Below, piece by piece: positions 1 to 64,000 of a stretch of DNA of 64,000 bases (its first letter is position 1; every line of letters starts with the position of its first letter). Location: positions 34,294,680 through 34,358,679 of the forward strand of contig CM037857.1 in the NCBI GenBank assembly GCA_021292105.1, given 5' to 3'. The notes beneath the pieces were generated by a model, which did not search any database, was not told the origin of the DNA, and was given only the letters and a program-made list of their open reading frames with translations. Position numbers and translations under genes: made by a program. This DNA comes from Anadara kagoshimensis (taxonomy: Eukaryota; Mollusca; Bivalvia; Arcoida; Arcidae).

Positions 1-3000
1 AACCAATACTTGTGTTATTTCAAAAACACACGCTCCGTTGCAAATATGACATGACGGCTGTTAATTCCCATCATTCCACACTTTGGAACACATTGTTCCT
101 GATTCCAGTGACGTATTACAAATCCATGGCCAATTTTGGTTTTAAACATATTTCTGTTTATTAAAAAAATGTGGTGTTATTTCAAAAAACACGCTACCGG
201 TTCCACATCTGACAATGCTGACTGTTAGTTCCCATCATTCTACAACTTTGGAACACATTGTTCCTGATTCCAACGACGTATTTACAAATCGGTAGCCAAT
301 TTTGGTTTTGAGCTGATATGTGTATTATTGCTGTAAAACCAAGAATTGTGTTATTTCAAAAACACGCTACCGGTTGCAAATCTGACATGAGCGGCTGTTA
401 ATTCCCATCATTCCACAACTTTGGAACACATTGTTCCTGATTCCAACGACGTATTTACAAATCGGTAGCCAATTTTGGTTTTGAGCTGATATGTGTATTA
501 TTGCTATAAAACCAAGAATTGTGTTATTTCAAAAATATGCTACCGGTTGCAATCTGACATGACCAGCTGTTAATTCCCATCATTCCACAACTTTGGAACA
601 CATTGTTCCTGATTCCAATGACGTATTAACAAATCCATAGCCAATTTTGATTTTAAACAGTATTTCTGTTTATTAAAAAAATGTGGTGTTATTTAAAACA
701 CGCTACCGGTTCCACATCTGACAATGCTGGCTGTTAGTTCCCATCATTCCACAACTTTGAACACATTGTTCCTGATTCCAATGACGTATTTACAAATCGG
801 TAGCCAATTTTGGTTTTGAGCTGATATGTGTATTATTGCTGTAAAACCAAGAATTGTGTTATTTCAAAAAACACGCTACCGGTTGCAAATCTGACATGAC
901 CAGCTGTTAATTCCCATCATTCCACAACTTTGGAACACATTGTTCCTGATTCCAATGACGTATTAACAAATCCATAGCCAATTTTGATTTTAAACAGTAT
1001 TTCTGTTTATTAAAAAAATGTGGTGTTATTTAAAAAAACACGCTACCGGTTCCACATCTGACAATGCTGACTGTAAGTTCCCATCATTTTACAACTTTGG
1101 AACACATTGTTCCTGAATCCAATGACGTATTAACAAATCGGTAGCCAATTTTGGTTTTGAGCTGATATGTGTATTATTGCTGTAAACCAGAATTGTGTTA
1201 TTTCAAAAACACGCTACCGGTTGCAAATCTGACATGAGCGGCTGTTAATTCCCATCATTCCACAACTTTGGAACACATTGTTCATGATTCCAACGACGTA
1301 TTTACAAATCAGTAGCCAATTTTGGTTTTGAGCTGAATGTGTATTATTGCTGTAAAACCAAGAATTGTGTTATTTCAAAAATACGCTACCGTTGCAATCT
1401 GATATGACCAGCTGTTAATTCCCATCATTCCACAACTTTGGAACATTGTTCCTGATTCCAATGACGTATTAAAAATCCATAGCCAATTTTGATTTTAAAC
1501 AGTATTTCTGTATTAAAAAAATGTGGTGTTATTTAAAAAACACGCTACCGGTTCCACATCTGACAATGCTGACTGTTAGTTCCCATCATTCTACAACTTT
1601 GGAACACATTGTTCCTGAATCCAATGACGTATTAACAAATCGGTAGCCAATTTTGGTTTTGAGCTGATATGTGTATTATTGCTGTAAAACCAAGAATTGT
1701 GTTATTTCAAAAACACGCTACCGGTTGCAAATCTGACATGACCGGCTGTTAATTCCCATCATTCCACAACTTTGGAACACATTGTTCCTGATTCCAACGA
1801 CGTATTTACAAATCGGTAGCCAATTTTGGTTTTGAGCTGATATGTGTATTATTGCTGTAAAACCAAGAATTGGGTTATTTCAAAAAACAAGCTACCGTTT
1901 CCACATCTGACATGAGCGGCTGTTAATTCCCATCATTCCACAACTTTGGAACACCTTGTTCCTGATCCATGACGTATTAACAAATCGTAGCCAATTTTGT
2001 TTTGAGCTGATATGTGTATTATTGCTGTAAAACCAAGAATTGTGTTATTTCAAAAATACTTTACCGGTTGCAAATCTGAAATGAGCGGCTGTTAATTCCC
2101 ATCATTCCACAACTTTGGAACACATTGTTCCTGAATCCAATCACATATTAAAATCGGTAGCCAATTTTGGTTTTGAGCTAATATATGTATTATTGCTGTA
2201 AAACCAAGACTTGGTTTTTCAAAAAACACGCTACCGGTTGCAAATGACATGAGGCGCTGTTAATTCCCATCATTCCACAACTTTGGAACACATTGTTCCT
2301 GATTCCAGTGACGTATTAACAAATCCATGGCCAATTTTGGTTTTAAACAGTATTTCTGTTTTATTAAAAAAATGTGGTGTTATTTCAAAAACACGCTACC
2401 GGTTCCACATCTGACAATGCTGACTGTTAGTTCCCATCATTCTACAACTTTGGAACACATTGTTCCTGATTCCAACGACGTATTTACAAATCGGTAGCCA
2501 ATTTTGGTTTTGAGCTGATATGTGTATTATTGCTGTAAAACCAAATTGTGTTATTTCAAAAAACACGCTACCGGTTGCAAATCTGACATGAGCGGCTGTT
2601 AATTCCCATCATTCCACAACTTTGGACACATTGTTCCTGATTCCAACGACGTATTTACAATCGGTAGCCAATTTTGGTTTTGAGCTGATATGTGTATTAT
2701 TGCTATAAAACCAAGAATTGTGTTATTTCAAAAATATGCTACCGGTTGCAAATCTGACATGACCAGCTGTTAATTCCCATCATTCCACAACTTTGGAACA
2801 CATTGTTCCTGATTCCAATGACGTATTAACAAATCCATAGCCAATTTTGATTTTAAACAGTATTTCTGTTTATTAAAAAAATGTGGTGTTATTTAAAAAA
2901 ACGCTACCGGTTCCACATCTGACAATGCTGGCTGTTAGTTCCCATCATTCCACAACTTTGGAACACTTGTTCCTGATTCCAATGACGTATTTACAAATAG

Positions 3001-4748
3001 GTAGCCATTTTGGTTTTGAGCTGATATGTGTATTATTGCTGTAAAACCAAGAATTGTTTTATTTCAAAAAACACGCTACCGGTTGCAAATCTGACATGAG
3101 CGCTGTTAATTCCCATTATTCCACAACTTTGGAACACATTGTTCCTGATTCCAACGACGTATTTACAAATCATAGCCAATTTTGGTTTTGAGCTGATAGT
3201 GTATTATTGCTGTAAAACCAAGAATTGTGTTATTTCAAAAAACACGCTACCGGTTGCAAATCTGACATGAGCGGCTGTTAATTCCCATCATTCCACAACT
3301 TTGGAACACATTGTTCCTGATTCCAACGACGTATTTACAAATCGGTAGCCAATTTTGGTTTTGAGCTGATATGTGTATTATTGCTGTAAAACCAAGAATT
3401 GTGTTATTTCAAAAATATGCTACCGGTTGCAAATCTGACATGACCAGCTGTTAATTCCCATCATTCCACAACTTTGGAACACATTGTTCCTGATTCCATG
3501 ACGTATTAACAAATCCATGGCCAATTTTGATTTTAAACAGTATTTCTGTTTATTAAAAAATGTGTGTTTTCAAAAAATACGCTACCGGTTCCACATCTGA
3601 CAATGCTGACTGTTAGTTCCCATCATTCTACAACTTTGGAACACATTGTTCCTGAATCCAATGACGTATTAACAAATCCATAGCCAATTTTGATTTTAAA
3701 CAGTATTTCTGTTTATTAAAAAAATGTGGTGTTATTTCAAAAAACACGCTACCGGTTCCACATCTGACAATGCTGACTGTTAGTTCCCATCATTCTACAA
3801 CTTTGGAACACATTGTTCCTGAATCCAATGACGTATTAACAAATCGGTAGCCAATTTTGGTTTTGAGCTGATATGTGTATTATAGCTGTAAAACCAAGAA
3901 TTATGTTATTTCAAAAAACACGCAACCGGTTGCAAATCTGACATGACTGGCTGTTAATTCCCATCATTCCACAACTTTGGAACACATTGTTCCTGATTCC
4001 AATGACGTATTTACAAATCATAGCCAATTTTGGTTTTGAGCTGATATGTGTATTATTGCTGTAAAACCAAGAATTGTGTTATTTCAAAAAACACGCTACC
4101 GGTTGCAAATCTGACATGAGCGGCTGTTAATTCCCATCATTCCACAACTTTGGAACACATTGTTCCTGATTCCAACGACGTATTTACAAATCGGTAGCCA
4201 ATTTTGGTTTTGAGCTGATATGTGTATTATTGCTGTAAAACCAAGAATTGTTTTATTTCAAAAAACACGCTACCGGTTGCAAATCTGACATGAGCGGCTG
4301 TTAATTCCCATCATTCCACAACTTTGGAACACATTGTTCCTGAATCCAAGGACGTATTAACAAATTGGTAGACAATTTTGGTTTTGAGCTGATATGTGTA
4401 TTATTGCTGTAAAACCAAATTGTGTTATTTCAAAAAACACGCTACCGGTTGCAAATCTGACATGAGCGGCTGTTAATTCCCATCATTCCACAACTTTGGA
4501 ACACATTGTTCCCGATTCCAATGACGTATTTACAAATCGGTAGCCAATTTTGGTGTTAAGCTGATATGTGTATTATTGCTGTAAAACCAAGAATTGGGTT
4601 ATTTAAAAAAAATGGTACCGGTTGCAAATCTGACATGAGCGGCTGTTAATTCCCATCATTCCACAACTTGGAACACATTGTTCCTGAATCCAATGACGTA
4701 TTAACAAATCGGTAGCCAATTTTGGTTTTGAGCTGTTATGTGTATTAT
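1..4748. repeat. Satellite array, about 173-bp unit, roughly 27 copies
   Basis: Head-to-tail copies recur about every 173 bp; for example the 'attattgct.taaaacc' segment lies near 328 and again near 501. Two half-unit variants alternate. The common one reads 'gtagccaattttggttttg', then 'agctgatatgtgtattattg'. The rarer one reads 'catagccaattttgatttta' and runs into 'cagtatttctgtttatt'; it is seen near 141, 651, 990, 1490, 2340, 2850, 3530 and 3690. Nearly every unit has the palindrome GGAACAcatTGTTCC. Divergence between copies is low, mostly single-base indels. The array continues beyond the left edge and ends abruptly where transposon sequence starts. No coding potential seen. Confidence 0.97.
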
Positions 4749-4826
4749 TCGCTCTTTGCGGCCAACTGTTCAACCAGAGTTATCGTCCTGAATGCAGGCA
4801 TAGTCTAACTTCCTGTCAAGGTCATA
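4749..4826 (+). repeat. Left inverted repeat of the outer element
   Basis: The segment with TTTGCGGC, AGAGTTATCGT, TGCAGG, ACTTCC and CATAG recurs in the same order in the reverse complement of 18072-18149, at roughly three-quarters identity. It begins exactly where the satellite stops. It may be sub-terminal if the true end lies within the array. Confidence 0.6.
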
Positions 4827-5057
4827 GATTGTCATAACTATTTAGATAGGATTGGACGCTTTGGTAAGCCTGTTAAGCTGCACAATTTGCCTAAGGAGCC
4901 GTATTTAAGGAAAGCATGGATGATTGCGATAAGTCGGAAGGATTTCTCTCCAAAAAGGACGTTTGTTTGCTCGGACCATTTTCCAAACGGCGATGGCAGA
5001 ACCTGGCGACATAAAGTGCCAAGTTTGTTCTCCCTCAGAAGAAAACCAAACCAGTTG
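4815..5057 (+). pseudogene. THAP zinc-finger exon of the outer transposase
   Basis: The reading frame gives ...DCHNYLDRIG..., then KLHNLPKEPYLRKAW, then FVCSDHF and HKVPSLFS. This matches the C2CH THAP finger: a Cys near the start (DCHN), the conserved Trp after the Pro, the C-x2-H of VCSDHF and the closing VPSxF. THAP fingers bind the transposon ends in this kind of transposase. The first Cys of the finger is not visible where expected, and the start codon is not certain. A donor-like GTAAAC at 5058 would end the exon. The next exon is at 5899. Confidence 0.75.
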
Positions 5058-5345
5058 GTAAACGCACCAGCAAGAACAGTAGTAAAATAGTGCAGATCCA
5101 GGGCAGTTTGTTGAACATGTCCAACATGATGTTGGCACTTTTCACACCTATGTAGTAATAACAATAAACTTTATCTGTTTATATTCAATTACAGTGTTCA
5201 TCATATCATGGAAATCTTTATATAGCATATGTTTGTATATGAATATTAACATACTATGCTGTTACATTTACAGTAAATCTACTGTGAATATGGTCCCAGT
5301 TCTAAAACCATCAAAATCATTTCAATATATATACATTTTAAAAAC

Positions 5346-5590
5346 TAGGGTGGCTTAGCAGTTAAGACTTTGATCCTAAAATCAAAGGGCTCTTACTTCT
5401 GTGGGTTAGATCCCTGCTGGGACCATGTGTGAGAAAATGAATTTCCCTTCCCATTGGCCCTTACTGGGTGGCTGGTGTCAGTTTAGTGTGACCATGTGAT
5501 GTGTTAATCTGCAATATTGTGTACCAGTGTGCTAGCACTCTAAAGGTGACCACGGTGTGCTTTATTACAAAGCGGATCACAAACACTACA
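5346..5590 (+). mobile_element. tRNA-derived SINE copy (third type) in a transposase intron
   Basis: An A-box-like GGTGGCTTAGCAGTTAAGA and a B-box-like GGGTTAGATCCC lie about 50 bp apart, followed by an unrelated body. This is the layout of a Pol III promoter in a tRNA-derived SINE. It lies in the intron between the THAP and HTH exons. Boundaries are approximate and no target duplication was identified. Confidence 0.55.
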
Positions 5591-5898
5591 CATAATCATG
5601 CACCACTTGAAATTTGTGAATAGATTGACCCATTAAATCATTGCATGGTCCTGAAATGATATACCAGTATATGTCATGTTTAATAGGACAGTTTAATTCT
5701 AGTACAAACAAATTTTAATGAGGTCTTGAAATATTTGAAACATTCAAATCTTAAATAATGCATAAGAAGCTTCACTTAATTTGAAAGTGAATAATTTTTT
5801 TCAGACCTTATGAAAACATTTAAAGTGCAATTCAATTCTTAGAAAAGGGGAAATCTCATTCTCTTATTCATCTCTCTCTCATCTTTTTTTTATTTTAG

Positions 5899-6313
5899 AT
5901 ATGCCAAGGATACTAAAGCATCAGTATCATGTACAGGTCCTAGCATGTTGGCAGTGTATCAGAATATCCAAGTCAAGCTTTCATCAGTAGATGAATCTAC
6001 AATTAGTGACAGACCAGAAATCACAATTGAGGATATACAAAGCAGTGATACCCAGATTCAGTTTTACACAGGGTTGCCAGATTTTTCAACATTCATGGCA
6101 TTATTTGACTGTTTAACTGAACATGGGGCTGACAAAATTATCATAGATAATAATTTAAGAACTGCAACAGGTAAAAGAAAATTGAGACTGATAGATGAGT
6201 TTCTTATGGTTATGATGAGATTGAGATTAGGACTACTGTTGAAGGACTTGGAGTATAGGTTTAGAATCTCAGCTAGTAGAATATCTAGAATCTTTAGTGC
6301 CTGGATAACATTT
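5899..6313 (+). pseudogene. HTH_Tnp_4 exon of the outer transposase (first half)
   Basis: The exon follows a pyrimidine-rich acceptor ending TTTTAG at 5898. It reads ...FYTGLPDFSTFMALFDCL..., then LIDEFLMVMMRLRLGLLL and ISASRISRIFSAWITF. The last stretch is the helix-turn-helix that precedes DDE_Tnp_4 in this family (typically DEFLLxLMRLRLGLL...FxISxSxVSRIFxxWI). The exon stops being transposase after ITF because another transposon is inserted at 6314. The same reading frame resumes at 14293 (ICKCLQSIVYLPKLDD), directly after the duplicated ATTT. Confidence 0.85.
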
Positions 6314-6316
6314 GAT

Positions 6317-6522
6317 TGGCGTCACGACAAAAGGGACCTTATCTCTTCTACGTCACAAACGAGATAATCAAGTCAAAGTTTTACCTTTTTCGCGCTGAAA
6401 AACACGGAAAACACGGAAGTCAGCTATTTATTTCTGAAGACGGCGGTGACTATGCGGATTGGTATTCAAATGTATTAGTGTTTGAAACACAGTGTAGTCT
6501 ATCTACTATAATGGAATCTGAG
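6317..6522 (+). pseudogene. Inner transposase gene, exon 1
   Basis: The open frame includes FYLFRAEKHGKHG, then QLFISEDGGDYADWYSN and LVFETQCSLSTIMESE, ending at a GTAATT donor (6523). The frame enters the next exon in phase 0 at 8906. No ATG starts it; the frame runs back into the terminal inverted repeat, so the true start was either lost or lies at a non-AUG codon. I recognise the later exons better than this one; its membership rests on phase and position. Confidence 0.55.
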
Positions 6523-8164
6523 GTAATTTAAAACAAAATGTTCAGTATAAAGCATTTTATTCCACATTTATATATAACATCTACATAATCTTGACATTAA
6601 ACTTACACAATCAGATTCTCCGATTATTTTTTCACTATCGTAGATATCCTTTTAAGTTTCAACATTTACGGATAGATTTTAATTTTATGTGAAGTTAAAA
6701 ATAATTTGAACCGTAATATAATATATTCCATTTAACACACGAAAACCAGTTTTGACTAAGTTTAAAAATAATGCAGACGGATTTTTTTTAACTTTCAAAA
6801 ATATCATGTTGATTCGAAATATCTCGATCTACGAAACTGACAAATGTTTTGAAAAATTATCGTCAGAAAGTATACTACATCAGCAATACAAAGTAAAACC
6901 ACATTAAAATAATCTATCCTCTAAAAATATTTACAGATTTCTGTTCCAAAAAAGGGAATGTTCGTTCTAAAAAATTGGAAAATTAACTACGCAGACTAGC
7001 TATTGATCTACTGCGTAAATGACGCTAAAACACTGCGTATAAAACATGTAGCCTGTCTGTTTTCCTTATTTACATGATTGAATAATGATTACAATATATT
7101 TAAACAAATAAGCAAGATCCAAAAAAAAAAAAAATGCAAATTAACAATAACACAGCCGAACCTATTCAACCGTTAGCTCGCCCTACTCAGTCTAGAGAAG
7201 TCATGTCGAGATACCGAGTGTCTTCTTTTACGTCCGTACTATGAGGTCATAAACTAGATCGTTGGTTGACGATGCAAATCGTTGACTTATCATACAACAT
7301 ATTTAAATGTAAATTATTGTACGATAGTTTACGCAATGTTAATTTAATTTACAAGACTGTCCAAATGGCTGAAATCACAGATGCTCTACAATATATAACC
7401 ATGTATCAAACTGGGAAGGTAGTAAATTATTATCTAGAACACTTGCCTATGTAATTTGACGCATGTTTTCGATTCCCAGATCGACCCTGGATTTCTCCTT
7501 AAAATTTGGTTCCCAATATGACCCTCAAAAGTATTTAATCAGCAATTTCAGTCCATCAGGAGGATTTGGGTATGGAATTCCCCACTTGTTTGAAACTCAA
7601 GAAAATGGGGAATTAATGTAGCGATCTGGCTAGCTCAGTTGGTAGAGCACTCATCTATAAAGTGCTTTCATGAGGTCTTTGATTCGATCATTGGTGCGAC
7701 CACGCATCTGCAATTTTTGTTCTTCTTGTTACAAGCGCAATCGAAAATGCTATACGTTTATTTACACAGATAATATTTATAGTAGTTAAATGGCCTACCA
7801 TGGAATAAAATAATTTTTAACTGAAAAAATGTAACTGTTTCCAAATAAAACAAATACTATATATCCCAAGTACAGAAATATCAAAACGGGCGAAATAAAA
7901 AAATCAAATTAAGCTATAGCATTTCGCATTTTCGGATTTTGGTCGCAAAAATTAAATTGAAACAAATTAAAACATATCATTGAAATTCCGTAATATAAAA
8001 ATACACATATGGTATGACTACTATGACTACATGTTTTCTGTTTAATTCAAAAGTTACTTGTAACATAACGATTTCAATTTCCATTTTCAAACTTAAGTTA
8101 ATGGATATATCAATCTGAACGAAATATTGTGTTGGAAGAATGTTCTTAGTTTTAAAGACTATTC
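6523..8164. other. Intron of the inner transposase gene
   Basis: AT-rich non-coding sequence. Besides a tRNA-like segment at 7624-7706, nothing recognisable was found. A 62-codon open frame at 7266-7454 has no motif and looks like chance. Confidence 0.5.
7624..7706 (+). repeat. tRNA-like segment, probably a SINE head or tRNA relic
   Basis: TGGCTAGCTCAGTTGGTAGA is a near-perfect A box, and GATTCGATC about 40 bp on resembles a B box. The bases around the T-loop do not pair and no acceptor stem closes, so this is not a working tRNA. It shares its head with the main SINE family of this window. Confidence 0.6.
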
Positions 8165-8395
8165 GTAGTGGGAGGTTGGGTTCGAACGTGGACCGAGTCT
8201 GACAAAGACTTGAAATTAGGTAGTGTTTGTTTTTCTTTCAACAATTACTCGGCATTTAGAAATGAAAGGCACGAGGTAAAACCCGATGTTTTGTTCAACG
8301 GTAGGTGTGTCACACATGACCAAAGACCCCTCCCACATGTCAGCGTACTGCAACGGTATAACATTCTAGCACGTCTAGCCAATGAAGTCTCAATT
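8165..8395 (+). mobile_element. Old fragment of the main tRNA-derived SINE
   Basis: GTGGGAGGTTGGGTTCGAAC and the following 'gagtctgac.aagacttgaaa' match the B-box region and body of the SINE just downstream. The A box is missing. It is more diverged than the next copy. Confidence 0.6.
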
Positions 8396-8400
8396 TTAGT

Positions 8401-8790
8401 GACCACTTCAATAGCTCAATTGAAAGAGTGTTCGCCTGTATGTTGGATGTTGTGGGTTCGAACCCCGGTCGGGTCTGACCAAGACTTCGTAGTGACTTTT
8501 ATTTTGCCAAGCAATCAGCATAATCCATTAGAAATGAAAGTCACAGGGTCCTTCGGAAGGGACCTTAAAACCGATTCCCAGTGTCACGGCAGGCGTGACA
8601 CACACTGCAGGCGTGACACGTAATAGAACCCTCCGTGAACATTTCTCTGTGTACAAAGCAAAGGTAACATATAGCTGGTGAAGTCTCGATATAAGTGAAA
8701 TATTTCACATTAAATCACATTCAATCAATCAATTTAGTGAAATAGTTTTGACTGGGATGTTAAACTATATTCAATTGATCAATCATTTAA
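8401..8790 (+). mobile_element. tRNA-derived SINE (main family), plus strand
   Basis: A-box-like AATAGCTCAATTGAAAGAGT, then B box GGGTTCGAACCCC, a body with 'gtctgaccaagacttcgtag', and the family's 3' part with CTCGATATAAGTGAAATATT and TTGACTGGGATGTTAAAC. It lies in the intron just before exon 2 of the inner transposase. Other copies of the family are at 15241, 18180, 32465, 57367, 58388 and 63797, all on the minus strand. Confidence 0.85.
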
Positions 8791-8905
8791 CCTTGCTCCT
8801 GCTTTTGTGAGATTGAGACCCCGGGATTTCCCTACACTTGTGAATATACAATGTGTATAAATATTATATAACTGAGATTTATTTCAGATTTTCTTTCTTT
8901 TTTAG

Positions 8906-10377
8906 TTAATTGATTTTGTAAATGAGGAGTATTTTCCAGCATACCAAATATCGGTTCCGCTTAGAGCAAATGAAGTAAATTACATGTATGAAGACCATGA
9001 TAATGATGAGGAGGAAAGTGTACATTCAAGAACAGTTGAGGAGAGGGTTCAAACATTTTTATCCCAGTGTGATGAAGACCAAGACTGCCATATTGGGTAC
9101 AATAGGGATGAACTGGTGAGAAAGGTTTCTGGTGGCTGTGGCTGCGGTTCACATTGCTATTCAAATATTGAATTGGAGGAGATATATTAAAACATTTTAA
9201 ATATGCGGGAATTAACAAAAGGAGAGAAGGGAAAATTGACGAGTAAAGGCATAGGTCAGAAAGAAGAAACAACAGAAGGAACAAAGAGGAAAAGATACAG
9301 TTATAATTTTGATGATAGAGAAGTATGTAGGACAGCATTTTTGACCATTCATGACATAGGTATAAAATATTTAAAAAACATATTAAAGCATTTGAAATCA
9401 AATGGAGCCACACCACACACACATGGTAATGAAGGTCGCCGAGCAAAGCATGCCTTTTCTTTTGAAGACACCAAATTATGCGTTGCCTTCATTTTGAATT
9501 ATGCCTCCGAATATGGGTTACCACAGCCTGCTGCGCCATGTACCCACCGATCTTATTACCAGCGTACTGTACAAAGAAAGATACAGTCAAACCTGTCTAT
9601 AAAGGCCACTCAAGGGAACCAGTAAAAGTGGCCTTTATGGGCAGGTGGCCTTTATATACAGGTTCAAATAATATGAATAAAGAACAATTAGGATATAATT
9701 CTACTGGCCTTTATAAGCAGGTGACCTTTATATAGAAGTGGCCTTTAAGGCAGGTTGGACTGTATCCACAATTTGTATGTGGAATCCTGTACTGAGAATG
9801 GCAAACGTAGTGCAAAGTTAACGGTTTTTAAAAACATTTGGACCAACTGCTGCTCAAATATCAAAATAGCAAACCCGAGATTCGATGTATGTGCTACATG
9901 TGAACGTTTAAAAGATGGGATTGTGCAGGCAGTTACAGAACATGACAAGTTAGATGCTACACAGGCACTTACAGATCACACAAAAAGAACACAAAGTTTA
10001 CATCAATGATTGCAAACTGGCCAAAGAAGAACTCCCTTTAACATCTGCAGTGCCGAACATAGATCCATCTTCACCATGCTCAACAGATTTTAGTAATGTT
10101 CATTACACAGCCGATTTTGCCCAGTGCTTGATGCTACCACATAGATCTCGTCAGCCTGGACCACTCTACTTTTTAACAACTAAAAAAGTACATCTATTTG
10201 GCATATGCCAGGAAGGAAGACAACAGATGAACTACTTGATTGATGAAGCGGAAACGATTGGTGAAGATGGAAAATCCACCCATGGACCAAATGCTGTTAT
10301 ATCTATGTTAGACCATTTTCTGAAAACTCATGGATGCGGTGAAGTTAAATTTACACTTCATTGTGATAATTGTCCAG
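8906..10377 (+). pseudogene. Inner transposase gene, exon 2 (core domain)
   Basis: The exon follows a TTTTTTAG acceptor and ends at a GTATAT donor. It contains a Cys-rich knuckle (GGCGCGSHCYS), a conserved block (REVCRTAFLTIHDIG), FDVCATCERLKDGIV, then the catalytic-type block TADFAQCLMLPHRSRQPGPL, THGPNAVISMLDHFLK and FTLHCDNCPG. The D of 'DFAQ' and of 'CDNCPG' are likely DDE-type acidic residues. I know this architecture from mollusc and cnidarian transposon-derived proteins and tentatively call it DUF7869-like. Damage: an in-frame TAA at 9188, a MITE at 9584-9762, and a frame change near 9980. Confidence 0.75.
9584..9762. mobile_element. 179-bp TIR MITE with TA target duplication
   Basis: The left end CAGTCAAACCTGTCTATAAA and the inverted right end (CAGTCCAACCTGCCTTAAAG) form TIRs of about 28 bp. 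TA flanks both sides (9582-9583 and 9763-9764). This is the Tc1/mariner or pogo signature. It splits exon 2 of the inner transposase. A sister copy lies at 53278-53428, and its end motif seeds the 91-bp array at 49.3 kb. Confidence 0.9.
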
Positions 10378-10546
10378 GTATATACAATGAACTAAAACTG
10401 ATATATAACCTATCGTCTCAATTTTTGACAAAGATTAATTTTTTCTATTCTAAATTATTAGTTTTATCTTTACTGCTTTCGTTGCTAATTTCCAATGACC
10501 AATGTTACAAAACTGGAACCTACGATATTCATTGACTCAGCTAGAA

Positions 10547-10596
10547 AACACACACATACACACACACACACACACTCTCTCTCTCTCTCTCTCTCT
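10547..10596. repeat. Compound (CA)n(CT)n microsatellite
   Basis: CA dinucleotides followed directly by CT dinucleotides, in the intron between exons 2 and 3 of the inner transposase. Confidence 0.95.
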
Positions 10597-10780
10597 TGCA
10601 TACACACTACTGAATCAATAGACGCCTATTTATAACACCTAATCAGACTATCAAGACTAGTCATCTGTGAAATGTGTTTATCTATACATCCTGTAAGATT
10701 GTTACTGAAACTTGTTTATCTGTATATAATGTTTTTACTTTTACATGCATATTTATTTCTTAATTTTCATTATATTTTAG

Positions 10781-10931
10781 GCCAATTCAAAAATAGATAT
10801 CTCCTTGCCTATTTGATGTATCGTGTTATCACTGGTAAGAAAAGAGAGATTGAATTAAAGTTTCAAGTACCGGGTCACACTAGATGTCTTGTAGACGCTG
10901 GTTTCGCATATATAAAGAAATTATACCGTAG
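10781..10931 (+). pseudogene. Inner transposase gene, exon 3
   Basis: The acceptor TATTTTAG precedes GQFKNRYLLAYLMYRV, then QVPGHTRCLVDAGFAYIKK and LYRR, and a GTAAGT donor follows. With the previous exon it gives CDNCPGQ-KNR..., and GHTRCLVDAGFAYIKK is the most conserved block of the family. Phase 1 in and phase 2 out match the neighbouring exons. This exon carries no stop. Confidence 0.85.
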
Positions 10932-11078
10932 GTAAGTTTAAATCTTAGAGATTTAAAAGAACTATATGATGTTTTTGTAACACAAAAGAGATGACAGTTG
11001 ACTATACATTAGCGAGGGCAATGAACATATTTATTTATGTATTCACAGTCTAATTTTCTCTTTATTATAAAGATAGGT

Positions 11079-12682
11079 TTTTTAGCTCACCTGACCGAAG
11101 GTCATGTGAGCTTATGGCATAGCGCAGCGTGTGTATGTGCGTGCGTGCGTGTGTGCGTGTGTGCGTGCGTCGTTAACACCTATTTTCAACTTCTCCTCTG
11201 AAACTACTGGACAGTTTTTAATGAAACTTTGTCAGAAGTATATATGGGCCGGTGCAATTCAGATTTGTTCATGGCGTTGCCATGGCTACCATAACTAGGT
11301 CAAGGTGACCTAGGGGTGCAAAAATCTTAAAAAATCTTCTTCTCCGAAAGTACTGATTGGAGAAAAAATCTGATGTGATATTTGGCTTCTCTAGGGTCTT
11401 AAGCCTATAGTTTGTTCATTTTGTGAAATTCAGATAAAAAATAGGTTACGCGTTTTTGCGTTTAATTTTGAAAAAACCGTAAAATAGCTTCAAATTGTTA
11501 TAACTTGACTATTTGACCAGATAATGACATGGGGTTTTCAGTTTTGACATCTTCTTGTTAGTATCTTCAAAATGAGGTCAAGGTCAATTGTGAAGGTCAT
11601 GACCTAATTTTTGTTACCTCTGATTATAATTATTATCTCAAAAACTTTAAACTTTTTGTTAAGGCATGTATATTAGAATGTTGTAGGTATTGATACAACG
11701 ATCATTTTGATGTATAGAAAAAGGTCATGGGTTCAAAGGTCAAGGTCACTGATGTGAAACAATACTGAATGGTTAATTATCTCGAAAACTATAAACTTTT
11801 TGTATAGGCATGTATATTAGAATGTTGTAGGTATTGATACAACAATCATTTTGATGTATAGAAAAAGGTCGTGGGTTCAAAGGTCAAGGTCACAGATGTG
11901 AAACAATACGGAAATGGTTAATTATCTCGAAAACTATAAACTTTTTGTATAGGCATGTATATTAGAATGTTGTAGGTATTGATACAACGATCATTTTGAT
12001 GTATAGAAAAGGTCATGGGTTCAAAGGTCAAGGTCACAGATGTGAAACAATACCGAAATGGTAAATTATCTTGAAAACTATAAACTTTTTGTATAGGCAT
12101 GTATATTAGAATGTTGTAAGTATTGATACAACGATCATTTTGATGTATAGAAAAAGGTCATGGATTCAAAGGTCAAGGTCACAGATGTGAAACAATACCG
12201 AAATGGTTAATTATCTCGAAAACTATAAACTTTTTGTATAGGCATGTATATTAGAATGTTGTAGATATTGATACAACGATCATTTTGATGTATAGAAAAA
12301 GGTCATGGGTTCAAAGGTCAAGGTCACAGATGTGAAACAATACCGAAATGGTTAAATATCTCAAAAACTGTAAACTTTTTGTATGGGCATGTATATTAGA
12401 ATGTTGTAGGTATTGATACAACAATCATTTTGATGTATAGAAAAATGTTATGGGTTTAAAGGTCAAGGTCACAGATGTGAAACAATACTGAAATGGTTAA
12501 TTATCTTGAAAACTATTAACTTTTTGTATAGGCATGTATACTACAATGTTGTAGGTATTGATACAACGGTTATCATGATGTTAAGAAAAAAGTCATTGGG
12601 GTTTAGTATTTATGTTTTCTTTAAATCTATCAGCTAGCCATTAGTTATCAGGTGAGCGTATCAGGCCCATGGGCCTCTTGTT
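11079..12682 (-). mobile_element. Pearl-like element A with about seven 145-bp core repeats
   Basis: One end is TTTTTAGCTCACCTGACCGA, which folds into a hairpin (GCTCACCTGACC pairs with GGTCATGTGAGC). The other end has the palindrome AGGCCCATGGGCCT followed by CTTGTT. The core is an array with a 144-145-bp period from about 11640 to 12590, each unit containing AAAGGTCAAGGTCAC. Copies B (19433-22434) and C (50942-52826) have the same ends and core. The design, hairpin ends around a minisatellite, resembles non-autonomous Helitron/Helentron (HINE or 'pearl') elements; that class is inference. Strand is given in the sense where the element starts AACAAGAGGCCC. Confidence 0.75.
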
Positions 12683-12689
12683 ATTTTAC

Positions 12690-12975
12690 AGAAGTTGGTT
12701 GGTTGGTTGAATGTTGCTTAACGTAGCATCAGCAATTCTTCAGCTATTCGCGACGAGAACTATTTTATTAATCTCTATGGATTACTCTATGAACAAGTTG
12801 ATGCATGCATGTGAAGTGCTAGTGTGTTGTATGGTCTGCCTTGTACTAGCGCGCACTCATGGCGACATTAATATAAGTGCTAGCTCGCCGAGTCAGTACG
12901 CCACAGACAAGCGTACCACTCCCCCAGCTACATTATACTGACACCGTGTGAACGGCTAGGAAATTAACTTTCCCA
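12690..12975. repeat. Interspersed repeat in intron 4 of the inner gene
   Basis: GTTGGTTGGTTGAATGTTGC, then CTTAACGTAGCATCAGCAAT and CTATTCGCGACGAGAAC, resembles a repeat common in mollusc DNA, probably a SINE tail. Without another copy in the window the boundaries and class are guesses. An open frame of 76 codons inside has no motif. Confidence 0.4.
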
Positions 12976-12997
12976 CATGTTGTCTGGTGTTTTACAG

Positions 12998-13177
12998 AAG
13001 TGACGCAGAGTGTATGGCACATTTAGAGACCATAGTCAACAAGTCAGCAAAGACAAATGTGGCACAGAGAATAATAGATGATGGTGGCAATACTTTGGTA
13101 CAGTGGAAGAACTGGAAAGAATATTTAGGGACACGTTTTAAGAGTTTCAAGGGAATTAGAAAAGTACACATGTTCAG
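12998..13177 (+). pseudogene. Inner transposase gene, exon 4
   Basis: After a TTTTACAG acceptor it reads SDAECMAHLETIVNKSA, then LVQWKNWKEYLGTRFKS and IRKVHMFR, ending at GTATAT. This matches the family block after the GHTR motif (SDxxTLxxLxxxVxxSA...WxxWKxFLxxxF...GIRKxxHFR). Phases 2 in and 2 out are consistent with exons 3 and 5. It has no internal stop. Confidence 0.85.
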
Positions 13178-13544
13178 GTATATTCATAACATAATATCTA
13201 TCGGCATGTATATATACATGCACGGTGTAGTTTTTTTAACCAAATGTTGGCCACTGTGAGTAAAGTGGCTTTAGTGACATGTCTTATAAGACTAAGTAGT
13301 TAAGTGAGTTTACACATAATGGTCACCACAATATCAAAACCATTTAGAAAATGGCATTTTTGCAATGAATTTGAAAATCACATTCTATATTCATCGATGA
13401 TAAATGCATTTTCAACAAAACTTTCTTTTTGACAGATCGCTTTCAAACCAAAAGGAATTCATCAACACCTTTCAATTATTATTGTACTCTGAAAATTAGT
13501 TAGATACAATGAATTGAATATATAATCAATAATATATTTTACAG

Positions 13545-13763
13545 ATTCTCCATGTTGCAGCCAGGTCTTCTGTTTTACCAGGAACACTCTGATTCAAACG
13601 TGCAGACATACAAGTTAAATCTAGAAGACAACGTTATGGTGAACCCAAACTACCTGTTGCAGGTCTGAGTCGGGAGAGACATCTCTATCTGGTCAATAAC
13701 GTCAGACAACATGTGAGACAGCAATTTCAGAATGCTTTCTGCCCAGCAATGGTTGAGGAATAA
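13545..13763 (+). pseudogene. Inner transposase gene, exon 5 and stop
   Basis: The acceptor TTTTACAG is followed by FSMLQPGLLFYQEHSDS in the phase set by exon 4. The downstream family-like stretch GLSRERHLYLVNNVRQHV and its TAA at 13761 lie in another frame, so one frame change falls around 13640. The expected C-terminal layout (INLLKPG..., then ...LSxxRxxYL...) is recognisable but shortened. Confidence 0.7.
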
Positions 13764-14260
13764 ACAGTTATTGTCATGGCAACCGTTTGAAATCAATGAC
13801 AACAAAAATTTGAATAATTTGTTTGTGAATGCCTGACGTTTTTGACGTTAACGTGTGCTAATTACCATAACTCTTTATTGAACTTCTGTTTAGGATCCAT
13901 TTATTCTGAATGATAAGAGTACATAATCGTTTCTATGGTAACCGATTTTTTCCTTTTTTTTTTACTTATTTTTACTTATTTGTAAATTCAGATTAGTTGT
14001 TGAAAACATTAGTCGATATTGATAACCATAAATCTTGCATAAATCATCATAAGTAACAATGGCAGAACGAAGTAGTTGTTCTTTTATGCGTAACTAATAT
14101 TAACTGATAATTACAGATTACAGACCAATTATTGTGACGTCATGAAGCGCCCATAGCAACGAGAATAGTTATCCTAGAAACCAAAAACTGCCTTTATTAC
14201 AAAGAGGAAATGTTGTGCTATAATATAAGACAAAAAAATAAAAATGTAAAATTTTGACCT
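13764..14260. other. 3' flank of the inner element
   Basis: AT-rich sequence between the transposase stop and the right TIR at 14261-14288. No gene or repeat recognised. Confidence 0.5.
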
Positions 14261-14288
14261 TAAGGTCCCTTTTCTCGCGACGCCAATC

Positions 14289-14858
14289 ATTTATATGTAA
14301 ATGTCTTCAGAGTATTGTATATTTACCAAAGCTGGATGATATGACCAAGGTACCCAAGTGCTTTGAGAATTTTTCAGACACTAGAATTATCTTAGACTGT
14401 ACAGAGTTGTTTGTACAGACTCCATCTTCACTGCATACTCAAAGTCAGACATATTCAAACTACAAATCCCACAATACATTCAAGGCACTGGTGGGGATAA
14501 ATAAGACCGGGCAGTTACATTATTTCTAGACTTTGGGGAGGTTCAGCATCAGATACTGAGATAACCAGAAAAAGTGGTCTTTATGATTTGCTGCAGCCAG
14601 GAGATGCAGTGATGGTGGACAAGGGGTTTATTCACATTAAGAATGATCTTGAACAGAGAGGTGTGAAACTGTATTGTCCACCATTTCTCTCCAAGAATCA
14701 GTTGTCAAAATCGGAGGTGGAACAGACGTAAAATGGAACAAATTAAGAACTTTCGGATTCTTCAGGGAATACTTCCTCTGAGTTTAGGTCACATTGTGGA
14801 TGAAATATTTTTCATCTGTGCAGCTCTTACTAACCTTCTGCCTCCACTTGTTAAGTAA
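14289..14858 (+). pseudogene. DDE_Tnp_4 catalytic part of the outer transposase
   Basis: It reads ICKCLQSIVYLPKLDD, IILDCTELFVQTPSSL, SQTYSNYKSHNTFKALVG, then in another frame SRLWGGSASDTEITRKSGL and GDAVMVDKGFIHIKNDL, and finally NFRILQGILPLSLGHI and FFICAALTNLLPPLV. The D of LDCTEL and the D of MVDKGF are the first two catalytic acids of DDE_Tnp_4. There is a frame change near 14525 and a TAA after 'SEVEQT'. A short deletion follows that removes the segment where the family has its third acid (HVERAIxRIK). The protein is inactive. It resumes exactly after the ATTT duplication made by the inner element. Confidence 0.85.
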
Positions 14859-15240
14859 ATATTTTTCACATAAGTACAATGACTGAAATGTATTGGTAGC
14901 AGTAAATGGAGGATTATGTGATTTTGTTTATGAGTCAGCTTTAGCTGACCCCAATTATACTTGTTATGATATTAAAAGTGACTTTTTTGTTTCTTCTTTC
15001 AGTATCATATGTTCTGAAGCATCAATTCATCTCCAGTAATATATAAGAGGATCTTGCATGAGAGTTCATGTAATATTGAATTTATTAAACGAGTTGATTA
15101 AATCTTTGTGCAACGAGCCTTGTGCAACAAGTTTAACAAATTCAATGTCATATGATCACAAATGTAAGATTCTGTTCATTGTATACATGTAATTCTAGAA
15201 AATGTCATTTTTGTTTCCTTGTTATAAGAGTTGAGTGAGT
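14859..15240. other. Spacer, no gene seen
   Basis: AT-rich sequence between the end of the transposase and a SINE. Nothing recognised. Confidence 0.5.
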
Positions 15241-15580
15241 GAGTTGAGTAATGGTGTTTAATGTCCCAGTCAAGAATATTTCACTTATATCGAGACGTTG
15301 CCAGCTATAGACGAAGGTGCAGAAATTTTGCCTGTGCGTTGGGCTTATGACATTATACAGCAGGGTTCTTTATCGTGCCAAGCCCACCGTGACACGGGAC
15401 CTCGTTTATTTTAAGTTCCCATCCGAAAGAACCTTGACTTTCATTTTGTTTTACCAAGTGCTTGGCAAAAGAACAGTCACTACCCACTTTCAAATCTTGG
15501 GTCAGACCCGGCCGGGAATCGAACCCACTACCTCCCACTTACGGAGCGAGCACTCTACCAACTGAGCTACGGCAGTGGTA
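15241..15580 (-). mobile_element. tRNA-derived SINE, minus strand, nearly full length
   Basis: On the minus strand it starts CCGTAGCTCAGTTGGTAGAG (A box), then GGGTTCGATTCCC (B box), a body with 'ggtctcgtgtcacggtgg'-type sequence, and ends CACCATTACTCAACTC. This is the clearest copy of the main family in the window and lies between the two convergent genes of the outer element. Confidence 0.9.
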
Positions 15581-15959
15581 CTAAGCTAATGAAAGTTTTT
15601 ATTATTAAATTTACTAATGAAATAAGTTATAATTTTAGGGTAAAAGTGTTGCAAGTTTAATGTGGCTGTTTGGCTGTATAAACCTGTGATAGTGACGAGT
15701 TTTGCCTGGCCTTAATTGCACAAATAATGACTTGATCAATACAATGTATTCAAACTAAAGGACAAAGAGTTGGATCAAATTTATTGAGAAATTATATTAA
15801 AATCTTAGTTATGAGGAAATATTTTTAAAATACCCCCCCCCCCTTTTTTTTGTGATTTTATTTTATTGGCAATACAAATGTACATGAATACTCTATTCAT
15901 TGTGCCAACTTACAGGTTTGTGATAAAAATTTTAGAATTTAATATTGGTTTTATAGTGC
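15581..15959. other. Spacer with C/T homopolymers
   Basis: Contains a run of about 11 C followed by T near 15832-15850. No gene recognised; the 3' end of the minus-strand nuclease gene may reach in here. Confidence 0.4.
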
Positions 15960-17345
15960 TTGGTTATTTCTGGAATCATGTAGCTAACATAAGAACTTTC
16001 CAATTTTTTCAACATTTCTTTCCAAAATGACCTGTCAATTTTATCTGTATAATTTTGAAATCTTGCTTTGTGTAAATCACAAAGTCACACTTTTCTATTT
16101 TACATACTCCCATTTGACCTTGTACTTAGCTATAATAGCGGTGTCCAGTTTTCAAGCAAATTTCATTTGTATTTTGATCAATGAAACAACAAAACTGCTT
16201 TAATTTACATGCCTCTGTTATGGACTTGTCCCTCATACTATATGGACACTTGATTTCTTATAAATACTTGTTCATTTTCTTTTGGTTATACACAAGCCCA
16301 TCAGGACTTGCTCCCAAAAATCCATAACCCTCACACAGCCTCAATCCAACATTCTCTACTGTAACATTTTCCTTGTGATGGAGTTTTTTATATGCAAGGT
16401 ACTTTTTCCTTGCAATTGGTTCATATTTCTTCCCCATCTAATGGGCATAGTATCACTTCATCTGAGTTTCCAAAAATTAATTTTTGAAGTAATTTTGCTA
16501 CTGGGGTTGTGGACTTTCTGACAAGAATGTCATGAAAGTTGGAGCTCGTTATTCTATTTTTTCTAGTAAGCTTCCATAATGTGTTCTCATTTTGACCCCT
16601 TGTTCTTGTTTCCAACTCTTTGATTACTGTGTCTGGAACATGCATTGTTTTTTCTATATACTGTTTTCTCATCATAGTTATATTTTCTTAGTAACTGTTC
16701 AAGATTTATATATTCATCAGAGTCATACACTATATGTTCTGATGTTTCAACTTCTACTGAACAGATAACATTTAAATCTGACACAACCTCACTGCTTTTC
16801 TGAGAGACAGGAGGCAATAAATCCATAAGAACTGCATTAGAATTGATATTACTTAGTTTGCATTACAAGCTTGTTCTAAAATGCTCACTTTGTGGTATTA
16901 TCTCTGGAAGTGGTTTAGCAGGCCTTCCTATACTGTCAGGTCTATATTTGATCTTTTTGAATGTAATATTTTCCACAACATCAGGCTCTTTTCCTTTTCT
17001 TAGGTTTTGACCACTCACATTGACGAGAGGTACAAGACTCTTCACTATCGCAGTTCCCTGCAGCATTAGCTTCTAACGAAAACAGCAAGCCAGCCACATG
17101 TGTGCAACCTTCTCCTTGTCTGCAATAATTGTATTACATTAATTTTATTAATTAATTATGTCCCCCCAAATTTTCGGGAGAGACATATTGTTTTGTTCGA
17201 AAAGTCTGTCTGTCTGTCCGTCACAAATCATGTCAGACTCATAAGTTTTGAATGCATAAAAAGAATTTGAAATAACTTGGCATAAATGTTCACGGACACT
17301 GGAGTAAATGTCAAGAAAAGACAAACACATTTTACACCTAAAGGC

Positions 17346-17379
<34 letters not shown>

Positions 17380-18043
17380 CCATGAAAACAAAATTATCTA
17401 TACAAAAAAATTATTTTTGTATATATATGGGTCTAGTATCACCAATGACTCACCCAGCAGGACAAGAACAGTAAGCCTTTAGAATGGTATATGGAGCATC
17501 CTTTGATAAACACACCCACTGGGTGCAAGTGCCTTGTTTCATAGATGGGTAACATTTTGATCGAATGTAGCACATTTTAGAGTCCTTCTCTATCAAATTA
17601 ACCATAATATTATGAATATAACCCTCCTTATAGAAGTTGAATCCTCTGATGAATTGGCGATAACATTCCATCTTTCCACTGTCTTCTGTCCTGTGACTAC
17701 TATAAAGGTATTGTTCAACATCTCTGTGTGATATATGTGGAAATAGTTTTGTATTACTCGTCCAACCAGAGTTCAGAGAATCAACAGAAATAATACCAGT
17801 GGCAGAGACATGGCTGTTTGATCTAGATTCAGTATCCGATAATGACCCCTTCTCTCTGGCGTCACTGACACTACTAGTAGGCATGCACACATTGTCTTCC
17901 TTGTTAACTTCAAAAGCTCTTTGAGCTAGTTCTAATTTTGTACCGCTTATTTTCCTGTTTTTCTGTTTTAAATATGTTTGTAATGCCGACTTTTTTAGTG
18001 CCAATAAGTCTTCAACAGTTGTGTTTTCATTCAATAAACTCAT
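15960..18043 (-). pseudogene. SAP-SWIM-YqaJ nuclease gene of the outer element
   Basis: The first exon begins at ATG 18043 (MSLLNENTTVEDLLALKKSA) with a SAP-like DNA-binding helix pair (ALQTYLKQ, then GTKLELAQRAF). It ends with CSCPAG at 17454 before GTGAGT. The next exon starts at 17119 after TTGCAG with GEGCTHVAGLLFSLE. Together these give a SWIM zinc finger (CxC...CxH). Further on come NRITSSNFHDILVRKSTTP (YqaJ start), GFLGASPDGLV at about 16297-16323, EIKCPYS at 16238-16258 and YYS-VQGQ at 16114-16138; the SPDG aspartate and the E-x-K are the nuclease signature. A frame change follows the SWIM exon, and in-frame stops precede EIK and interrupt YYSxVQGQ, so it is dead. In the family this nuclease accompanies the transposase; its exact role is unknown to me. 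Confidence 0.85.
17349..17378. repeat. (TG)n microsatellite
   Basis: Uninterrupted TG repeats in the intron between the two SWIM half-exons. The surrounding 17150-17250 sequence (GTCTGTCTGTCTGTCCGTC) looks like a further interspersed repeat. Confidence 0.95.
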
Positions 18044-18071
18044 TTTAAATTTACCCGCTTGAAGACTTAAT

Positions 18072-18149
18072 ACTATGAAACCGGAAGTGGGAGATACCTG
18101 CACTCAAGAACGATAACTCTATTGACATTTCTTGCCGCAAACTCGGAAT
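18072..18149 (-). repeat. Right inverted repeat of the outer element
   Basis: The reverse complement has GAGTTTGCGGC, AGAGTTATCGTTCTTGAGTG, CAGGTAT and CACTTCC, matching 4749-4826 in order. It lies just upstream of the nuclease ATG at 18043, so it probably doubles as that gene's promoter region. Confidence 0.6.
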
Positions 18150-18179
18150 GCACATAAGGGACGTTTCTACTTTGACGGG

Positions 18180-18608
18180 CTCTAATGATGTTCAACGTAC
18201 CAGTCAAGAATATTTCACTTATATTGAAACATCACCAGCTACAGGCGCATGTGCATAAATTTTGCCTGTGCGTTGTGCTGATGGCTGCTATACAGCCAAG
18301 CTACCGTGATGTCATATACCATTTTTTGAATTTAATCATAAAATACATTCAAAAAATGGTATTATTGTCATATACCATTTTTTGAATGTATTTTATGATT
18401 AAATTAAAAAAAATGGTATATGACAGTGACACGGGATCTCGTTTTTTTTTAGTTCCCATCCGAAAGAACTGTGACTTTCATTTGGTAATGTTGAGTGCTT
18501 GGCGAAAGAACAATCATTACCCACTTTCAAGTCTTGGGTCAGATCCGGTCGGGGTTCATACCCACGACCTCCCATTTACGGAGCGAGCAGTCTACAAACT
18601 GAGCAACA
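18180..18608 (-). mobile_element. tRNA-derived SINE, minus strand, split by a foldback element
   Basis: The ends match the main SINE (CAGTCAAGAATATTTCACTT at the left; CGGAGCGAGCAGTCTACAAA at the right on the plus strand). An extra 116 bp lies at 18310-18425. The A box has decayed (CTGAGCAACAGC instead of CTGAGCTACGGC). It caps the right end of the outer transposon. Confidence 0.85.
18310..18425. mobile_element. 116-bp foldback MITE inside the SINE
   Basis: It begins TGTCATATACCATTTTTTGA and ends with the reverse complement of the same sequence. Two arms of about 55 bp meet at the middle with only a few mismatches. GTGA flanks it on both sides (18306-18309 and 18426-18429), and removing it with one GTGA gives the SINE consensus 'ccgtgacacggga'. 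Confidence 0.9.
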
Positions 18609-18613
18609 GCAAC

Positions 18614-19050
18614 GAACTTAGAAGCAATAAAGTTATATGATTGATGTTGTGATAAAATAAACAAAACAAAAACCCAACTTTTATTTCGATCGTTATTTAT
18701 TTAAAGTAAATTATTGTTATAAATTTTAACGATTAGTACAAGTTACGGCCGAAGATTATATGTTGCATCTTGCACCCAGTGGACGGTTTACTGACTATAC
18801 AGGAGTGCGAGATAACCCTCCTAATTTACCGAACTTAGAAGCAATAAAGTTATTTGCTTGATGTTGTGATAAAATAAACAAAACAAAAACCCAACTTTTA
18901 TTTCGATCGTTATTTATTTAAAGTAAATTATTGTTATAAATTTTAACGATTAGTACAAGTTACGGCCGAAGATTATACGTTGCATCTTGCACCCAGTGGA
19001 CGGTTTACTGACTATACAGGAGTGCGAGATAACCCTCCTAATTTACCGAA
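18614..19050. repeat. Tandem duplication, 217-bp unit, two copies
   Basis: GAACTTAGAAGCAATAAAGT starts at 18614 and again at 18831, and the two copies are nearly identical up to 'aatttaccgaac'. The sequence after the second copy (19055-19250) carries 'tagtgtgagaaaattcgttt' and 'cttcggtttcctccacc', fragments of the second SINE family. Confidence 0.9.
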
Positions 19051-19432
19051 CGGAAAATTTATAATGTGTTTGCTTGCCGAAAAATTGTTGTTTTCTCCGT
19101 GTACTTCTGTTTCCTCCACAATTCTAGAATCTGGATCTCACCAGCTTGGTTCGTATTTTGTTTGGGCAAGTCCTAGTGTGAGAAAATTCGTTTGCCGAAT
19201 GTTGGTTCTTTTCTCAGTGTACTTCGGTTTCCTCCACCCTTGTTGAACTTGACGTCTAGACACAAAGACAACACATTTTTTTAACAAACTGACAAAAAAT
19301 GAATTGGGCGTAAAGCATCGTTGCCCACTATCCAGGGTACTATAATTTGTATCAAAGAATTTCATACTATGCGATCAGTATATGTATAACGTCGATTAAA
19401 AAGAAATTTAAGGTAAGGTTACAAATTTTGAT

Positions 19433-22400
19433 TTTTTAGCTCACCTGACCGAAGGTCATGTGAGCTTATGGCATAGCGCAGCGTGTGTATGTGTGTGCGT
19501 CGTTAACACCTATTTTCGACTTCTCCTCTGAAACTACTGGACAGTTTTTAATGAAACTTTGTCAGAGGTATATATGGGCCGGTGCAATTCAGATTTGTTC
19601 GTGGCGTTGCTATGGCTACCATAACTAGGTCAAGGTGACCTAAGGGTGCAAAAATCTTAAAAAATCTTCTCCGAAAGTTTTTTTTTTTGTAATGTATATT
19701 TTTATTGACATAGAACAATCACAATCAATATTGTTATTTAACACAAAATACAAAACCAATAGATATATCAACATAGCCAATAATGCAGAAATAAATAATA
19801 CAAATATAAACGAATAATATTTATTGTAATATGAAATTTAATATTAAACTTTTTTGTAATGATTATAGTATAATTGTCATTGCTACCTCTGACTTTTTTA
19901 TAAAGCAATGAATTCAAAAGTAGCACATTTGAGTGTATTATTTTATAAAAAATCAAAAGTAGCACGTGACATAATTGATGCTGACAGAGGACAGGGGTGA
20001 TGTAAAAAAAAAAAACAAAAACAAACTAGAACAGCTGTCCAAAAGGTCTCCAAAATTGTTCAAACTCCTCGATTTCATTTGTTTCAATTGCTATATGGTT
20101 CTGGGTGATAAAATGAGCTTGATAGTATGAAATAAATTCTTGAACATTGAGTGTTTTTCCTTTAGCTTTCGTTCTAAAAATATAATTTCTAATTAAAATA
20201 TATAAAAAATTTATAGGTTTTGTTTCCTTGTTAAAATTCAAAATTCCAAATATCGCTTCTTTTCCATTGATGTATAGGTCTATTTGACATTTTGCTTTTA
20301 TTAATTTTGTTAATTTCATCCAAAAATCGTTTACAATTTGGCATTCCCAGAATAAATGAGTAGTTGTTTCACAAAATATTTTACAGAAGGTACATTTGTC
20401 ATCTAATCTTATTTGTAACTTTTTCAAATAGTTGTTTGTGGCGAGTAATTTATTGTTTATTCTGTATTGAAACCATTGTAAATACGTGTTTTTTGTTGTA
20501 TAAAAAGGGAGACAATTAGTATTATTCCATTCTTTTTCGTCAAATAAAAATTAACTTGTCCATTTTAATTCTTCTGTTTTACATCTTTTAGATTTGAGAA
20601 ATACACTATACATATCTTTGCTACCTTTTTCTGATTTTTTAATAATTTCAAAGACATGTAGAATAAATGGTCGTATTAGTTTATTATTTTGCTTTTGAAA
20701 TTTTCTTGAATTTGATTTTACTTTATTTATTGCTCCTAAATATTCTAAAAAATTAGATTTTAACTGATGCGTTTTTTGTAATTCCTCAAAAGTATAAAAC
20801 TCATCACTATTCTTCATTAGATCGCTTATAAATATAACGCCTTGTTGTATCCAGTGTTTTGAAGATACTATTTTCTTGTCAATTGTAAACTCAGAATTAT
20901 TCCAAATACTAGATTTTAAATATTGAAACCATGTTTTACAACGGTTTATCTCATTTAGCTCAGTGAACATTTGTAAAACTTGTTGCCAAAACTTGTTGAT
21001 TTCTTTACTGGGTATTGTATTTGTTATAAGACTATTCGATGTGATCCCCATGTTTTTGATTAATTTAATTAATTTAGACTTTTGTGATATTATTCTGCGA
21101 ATCCATGTTAACTTTATTGCCTTTATGAAACTTTCAAGGTCAATCATTTTCAGTCCCCCGTTTAAATAGTTTTGAATAATTACTGAACGTTTAATTTTGT
21201 CTGGCTTTGAATTCCATATAAAATTGAAAAATAAGCTGTGTAGATACTTTATAGTCTTTTCAGGGGGATTAGGGAGAATAAGTTTAGATATTACAAGTGT
21301 TTTTATAATTGTTATTCTTCCAAGTGAGTGTAAGATTCCTAGAAGACCATACTTTCAGGATTGATTCTATTTCCTTAATTCTTTTGTCATAATTCAAATT
21401 TATTATTTCGTCTAAGTTTATTGAAAAATTTATGCCTAACAAAGAAAAATATTCAGCGTTACATTCAAATTTATACCTATGATTAAAAGTTTCCCCACAA
21501 AACTTTTTACAACCTATCCAAACAGATTACATTTAGATTCTTCTCCGAAAGTACTGATTGGAGAAAAAATCTGATGTGATATTTGGATTCTCTAGGGTCT
21601 TAAGCCTATAGTTTGTTCATTTTGTGAAATTCGGATAAAAAATAGGTAACGCGTTTTTCCGTTTAATTTTGAAAAAATTGTAAAATAGCTTTAAATTGTT
21701 ATAACTTGACTATTTGACCAGATAATGACATGGGGTTTTCAGTTTTGACATCTTCTTGTTAGTATCTTCAAAAAGAGGTCAAGGTCGATTGTGAAGGTTG
21801 TGACCTGATTTTTTTACCTCTGATTATAATTATTATCTCGAAAACAACAAACTTTTTGTATAGGCATGTATATTAGAATGTTGTAGGTATCGATACAACG
21901 ATCATTTTGATGTATAGAAAAAGGTCATGAGTTCAAAGGTCAAGGTCACGGATGCAAAACAATACCGAAATGGTTAATTATCTCGAAAACTATAAACTTT
22001 TTGTATAGGCATGTATATTAGAATGTTGTAGGTATTGATACAACGATCATTTTGATGTATAGAAAAAGGTTGGGTTCAAAGGTCAAGGTCACAGAGTGAA
22101 ACAATACGAAATGTTTAATTATCTCGAAAACTATAAACTTTTTGTATAGGCACGTATATTAGAATGTTGTAGGTATCGATACAATGATCATTTTGATGTA
22201 TAGAAAAAGGTCATGGATTCAAAGGTCAAGGTCACAGATGCAAAACAATACCAATAGTTAATTATCTCGAAAACAACTTTTTGTATAGGCATGTATATAG
22301 AATGTTGTAGGTATTGATACAATGGTTATCATGATGTTAAAAAAAGTCATTGGGGTTTAGTATTTGTTTTCTTTAAATCTATCAGCTAGCCATTAGTTAT

Positions 22401-22434
22401 CAGGTGAGCGTATCAGGCCCATGGGCCTCTTGTT
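19433..22434 (-). mobile_element. Pearl-like element B, split by a LINE
   Basis: The same left end as element A (TTTTTTAGCTCACCTGACCG), the same body and the same right end (AGGCCCATGGGCCTCTTGTT). The core array has about four 145-bp units (21830-22330). The element is interrupted at 19679-21538 by a LINE. Sequence identity to element A is high in the ends and the body. Confidence 0.85.
19679..21538 (-). mobile_element. 5'-truncated L1-like LINE, minus strand
   Basis: The minus strand encodes the C-terminal part of a LINE ORF2. It includes LTLTRKITIIKTLVISKL, then GGLKMIDLESFIKAIKLTW followed by IRR, and near the end CTFCKIFCETTTHLFWEC, a Cys/His knuckle typical of L1/Tx1-type elements. A run of 12 T at 19678-19689 is the poly-A tail on the coding strand. 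TCTTCTCCGAAAGT (14 bp) flanks both sides (19665-19678 and 21539-21552). Frame changes near 20,500 and 21,350 break the coding frame. The 5' half of the element, including most of the reverse transcriptase, is absent, as in ordinary truncated retrotransposition. Confidence 0.88.
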
Positions 22435-23141
22435 AAACTTCTATATCTTTTTTATTTCGGCAAATAGAATGGTGAAATTTTCAATATTATAACAATTTAC
22501 AATAATTTTCATATTTTGGTCAAATTGCATAGACTTCAGTATCCCATTAATGATTTATTTATGATAATAGAATATATACCGTATTTTCAATATTAATAAA
22601 ATAAAATAAATAAAAATATCACATAAACTAAGTGTCATACCATATGCGTTTTCTATACACGGATTTGGGGTAAGGTGGGCTCAAGTACCGGGGTGCTAAG
22701 TAATTACAAATAAAAAATATCGACAAAATAAGAATATAGATGCAATATGCTTAGAGAGATCTTCAGAATGACACCTCAAATTTATGAATATCTTGAAATT
22801 AACCAATTAATCAGATTTCAAATATGCCAGACTTAAGTTATAAATACATCCTGTTGTTCGGATTTCCGGTATGTTGAAAAAAAGTGTTCTCTAGAAACAT
22901 ATCGAACAGTATAAGGTATTTCCGCAGGTACATATATTATATAATTACAGTATTTATTGGCATAAAGCAACACATTAATGTGTAGTACTCTCTCTCTCTC
23001 CCAAGTCTCTCTCTCGTTAAGAATTTTATTATTTGTTACATAATGAAATTATTTATTTAACTTTCTCTCATGTGGTTTAAAAATACTTCACTCCTTCTTT
23101 CTCTCATAAAACAGTTTCATGTGAAATCTCAAACCATTTAA
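22435..23141. other. AT-rich stretch, no gene seen
   Basis: Homopolymer-rich sequence with a short CT-rich patch near 22990-23015. Nothing recognised. Confidence 0.5.
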
Positions 23142-23918
23142 CATGGCCGTAACTACCATTGAGGCAAGTGAGGCCTCACCTAGAATTCTGCCGATTTTTT
23201 TTTTTTTTTTTTTTTTTTTTTGAAAACTGATTTAAGATTTTATGGGAAACAGACAATAACAATAAAAAAAACTTGAGATGTTTTTTCACATTATAAATAG
23301 CAAATTTAAGGCGTTTTATTATCGCCACAAAATGGTTTTCACGTAATTAATTCATGTAGTTATTAGATGAAAATCTTCAGTCGTCTACATTTTCATTTAT
23401 TGTAGTAATAATATTAGTATGCATAATTATATCTGTCACCAAGTAACTCAGCTTGGTCTTTTTTATCTACATATTCTAAAACTTTGAAAAAAACCCATTT
23501 TTTCTTTATGTATGTAAAAAAAGTCATAAGGGAAGATTTAAATGCAACACATGATGTTTAACTACACCATTCACAGAATTTATTTTTATAGAGGACGTTA
23601 AGTCACTTTGGTAGGCGGCACTTCGGTGCCTCATTGAAGAATTTCACAACTGACTAGATGAACATATCCAATACAACCGGAGATGCTAGCTCAAACCTTG
23701 GCATTACACTTGAAGCTTTATCAACTTGATCTATTTTTTCAGATCATTCCCTTCTTTCTTTTTTATACCGGGCTTCTATGACTTTGGGACTATCAAATAT
23801 TTTATTTTTAGTTACAACCCCATTTTGATATCAAAATACATGAATTGAGTAAACATCTTTTAGCCTTTGAAATGCCAGGAAAATGCAGGAATTTGGCTTA
23901 AAGTTTTAAAAAAAATTT

Positions 23919-24005
<87 letters not shown>

Positions 24006-24042
24006 CTGCCTCACATACAACCAACCCCTAGTTACGGCCATG
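23142..24042. mobile_element. TIR element of about 900 bp with poly-T and poly-G tracts
   Basis: The left end CATGGCCGTAACTA and right end TAGTTACGGCCATG are perfect inverted repeats. Inside them TGAGGCA is again inverted (23160 region and 24007 region). The interior is AT-rich with 27 T at 23195-23221 and 86 G at 23920-24005, and has no open frame of note. It looks like a non-autonomous DNA element; no target duplication could be fixed. Confidence 0.7.
23920..24005 (+). repeat. Uninterrupted run of 86 G
   Basis: All bases from 23920 to 24005 are G. It lies next to the right TIR of the element at 23142-24042. Such a tract can form G-quadruplexes, slips in replication and is hard to sequence, so its true length is uncertain. 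Confidence 0.9.
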
Positions 24043-24932
24043 CATTACATCAAGTGATTCAGTGTCAGTGATTCAGGTTTTTTTATTTTCTATGATATAA
24101 GGATAGATTATTACAAAATAACATTGAAACTTGTTTTTCCATCTTTTAACTTGTACTATATTTAATTTTCTTTTGAAGATTATCCGTGTATCCATCAATA
24201 AAGAAAATAAGTACCGGAATGACAATAACAAAAACCTAAGGTATCATACAACAGTTTCGTATTTTCGTCCACGGTCTATACTTGAAAATAATCCAGAAAA
24301 TCGCCATAGCAACGAATTAATGTCCGCAACAACTGTAAAATGATGGTCAAATTAAAAAAAAATGTTTTGAAAAGGAAGATATAGTATTATCGTACTTAAA
24401 AAAATTGTGCCGCGTGTGTACGAATCTATGGCCAGCTCAACATGGCTCCAGATTGGTCTCATGGAAGGCTGTTATTAGTGCTATTTTATGTACGTCTGAC
24501 GTTACGTCATTTATCTCGAAAACGAGCTGTTAAAGGTTCACATTTTTTGCCAAAATTTTGTAGAATTTTAAACGAGCTTTCTGAAACACCCAAAAAATTG
24601 GCTCTAATTTATATATAAAGCTCCAAAAAATTAAATCAAAATTGAGCAATTTGGAAATTTTTTAAAACTTTTTTTATTTTTTGAATGATTTTTCCCGAAT
24701 TGTAGGGGGCGCCACGAGTAAAACAAATATACGAATAAAATTTTAGAGATATAGCCGTGGATATAAAAAAGAAATGGAAAGTCTAACTTAAAAAACAAAA
24801 TTGTGATAAACCACGGAACTTGAGGTACAGGTTTTTCATGTGAATCCAAGATGGAAACTGTTGTATGAGTCCTAAAGTATAATCAGAAATGGATTACACT
24901 CAGTTTTGTGGATTTTTCTCAAACTTGAATCA
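24043..24932. other. AT-rich stretch, no gene seen
   Basis: Short open frames at 24131-24343 and 24631-24849 have no motifs and biased low-complexity composition. Nothing else recognised. Confidence 0.5.
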
Positions 24933-25411
24933 GCTTATAGGTGTCTATAAGCCATCTATAAGCCCGCTATAAGCCACCTATAAGCTGGCTTATAGACAGT
25001 TTTTCATCTTATGATTATTGTTATTTCTTTTGAATCTGAAAGTAAAAAAATAAAATGCACCTACCCCACCCCTCCCCAATTTTGAAAAAAAAAATGATGA
25101 AAATCCTTAAAATTTACTTCTACTGAAAGAAGGCTTATAGGTAGTTTATAGATGGCTTATATTTTGAGTGCCAATAAGCCATCTATAAGCTGGCTTATAG
25201 AAGGCTTATAGGTAATCTCTAAACGGCTTATAGATGGCTTATAGGTGTCTATAAGCCATCTATAAGCCTGCTATAAGCCACCTATAAGCTGGCTTATAGA
25301 CAGTTTTTCATCTTATGATTATTGTTATTTCTTTTGAATCTGAAAGTAAAAAAATAAAATGCACCTACCCCACCCCTCCCCCAATTTTGAAAAAAAAAAT
25401 TGATGAAAATC
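24933..25411. repeat. 304-bp duplication built of CTTATAG words
   Basis: GCTTATAGGTGTCTATAAGC begins at 24933 and again at 25237, each followed by about 170 bp of near-identical sequence that includes CACCTACCCCACCCCTCCC. The segment between (25130-25235) is itself made of repeated 'cttatagatgg' and 'cttataggt' words. GGCTTATAG and CTATAAGCC alternate, so short hairpins are likely. Confidence 0.85.
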
Positions 25412-25764
25412 TAGGTATTAATTTTATATGGGCAAACCATGGAAAGGTTCGAATCTGCATTGTTGAGGTCTTGCTAATTACTAATGCCATCACTGCCTCT
25501 ACATGAATAGAGTGAAAGTGTTCTTGCTGACTAATGAGATATTTATAGGCAAAACATTTCTCTAATGATGGACTTGTGCCTTCTTCCCAGTGAAAAGTGT
25601 TGTTAACTAATCTTATGTGTGGGTAGTTACAGTGATATACATGGAGATTGTTCCTTCATTCAAGTCATGATGGTGGTTTTAAGTACTCTGGCATTCGTAT
25701 CTATATCTATGTGATGGTATAAAATAATGTATGATTGAAAGTTTCAACCAAAGTCCTTAAGCCT
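25412..25764. other. Spacer, no gene seen
   Basis: Non-coding sequence between the duplication and a SINE; no motif recognised. Confidence 0.45.
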
Positions 25765-25985
25765 CAGTGAACAGTGGCCCAGTGGTCTAACGTGATCTAC
25801 AGAGCAAAGTGACTATCACCACCTAGGTTCGAATCCCACTCATGTTGGATCTTAGTGTGAGAAGGTTTGTTTCAATTGCAAAAAGATTGGTGGTATTCTC
25901 TGTACACTCCAGTTTCTCCACCATCCCAGACTGACTCCAATATATGTGAAAGCATCTTGACTGGGGCATAAAACACCCTTTGTCA
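25765..25985 (+). mobile_element. tRNA-derived SINE, second family
   Basis: A-box-like GTGGCCCAGTGGTCTAACGT and B-box GGTTCGAATCCCA lie about 50 bp apart. Then come CTTAGTGTGAGAAGGTTTG and CTCCAGTTTCTCCACCATCC, ending CTTGACTGGGGCATAAAAC. Related copies are at 36000-36235 and, inverted, at 52848-53165. The last 20 bases resemble the tail of the main SINE family. Confidence 0.75.
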
Positions 25986-28289
25986 ACTTAACAACTAATC
26001 TATGTATTTTCTCAAAATTTTCACTCTATGTAATTCCATCAACTATGCAAAACATAGTTTTACAGTAAAGGCTGAAGAAAAACTGTATTTATACAGACAT
26101 TTTTTGTGTATAGTGGTAATGGTCGGCATCCAATGTTAAAACTTTTGGTTACAGTTCTTGATGGCACCAATGTGTTAACTTGGTGTTAAAATTTTGACAG
26201 GCCTGTACTGTAAATGGGTTTCACTATAAACTTGTGCAGAAGCAATAGTACCGGCAAAATGAGCCAACCAACTTGCTTTGAACCAAGTTTCATGAAATAG
26301 TGTTTCATAGAATTTGCATAGACAAAAATTTCGAATGGACAGAAGGAAGGATAGACAGACGGAAACTCAAATTTAATATATCCGGCTTTCTTGAAAGGCA
26401 GGGGATAATAAATGCCAGACATTATCTGTACATATCTTGACCAGATTTCATGTGAATTTATCCTCCTGAATCACTAGTGTCAGAATATCAGGCTACATAC
26501 ACTAATAACTATAAACATATTCTTCTGTCCATGTTCATAACATGCAAATGTCTTGTTTGTTTTGACTATTTCATTTTAGTTTCCAGAAGGTTTATGGTAT
26601 AGCGAGTCACATTTGACCTTGTACTTGAATATAAAATTTGGCTAACAAACTGTGTAATTTAGTTAAGACAGCATGTTTCATTACCATAAACACCCAGTAC
26701 CCAGTATTACTATCATCTATCCTTTATAACAACTTAACATTGCCCCTAAATTTCACAATGGAAATATGTCTCTTTGAATATTAAAAAGTCAAACGGTTGG
26801 GTCACACTTGATGCACTATATTAGCCACATTACAACCAGATTTAAAATGCTCCAAAATTATTATACAGCTACATGTACCAGGAGGTCAGTTTCAAACCCA
26901 TGACTTTTGATAAACAGACATTTAAACTGCCTTGCTACTAGGGTTGTAGAGGCATTGAAGAAAAAATAACAAAAAGAATACTGCTATACCTTCTAAATTC
27001 CATTTTATTCAATAAATTGGAAGTTGTATACAATAAATTGGCACGCCAGATCAAAGATGACTATCTGATAAAAAGACCATACAAGTGACATGTCATTATG
27101 TTGCCAAATAAGTCATCAATGAGACAATACAACAAAGGGCATTAACTCAAAGGAATGAACTCGGGTGTTGGAAATATACACATTAAACATAATTAAAAAG
27201 CTCTGTATAGATGTTTCTTATTTGCCTGCAACATACTTGTCCATATGCAGATTTTGTTATATTATTGTTTTAGGTTTTACCGTGCATACAAGCAGAAGTT
27301 TCACTGTGGTGTTTGGAAAACACTTTGCCCCCATCTTTACACATCGAAACTGAAATGTGACCTTAAACTTTGACCCAGAATTCCATTTTCAACAATACAG
27401 ATCTCAAAATGATTGACAATTATTCAGGTGTCCTTGACCTTTGTCCTGGACTGCCATGCACTGCCCTCTAAATGATTGACAATTATTCAGGTGTCCTTGA
27501 CCTTTGTCCTGGACTGCCATGCACTGCCCTCTGCATATCTTATAAAATTGATAAGCATTCCTGGCAAGTTTCATACCAATAAAAAGTTATGAAGTGAACA
27601 CCTAAATGTAAACAGAAACCCCAAATTTTAAGTTCCTGCATACTGTATGTAACCTTGACCTTTGACCTGGTCATCCACGTGGTCAAAGCATTTTGTTCAG
27701 GTTATTTTATTTCCTAAATATGATAACTAATCATGGCAAGATTTATTAAAATCCTCCATACTGTTCAAAAGCTATGAAGCAGAGACGTTAATGTAAATTT
27801 GTATTGACAAATGGACAAGGCCATATTAGTATTCTATATACAAAGGAGTACCAGTACATATAAAATAAATATAAAGTTGACGTGCCAACTTAAAGTACAC
27901 AACCCCTTTAACATTTAAAACTATTTTCAATAAATAAATAATGTTGATTTAAATTACAATTTCTTTACTACATATACATCACATATATAAGAGAAATTGG
28001 TCTTTTACCTTTTTCTTACAAGCACGCAAATTATAATTAAACATGAAAATAAATATTATTCACAAATATTCTTTTGTCCAACCAGAAAACATAATGAATT
28101 AGCCATTAAACTGGCTATTAAAACAAAGACATGATGGCTTTAGGGTTTGAGATGCAAGACAAGAAGAGGCATATTTTCTTGGCAAAAACTTTAAACTTTA
28201 CCTACTGAAAAATTAAGCAGAACTATAAAATTGTTACAAATGTAATTTTAACAGCAAAAACATATCAAATGTATTGATTATTTCCTTGC

Positions 28290-28322
<33 letters not shown>

Positions 28323-29401
28323 TCTACAAAATTAGAAATCTGAAAAATACATTGATTGTTATTTAAAACACAATCTTTAGAGTTAAAAATTCTAATCAAA
28401 CAGGAAAACACAATTACAACTGACAAAAGTGTTTAAAAAAATACTATAAGTAATGTAACAAAACACTGACTGTGTCATTTATCATACCCACAAACCGATT
28501 ATACATGAACAGTAAATCCTGTATATTAAGACAACTTGTAAAGTCTTTAGGAAATTTGGATCCATTAACAGGAATATAGATGTTTCATTGAATGTCATGA
28601 AAAACCTGTATTTGGTTGTTATACAAAGGTGGTCAATATACAGCAGTGTTTTCTGTTCCAATAAAGACTAGCTGATGGCCTCTACTACCAAGCTAAGAAT
28701 ATGATGTTCCCCCAAAGCTCTGTCATAATCAGACGTGTTTACCAATATTTACCATACATATACAATATCAGCAGTTATATAGCAGATTTCAATTAAATAA
28801 TATAAATGAAATAAATAGGTGAACATTAATTCTTTTAGCTTTTTTACAACAGCAATACTTCAAGCATGGATATGCGATACTAAGCAGAAGTACAAACTTC
28901 AAACATCATTAAAGTGTCTCAGAATCTTAGTTGACTTGACAACACTGTTTGTTTTTTTGGGGAAAACTTTAACATCTGGATAGAGAATCATAAGATTTCA
29001 GATGACAATTCCTTATCATACATAGCAAAGTTGGAATTTATTTGGCTTTGAACAACATATTGAAGCATGAAATTGGAATATCAAATAATAAACATGCTGT
29101 AACAAAAATAAGCATTTTGACTAATAATAATAATTATAATAGATGTAATAATAAAAATAGATATAATAATAATAAAATATGGGAGTTGGTGTAATTAATT
29201 TAAAAATAAAGCAATATCTATTTATTTTCATTATGTTTCATGCATTAAAATTGAAATATTAAATATCAAAAATAAACATTTTGAAATAAATTAAAACATT
29301 GTTACTTTAACAAACAATTTGGTTTGTATTAAATTTAAGAATTGTTACATAGTGTAATGAAAATATTCAATATCGTTTAATAATACACAATATGAGAGTA
29401 A
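25986..29401. other. Intergenic stretch with old repeats
   Basis: 26280-26425 (AAGTTTCATGAAATAGTGTT through GAAAGGCAGGGG) is an interspersed repeat with a second copy at 48890-49000. 27540-27800 looks like another diffuse repeat with GACCTTTGACC motifs. A (GA)n tract lies near 28292-28321. No gene was found. The polyadenylation side of the host gene, with ATTAAA on the minus strand around 29376-29381, lies at the right end. Confidence 0.5.
27408..27533. repeat. Perfect 63-bp tandem duplication
   Basis: AATGATTGACAATTATTCAG to 'ctgccctct' occurs at 27408 and at 27471 without visible change, which indicates a recent event. Confidence 0.95.
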
Positions 29402-29524
29402 TTAATATCCGGACACTTTCTTCTTGTTTTGCGGGTAAGACGAGGTAATATCCGCGGTAAACGCTTTGAATCTGTATTCCAGTTGTTTTCTTGCTTGGTG
29501 GAGCTCTTTTTGTAGATCTTCAGC
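29402..29524 (-). CDS. Host gene, last exon
   Basis: After a TTATTGTAG acceptor it reads AEDLQKELHQARKQLEYRF, KAFTADITSSYPQNKKKVSGY in phase 0 and stops at TAA (29402-29404). A longer open frame in another phase (LKIYKKSSTKQENN...) overlaps it, but the heptad-like pattern of the chosen frame and its phase match with exon 35182-35210 favour this reading. Confidence 0.75.
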   Translation of the reverse strand, partial: AEDLQKELHQARKQLEYRFKAFTADITSSYPQNKKKVSGY

Positions 29525-32500
29525 CTACAATAATGGATAAAGAAGAAATCAATTATTACCACTTCAGATTATTAATGATTCTGTAACTTGTTGTTTTTGT
29601 GTTACAAGAAAACCTTGATTATAAAGGGGCTTTTAAATAAATTGAGGGAGGCCTACCAAGAAAAACCAAAGAAGAAACAGAATTCGGGACTTTAAAATAC
29701 TATTACAATAAGCGAGGTGGCAAAGCTACTGAGGCATTATTACAAGGGTTTAATTACTGTACATGGATATGATGATGCCCAGGGAAAAACATTTGTTACA
29801 GCCCCCTGATCCAAGTTTTATAATCATTTAACCCTACAAAGAGTGAATTGTAGTACCGGTAAATCTTCATGCTGATTGATATGGGTGGAGATTAATGTCT
29901 CACAGATTCCAATTATAGTCTTGCTGCAGACTGTCCTGACACAACCATTCCTTAAATTCTTGCATCATTGATGTATTGAAAGTCTATGTTTAAAGACTGA
30001 TTTCAATCACCTAGGTAACCAAAGCTTTATGACATAATTTTAGCATGATGTGAGTACAACTAATCATCTCCATTAGTACTCATTTAATTATCAGCTGGAA
30101 GGACCTGAAGAAATGTAAAGTACAATCATAATGCACAGTTCAGCTGGTGTTCAATCTCACAGCCCTATATAATGGATCTGAAACTTTAACCATATGGCAA
30201 TGGGTCTGCAAAGCATATTTACTGTGTAACTGCTAATATCTGTCTGCGGCCTTAAAAACTCAAGTCATTAGTTTTCACAATTATACAGTGCTAGCCTCGT
30301 AATGCATTAAATGTCATCTTTACCCAACACCAATTAATTCTTCCTCTTTTAGTGCCAAGTGCAAAAAAGAAAACCAAATATCTTTATATTATATTTATAT
30401 CGAGGTCATATAGGCTCTGATCATATTAGGTCTCGTACATGTGGTGAAGCTTAAAAAACATGAAATGCATTAAACTTTGATCTGGACATCAAATCTTTTT
30501 GTTATTTGAGATCCAATGTCTAATTTTCATAGAAGGAATTAAAAAACTCAAAAAGTTCCCACAAATGCCTGGCTTGCTTGAATTACCATACATGCAAAAA
30601 GAATGAAAACAGCCTGGATTGTGACATAGAACATAAAAGGCATGGCCAGCGATACATCAATTATATATGATGACATACATATAAAGAATATATTGAATTT
30701 TGTAATACAATAACATCACAATACAGTATAAACAATAAAAAACAATATATGTCTATAACTGCGACAAACAAGTGATAAATTAGTTTGGTTTTATGTATAT
30801 ATTGCAATCATAAATTAATGTCTATTGGACAACATTTATGGAGCTAATAGAGGGATGGAGATATATTATCATATAATATTACACACTGTTAAAAAATACT
30901 AAATCAGTTATTGTTATCACAAAAGCGTTAAATTTGGGAAGAACAAAATTAATTCAAAATACAAGTATTTTCTTAAACACAAGACCGTTGCAAGAGTACC
31001 TTCCCCTTACTTAATCTCCTGCTTTTCTGCTGTTCGGCAAGTCACCTGTACATGAAAAAATGTTTATGCAACAAACATATCCTAGCTAGATTACTTACTT
31101 GTTATAAACCCCTGTATGGAGGTCTATGGTCATCTGAATGAACCTTTATGAGAAATGTTAGATTTTGGTCTTCCTGTTAGATCAGAATATTATGGTAATT
31201 ATCAACAAAATTGAATAAAATCAACAACAACAAAAACACTAATAAATAACTAAACTGTTTCACAAAATATTAAAACTGACATAAATTATCAAAACATCTT
31301 ATAAACTAGAATATTTCATAAAATAAGAATTTTTACTTGATAAAAAAGATTAAAAAATTACTGTGTAATGTGTAATTTAGTTGAAAATGAAGAGAGTATT
31401 CATTTATCTTTTAAACATATAGTTGAACATGCCTTTTTATTTTTATTTTTTTTTTATTTTTTCTTTAAAAAAATACTTCAATCATATTTAATGTCATTCA
31501 AATTATAAATACTGTTATTAGTCCAAATTCCAATTACTGTACCAAGATTAAAACCAATATTTGTAACAGGTTAAACCCATCAAAGTTTTAGCTAATTTAC
31601 CGTACTTAAACATGCATCATTATAATAAGCTTAATGAATTTAACTGATATTTCAACAGCTTTTAATTTCAGTTGGAACCTTTAGTCGCCAATATTAGTAA
31701 AAATTAATTTTGAAACAAACTATGAAAATCAGTAAATGAGCTGTGATTTTGTTCCCCAGAAAGATTTTTTGGTTAAAATGTAGAAAATTAAGTTACATTA
31801 ATATTGAATGATTTAATGAAAAATAATGTGAATATCAGTTATGAATAATTTTTTTTTTGAAGAATTTTTTTAAATTGCTATGGAATTTTTTTTTAGGCAA
31901 TATGGAAAAAATAAGTAAAACCGAGTATCAATTTAAAACTGATGTACTATTATTATGGCATTATACAATGTTATAATTGAAGTTGTAACCAGTTATGTTT
32001 GTAGTACTACTGGTACTCTAAACTATCTTCTATGGCATACATGTGTGAGTCATAAAAATGACATATTTTACTAAAACGTTATCATTAACAAATACATTAA
32101 AATAATCAATGCGGTGATAATCATTTGTTAGAAAAATAAATATCAAAACCTAATTCAGTGTTCAAACCTGTGTTTTTTAAGTATTACTTTTGTCACTATC
32201 TTTGCTTCACAAGTGCAAAAATCTATTAAAAACAATCTGATTCACAAGTAAGTTGAAGTTCTCCCCAAAAATAAATGTGCCACACTAGTCTTAATCATCA
32301 CAGTGAAACCAATCTATGAAAAAAAGCATGGTCCAAAAGATTTATACCAGTAATCCACATTATAAAAACTTGGTATGTAGCAGAACTTTGTATTGCATTA
32401 AGCATTGCCAGATAAAGGTGTGTTGCAAAAACATTATACTTTTGTCATTCCTGCATGGCAAAGATTACTCGCAGTCAGTAGAGATGTCAAATCTTTAATG

Positions 32501-34505
32501 TCCCAACAAAAGGAATAGTAACTTTCATTTCTAAGTGCCATGAACTTGGCAAAATCTACTACTACTAATTTTCTGATCAGACCTAGCTTGGGTTTGAACT
32601 CATGACCTTCCACTTATAGAAAAAGCACTCTAACAACCAAGCAACTGCATTGATTCATAGAAAAAATAAAATAACTTAGTTCTGGACTGTCTACAATTAT
32701 GTGTGTGCAAAAGAAAGAGTATGCCAGTTTTTGGTTTTGTTCTGGGACTGAGATTGCTAAAAGATGTGGACACACTAGAGGGTGCTCCAGGCAGAAGAGG
32801 GAATTATGGAAGCACAGGCAATTGATGTTTTGCAACTTATAAATTTTTATACATTGCAAATTTTAGAGAAATGCCAAAAAAGTGAAGAGAAAGATTTTTT
32901 GCATTTACTAAGCAATATTATGGAGCCTTATCAATCTTTCTTAAAATCTAAAGATAAAAAAGACCAAGTTTACTTGAGATACAAGGCTTGTAAAATTCAA
33001 AAATATGCTGTTGAAATCTCAATGTAGACAACAATATATACAGGCTACAACATGTATATGTATACTACAACATGCCATTCTTTATCAAACTATCTACAAC
33101 TTACTCTAATACGTGTAGTTTTTATGTGGAATACTAAACAGGGTTACATATAATGTAACAATAAACTCTTAATGTATGTGTGTAACTATTAGTTTCATTG
33201 ATGTGAATTCTCGCTGATGTTTCCCATGATAGCTTAATTCAAGAAAATCCTGGAAAATTCTCCTGGACTAGGGTACTTAAAAACATATTATTGGAATATA
33301 ATAAAATATGAAATGAATCTAATATGCAATAACTAAGAGAATATAGAACATGCCTGGAATACAGTTAGCTTAACTTGAAATCAACCAGAGAAAAGCAACA
33401 TGCATCTATCTAAAGGAACAGATGAGAGAATTTATCTAATACATATATTCTGAAATAAATATGGACCCGAAAAGTTTGTTGAAATTATAATTTTTTTTTA
33501 TAAAATCATTAAAAAGAAGAAAAGTCAATAAACAGGTTTCTGCAGAATAACTTGAAATTATGCCAACTACCAAAGAAAAAGAAACCAAAATATTTTAGAA
33601 AATTATAATTTACAATACACCAGATTTCCCCAATGCCACTCCCTTATATTGTACAGAGGGATATGTCTAAACCAAACCTGAATAAACCAAAAAACCTGTA
33701 TTAAGGTACATCCATACTTAACAAATCGCCTGAAAATGTATTTTTGATATGTTATACATGGATCTTGACCTAACTCAAGAAACACATACTCGCCATAATT
33801 CTGTAGGAGATGAAGAACCACATTTGTGACATCACAAATAAAAAAAGATATCAAATCAGATATTTCAAAAATGCACACAATGATGACGTCACCGATATAG
33901 AACCATATTTAATTGGACATGCATTGAATATTGATAGATATAGCAACCTAAATAAACCAAAAACCTGTTTAACCTGAAAAATATCCAGTCCAGAAGGTGT
34001 TCGGTTTAGACATGCTCTGTACATACAAAACTAGCAGACTACTACAGATGCATTGTGGGATTGTATATACCACAAAATTATTCATGAGTACATTACCATA
34101 CACATATGGAAACTTTTGTGCAACGTTAGATTCTGAAAATTTATATCTATAATATTTTAATACTACACTAAATATTATTGAATACATGTTCTATTTACTT
34201 ATGTGAGAGACTACTTACTGACATATTTATTAGAAAAATACATTTAAGTACTTGTAAAATACAAAATATCAAAAAACTATAATTGTTTCTATATATATAA
34301 TCTAGTCATCAAAAAGTTTTATTAAAAACTTATGTCAATGCTTATGCCTTAGGAAGGGTATAAGATTCTTCTTTAAAATGAGCTGAAAATACAGCTAACT
34401 GTTAAACCTAAAAGTTTTCAATTTTTTTTTATATGGAATGTCTATTTATAAAAAGGGATATGGTAACACTGTAATTACATGTATCTGCATTGTATTCATT
34501 CATCG

Positions 34506-34551
<46 letters not shown>

Positions 34552-37500
34552 ATCCCTCCTCCCACCAGAGCAATGAGACAATTCCATAAATTCAACTGTC
34601 ATACATTTGTTTTGTATTGGTCTGTGATTAAGTAAAATCTGACCAATCAGCAATAATCTGTGTTTAAGTAAAATCTGACCAATCAACACTGATAGTCTGT
34701 TGTAAAACAAGACCTGAGCAAAAGCAACTAATTCGATACTTATGAAATATGACTTTACTGGTATATAAACTTACAAATCAATCAACTTGTCATTTTTTCA
34801 GAATTTCTATTCCTAGCCCAAATTAACAGATCAAAACTACATGTATAATCTGTTTTTGTACTTACAACACAATGACAACATAATTTAATGCTTCTAGAAA
34901 CAGAACTTGTATGCACATAACACTGTATGCATGCCATGTCTGACACTATATTGAGGTGTCACAGCCAATTAAGTTCTTAACCAACAAGTACCATCACAAT
35001 CTCTTTAACAGAGCTGTTTCAAGCATTAATATATCAAACATAATTTACATATGATATAGCAATCTGAAACTGTCAAAAGTACTGCTTCCTAGCAACACTA
35101 TGATGCACATTTTTTTTAAACATTTAAACTCTACAATCAGAAATAAGAAATCTATTCCCTTCAGGAACATTGAATACCTACCTGAGTGACATTATCGAAT
35201 GAATTTTTTACTTTCACTTTTGAGCCTCTTTTAAAACATTTCTAGCTCTCATTATGTAGGTATTAAAAGCAGGCTAATTATGCTAGATCTAGTCAGCAGA
35301 GTCATGAATTCTTACTGGTGGCATCATCACTTAAATTACTACCACTTGGGTTCAAACCATTCTAGCACCAATTGAGGTCAAACCATTTAGCACCACTAAT
35401 GACGTCAAACAATTCTAGCTGTTACTTCAGTATCAAAATCTCTGTAGCATTTCAACTAGAGTCAGAATTAGAAGAGCTACTTGCCAGTTTAATCTTCAAA
35501 ATACAATGCCAAATTTTTTTACATTACTATGATGTAAAATTTATAGCCATTATTTCTGCATCAAATGTCTAGCAATTTAAAACTTAATAAGCATTATGAA
35601 AAACTTTTACTAATGCTTGTAACTTCAGAATATTGTTACATAAAAATTTATAATTTATTTGTTTGATGTGCTATTTCTAATCTTTCTAGCATTTTAACTC
35701 CAACAGCGTTATGAAATGACTTACCACTCTGATCTTCAGAATAAAGATATCCTATTGGTGGCATTACTACATGAAATTTGACTTTCATGTGTGCATCCTT
35801 ACCTTATAAGATATGAGGAGCAAAATCATAATCAAATTACAGGTGTTTTTTTTTAAAAGCACTTGATAAATGAAGGACTTTTATTTGCTACAAAATGTAT
35901 TTGAATTTAAAATTTTGCAAAAATGATATATAAAAAAGCAATCATCTTGAATTTTCAAGTCATCATGGTGTAAATACACGATAGGGACCAAGGTCTGGGG
36001 ACATTGGTGGTTGCATGGTCTGAAGTGTGCACTTACAGATCACAGTATGTCACTACCTAGGATCCAATGCCACTCAATACGGATCCTAGTGCCTAGTGTG
36101 AAAGTATGTCAGTATGCTTGCTGTAGGTTGGTGGTTTTCTCTGGGAGCTCTGATTTCATCCACTATCCCAGAACTGACTGCCTCAATATATAAGTGAAAG
36201 AATCTTGACTGGGGTATAGAACTCCATTACCCCACTCCACTCTTAAAGGTCTGCATTGCATAAAACATTCTGAAACTATGTTGACTTTTATTACCATACA
36301 TGCATCTTACTTTTAACCAAGGTATATGAATTTACAAGGCTTTCAGTAAGAGGTTTTATGTAAATAGATCCATACAAACCAACAAAAACCAAATAATCCA
36401 CTCTATATATACAATAAACACAAATATATCCATAATTAATCAGAATAAAATACCACAACACACCAAAGAATAATATAAATATATATAATATTTATAAGTA
36501 GGTCAAACTGGCCTACAAAATCCAAAATTATATTGCTAGTGATCATTTTAAGCTCATTTCTAGATTTAAAATAAAATTACCATAGTGGTATGTAAAAAAT
36601 TTTGAAAAAAAGTTCCTATTTTTAAAAAAAAGGGAAAGAGAAGAAGGAAAGGAAGATTTTTTCATGTAAATTCATGCCAATCAGTACAAAATGTGGCTTT
36701 TTAGATCTTTATATATAGATTTGTGACAAGATAAAATAAATTACAGGTGAAGGTACATTTGAAATTAATGTGTAAAATAAATCTAAAATAGGAAAATAAA
36801 TATGTCTTATCACTAGAAATGAATTTATAATGACCTTTGACCTTTTATATGTTCAAAAACAAGCTGAACCAATGAAAACTTGAACACCTAATCCACAACA
36901 ATTCTTCAAATTTGATAAATAAACTCCCTACCGAAGTTCTTCAAGCTGTGTAGTCATCAACAATTTGTAAATATAAACAAAATAGTAAATAACATAAAGA
37001 AAATATGTGAAATAGAGCATTATGATACCAGATCTATACAATCCAGAGTGTAACATTGTAAATACAGTTAACTTTTGATATTCCAAGATGACAAAATTGT
37101 AAAGAAAACTCACGACCCTAAAACAAACATCTGTATAAATAAAATCTTATGTTTTAATAAAGTGTGTATGCATGCGTGTATGTGTATGTGTGCACATGTG
37201 TTTGGAAGGTGTATTTGTGTGTGAAGTGTATTTGTATGTGTATGTATGTGTATGGGTGCAAGTGTGTGTGTGTATGTGTTTGTGTGATGAATCAAGGAAG
37301 CCAAGAGTTATACCTAAACTTTGCCATAATTAATTTAAATTGATTAATTTTTGAAGTAATATAACATCACAATTATATATGACCAATGGTTTTTGACTAA
37401 ATGAATGAAGGAAGTAAACTTAATTGAAAATTGAGAAAATTATTTAAATGTTTTCTTAAACCCTCTTTAAAATCCAAGACACACAATTCTGATTGAAGTA

Positions 37501-40500
37501 TTAGCCAGTGGAACAATAATACTGATGTACATTACAAGTATTTCAAACTCCATAAACAAATAAACATTCCATGACAACTTAAATAACAGCTACCATGACA
37601 ACCTATATATCATAGCTACCATGACAACCTATTAACAGCTACCACCACATTTTGTAAATCAATTGTAAAACTACCTCATAGTACAAATAATCCTGGGGAA
37701 GGACTGAATGAACAAGATATGCAACAAATGAACCACAAATACATTTAACATAACACCACCAATAACATTCAACATATAAACCAGCAACACATTCAAGAAA
37801 CATACACACTGATAGTTAGTCCACTCAAACCTCAAACTAGCATTCTACATACACTAAAACTTGCTATAGTGACTATCTCTGTAAAAAGGCCACCTCTTCA
37901 TTTTGGCCCATTTGCTTTAAATTTCAATCACAAGTACCCTTTATATAAAGACCACCTGTCTTTAAGTTCTTATGTTCTTCTAAAGAAGCTTTACTGTGTA
38001 TAATATCATTAATCATTAAAATTGAATATGATAAAAAGTCGCTATTGAGCAAAATATGATGGATATAGATTGGAAAATGTATCTTATCTGAACACCATGA
38101 CAAGATGGTTGGTGGTCTGGTGGTTCAAGTTCTCTTGTATACTGTAACCATCCAGCTTCTTATTTAATCAGCGGTCACAATAAGCATGATAAGAGCTTCA
38201 TGATAAGGAACTTGCCTGCACATCTAGGCTCTTCTATTGACCAATATTTGGTGGGGAAATAGCAATTTATTGAAGAGCTTCTTGTTCGACGGAAAACTAC
38301 CAGTCGAATGTAGTCAATGTTAAAACACAACCAGCTACCTGCAATTTATGAATTGCGTTTATGATAATCATGTTTTTATTTTCTCATAACTGCTTACCAT
38401 ACATTAAAATACCTCACTATCAAATGTGACACAGTACAATTCTTACATATCTGTGTGGTTAAGTTAGAAATGACAGCAGTGAGTTTTAATCATTAAGTGT
38501 GCTTTGTTGGTGGGTTTACTTACTGGAGAGTGTGTTCAATCTGAGCTGAAGTTTTTAACAAAAATGACAAAAATCTGCTATTTTAACCTGACTTTGACAA
38601 TACAGTTCATATACTGACATGCAATATTAATATACATGTACTAAACATGAGTAGAAAAAACTTTATCATTATATATTGTCTAAAATATTTCTGAAGAACA
38701 CAAATTAAGGTGTTATTCTCTAGAGAGTTGAAGGCAAACAGTTTGTATCGTTTCACATTTCTTAATCAAAAATTCTTAGAAGAGTTATCTCTCTTTGTAA
38801 ACACTTTATTTTGAATCAATCTTTTCTGGAAAAAACTTTAACCAAAAAATTGTGAACGAATAAGAATTTGAACATGTTGAACAGTAATGTAATACTTTTC
38901 AATGAAAAAAAATAAAAATGAAAATAAGTTGTATTTGTATCAAGTCAAATGAAGTTATAGTAAGAAAGAAAATTAAATAATAGTGTGTAATATATACGTC
39001 AAAATAAAAATTGTGAGCTTTAGTGACAATAAATAAATAAATAAATAAGAATGTGAATGTTAACTGTATTATGAGGAAGCACCTGTCTATAAAGACCATT
39101 GCCATTGGTGCTTGATGTTCTTTAGATAAAAATTTGTTAGATTTGTGCCTTCAAATCAGCCGAGAAATTTAAAATATCTAATCTAGACACACATATAAAT
39201 ATATATACATTTATACTATAGTATATATATAGACCTGTATTACCACAGTCAGATTTAAATGAATCAAGAGTGATTTGACTTTCAGCAAAACATACAAAGT
39301 CTTATAACTTTATCCACTGATGGAATCCACATCCATGTTTCAATTGATACACCAGTTTTAGTTTGTGTAGATTTATTATTTCATTTTTTAAAAATGGAAT
39401 CAGATAACTAGCATTTTTCTAATATGTAACAGTATCATGCAGACCATTATGTTTACCATAACTACTGCATTTGGGAAATTTTTCTGTCAGTTTTATTTTC
39501 GCATAAATTTGCAAAAGTTACAAGATGCAAAAATGAAACTTTTGCTAAAATTTTGTTTGGTTATAATTCATTTTTTACTTTTTCACTGACCATTATCCAC
39601 AAAGCAAAATTAATAGTGTGTGAATACTATGAAATGAAGGAATTCACAAAAATTAAGAGATGCGAAAATTTCCTGATTTGAAACAATAGCTTCATACAAA
39701 TGTAAGTGGGTATAACAATCATACACTTGTAGAGCTCCCCCATAGATAATAGTTATTGTTTTATATGTCAGCAGCCTTAAGATAAAATCACTCTTATACT
39801 TTGTAATTGTCTTTCTTGTGATTAAACCTAAATGATGTACAAATGATGTGGCAGTGAAATAGAGGTTATCTAGAAATTATCCTCCCCTAAATTTAAGATA
39901 CATGTATTAAGAACTGTCTGTTCTTTTTATTTCAAGTCTGAAGTCCATACATAAAATAGGTCAATTTTACAGGGTAGAAATGAAGATAAATCACCAAATA
40001 TCATTGTTCAGCCCTAAATTCACAAAAGCATTCTTTTTTATTAACTCTGCCATGGACATTCCCAAGCCTGGATGAGAAAGGATGAGTGTTTTTGTAAGGC
40101 CAATGAGCAACCCTATGATGTAAAAAATTTAGACCCTACAGAAATCTTTACATGACCTTATGTGCACACCAGCACAAAGAGGATAGGTAGAGTAGGTGTT
40201 CCTTTTGATTTGAAGTCATAACAAATGTTTACAGCAATGTAAAATGTTAATTCTATCCTTTTCATGTTGTAACTAGATCTATTCAGATATCAAATCAGAA
40301 TTAGGGGTAATCCTAAAGAAGTTCCATATCCAAAGTAGCTAAAGTTATTGCTTAGAAGACCAAAAATTGGATGGACAGACAAAATGAGGGATCCCAACTT
40401 CGAAGTCCAAAGAGTAAAATGTTAATTCTATCCTTTTCATGTTGTAACTAGATCTATTCAGATATCAAATCAGAATTAGGGGTAATCCTAAAGAAGTTCC

Positions 40501-43500
40501 ATATCCAAAGTAGCTAAAGTTATTGCTTAGAAGACCAAAAATTGGATGGACAGACAAAATGAGGGATCCCAACTTCGAAGTCCAAAGAGTAGATTGACAG
40601 ACAAAACGAGTGATCCCGACTTGGAAGCTTAACATTAAAGCATGGAAATCTGAATTTTGTTAAACATTCCTCTTAATTTCAAGTTTAATACACCCAGTTG
40701 CACAAATGATATCAAATGGTATTCAGTGAAAAAATTGATGAGAGCATTTTCAACATAAAGTGATATTTACCATAGACCCAATATGATAGAGAAAAGTTAG
40801 AAGACAAGCGTTGTGAAATCAAACAAATCATTTGAAACTCCATGCCTTACCAAATGAAAAAACTCAACTTTTTTAAGTGAAAGAAAATAAAAAGAATAAA
40901 ACAAAGAATTAAATTTAGAACAAATCTAAAAATTGTTAAAATAAACAATGAAAACTTAACAGCAAGTACAGCAGTACCAAAACTTTAAAATTCTTGAAAA
41001 ATCAGCAGCAGCATGCAATAACTCTGATAGAAAAATTAATGACACAAATTTTAATCAATTCAACCAATCAAACTTTATGTTCCATCAAATAAAAATTCAT
41101 GTTTCAACCAATCAAACTGCATGTTTCAACCAATTAAACATGTTTAATCAAATCAAAGTTAATTCTTCATCAAATTGAACTTATGTTTATTGAATGCTTT
41201 CAAACTGTTGTCCTTGTCTTAAAAGAATATCCAAGCTCCATGAAAAATAAGAGAATCGAGACAGATTGCACAATTTCATGAAAATATGTATAAAACAGCA
41301 TATAGTTACACAGACTGACAACATGTATACTATAGCCATTCAAGTGTTGAAGTCAAACAGACAGATGGACAACACTGTGTAACCATTCATTTATTGAGGA
41401 GCATTTATAAAATTTAATATAGAATTCGTTTGACTTGAACAGTACCTGCTCATGTTTAAAGAATGGCATCTGAACAATACATTACCAGGGTTAAACATGA
41501 TCCATGTTTCAGGTTGGAAAGAATAGAAAGAATGAGGGGATCTTTGAGTCTCAACCAAGTTTATTTCTAATACCTGGACTACATATACAGCAGAATTACA
41601 CCTGTATTAATCCTAGGTAATGGCAATGTAGAGTAACAAGTCCTGATCTTGTAGCGTCCATCTCGTCTTTATAAATACATGTAATACAAATGGATAACAA
41701 CAGACAATCATAGTTACAAAAGTTTAGTCATGAAAACATTTTCCATTTCCACCTATATCAACCCATAGTGCCTTAATGATTCTAATATCACAATATAGTA
41801 AAAAAAAAAAAAAAAAAAAAAAAAACTCAAAGACTCAATGGGCCGGGTTGCCATTAAGTCAGGTGCACATCTTTGATAACCTTTTGATATATACAGTACA
41901 AAGTGACTAAGTTTCAAAGTCTGGAAAAATGGGGAAAAAATCTTGAAATATTTCCATACAGTCAGGTGCACATCTTCAATATATATAGAAACATTCTGTG
42001 AAGTTTCAAGGTTTTTGGTTGAAAACTGTAGGAGGAGTTGAGTTCACAAGGTAGGTACCCCCATTCAAAAACTTGCTAAAAAGTTACTAAGTTTCAAAGT
42101 CTGGAAAAATGGGAAAAAAATCTTGAAATATTTCCATAAAGTCAGGTGCACATCTTCAATATATTAGAAACATTCTGTGAAGTTTCAAGGTTTTTGTTGA
42201 AAACTGTAAGAGGAGTTGAGTTCACAGAGTTGGTACCCTATTTTCCCCGCCTGCCCGCCCAACATTCACCATACTATAAACCGGATTTGCACTCCCTGCA
42301 ACCCGGCCAATTAGTGTAATTGTATAGTTTTTTATCTTTTAACATGTATCTACAAGATGATAAACTGACTTTCATGGTGAAACTATTAATGATGACTGAC
42401 TATTGTAGTGAGAATACAATATCATAAATTGGCATGGAAACAGCATCAGAATCTTTATATATGTGTAACAGATAATCTTCACACTTTCTTAAAAACTAAA
42501 ATATATTTCTGTGGAACAACAGATCTAAATAGGACCCCATTTTTTTTTATTACAATCACATGTGCAGTGATTTTGTTGCATTTTTAAAAACTATCTACTG
42601 CCTTTTAAATTCAGAAAATTGATGTTCTCAAATACTTTGATGTGCATTTTGACATGCTGGCAAACTTTCATTGTAAGGATGCAACAATAACTGAAAGTTT
42701 GTAGGTAAAGGCATCATTATTTAATTTGCTGCAAATTTGTGAATTTTAGTGTTTAAAACTACCTATAGGGGAAACTACCTATATTCAATAGTGAATGAAG
42801 ACAAACAAAATCACTGATGTGGGATAGATATGAGGATACTGATACTGTTCCATGCCTGTGAACAAATGTGTCCCGGTAAACCAATGATAACATCCCCTCC
42901 TACCCTCTACCTGACTGCCACACCCATACTATATAATGTTTTTAAAGCATGCAAATATAATAAATATATTAGATAATTAATCTAGCAAGCGTGTTAAGTT
43001 AAAATGAAGTAAAACCTGATGTCCAAGCTTTCAGTTCTTGGTAGCGTTTCAGCAAATCTTTCTGAAGCATTTTGACCTAAAACACCATTAAAATTATGTG
43101 ATGACAAAACTTCAGGATCTTAAAATAAATTAAAACATGCAATATCATGCTGGTTGGTTGGATGTAGTGGTAGTGGTGGTAGTGAGTGCTGAACAACTTT
43201 GACATGCTATAGTGAACACTTGGATCTAAAATAAGGATTACAAATTTGAACTGCAGCATTGAACTATGAACATGATGAATATAACCTTTTACATTAAAAT
43301 AAATAAAAATGTGTTTACAAAGGTCACAAAGTAAAAAAAAATTGCAACATCTTCTTTTTGGTTGCTATGGCAATATTTGCACATTATTTTTATCTTTAAT
43401 TGAATTGTAACTTTTGACCTTACTTCTTCACTAGGATCCAATGTTTCTCCTGTGAACAAATAATCTGATTTTCACAAAAATCAGTTAATGGAAGTTGATC

Positions 43501-46500
43501 ATAGATTACAATAAACCTTTATTATAATTATTATTTTTATAAAAAAATGTTTCAAGTTTGACAATGATCATTTTAAAATACATCTGTATGGAAAGGAAAA
43601 ATATGATTTATTTTTACTTGGATGGAGCTTGATAACTGAAGACCAAAAAACATCTGTCAATTTTATGTGTACTGGTAGATTCTAAACCCATACAAAATAG
43701 GTTAAGACTCTCTTTCTTTCACTAAAATGAGTTTGGAAATTTACAATATATTCAAGAACATGCAAATTAGAAACAACTTCTTATCAATCACAATCATGTT
43801 ATTTAAGAATTGAATTGCACTTTTTACGTTGTTACACCCCGATAACAACGTAAAAAGTGCAATTCAATTCTTATAATTACAAACCAACCTTGAAATTTAA
43901 GTTTCAAGCTGACCTACATTTCCGAACTGAGCATCTGATTTTCAGAAAATCGACGTTACAAGGTTGAACTGTGTATTAATACAATAAATGACATCTTTAT
44001 AAAACAATAAAATATCCGATAAAAAAGCTGAAATATTTTGAATTTATATCTTTTTATTTATTTCCTAGTTATTTTCAGTCAACATATAAATTATGTTACA
44101 TTTAAATTCATTGACAAAAAAGGATTATATTATGTCTCGCAATCATGAAAACAAACAACACTTTGTACAACGTCATACGTGACGGCCAAACGTTTGTAGG
44201 ACAGGCGTGTTTACATTTTGATTTTACCCATAACATAAGAAAAACTGTATTGGTTGAATGAACAGTGTGTTAAACAAACCCTGAAACCAACTATTGACAT
44301 GGAATTAATGTTTTCTTGGATCAGAGACATATAAAACTGTCTCTGCTTGGATGAATTAATGTTTTACCACCTATGGAATGGGTGTGAGATGAGGGATTCT
44401 GTCACCGTTGGTAGCTGTATGGGCTGATCAGGGACATTTTGAGAAGGTAAACAAGCGGTAAGGGTGAACATTAGACTGGAATATAGTATGTTATCAATTT
44501 TATTAAATTATTATTGACAGGCCTACCTACCACTGTCATTATCATCATCAAGATCCAGTTCAGAATCAACCATCTGACTTATCTGCACACTGGCATTCCT
44601 GATCCCCGGCTATACATTGTCTGGGGGAAATAAAATTTCTTTGCTTTCAAAAGGATGCGTATGTGATGAATTTCAAACAAAACACCCCGCACTGAGGGTT
44701 GGCATCCGAGAATACCATGGTGCGTGTCATATAATTATATAACTTAGTAGTAGCCTATAGACACGTAAAATGCTCGGTGACGATAAAATGTCGATTTTGA
44801 AATATACAATCTTAAATGTAAATTATTAAAAAATATCGGTGAAAATTAATCAGAACATGTTTGAATTAATTTTTCAAAATTTGAATTTATAAAAAAAATC
44901 CAAGTATTTTAATGTTTCTGTGTGAAATCGTTCCCGACCTCCCCGTTTGTTTACAATCTTAAAATGGCTGTTCAGAGATGGGTTATCCCCGAAACAGGCC
45001 CAAAGTAGTTCCGGTAGAAAACGTTGTTATTGGAAAATAACACCATGTTTTTGCAAGACGACAACCAATGAAAATGCTCTAAATTGTGTAACAACGTGAA
45101 GTTTGTAATTATATGTAAATATTTTTAACTTTTAGAGTTGCTTCTTTTTAATTAATATATTATTTTCTTAACTATTTATAATTAAAAAGTAAAGAAGTTT
45201 GAACTAAATGTCACTTATGAGACCTTCTATATTTCTACATGTTGAATTATGCTCTTAATATATTGAGAAGTGGTAGTGACAGATATCATACCCTCACTGA
45301 AATACTGAAACAATAATTGTGATATGGAGAAAAATACACCCCCCCCCCCCCCCCAAATACCTATCCTTATGAGTTTTAAACCTCTTAATTTTAAGGAACT
45401 TAAATGATAATTCCTTTTAAAATATATGTTTTGTGTTTAGAGACTTTTACTGGTTTACTGGTTGATATTCACAAATATTGTATGGTATTGAAAATTGTTT
45501 TCAAAATTTATATTTTTTTTTAAAAATAAATGAATATTGCATGATTGGTTGTGTTGAAATGACAGAACCTTAGTAAGCTGGCATACCCCACACTCTCAAA
45601 TACTGGACATAAGAGTTTTGCGTTATTTCTGTGAAATTTTTAATGTTCAAGGGCCATCATTTTCGTAAAATCAGCAGGGCAGAAACAAAAGTAAGCCTGA
45701 TCTGTAACTCATTGTGGTAGCCTCACATACCAAAAATCAGTTCATTATCAGCAAAAGTGGGGACAACTTATAATGGACTGATGGGTAAAAAACATTACAT
45801 TCATTGTTTCATTGTGTGGTGGGATATAATAATGGTAACCTGAAAGATGATTAAAATGTGATGTGTTTTTTTATATATAATATTTATAAAAAAAAAAATG
45901 GCAAAATAAAAATTTTATGCAATAAAAAAAGGGGAAAAACATCTAAGACCTAAAAAGCAATTAATGTTTCAGGTAAAACTAATATACTGGATATCTAATA
46001 ATTGGTAAACTAAAACAAAACATGTTAATTAACATGTAGGTCTTTGACTTGTGATGTCTACTTGGAAAAGGGATGAAAACCATTAACAATCTATAAAGAA
46101 AAGGGGAAGAAACTCATTAACATTAAGATGGACAGGGACACACATAATTTTACAGTAAATCTGAAACATCTCTCTACAAGGAAGTTCTTGAAAAAATCTT
46201 AAAAACATGAATATTCTAAGTTTCTTTATTTCTCCTGAATATTCATATGATGGTACCTTAGGTTGTCAGAGAAAGTGAATTTCTCTGTTTGGTGTATTTC
46301 TCTTCTTATTCTATCAAACTGTGAATATTTTAAAATTTAAATATTAATTCTGTAAAATTCAATAAATTAATTTAAAACACATAAGGGCTTTAGGAATTTA
46401 TTCAAACAAAACAATGGAGAAACAACTACAATAACATTAATTTTAATTTAAAAAAAATCCTAACATAATATTGGTCAAATTCATATTTATAAGATGGGAA

Positions 46501-49500
46501 AAAATCTAGAGAGAAATAATTTTAATGATTAAAACATAAGAGTTTTTAAAGGCTCACATCAAATCATCACAGCAAAAAATGATAATAATCTAGTAGATTA
46601 TCTTCACAACAAATCTGTCAGCGCTGAAAAATGTAAGGTCTGAAGCAATAATGGCGTTCACCATTGTACCATGTGTTGCCCCTGAACACTGATGCAGAAC
46701 TAGTTTTGCAATTAGATAAAGAATCTGTTTTCTAGAAAAATGACACTGTTTTCCAGAAACATGACACAATGACACAATGCCAGTAATACATGACACTAAC
46801 TTCTTGGTACTGCAAATTAAAGAACTTTTAGCCACATACAGACATAAATGGGCATCACATGGTGCATGGATGAACCCGATTACAATAGCGATGAGGTGAT
46901 CAATTACAATGGAAGATGATTATGAATTACAAGGATAATTGGAAGATATCTACCCACCTCATCAAGTTCTCTCTGCGCTGCTGCCATTTCTTCCTGAGGG
47001 GTGCCTTTGGGCTGTTTTCTGCGATTTAACATATCTGATGTGTGCTGTTTGATTCTACGTTCTAATTCTCGTATTCTAGCTGCCCTACAAACAAAAACCA
47101 ATATGTGACATTCAATGTTAATTCATTCATGCATGTATATTAATAGAATCTAACACCGGTAAGAGTAAGACAGATATCTCAAACGAGGAGGAATATTTTC
47201 AAGTCCAGAACAAGCTTTGGCAAGAATGCCCTTTATTTTTTCATAGAATTAGATTTAAAAGTATGAGAAATCCTATTAATGCAGGAGATTGCTTGTGTGC
47301 TCTGCCTCAACCAGGGTGAGACAGGGAAATCTAGCACCAGTGAAATAGTTAGATTCCCTGGTCACATACATACAGTAGAACTTCGATGGCTCGAAGTCCA
47401 TTATAGAAAATTAAATGTCCCTTAAAAAATATTAAATTCACGATGATATCTCAAAGTTTTCAAACTTCATTTGTAAATAAAATGTTGAACTTCGAACTGC
47501 AAATCTATCGATATTGACAGTTCATTTGAATTAAATAAATTTGGTTTAAAGTAAAAGTAAATAACAACAATTGATGCTATAAAATAAACTTACTTTTGTT
47601 ATCGTAATAATACAGAGCACATGTATTGCCGGTTATTAATGATCACTGGAACTACCGGTAATACACATTGCCATCACAGGCACTAAGGGTCAGGTATTTT
47701 TTATTTATTTTTCAATTTATTATTTTATCGACCAAGCAATGATATATTTTGCTATTTTATCATATCTGACAATGTTCTGAACTAAATGCACCAGAAATAA
47801 ACTGATTTTATTGCACTTTAAAATTTTCTTGATTTTCTCTATATAAAAACGAACAAGGCATGCAACTCAAAATTTGCTATAAAGAGACTCACGAGGTTCC
47901 CCATTTGTTTTTTCGTTTTTAAGCGCTATTTAATTGCCATTGGTGCATGGTTAAATCTAAATCGATATTATCTTTAGGATTTCCATTTCAATAACACATC
48001 AAATTAACTTTTCCTGGCGAAAACAACAAAATTTTAATTCAAGCGACGAAACCACTGAGCGATCACGGAAGTGAAGAATCTGCTTGTTTCTGTTAGAATT
48101 TCTCTCTACAGAAAGGCATACCAAACCTATATCCGAGGTGTTCCGATAATCATGCGATAAACAGTGATTGCCATGCGCATTTCAATGAAATGTAAAAATA
48201 ACAGAATCTGAAATTCTATGATGAGGTAAAAAGTCAATCATCTGGCGTGGACTTATGTGTTTTACCGATCAAGCACCCGCGGGTCGTAATCGGATTAAGA
48301 GATTTCTGAACTGATCACGGTTAATTACTAATCCTGAGTAACACTCTATGTTCCAGTTATTTCGTTTCGCTCTGTTACTTTCGGTGAAATCTGTACCATG
48401 GCTTCATCTTGTGTTTTGTTTACAATGACTGACTACATGTCATTCTGATAAAATTGTATTCGAGCGAAAGAAGTTGTATTTTCACCGAATTTACACCTTC
48501 GAGAAATATTTATTATTCGAGCTATCGTAGTTCGAGGAATCGAGGTTTATTTACATATGGTTTAATAGGGATTTAGACGGGACCGGCAGATGACTTCGAG
48601 TTATCCGGGGTATTCGAGGCATCGACATTCGAGCGATCGAAGGTCTACTGAATGTGAAAAATAACAGTTTGTAGCTATTTAACATCTTAGTTCCTCAGGT
48701 TATGATAATAACAAATGAACAAGAAAATACAAAACAAGTGAACTCAGTGAATTAGGATTCCCCATCAGTAGGTGTTGTGTGATTTCCACTTATGTTGAAA
48801 TGGCTATAACTCCAATAAAAATAAACAAACCAATTCGGGTTAACAATATGTGCATCTCGTATTAATGTTGATGCTGTGCAACAAGTTTCATAAAATAATG
48901 CTTCATAGTTTTAGAGAATTACCTTAGACAAGAAGTGTCTGGATGGAAGGATGGAAGTTTGAATTTATCATCCCTCTCTTTGTTCGAAAGGCAGGGGTAA
49001 CAAGACAATATACCTATCTGGACCTCAAATTTTAACAATGATAGATAGTATGCATAGAAACATGCAACTTAAACTTTAACCTTATAATTAACATAAATTA
49101 TTGCTACATTGGTGATATTCATAACCAGAGTCTTGTTGTACTGTAAGAATAAATGCTATCATTGAAGTGAGGAAGTAGGAACATACTTTTCATCTTCTAT
49201 TCTTTGTCTTGTAGTTGGAGACATACTACGTTGTATCTTTTGTAACTTTTCATGAGCATTCAATACATCTTGCTGTAATAGATTGAAATAGTATAAAAAC
49301 TTCACAATTTGCTAAATGCAGACAAACCTGTCTATAAAGGCCAACCAAGAGAACCTGTTAAAAGAATCTTTATAAGCACATGGTCATTATCTTAACAATT
49401 TGCTAAATGCAGACAAACCTGTCTATAAAGACCAACCAAGATAACCTGTTAAAAGAATCTTTATAAGCACATGGTCATTATCTTAACAATTTGCTAAATG

Positions 49501-52500
49501 CAGACAAACCTGTCTATAAAGACCAACCAAGATAACCTGTTAAAAGAATCTTTATAAGCACATGGTCATTATCTTAACAATTTGCTAAATGCAGACAAAC
49601 CTGTCTATAAAGGACACCCAAGAGAACCTGTTAAAAGAATCTTTATAAGCACATGGTCATTATCTTAACAATTTGCTAAATGCAGACAAACCTGTCTATA
49701 AAGGACACCCAAGAGAACTTGTTAAAAGAATCTTTACATTGTCACTATATCCATATTATAATAAAAATATTAGAACCATCATGGTACTTAATAATAATCA
49801 TGCACAGTAAAAACCTGACATAATGCCCATCTATAACTTTGCCACCTCACTTATCACCACAGCATTTTGAAGTCCCAAAGTTGGCTTCTTTTATGTTTTG
49901 CTTTATAAGTCTCCCACCTTGTATAATGCCAAAATCTGACTAAACAAATGACAGTGATGAATAGAGGTTTTGCTGTATTTAAACATTTGATGTCTTAGTC
50001 TTACTATCAATGTTTATCGTCTAGTACCACTATCTGTAATTCCTAGCCAAAAACTTGCTACCATTAGGCCTTACAAGAGAATTTTACAGAAATGCTTAAA
50101 GAATAACTAGGATGTAAGTATCCTGTATATACCTATAACGAGTCATTAGTACTGTGCTGGTTTGATTTATTCCTAGGGGCTGCTACGGTAGCCAGAGAGG
50201 ACTAACAACAAAGGTAAGAAAGCAACCAACCATACCAAGGGTTTTTGCATTATCTTTTATATTTGATTTGTAGTTACAGTTTATCATGTACAAACCCCAA
50301 ACATGTCATAATCATCATGACAACATGAAGAATGTAGAATGCAGACATTATTCTGTTAATATTGCATTCTTATTCAATATAAAATGTCTCTGTATAGAGA
50401 AAATTATGGGGATTTGACATGTTAGAAAATCTGACAAATGAATGGCCACTTTGGGCATACAACATAATGTAGTTAAGCATTTAGCTGCCAAAGTGACTGT
50501 CCAAGAGATGAGTGAACTTGCTAGAAACCTTCCAGCTTCTTTCATAACACCCTGCATTAATTGACAGATCGCTGGCCACGCCCATAATGTTCCGACAAAG
50601 GCCGCCATCACGGTATCAAAGCAGCGTCACGGCAACTAATGACGTACTAGTGTCAGTGACGTCATTAAACGGCGCAATTCAGGTCGAGTTTTCATTCTTT
50701 TTGCGTGTAATTCAAGCATGCCAGACCTTTGTTGGAACATTGTGGGTGTGGTCAGCGATACGTCAATTGTCAAATTATCTATAATAAACACTGTTTAGTG
50801 TAATCTCTTACCTTTATTCTTTCTTCATTAGTTGGTATTTTTATATGGTCTTCATCAATGTCAAATGGTGCTGTCCTCACAGGATCCATAAAATCTAAAT
50901 CAAAACATGTGTGCTATTAACGTTATCACAATTTAATAGAGAACAAGAGGCCCATGGGCCTTAACGCTCACCTGAGGAAGAGTACATATCTTATGCAGAG
51001 GTTCAATGGTCAATGACATTAATAAAAGAGAATATCAAAATTTTCAGCAGTAAGGGCCAATAATATGCAAGTATTTTTGCAAATTAATTATAATAATTAT
51101 TATATAAGGATGCTATATATAACATATTTAAAGTCTAGCTACAATATATAATATAAACAGCTAAAACATCTGTATTTTAAAATGTGCATTAGGTTAATAC
51201 CTACAATATTCCAATATACATGCCTATACAAAGAGTTTATAGTTTTTGAGATAATTAACCATTGAAGTATTCATTTGCATCTATGACCTTGACCTTTGAA
51301 CCTATGACCTTCATTCATATATCAAAATGATCGATAGGCCAATACCTACAATATTCTAAAATACATGCCTATACAAAAAGTTTATAGTTTCTGAGATAAT
51401 TAACCATTTAAGTAGTAGTTTGCATCTATGACCTTGACCTTTGAACCTATGAACTTCATTCATATATCAAAATGATCTTGTGCAAATGCCTACACTATTC
51501 TAATATACATGCCTATACAAAAAGTTTATAGTTTCTGAGATAATTAACCTTTTAAATATTCATTTGCATCTATGACCTTGACCTTTGAACCTATGACCTT
51601 CATTCATATATCAAAATGATCATTAGGCCAATACCTACAATATTCCAATATACATGCCTATACAAAAAGTTAATAGTTTTTGAAATAATTAACCTTTTAA
51701 GTATTCATTTGCATCTATGACCTTGACCTTTGAACCTATGACCTTCATTCATATATCGAAATGATCATTAGGCCAATACCTACAATATTCCAATATACAT
51801 GCCTATACAAAAAGTTTATAGTTTTTGAGATAATTAACCATTTAAGTATTCGTTCGCATCTTTGACCTTGACCTTTGAACCTATGACCTTCATTCATATA
51901 TCAAAATGATTGTTAGGCCAATACCTACAATATTCCAATATACATGCCTATACAAAAAGTTTATAGTTTTTGAGATAATTAACCATTTCAGTACTTGTTT
52001 ACATCTGTGACCTTGACCTTTGAACCCATGACCTTTATTCATATATCAAAATGACCATTGTGCCATTACCTACAATATTCTGATATACATGCCTATACAA
52101 AAATTCATAGTTTTGCAGATAATTAACTATTTTGGTATTCTTGGACAGCTGTGACCTTGACCTTTGAACCCATGACCCTGATCTATGTATCAAAATGATC
52201 GTCATGTCAATACCTACAAACAACTGAAAATCCTACGCCATTATCACAAGAAATGTTAAAAAAATAGCATTTTTTATCAAAGGTCAAAATTTGGGACATG
52301 ACCTTGACCTTAGACCTTGACATCAATTGAAAGAAAATTGCAAGACAAGATCAACAGTGAAAACTCCATACAATTATCTTCAGCGGTTATGAAGTTATAA
52401 CAATAAATGTCTCATTTTAAAAATTACGTAATTTTACGCAAAAAATGCGTAACCCATTTTTCGTCTAATTTTCATGAAAAACACAATTTTAATGTTCCCA

Positions 52501-55500
52501 GGTATGCTGAATCCAAATATCCAATCAAAATTTGCCTGCACCTTTTGGTTTCAAAGAAGAAGATTTTTTTGTCTATTTGCTATTTTTAGTAACAGCGGCC
52601 ATGTTGTTGGGCGTGGCCAAACCCCGAACACAATTTTGAAAGGCTGTTACCTAGGCATGATAGTCACCGAGTTTCATCAAATATGGCCCAGTAGTTTTGG
52701 AGGAGAAGATTAAAATGTAAAGTTTACACACGACGCACGACGGACGAGGCACGACGAACGACGGACGACGGACGGTGATAGATTGCAATAGCTCATCTGA
52801 GCCTTTTGGCTCAGGTGAGCTAAAAATTTGAAATTTGAATTTTAGTTGGAGTGGAGTGGAGTAGAGTGATGGTACCCAGTACTGAAACCCTAGTCAAGAT
52901 TCATTTACTTGATATCAAGGCAACCAGTTTTGGGATGGTGGAGGAAACTGGAGTTCCCACATAAAACCTTCCTAATCTTGATCTAAATGCTCTCCTTGCC
53001 AGAAGGCGCACAAGGCAGCAATGCTATCATTCCATTTTTGTCTGTCATTCACTGCTGCTTTGGTTGTGTTCCACAGAAAATCACAAATCTTTAACAATTG
53101 AAATGACAAACTTTCTTATATTAGGATCTGCCCAAGTGGGATTCAAACCAAGTCCCATAATTTCAATTATTTACATATTATTTAGTGCTTAATTAAGCAC
53201 AAATCTATAATTGTGAAAAAGGTTGAAAGAAAACTGAATTATCATAGTCTATAGTGAACATATATCTAAAACATATACAGTAAAACCTGTCTATAAAGAC
53301 CACCCAAGGGAACAAGTAAAAGTGGCCTTGTAAAAATAATATAAACAAAGAACAATTGGTATACAATTCTACTGGCCTTTATAAGCAGATGACCCTTATA
53401 TAGAGATGACCTTTAAGGCAGGTTAGACAACGTTACCTTTTGTGCCCTTTTGAAGACTTTCAAAGTATTTCTTCTGTTGTAGTGCTTTGGTTTCACTTCT
53501 CCATTCCTTTAATAGCTCCTGATCCCTGTAAATAATTTCAATAAGTTATTTTATAAAAACTGATTTATTTGAAATTTAAAATACAGTGAAAATTGTATAA
53601 AAAGGCCACTAATGGAACTCGCTATGGAATATTGATTTTAAATACACAGTGATTTCCTTAAGATTTGTAGGACAAATCCAACAGCTTAGGGGTCAAGTAT
53701 TTTGAAGGCAATTCTGAGGCCATAGAGAGATGATATTGATGATTTTTTAGAATAAAATCAGGGGCTTCTGTTGATAAACAGAAGACTTAGAACCATATTT
53801 TTTTCTGGAATAAAAACACAGAAACTGTATGTTTGAGACAACCCTTGTGGTCATAGTGACTTAATTGGGTTTGGGATCAATCAAACACTTTCAAACATTG
53901 CTGAAAGTCATTTATCCCAAGCGTTCTTGTAAGTTTGACTACACGCTAACCCGAATCAATACATTTTCATACACGGCAAGTAAAGTTGCAATCATACTTT
54001 AAAGACAACCCAAGTTACTAAGGTACAGAAATTTGAAATTGAAAATTTACACACAGAGAAGATGCCAGAAATATACTGGCGAAACTAGTCGATGATTAAA
54101 GAATAGATATATTGTTAACTAGTGTTTAGATCTAATTTATTCCCTACTAAAAATATACATGGGTATATATATTCAGTTACCTGTAATTTGGTTATAATAA
54201 AATCACTATATTTCTTATATACATACTTCCGTCTTTGTAATATAGCATCTGTTTTTTCTTTTAAATCTTTAATTTTTGCTAATTTTCTCTCTTCATTCAT
54301 CTTAAAATTGACATATTCAGCAGGTGGGGGTTCAGGATAAGGATTGACTTTCCAAGACATTACACTGCTATTGTTTGATGCTGAATTCCTTCTAGAACAA
54401 AAACAAACATACATGTATAACAAATTTTTTTAATTATGGACTAAATACCAGCAATATCTTATAAATATACAGATCTTTTCTTTCAAAAAATAGTCTCAGA
54501 AAAAGATTTGATTTCATATTGTGGAAATTGAATAAGGTAAAATAAGGTAAAACTGAATAAATATTTTTTTGTTGTTGTTTTGTTTTGTTTGTTTGTTTAT
54601 ATGTGAAGTAAAGAAATATGTTGCATGATGGACTAAAATTTTGGCCTTTAGAATGTTAACAAATTTTTTGTTTATGACCTAATGACCTATAATTTGACTG
54701 AAAATGACTCAAATTTCATTTAAATTTCATCAAGAGTATCAATCTGGGCAAGTCTGATTAAGATTAGAGGAGTGAACAATGAAATGTTGACAGACAAGGA
54801 TCAAGGGACAAAGACTGATCATTATAGCTTACTTAAGCCCTTTGTGCTCAGGTGAGCTAAAAAACTAAAAATTTCAGATTAGTGTGCAAGTCTTGTCAGA
54901 TAATTTCGTATGTAGGGTTTACATTTTGGGATACAAAAATATTACTTTGGCACGATTGAAAGAGTGTCAAGATACTTTTATATAGCTAACCGTGATGACT
55001 GTTCTTCAAGGTCAATTTTTCTAGAAATTTTTCCTATCATCTTGTTATAAGATTTGATCCGAATTGAATAATAAATCAAATTTTGTCATAAATTCTCAGA
55101 ACATGTTTATACAGTATATTTCTGCTGTATTTGTCTTTTCAAATATAAAGACGACATGTTAATAGCTTAAAAGATTGAGAATTATTACATTGTCACAAAT
55201 GTTTTTGAGCACAGTATGTTACATTATGAGTCCTGAATAACAGGATGAATATAGTAGCACTAATGTAATTTGACAATACTACTGATTTTACCAAGTAAAA
55301 TTGTCAACAAACAATATAACTCATAAATGTAAATAAATCATTTAAGACAGAATAGGATGAGTTAATTCAAAAGTAAAATTGAAATGGGCTAGAGGATTTG
55401 AAGAAAAAAAAAAACAAAAAAAAAAAACCTGACAAATATAGTTTGAATTTTAAAGCAGGTTCAGTGTGTGTGGTATTGAGGAAAAGTTATAGATGGGAAG

Positions 55501-58500
55501 ACTGCTGGTGTTGCATGAAATATATTGTTAGTATTTTATTTTTAAACCTCCAGAATCCATGTTATTAAATAAACCAAACGATAAACTGATATTCCACCAC
55601 ACAATTACAACCAAACAGTATAAAGAAAACAAAAATTACAATCTACTCTTAAATAAAACCTTGAACAACTATACAAACAATTATAGAATAAATAACAAAT
55701 TACATGTAATAAGTTATAAGTTCTCCAAGGGAAATAACCATCAAAATCAAACTTGACCAAGATATTTTCTCATAGTATTCCTGCACATCATCCATCATAG
55801 CTGAATACCAGTATGTATAAATCATAGCATCCAATATAATGCTGAACAAGGCTTTACTGTGTTACATCATAACTCTCCTGCACAAAGCTAAACAGTACTT
55901 CAAATATGTTTTTGAACACACACAATCATAAACAAACACCATACCCACATAAAGACACCCATGTACACACTATAGCACAACACCTGATCAACCACATATA
56001 TAGACACCCATGTACACACCATAGCACAACACCTGATCAACATATATAGACACCCAAGTACACATAATAGCACAACACCTGACCAACCACATATAGTACA
56101 CACCATAGCACAACACCTGACCAACCACATATAGTACACACCATAGCACAACACCTGACCAACCACATATAGTACACACCATAGCACAACACCTGACCAA
56201 CCACATATAGTACACACCATAGCACAACACCTGATCAACAGTCAATATAGCATTATACATGTATGATAAACAAATAACAAACATGATATATATACTGGCC
56301 ATCAACACCACCATCAGTTAAAAGCACATCAATACCACATATATCTGTTATCAGAGTATGTTTTATACACACACATGGATCAACCGTACAGTATATATCT
56401 ACCTCTCTTTGGGAGTAGATGCATCTCGTTTTTTATCAAATGGCCGTATAAAGCTTTAGAATAAAACAAAATTTATAAATAATAACAAATGGTTTAATTT
56501 TGATTATATTTATAAATTTAGTAAAACCTGCTATAGCAAACACTAGTATACAAAGACCACCTGTCCATTAAGATCACTGTTTAAAGGTTCTTTTGGTCCA
56601 AGCATATTTCTTAGGTCTAATTGAGGATTTTTATATACAGATTTTACTATTTATATAAAATCTTAGTAAAACTTATTGGTCTTATTGACCAAATTATACA
56701 TCAAGGGTAAAGCAAAGGCTATTAGGGGTGTGCAATATTACCGGTATACCGGTATATTGCGGTATGGCAGGGTCGATACAATATACCGGTACGCAAAATA
56801 AAAAACCGGTATACCGCAGAAAATTAAAAAAAAATCAGTAGATTATGCTTTACGGTCATTATTTTGTTAATTAACACTCAATAGACTGTAATATCATCTT
56901 TATCTCGTAAGTGTTTGTCAACTACATACAACATAAAGCGCGTCTGAGATACAGACATGTATACATGTTATAACCGATAATGGCAGTCGACGAAGTAAAA
57001 CTTGTCAAAAACAAATGAGCAAAGACAAAAGTGTGGGAACATTTTAAATTTAGGCAAATAGTGGGGACTATTAATGAAAATATAGCATTATGCACTGTGT
57101 GTAATGCAGACGTTAATTATGCTGGGGGTACAAGTAATTTTACTTCGCACATTCGCTGCCATCACCCAAACTTGGATGCCGGTTCGTTTATCTTTTAAGC
57201 ATTCATTAACTTTGCAATATATTGCAATATGTATTGCAATATTTTCTCAAATATTGCAATATATTGCAATATGCTTTTTTTCCCAATACCCACCCCTAAA
57301 GGCTATGTACTTATTTTATATAAAAAAGAGTTTTTATTATGTCTGCCATAATACATTATCAAATTTGAGTTGAGTAATGGTGTTTTACGCCCCAGTCAAG
57401 AATATTTTACTTATATCGAGACATTGCCAGCTATAGAACATGCTGAAATTTTGTCTGTGTTGCGCTGATGGTATTATACAGCGGGGTTCTTTATTGTGCC
57501 AAGCCTACTGTGACAAGGAACTTTATTATATTTTAAGTTCCCATCCGAAAGAACTGTCTTTCATTCCGTAATGCCAAGTGCTTGGTGAAAGAACATTCAC
57601 TACCCACTTTCAAGTTTTGGGGCAGACTTAACAACTGAGCTACAGCAGTGGTTGTTCTAATCAAAATAAGATACCGAGTCCTGATCTTATATTCAACAGC
57701 CATCTTATTTTTTCAGTTTCATATTCTTCAACCTCTCTCTTCAAAATAAAACCCAAACTCCCTTCCATCAATAACTGAATGTTAAACTGCTTTCTGTTTA
57801 TTGGAATTTTCTGTCTGGATTCTATGCATATAAAATCATTACGCACATTTGTATTTTTTTAACCTATTTTAAATCTTTGGTAAAATTAAAATTAAAATGA
57901 AAAAAAAAATCCACTCAGAAATTTTTCTGCTCAAAAAATACAATAAAACTAGTCTCCAGAGGGATTATGTGTTAGTTGTAATTCCAAAGGATTTGAAAGC
58001 CCATAAATCCAACTACAACCAATCAAATCAACTTAAAGCCATCAACAACCATTCAAAAACCAATAACAATAAAACTACACCACAATAAAATACGACTTTA
58101 TTAAACAGGTGACAAATTACAATGAAAATTAAGAAATTACAACACAGAAATTTAAACATAATTTTTATATATTTTAAAGTAAATGTATTTAAACCTAATG
58201 ACAGTTTTAATTATAAGAATGACATAAAGATAATTATTTTAAAATTTATATCACTCTGGCTCAATAACACAATCATCAGATCAGTGTGTTTTGTGAAATG
58301 TGTATTGCTTTTCATCAGTGAAATATGTATTGTCTTAAATTTTAACATCACACCAACCATGTTGCAGCTATAACAAAGTGATTTATAGGAGTTAAGTTGA
58401 GTAATGGTGTTTAACATCCCAGTCAAGAATATTTCACTTATATCGAGACGTCACCAGCTATAGGCGAATGTGCAGAAATTTTCCCTGTGTGTTGCGCTGA

Positions 58501-59250
58501 TGGCATTAAACAACAGGATTCTTTATCGGGCCAAGCCTACTGTGACATGGGGCCTTGTTTATTTTAAGTTCCCATCTGAAAGAACCGTGACTTTCCTTTC
58601 GTAATGCCAAGTGTGTGGCGAAAGAACAGTCACTACCCACTTTGAAGTCTTGGGTCAGACTTTGTCGGGGTTCAAACCCACGACCTTCCACTTATGGAGA
58701 GAGCACCCTACCACTGAGCTACCAAAGTGGTTGATTTATATGACCACATATGACTAATACAATTGTATCAACATGGGGTTGTTAAGGGGCATTCACAAAT
58801 GACCTTTAATTGGTGAATACAGGCTATGACAATTGTTACATGTAATCAACTCAATCATGCTGTAACTGAATTTATTCTGTTGATTGGTAAGTTTGCAGGA
58901 ATGTATTAGAACTTTTTAGGAAAACACATAGGCAGCAAATTGAAAAAAAAACCCATAAAAAAGCAAAAGTAGATTTTGGCCAGAAAATTTAGATTTTACA
59001 GCTAAATTCATTGTTAAGGGATTTACGACTGCAGCCATTTTGATCATCGTGTATGATCTGCGTAATTAACGAGGTGATTTTTACAACTATTACAAATAGT
59101 TCACAAAGTAATTCAGTAGTTAATTGTACATGATATATATATTAATCTAACCTGACAGTACATTGAGTACATGATGGAATACTCTTGGTCAGTTTCTGGA
59201 CTAATGAGGAATACGATTTTCCTTTCCTTTCTCTCAATAATGAGTTATAA
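29402..59250 (-). CDS. Host coiled-coil protein gene, 3' part, ten exons
   Basis: Ten minus-strand exons with AG acceptors, GT donors and matching phases join into about 300 residues: 59152-59250, 56403-56453, 54227-54391, 53437-53525, 50812-50894, 49187-49272, 46958-47084, 43016-43076, 35182-35210 and 29402-29524. The product is charged and mostly helical. It has an ordered stretch (MSWKVNPYPEPPPAEYVNF), a conserved-looking linker (DPVRTAPFDIDEDHIKIP) and coiled-coil segments (AARIRELERRIKQHT, VKMLQKDLLKRYQELKAW, AEDLQKELHQARKQLEYRF), and ends ...KKKVSGY. No catalytic motif is visible. I do not recognise the family; a cytoskeletal or ciliary coiled-coil protein is only a guess. The 5' exons were not found and may lie beyond 64,000. 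The codons are intact in all ten exons, unlike the transposon genes, so it is probably functional. Confidence 0.78.
32465..32655 (-). mobile_element. Degenerate main-family SINE, minus strand
   Basis: GGGTTTGAACTCATGACCTT and AAAAAGCACTCTAACAACCA mirror the B-box and A-box ends of the main SINE, with 'aatgtcccaacaa' at the other end. It is strongly diverged and so old. Confidence 0.6.
34507..34548. repeat. (CA)n microsatellite
   Basis: About 20 CA units in an intron. The open frames that cross it on both strands are artefacts of the repeat. Confidence 0.97.
35182..35210 (-). CDS. Host gene, 29-nt exon
   Basis: It reads KNSFDNVTQ after a split codon and ends at a good GTAGGT donor. It is the only segment I found that changes phase 1 (from exon 43016-43076) to phase 0 (needed by the last exon). 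The acceptor side is weak: AAG at 35211 or six bases earlier at 35217 gives the same phase. Confidence 0.55.
36000..36235 (+). mobile_element. tRNA-derived SINE, second family, plus strand
   Basis: GGTTGCATGGTCTGAAGTGT, then 'cctaggatccaatgccac', TCCTAGTGCCTAGTGTGAAA, GGTGGTTTTCTCTGGGAGCT and the tail CTTGACTGGGGTATAGAACT. It matches the order of motifs at 25765-25985 but is more diverged. Confidence 0.65.
37160..37290. repeat. GT/TATG-rich simple repeat
   Basis: Interrupted GTGTATG and GTGTGT words. The open frame on the other strand is a product of the repeat. Confidence 0.9.
37855..37960. mobile_element. Relic of the CCTGTCTATAAAG MITE family
   Basis: Scattered matches: AAAACTTGCTATAGTGACTA, AAAAAGGCCACCTCTTC, TATAAAGACCACCTGTC. 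Order and words recall the MITE at 9584, but the ends are not clear. Confidence 0.4.
40241..40590. repeat. Perfect 175-bp tandem duplication
   Basis: AAAATGTTAATTCTATCCTT starts at 40241 and 40416. I see no difference between the two copies. A partial third match (GGACAGACAAAACGAGTGAT) follows at about 40592. Confidence 0.95.
41839..42310. mobile_element. TIR element with 178-bp internal duplication
   Basis: Left TGGGCCGGGTTGC and right GCAACCCGGCCA are inverted repeats. Inside, GTTTCAAAGTCTGGAAAAAT and GTCAGGTGCACATCTTCAAT occur twice about 178 bp apart. A run of 26 A (41800-41825) lies just left. No coding potential. Confidence 0.65.
43016..43076 (-). CDS. Host gene exon, phase 0 in, phase 1 out
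   Basis: After a GTGTTTTAG acceptor it reads VKMLQKDLLKRYQELKAWTS, continuing the coiled coil of exon 46958-47084. The donor is a weak GTTTTA. In the second frame the same 61 bases read GQNASERFAETLPRTESLDI without a stop, which would fit a short upstream exon at 44531-44573. Confidence 0.7.
43804..43873. repeat. Perfect hairpin, 31-bp arms and 8-nt loop
   Basis: The left arm starts TAAGAATTGAATTGCACTTT and the right arm ends AAAGTGCAATTCAATTCTTA. The arms are exact reverse complements around the loop CACCCCGA. The 20-base end AAAGTGCAATTCAATTCTTA also occurs alone at 5822-5841, so the arm is a dispersed repeat, probably the TIR of a MITE reduced to its ends. Confidence 0.95.
44531..44573 (-). 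CDS. Possible alternative first coding exon
   Basis: ATG at 44573 opens MVDSELDLDDDNDS and a split Gly, followed by a GTAGGT donor. In that phase the next exon, 43016-43076, reads GQNASERFAETLPRTESLDI. The composition looks like real protein, and a CpG-containing patch 400 bp upstream could be a promoter. It would require the next exon to be used in a different frame from the main gene, and I found no clear continuation, so it may be chance. Confidence 0.3.
46958..47084 (-). CDS. Host gene exon, coiled coil
   Basis: Reads AARIRELERRIKQHTSDML, NRRKQPKGTPQEEMAAAQ and RELDE between a TTTGTAG acceptor and a GTGGGT donor. Phase 2 in and 0 out. It could in principle also join exon 29402-29524 directly, in frame. 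Confidence 0.85.
47085..49186 (-). other. Intron of the host gene
   Basis: Mostly a pogo-like TIR element (47373-48650), then an interspersed repeat at 48780-49010 that shares AAGTTTCAT, GGAAGGAT and GAAAGGCAGGGG with 26280-26425. Confidence 0.6.
47373..48650. mobile_element. Pogo/Tigger-like non-autonomous TIR element
   Basis: The left end CAGTAGAACTTCGATGGCTC and inverted right end CAGTAGACCTTCGATCGCTC form TIRs of about 23 bp with few mismatches. TA precedes the left end (47371-47372); the right flank is AA, presumably decayed. CGAGTTATCCGGGGTATTCG near the right end is typical of Tigger-type termini as I know them. No transposase frame remains. Confidence 0.75.
49187..49272 (-). CDS. Host gene exon
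   Basis: Reads QDVLNAHEKLQKIQRSMSP, TTRQRIEDEK between TATTACAG and GTATGT. Phase 0 in and 2 out. A five-copy minisatellite begins only 32 bp upstream of its acceptor. Confidence 0.85.
49305..49740. repeat. 91-bp minisatellite, five copies
   Basis: CAATTTGCTAAATGCAGACA starts at 49305, 49396, 49487, 49578 and 49669, an exact 91-bp period. Each unit contains AAACCTGTCTATAAAGRCCA, the terminal motif of the MITE family at 9584 and 53278. Confidence 0.97.
49741..50558 (-). other. Intron stretch
   Basis: Unremarkable AT-rich sequence between the minisatellite and the foldback element. Nothing recognised. Confidence 0.45.
50559..50768. mobile_element. 210-bp foldback element with 43-bp TIRs
   Basis: The left arm begins AATTGACAGATCGCTGGCCA and the inverted right arm AATTGACGTATCGCTGACCA. 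They match in 37 of 43 positions, to ACAAAGG. Both arms can be read as open frames (FVGTLW.W.AI.QL) on opposite strands, an effect of the inversion. A solo arm lies at 30637-30663. Confidence 0.85.
50812..50894 (-). CDS. Host gene exon
   Basis: Reads FMDPVRTAPFDIDEDHIKIP, TNEERIK after a split Asp, between TGATTTAG and GTAAGA. Phase 1 in and 0 out. The non-coiled, acidic linker looks conserved in type. Confidence 0.85.
50942..52826 (+). mobile_element. Pearl-like element C, with about seven core repeats
   Basis: Begins AACAAGAGGCCCATGGGCCT and ends GGCTCAGGTGAGCTAAAAA after a hairpin (AGCTCATCTGAGCC pairs with GGCTCAGGTGAGCT). The core (about 51180-52230) repeats TATACATGCCTATACAAAAA and TGACCTTGACCTTTGAACC about every 145 bp. 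It is the reverse orientation of elements A and B. The 3' part (CACGACGGACGAGGCACGAC) is specific to this copy. Confidence 0.8.
52848..53165 (-). mobile_element. Second-family SINE, minus strand, diverged
   Basis: Plus-strand order: CCTAGTCAAGATTCATTTAC, GGGATGGTGGAGGAAACTGG, then TTAGGATCTGCCCAAGTGGG with GGGATTCAAACC (inverted B box). This mirrors 25765-25985. A stretch at 52990-53100 appears inserted or unrelated. Confidence 0.55.
53278..53428. mobile_element. MITE, sister of 9584-9762, next to a splice donor
   Basis: The left end CAGTAAAACCTGTCTATAAA is preceded by TA (53276-53277). The right end CTTTAAGGCAGGTTAGAC lacks the last bases of the family TIR. The interior ACAATTGGTATACAATTCTA and GGCCTTTATAAGCAGATGAC match the copy at 9584. 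It ends 8 bp from the donor of exon 53437-53525. Confidence 0.8.
53437..53525 (-). CDS. Host gene exon
   Basis: Reads DQELLKEWRSETKALQQKK, YFESLQKGTK between ATTTACAG and GTAACG, phase 2 in and 1 out. Confidence 0.85.
53526..54226 (-). other. Intron, no feature seen
   Basis: AT-rich; short matches to 'aaaaaggccactaatggaac' near 53600 hint at another MITE relic. Confidence 0.4.
54227..54391 (-). CDS. Host gene exon with NPYPEPPPAEY segment
   Basis: Reads RNSASNNSSVMSWKVNPYP, EPPPAEYVNFKMNEERKLA, KIKDLKEKTDAILQRR between GTTCTAG and GTATGT. Phase 2 in and 2 out. This is the longest exon and the most distinctive sequence for identifying the family. Confidence 0.88.
54640..54863 (+). mobile_element. 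3' fragment of a pearl-like element
   Basis: Ends GTGCTCAGGTGAGCTAAAAA like element C and carries AATTTCATCAAGAGTATC and 'gacagacaaggatcaaggg'. There is no core array or other end. Confidence 0.6.
54864..55917 (-). other. Intron stretch, no gene seen
   Basis: AT-rich with A-runs around 55403-55430. A 65-codon plus-strand frame at 55559-55756 is Asn/Lys-rich and looks like chance. Confidence 0.45.
55918..56237. repeat. Minisatellite, 38-bp unit with longer variants
   Basis: Four units of TAGTACACACCATAGCACAA plus CACCTGACCAACCACATA at 56094-56237. They are preceded by longer variants that include AGACACCCATGTACACAC. Open frames across it are repeat artefacts. Confidence 0.95.
56403..56453 (-). 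CDS. Host gene exon, 51 nt
   Basis: Reads FIRPFDKKRDASTPKE with split codons at both ends, between TTCTAAAG and GTAGAT. Phase 2 in and 2 out, matching both neighbours. Confidence 0.8.
56516..56605. mobile_element. Relic of the CCTGTCTATAAAG MITE family
   Basis: AGTAAAACCTGCTATAGCAA, then TATACAAAGACCACCTGTCC. Diverged, with no clear second end. Confidence 0.45.
56723..57298 (+). mobile_element. hAT-type element with BED finger and 8-bp duplication
   Basis: Ends TAGGGGTGTGCAATA and (inverted) TAGGGGTGGGTATTG. AAGGCTAT flanks both sides exactly (56715-56722 and 57299-57306), the 8-bp target duplication of hAT elements. Inside is a 73-codon frame with a BED zinc finger. The 576-bp length shows that most of the transposase is deleted. 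Confidence 0.92.
56980..57198 (+). pseudogene. BED zinc-finger remnant of a hAT transposase
   Basis: ATG at 56980 gives MAVDEVKLVKNK, a TGA, then AKTKVWEHFKFRQIVG, ALCTVCNADVNYAGGTSNF and TSHIRCHHPN, ending at TAA 57196. VWEHF, CTVC, the GGTSNF turn and HIRCHHP are the aromatic, CxxC and HxxxxH elements of a BED finger (ZBED type). The catalytic hAT domain is absent. Confidence 0.85.
57367..57654 (-). mobile_element. Main-family SINE, minus strand, internal deletion
   Basis: GAGTTGAGTAATGGTGTTTT at one end and AACTGAGCTACAGCAGTGGT at the other. The B-box region is deleted, as GGGGCAGACTTAACAACTGA joins directly. Confidence 0.88.
57655..58387 (-). other. Intron stretch, no gene seen
   Basis: A minus-strand 61-codon frame (57661-57846: ...FILKREVEEYETEKIRWLL...) has protein-like composition but no splice sites or recognisable domain, and phases do not require it. 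The rest is Asn/Lys-codon-rich AT sequence. Confidence 0.4.
58388..58730 (-). mobile_element. Main-family SINE, minus strand, full length
   Basis: GTTGAGTAATGGTGTTTAAC through GGGGTTCAAACCCACGACCT (B box) to CCTACCACTGAGCTACC (A box). The copy is complete and close to that at 15241. Confidence 0.9.
59152..59250 (-). CDS. Host gene, most 5' exon found
   Basis: Reads YNSLLRERKGKSYSSLVQK, LTKSIPSCTQCTV between GATTGCAG and GTTAGA. Phase 2 in shows that at least one more coding exon exists upstream, which I did not find. Confidence 0.78.
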
Positions 59251-59710
59251 CTGCAATCCATGCACAGACACATACACACATACAAACAATATTCAGAGCA
59301 TATGAGATGAGTAAACATTAAAAGAAAAAAGATAAAGCAAATACAAGGATTAGTATATAATTGGTGATATAAGTCGTCCATGATCTGATGGCAAAGTATA
59401 CAAAGAGTCTATTAGGGTAATTGTAATTCATAAATCATGAGGGGGCATGATTATATGTATATATATACAGTGATACACTACTTACACCTATATGTGTTAT
59501 TTAAACCTGTCCTGTTTATAAACACTTTGCCATCAGATCGTGGACAGACTATACAGAGTGAAACATGAAGGCACAAATGTAACATAAAATAAGAACAGGG
59601 TCTCTAAGTCTCATCATATAACAGTAACAATTTGTGATCTTAGGATACGAAACAAATCAGGGGGATTAGGACTGATGGCAAATGTTGATAATCTGTCATT
59701 ATACACAATA
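59251..59710. other. Stretch without recognised feature
   Basis: AT-rich upstream sequence, with ATCAGATCGTGGAC at 59534 echoing 'gatctgatggc' at 59383. No exon recognised. Confidence 0.4.
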
Positions 59711-62662
59711 CAGTAAAACGTGTTTATAACGAAGCTCTGGGGACTCCATTTTTAACTTCTTTATAACACAACTCCGCTATATTGTTATATATATATACCG
59801 TATAGACTTATATAGAGAAGCAGCAGCCGGACCCAATATTTGACTTGGTACTATTCATGTATTCGGTTAAGTGTGTTCGTTATATTGTTATCTATAGACT
59901 TATATAGAGAAGCAGCAGCCGGACCTAATATTTGACTTGGTACTATTCATGTATTCGGTTAAGCGTGTTCGTTATATTGTTATCGTGTTCGTTATATTGT
60001 TATCTATAGACTTATATAGAGAAGCAGCAGCCGGACCCAATAATTGACTTGGTACTATCCATGTATTCGGTTAAGTGTGTTCGTTATATTGTTATCTATA
60101 GACTTATATAGAGAAGCAGCAGCCGGACCCAATAATTGACTTGGTACTATCCATGTATTCGGTTAAGCGTGTTCGTTATATTGTTATCTATAGACTTATA
60201 TAGAGAAGCAGCAGCCGGACCCAATATTTGACTTGGTACTATCCATGTATTCGGTTAAGTGTGTTCGTTATATTGTTATCTATAGACTTATATAGAGAAG
60301 CAGCAGCCGGACCCAATAATTGACTTGGTACTATCAAGTGTGTTCGTTATATTGTTATCTATAGACTTATATAGAGAAGCAGCAGCCGGACCCAATATTT
60401 GACTTGGTACTATCCATGTATTCGGTTAAGTGTGTTCGTTATATTGTTATCTATAGACTTATATAGAGAAGCAGCAGCCGGACCCAATATTTGACTTGGT
60501 ACTATCCATGTATTCGGTTAAGCGTGTTCGTTATATTGTTATCTATAGACTTATATAGAGAAACAGCAGCCGGACCCAATATTTGACTTGGTACTATCCA
60601 TGTATTCGGTTAAGCGTGTTCGTTATATTGTTATCTAAAGACTTATATAGAGAAGCAGCAGCCGGACCCAATAATTGACTTGGTACTATCCATGTATTCG
60701 GTTAAGCGTGTTCGTTTATTGTTATCTATAATCTTATATAGAGAAGCAGCAGCCGGACCCAATATTTGACTTGGTACTATCCATGTATTCGGTTAAGCGT
60801 GTTCGTTATATTGTTATCTAAAGACTTATATAGAGAAGCAGCAGCCGGACCTAATATTTGACTTGGTACTATCCATGTATTCGGTTAAGCGTGTTTGTTA
60901 TATTGTTATCTATAGACCTATATAGAGAAGCAGCAGCCGGACCCAATAATTGACTTGGTACTATCCATGTATTCGGTTAAGCGTGTTCGTTATATTGTTA
61001 TCTATAGACTTATATAGAGAAGCAGCAGCCGGACCCAATAATTGACTTGGTACTATCCATGTATTCGGTTAAGCGTGTTTGTTATATTGTTATCTATAGA
61101 CCTATATAGAGAAGCAGCAGCCGGACCCAATAATTGACTTGGTACTATCCATGTATTCGGTTAAGCGTGTTTGTTATATTGTTATCTATAGACCTATATA
61201 GAGAAGCAGCAGCCGGACCCAATATTTGACTTGGTACTATCCATGTATTCGGTTAAGCGTGTTCGTTATATTGTTATCTATAGACTTATATAGAGAAGCA
61301 GCAGCCGGACCCAATAATTGACTTGGTACTATCCATGTATTCGGTTAAGCGTGTTTGTTATATTGTTATCTATAGACTTATATAGAGAAGCAGCAGCCGG
61401 ACCCAATAATTGACTTGGTACTATCCATGTATTCGGTTAAGCGTGTTTGTTATATTGTTATCTATAGACCTATATAGAGAAGCAGCAGCCGGACCCAATA
61501 ATTGACTTGGTACTATCCATGTATTCGGTTAAGCGTGTTTGTTATATTGTTATCTATAGACCTATATAGAGAAGCAGCAGCCGGACCCAATAATTGACTT
61601 GGTACTATCCATGTATTCGGTTAAGCGTGTTTGTTATATTGTTATCTATAGACCTATATAGAGAAGCAGCAGCCGGACCCAATATTTGACTTGGTACTAT
61701 CCATGTATTCGGTTAAGCGTGTTCGTTATATTGTTATCTAAAGACTTATATAGAGAAGCAGCAGCCGGACCCAATATTTGACTTGGTACTATCCATGTAT
61801 ACGGTTAAGCGTGTTCGTTATATTGTTATCTATAGACTTATATAGAGAAGCAGCAGCCGGACCTAATATTTGACTTGGTACTATCCATGTATACGGTTAA
61901 GCGTGTTCGTTATATTGTTATCTATAGACTTATATAGAGAAGCAGCAGCCGGACCCAATATTTGACTTGGTACTATCCATGTATACGGTTAAGTGTGTTC
62001 GTTATATTGTTATCTATAGACTTATATAGAGAAGCAGCAGCCGGACCTAATATTTGACTTGGTACTATCCATGTATACGGTTAAGCGTGTTCGTTATATT
62101 GTTATCTATAGACTTATATAGAGAAACAGCCCGGACCCAATAATTGACTTGGTACTATCCATGTATTCGGTTAAGCGTGTTTGTTATATTGTTATCTATA
62201 GACCTATATAGAGAAGCAGCAGCCGGACCCAATATTTGACTTGGTACTATCCATGTATTCGGTTAAGCGTGTTCGTTATATTGTTATCTAAAGACTTATA
62301 TAGAGAAGCAGCAGCCGGACCCAATATTTGACTTGGTACTATCCATGTATACGGTTAAGCGTGTTCGTTATATTGTTATCTATAGACTTATATAGAGAAG
62401 CAGCAGCCGGACCTAATATTTGACTTGGTACTATCCATGTATACGGTTAAGCGTGTTCGTTATATTGTTATCTATATACTTATATAGAGAAGCAGCAGCC
62501 GGACCCAATATTTGACTTGGTACTATCCATGTATACGGTTAAGTGTGTTCGTTATATTGTTATCTATAGACTTATATAGGAAGCAGCAGCCGGACACCAA
62601 TATTTGACTTGGTACTATCCATGTATACGGTTAAGCGTGTTCGTTATATTTGTGTTTTACTG
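59711..62662. mobile_element. TA-flanked TIR element containing a 92-bp satellite array
   Basis: The left end CAGTAAAACGTGTTTATAAC and inverted right end CAGTAAAACACAAATATAAC are TIRs of about 25 bp. TA flanks both (59709-59710 and 62663-62664). This is the Tc1/mariner-pogo pattern. Almost the whole interior is the array at 59802-62650. The non-repetitive left part (59711-59801) has 'acttctttataacacaactccgct'. No transposase. Confidence 0.85.
59802..62650. repeat. 92-bp satellite, about 31 copies
   Basis: The unit runs TATAGACTTATATAGAGAAG, CAGCAGCCGGACCCAATATT, TGACTTGGTACTATCCATGT, ATTCGGTTAAGCGTGTTCGT, TATATTGTTATC. Copies start at, for example, 59893, 60005 and 60097. The spacing is 92 bp except for one 20-bp extra piece and one shortened copy (near 60330). 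Variant sites (attt/aatt in CCCAATATTTGAC, TTCGG/TACGG, GTTCG/GTTTG) are shared in blocks, so multi-unit segments have been copied. Confidence 0.97.
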
Positions 62663-62768
62663 TATACTACTTCCTAAAATCAATTTTGAGACCATGTAAC
62701 ATGTTTATTATATTTTGACACAAGATAAAAATTCCAGTTGAGACTTAGAGACCCTATAGGTAGTACTA

Positions 62769-62908
62769 AAGTGAAACATGTCTGAAGTGGAACCCGGGTA
62801 TACTGAATTAGATTTCTAATACAGATTTCAGATTTATCATAAAAGACTGTATAAATTGAAGATTTTTTTTTTATACTATAGAAGTTTCATTATAGATAGG
62901 TTTCACTT
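62769..62908. mobile_element. Small MITE with AAGTGAAAC termini
   Basis: AAAGTGAAACATGTCTGAAG at the left and, inverted, CAAGTGAAACCTATCTATAA at the right, about 140 bp. Target duplication unclear. Confidence 0.5.
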
Positions 62909-63796
62909 GATAATGAAAATGCCATTAAAAAGACAGAAAAATACATCACAAATCATTGTTATATTAAGGTATATATCATTAAAATAGAGGGTCAATTTGT
63001 TTGATAATTAGACCAGTCATTGTGAATGTGATGACCTTATTCTGTAATTTTTCATTAGAGTTTGTAAGTTTTAGTACACATATACTTATTTTGTCAAAAT
63101 AACGATATTCATTAAAGTATTTAGACTTAGCATAATTAAACCATATTATCAAACATTTTTCAAGCATTTTTATAGAGAAGTACAATTTTGAAAGATATGG
63201 CTGGACGGACAAAGCCATGCCGTAATTATTAATACGGGATGTTACACGGGCATATAATAAATGAATCCTTGGCCAGCAAAACAACCATGTGCCATTATAT
63301 GTTCACAATACAAAACCATATTGTCCCAAACCCCAATATGTTCACAATACCAAAGCCATATTTTCCCAAACCCCAATATGTTAACAATACAAAAGCCATA
63401 CTGTCCCAAACCCCAATATTCAATACAGAAGCTAGAGTAGGTGATACATACATAGGTTCTACATGTTCCAGTGGTCTAAGTTTACTTTGTAAAATATAAA
63501 CAACTTCATTAATCATAAGATTACCATGTGCTAGTGATTAAAAAACAATTAGAAAAACAGTAAGAGTGAGATGTGTGTTCAATGTTGTATCATGCTAAAC
63601 ATTTCCCACACTACTGTAAATAAGGTACAACAAGAAATAACTGTCATCAAGAAACGTCTAATATTTTATAGATCAATAGAATGAACAGCTAACTAGAAAT
63701 AATAAATCCCATGGTAACCTCATAAAACAACCAATCAGAATAAAAAGGCTAGTTTTAGAGCCTTAACAGTTAACCCATTTGAAATTTAACAGTAAG
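62909..63796. other. Stretch with a short tandem repeat, no gene assigned
   Basis: Three copies of CCCAAACCCCAATATGTT plus AACAATACAAAAGCCATA lie at 63298-63420. The minus-strand frame LRPLEHVEPMYVSPTLASVL at about 63410-63480 looks protein-like, but its splice sites do not fit the phase of exon 59152-59250. Confidence 0.45.
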
Positions 63797-64000
63797 GAGT
63801 TGAGTAATGGTGTTTAATGTTTCAGTCAAGAATATCTCACTTATGTCGAGACATTACCAGTTATAGGCAAAGGTGCAGAAATTTTGCATGCGTATTGCCC
63901 TGATGGCATTATACTGCAGGGTACCACACCTACTGTGACACAGAACCTTGATTATTTTAAGTTTCCATCCGAAAGAAATGTGATTTAAATTTCGTAATGT
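63797..64000 (-). mobile_element. Main-family SINE, minus strand, cut by the window edge
   Basis: GAGTTGAGTAATGGTGTTTA through GTTTCCATCCGAAAGAAATG. The promoter half lies outside the window. Confidence 0.9.

Follow-up and report, generated by a model that had tools for sequence, protein, structure and literature searches.

A transposase exon of the bivalve Anadara kagoshimensis is divided by almost 8 kb of DNA with inverted ends, which raises the question of whether the dividing segment is a second transposon, which of the two elements arrived first and to which families they belong. The exon lies within a 64,000-nucleotide stretch of contig CM037857.1, referred to here as the window, and positions are those of that stretch.

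The insertion and its empty sites

The dividing segment occupies 6314..14288 on the forward strand (7,975 bp including later insertions). It carries 28-bp inverted ends at 6314..6341 (forward) and 14261..14288 (reverse) and is flanked by ATTT on the left (6310..6313) and right (14289..14292). The arms as first computed spanned 29 nt (6313-6341 and 14261-14289, 93% complementary); with the ATTT set aside they are 28 bp long with 26 of 28 positions matching, and the ends and duplication given in the first-pass annotation are correct to the base. When the window was searched with the 25-base end sequence, allowing up to 3 mismatches, the two ends of the element were the sole places found, and the absence of any match in 100 dinucleotide shuffles rules out a chance inverted repeat. 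Excision of 6314-14288 with one ATTT fuses ...RIFSAWITF with ICKCLQSIVYLPKLDD in a single frame. The 5' part of the split exon (5843..6313, forward) matches HTH_Tnp_4 (PF13613, E 2.5e-13) and the 3' part (14293..14731, forward) matches DDE_Tnp_4 (PF13359; E 4.2e-11 and 2e-11 in two frames that overlap), the window copy having a frame change near 14501-14529. The joined frame and the Pfam matches to either side thus bear out the proposal that one outer reading frame runs from the HTH motif into the DDE domain.

An ordinary intron in the outer transposase gene, with inverted ends by coincidence, would likewise leave the outer frame restored once removed. Copies of both elements were searched for in the window's own genome. 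The joined flanks, as a 400-base query, are matched over their whole length at 97% identity at C6:6861112-6861511 and C14:66109811-66110209, where a single ATTT stands at the site with no insert, and in the C14 copy HTH_Tnp_4 and all of DDE_Tnp_4 fall within one 245-aa frame. The exon is therefore continuous in two outer copies, which rules out the intron reading; the recurrence of the same ends at no fewer than 40 scored places and of a 4-bp duplication in nearly every copy with both ends placed (29 of 30) likewise leaves it practically no credence. Both full-length outer matches (2/2) lack the inner sequence, and none was found in which it behaves as an intron. It follows that the outer element came first and the inner second, as the annotation had it, and the empty exon that it had suggested seeking in other molluscs was found twice within this genome. 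Cut-and-paste elements are capable of excision, and the C6 and C14 sites could in principle have been filled once and then emptied precisely rather than representing the original state. This would require footprint-free excision to one ATTT at both loci independently, and the three outer copies lie K2P 0.032-0.043 apart, which marks them as old, separate copies; we consider such a history very improbable. Nesting is well proven by the two insert-free outer copies elsewhere in the same genome. As an event it is of an ordinary kind, nested transposons being common.

The outer element

The outer element extends over 4749..18147 (forward strand) between imperfect inverted ends, TCGCTCTTTGCGG and TCCGAGTTTGCGG. 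Its edges by similarity are set by the C14 copy, which matches from 4746, and the C6 copy, which matches up to 18149, with AT on both edges; the target duplication is accordingly placed at 4747..4748 and 18148..18149. The exact ends may be 2-3 bases off because ATT/AAT also prolongs the inverted end. Upstream of the split exon a THAP domain frame of the transposase is found at 4809..5090 (forward; PF05485, E 7.8e-10), so that THAP, HTH and DDE domains are all represented. A second gene on the reverse strand (16421..18103) is present in the window as separate nuclease-like reading frames matching PF01771 (E 1.2e-8) and, at only E 0.16, the YqaJ exonuclease domain (PF09588), whereas the C6 copy matches YqaJ at E 3.7e-14 and establishes the domain for this second reading frame.

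ISL2EU elements, of the PHIS superfamily, are described as encoding THAP, HTH, DDE and YqaJ domains (PMC4482050). The outer element resembles them in its THAP-HTH-DDE transposase, YqaJ second gene, inverted ends and AT duplication, the last seen at one locus. It differs in that the window copy is interrupted and frame-shifted and in that its AT, with T before it and G after it, lies outside the A|AT|T context reported for ISL2EU targets. This counts against the assignment, but we treat that context as preferred rather than required, PMC4482050 grouping ISL2EU by AT duplication and coding capacity. The name is accordingly weakened to ISL2EU type.

The inner family and its target duplications

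Ends at the same bases recur throughout the inner family. Among the matches listed, window counted, 38 of 40 left-end matches begin at query base 1 (6314) and 39 of 40 right-end matches finish at query base 189 (14288), and the relatives L009, L010 and L011 terminate at the same bases as the window copy. Copies with other ends, which would have spoken against the proposed element, did not emerge from these matches. With ends recurring at at least 40 scored places and boundaries confirmed at empty sites, the expectation that the pair would provide reliable termini holds.

The 4-bp duplication was present in 9 of the 10 copies of one set for which both ends could be placed, window included, and in all 20 copies paired by position from the left- and right-end match lists, the latter having been selected for matches at both ends. 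The 29 duplications comprise 21 ATAT, 3 ATTT, 2 AAAT and one each of ACTT, AATT and ACAT; 27 fit AWWT, the exceptions being ACTT (L011) and ACAT (C7). Copies with a duplication are 3.0-7.98 kb long. The exception in the first set, L012, is a 334-bp derivative with unequal flanks (AATT/AAAT), and the right end of a further copy, L014, was not found. Also to be weighed against the duplications is their composition: most are ATAT, many lie inside AT repeats, and flanks paired across different copies already match over 4 bp in 14.3 of 20 cases.

Classification of the inner element and its transposase

Sola2 is reportedly a division of the Sola superfamily treated by Bao et al. in 2009. Sola elements are characterised as having a DDD transposase, 4-bp duplications and, for the most part, lengths of 2-9 kb (PMC10741241). 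The Sola2 elements described from social amoebae have AT-rich 4-bp AWWT duplications, including ATAT, AAAT and ATTT, and carry Fanzor genes (PMC3627910). The inner family matches this description in its 4-bp duplications at AT-rich AWWT targets, inverted ends tens of bp long (above the lower bound of 11 bp for Sola2), a length within 2-9 kb for most copies and three conserved Asp of putative catalytic role; it departs from it in also targeting ACTT and ACAT. With its DUF7869 transposase included, the inner element is best called Sola2-type, the match to Sola2 being one of description.

The predicted main exon of the inner transposase (8906..10377, forward; edges by splice consensus, not RNA) contains the first two candidate catalytic Asp, in HYTADFAQ and HCDNC. 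In the window it is broken by a premature stop, frame changes and a MITE, and in L009 it is a 491-aa open frame. The next exon (10781..10931, forward), with the third candidate Asp in GHTRCLVDAGF, scores by itself 25.9 bits to DUF7869 (PF25273) against a cut-off of 26, and a further exon (12998..13177, forward) also belongs to DUF7869, both again with edges by splice consensus. Spliced together, the three window exons give an open frame and 65.8 bits to DUF7869. Main exons of 491 and 464 aa alone have no Pfam match above cut-off, and the window's own exons are absent from the 88 DUF7869 matches listed genome-wide because single exons are weak; both observations count against the assignment. 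The Asp of HYTxDFAQ, HCDNC and GHT...D are kept in diverged family 2, and again in a distant copy of DUF7869, L085, whose core is 42% identical across 99 residues, as would be consistent with a catalytic role. For 112 residues of a window exon, AlphaFold run on the single sequence gives the order strand, short helix, strand, strand, helix, strand, which hints at an RNase-H fold, but at a confidence (pLDDT 50, pTM 0.42) too low for the model to be of use and counting against the assignment. Solved structures searched by sequence gave nothing for the product of the 464-aa exon (best E 0.37), and scans of viral contigs with alignments of the inner transposase returned no relatives.

An inner element nested as described could instead belong to another superfamily that duplicates 4 bp, or to an undescribed one with a DUF7869 transposase. 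Pfam assigns DUF7869 no function, the literature searched does not mention it and the likeness to Sola2 is by description rather than by transposase sequence. Yet the ATAT/ATTT/AAAT spectrum equals the one printed for Sola2 (PMC3627910), the three conserved Asp would fit a DDD enzyme, and Sola2 elements are recorded in curated bivalve libraries (PMC10294476), and we regard a different superfamily as unlikely. Under the Sola2-type assignment, DUF7869 is probably, if by no means surely, the catalytic part of Sola2-type DDD transposases that bears the second and third Asp. In that case most of the 88 listed exon-level matches would belong to transposons, from several diverged lineages with GA...TC ends and AWWT targets in common. 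L084-L094 form a more distant DUF7869 lineage whose ends resemble those of the inner family, with GGGCCCTTTT near the right end. Past its final C the flank reads ATTT, ATAT, AAAT and ATAT in four of five copies (C9, C17, C3 and C4 respectively), and the C13 copy lacks the final C and is flanked by ATTA. This lineage gave no clean paired duplication: C3 has ACAT/AAAT, the left end of C9 is damaged, C13 is mismatched, and the left ends of C17 and C4 were not found within the stretches retrieved.

Later insertions into the inner element

The inner element was also said to carry younger hits, and two are confirmed by empty sites in its relatives. A 179-bp MITE (9584..9762) lies in the transposase exon between TA duplications at 9582-9583 and 9763-9764; L009 and L011 lack it and have a single TA, and the corresponding stretch of L010 is deleted. 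The second insertion (11083..12681, forward) is a HINE/Pearl-like non-autonomous Helentron, absent from L009, L010 and L011, with its T-rich empty site visible in L009. Cg_HINE and Pearl are described as non-autonomous Helentrons of bivalves, and the features given in their definition (PMC7492417) recur here by description: a satellite-like central array (approximately 6.7 repeats of 145 bp), subterminal inverted repeats (11085-11094 and 12648-12657), a 14-bp 3' palindrome (12663-12676), a T-rich site and no target duplication, the T run leaving one or two bases of play in where the ends fall. The repeat unit differs from that of Pearl, which is about 160 bp. No tRNA turned up when 4000-19000 was scanned for SINE heads. 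The picture of two stacked transposons stands for the outer and inner pair, but further layers lie on top of these two.

Order, age and history

The description of the two main elements as unrelated agrees with Pfam, by which their transposases match different families, HTH_Tnp_4/DDE_Tnp_4 as against DUF7869. Both genes are broken in the window, so 'autonomous-type' fits the families and not these copies. The hope that the pair would give relative dating is borne out for order, which nesting supplies, but not for a clean date from divergence. The window inner copy is K2P 0.025-0.027 from three relatives and the outer copy 0.032 and 0.039 from two; the private branch in the window is, against expectation, longer for the inner (about 1.9%) than for the outer element (about 1.4%), and divergence alone thus fails to reproduce the order.

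Taken together, our data support, with a probability of roughly 85%, a history in which an ISL2EU-type transposon was the first occupant of the site and a Sola2-type cut-and-paste transposon next entered an ATTT of its transposase exon. The inner transposase, presumably acting through RNase-H-like DDD chemistry, would have made a cut staggered by 4 bases whose repair duplicated the ATTT. The outer exon would thereby have been divided between its HTH and DDE parts, leaving the window copy unable to encode an intact transposase. The TA-duplicating MITE, in the transposase exon, and the Helentron-derived HINE would have entered the Sola2-type element later.

The value of the pair lies in boundaries that are verified at empty sites in the same genome. 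The termini so defined can be trusted for a family whose ends were scored in at least 40 copies in this genome, and they are thereby connected with a transposase bearing a Pfam domain of no assigned function. If the link between DUF7869 and the transposase is true, the domain could be renamed as a transposase and unlabelled elements with the same ends could be classified.

Nesting of the two elements

With the ATTT at 6310-6313 and 14289-14292 set aside, the inner element spans 6314-14288 (7,975 bp). Inverted arms were detected at 6313-6341 and 14261-14289 (29 nt, 93% complementary), and those of the element itself are 28 bp with 26/28 positions matching. Its 25-base terminal sequence occurs at two places in the window, both its own ends, and at none in 100 shuffles. 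HTH_Tnp_4 of the outer element lies to the left (E 2.5e-13) with a THAP domain upstream (E 7.8e-10), and DDE_Tnp_4 lies to the right in two frames (E 4.2e-11 and 2e-11). Joining 6313 to 14293 yields a single open frame across the insertion site. Arms, duplication and restored frame together bear out the first-pass annotation, which described a transposon with 28-bp inverted ends and an ATTT duplication inside the transposase exon of another.

The window occupies C1:34294680-34358679 of a genome of 1.115 Gb in 36 contigs. A query of 400 bases of joined flanks was run against this genome and matched ten places. The whole query is present at 97% without the insert at C6:6861112-6861511 and C14:66109811-66110209, the window locus is matched as two halves, and the remaining six matches are partial (67-75% identity). 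At the site both uninterrupted copies read GGATAACATTTATATG, with a single ATTT, as do the joined window flanks, and the C14 copy holds HTH_Tnp_4 (E 2.2e-14) and a complete DDE_Tnp_4 (E 3.5e-43) within one 245-aa frame. The reading of 6314-14288 as an intron is ruled out because both copies run through the site uninterrupted. The empty exon, for which a search of other mollusc genomes had been suggested, is thus found within the same genome, and the outer element therefore came first and the inner second, as originally proposed. The nested pair is an ordinary kind of event for which the proof is unusually complete.

The outer element

Similarity to the C14 copy starts at 4746 and that to the C6 copy ends at 18149, so the outer element ends at about 4749 and 18147, with AT at either edge. 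A second gene on the opposite strand encodes a nuclease domain; in the window it matches PF01771 (E 1.2e-8) and YqaJ only at E 0.16, and in the C6 copy YqaJ at E 3.7e-14. The combination of THAP, HTH and DDE domains, opposite-strand nuclease gene and AT edges matches ISL2EU as described in the excerpted source (PMC4482050), although the A|AT|T context reported there is absent at the window locus.

Directly to the left lies a ~172-bp tandem repeat array (3000-4746, of which 3000-4000 was recognised by eye), at the edge of which the outer element appears to have inserted. Just to the right is a 41-nt inverted repeat (18322-18412, 98% complementary, 9-nt gap). A repeat containing a tRNA-like stretch, noted by eye, is dispersed in the window at 8396-8601, 15275-15565, 18183-18611 and 57366-58731 and is also present in all three outer copies; ARAGORN called no tRNA in 4000-19000.

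Ends, duplications and class of the inner family

Other copies share the ends of the inner element. Among matches to its first 187 bases (the best 40 of 88 candidates at first look, a lower bound), 38/40 start at base 1 and the others at 2 and 4; for the last 189 bases (best 40 of 60 candidates), 39/40 stop at base 189, the other at 186. The window is among the 40 in each case. The inner element's three close relatives, L009, L011 and L010 (contigs C6, C5 and C4), share both end positions and are 93-97% identical in collinear aligned pieces, L010 being internally deleted. The first-pass annotation was right in its observation and main interpretation.

The first flank scan comprised the window and 20 loci, both ends being located in ten. 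Identical 4-bp flanks were found in nine of these (window, L009, L010, L011, L013, L015, L016, L025 and L028), the exception being L012 (AATT/AAAT); for L014 the right end was not found. L012 is a 334-bp MITE-like derivative with damaged ends (C18, ~12832539-12832868, minus strand). Ten loci of a third family were covered by 3 kb each, and nine of them, L020 being the other, fall among the 20 third-family copies that could be paired by position between the two best-40 end lists, all 20 with identical 4-bp flanks. The combined 29 duplications comprise 21 ATAT, 3 ATTT, 2 AAAT and one each of ACTT, AATT and ACAT. As left and right flanks of different third-family copies already match in 14.3 of 20 pairings, the ATAT duplications, whose targets frequently lie within AT repeats, test little alone, and the eight non-ATAT duplications are the informative ones.

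In the source excerpts, Sola elements have a DDD transposase, 4-bp duplications and, for most, a length of 2-9 kb (PMC10741241), and Sola2 has AT-rich AWWT duplications such as ATAT, AAAT and ATTT (PMC3627910). The inner family shows the spectrum given there for Sola2, with AWWT fitting 27/29 duplications, and we therefore call the element Sola2-type, by likeness to the published description.

Later insertions and condition of the copies

Compared with the inner element of the window, L009 and L011 are missing two stretches. The first, a MITE at 9584-9762 within the transposase exon, has TA on both sides where L009 and L011 have a single TA, a duplication that suggests a mariner type. The second, 11083-12681, also missing from L010, contains ~6.7 copies of a 145-bp repeat, 10-bp subterminal inverted repeats and a 14-bp palindrome near its 3' end, and the empty site in L009 is T-rich and lacks a duplication. 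This is the build of HINEs, non-autonomous Helentrons that include the bivalve Pearl, as far as the excerpted source describes them (PMC7492417). Another HINE-like copy starts at 19434-19680 with the same opening as the nested one, TTTTTAGCTCACCTGACCGAAGG. A further ~344 bp (8425-8768), with CAATTGA at the junction, is present in the window and L011 and missing in L009, through either deletion or further insertion.

In the window, the main exon of the inner transposase is disrupted: none of its frames exceeds 149 aa, versus at least 452 aa for L009 over the same stretch. The outer DDE frame shifts in the window copy. K2P distances from the window's inner element to L009, L011 and L010 are 0.027, 0.025 and 0.025, and 0.012-0.014 among these three; for the outer element they are 0.032 (window-C6), 0.039 (window-C14) and 0.043 (C6-C14). 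The pair had been proposed as a means of relative dating. Nesting does order the events, but the distances give no dates. The private branch of the window copy is longer for the inner element (1.9%) than for the outer (1.4%). Given its later arrival, part of the inner branch must have accrued in the source lineage before the jump, or rates differ.

The inner transposase and DUF7869

The inner transposase gene is interrupted by introns. Its main exon in L009 is an open frame of 491 aa, and the counterpart in family 2, a diverged relative, has 464 aa and is 45% identical. An open frame of 212 residues results when 10071-10377 of the window is joined, at GT/AG consensus sites, to the exons at 10781-10931 and 12998-13177. 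Its product scores 65.8 bits against Pfam DUF7869 (E 5.2e-18; cut-off, 26) and covers 163/192 profile positions. Single exons match weakly (25.9 bits and below), which is why those of the window are not among the 88 matches listed in the genome-wide DUF7869 search; the 14 control genomes of that search gave no match.

The Asp of HYTxDFAQ, HCDNC and GHTRCLVDAGF are conserved in both the inner family and family 2 and are candidates for a DDD triad. L085, a distant single-exon DUF7869 copy, retains the pattern as HYTFDFAQ, NCDNCGGQNKN and HARCQIDGMF. Over 99 residues it shares 42% identity with the cores of both L028 (E 6e-28) and L009 (E 5e-24), and over 51 residues 37% with the next exon of the window (E 2e-11). 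In the distant DUF7869 lineage L084-L094 the ends are related to those found in the inner family, and 4/5 copies carry AWWT on their right flank; no clean paired duplication was obtained.

The word DUF7869 was not found in the literature searched. Two useful by-products of the nested pair are verified ends for a family of Sola2 type and a probable function for DUF7869.
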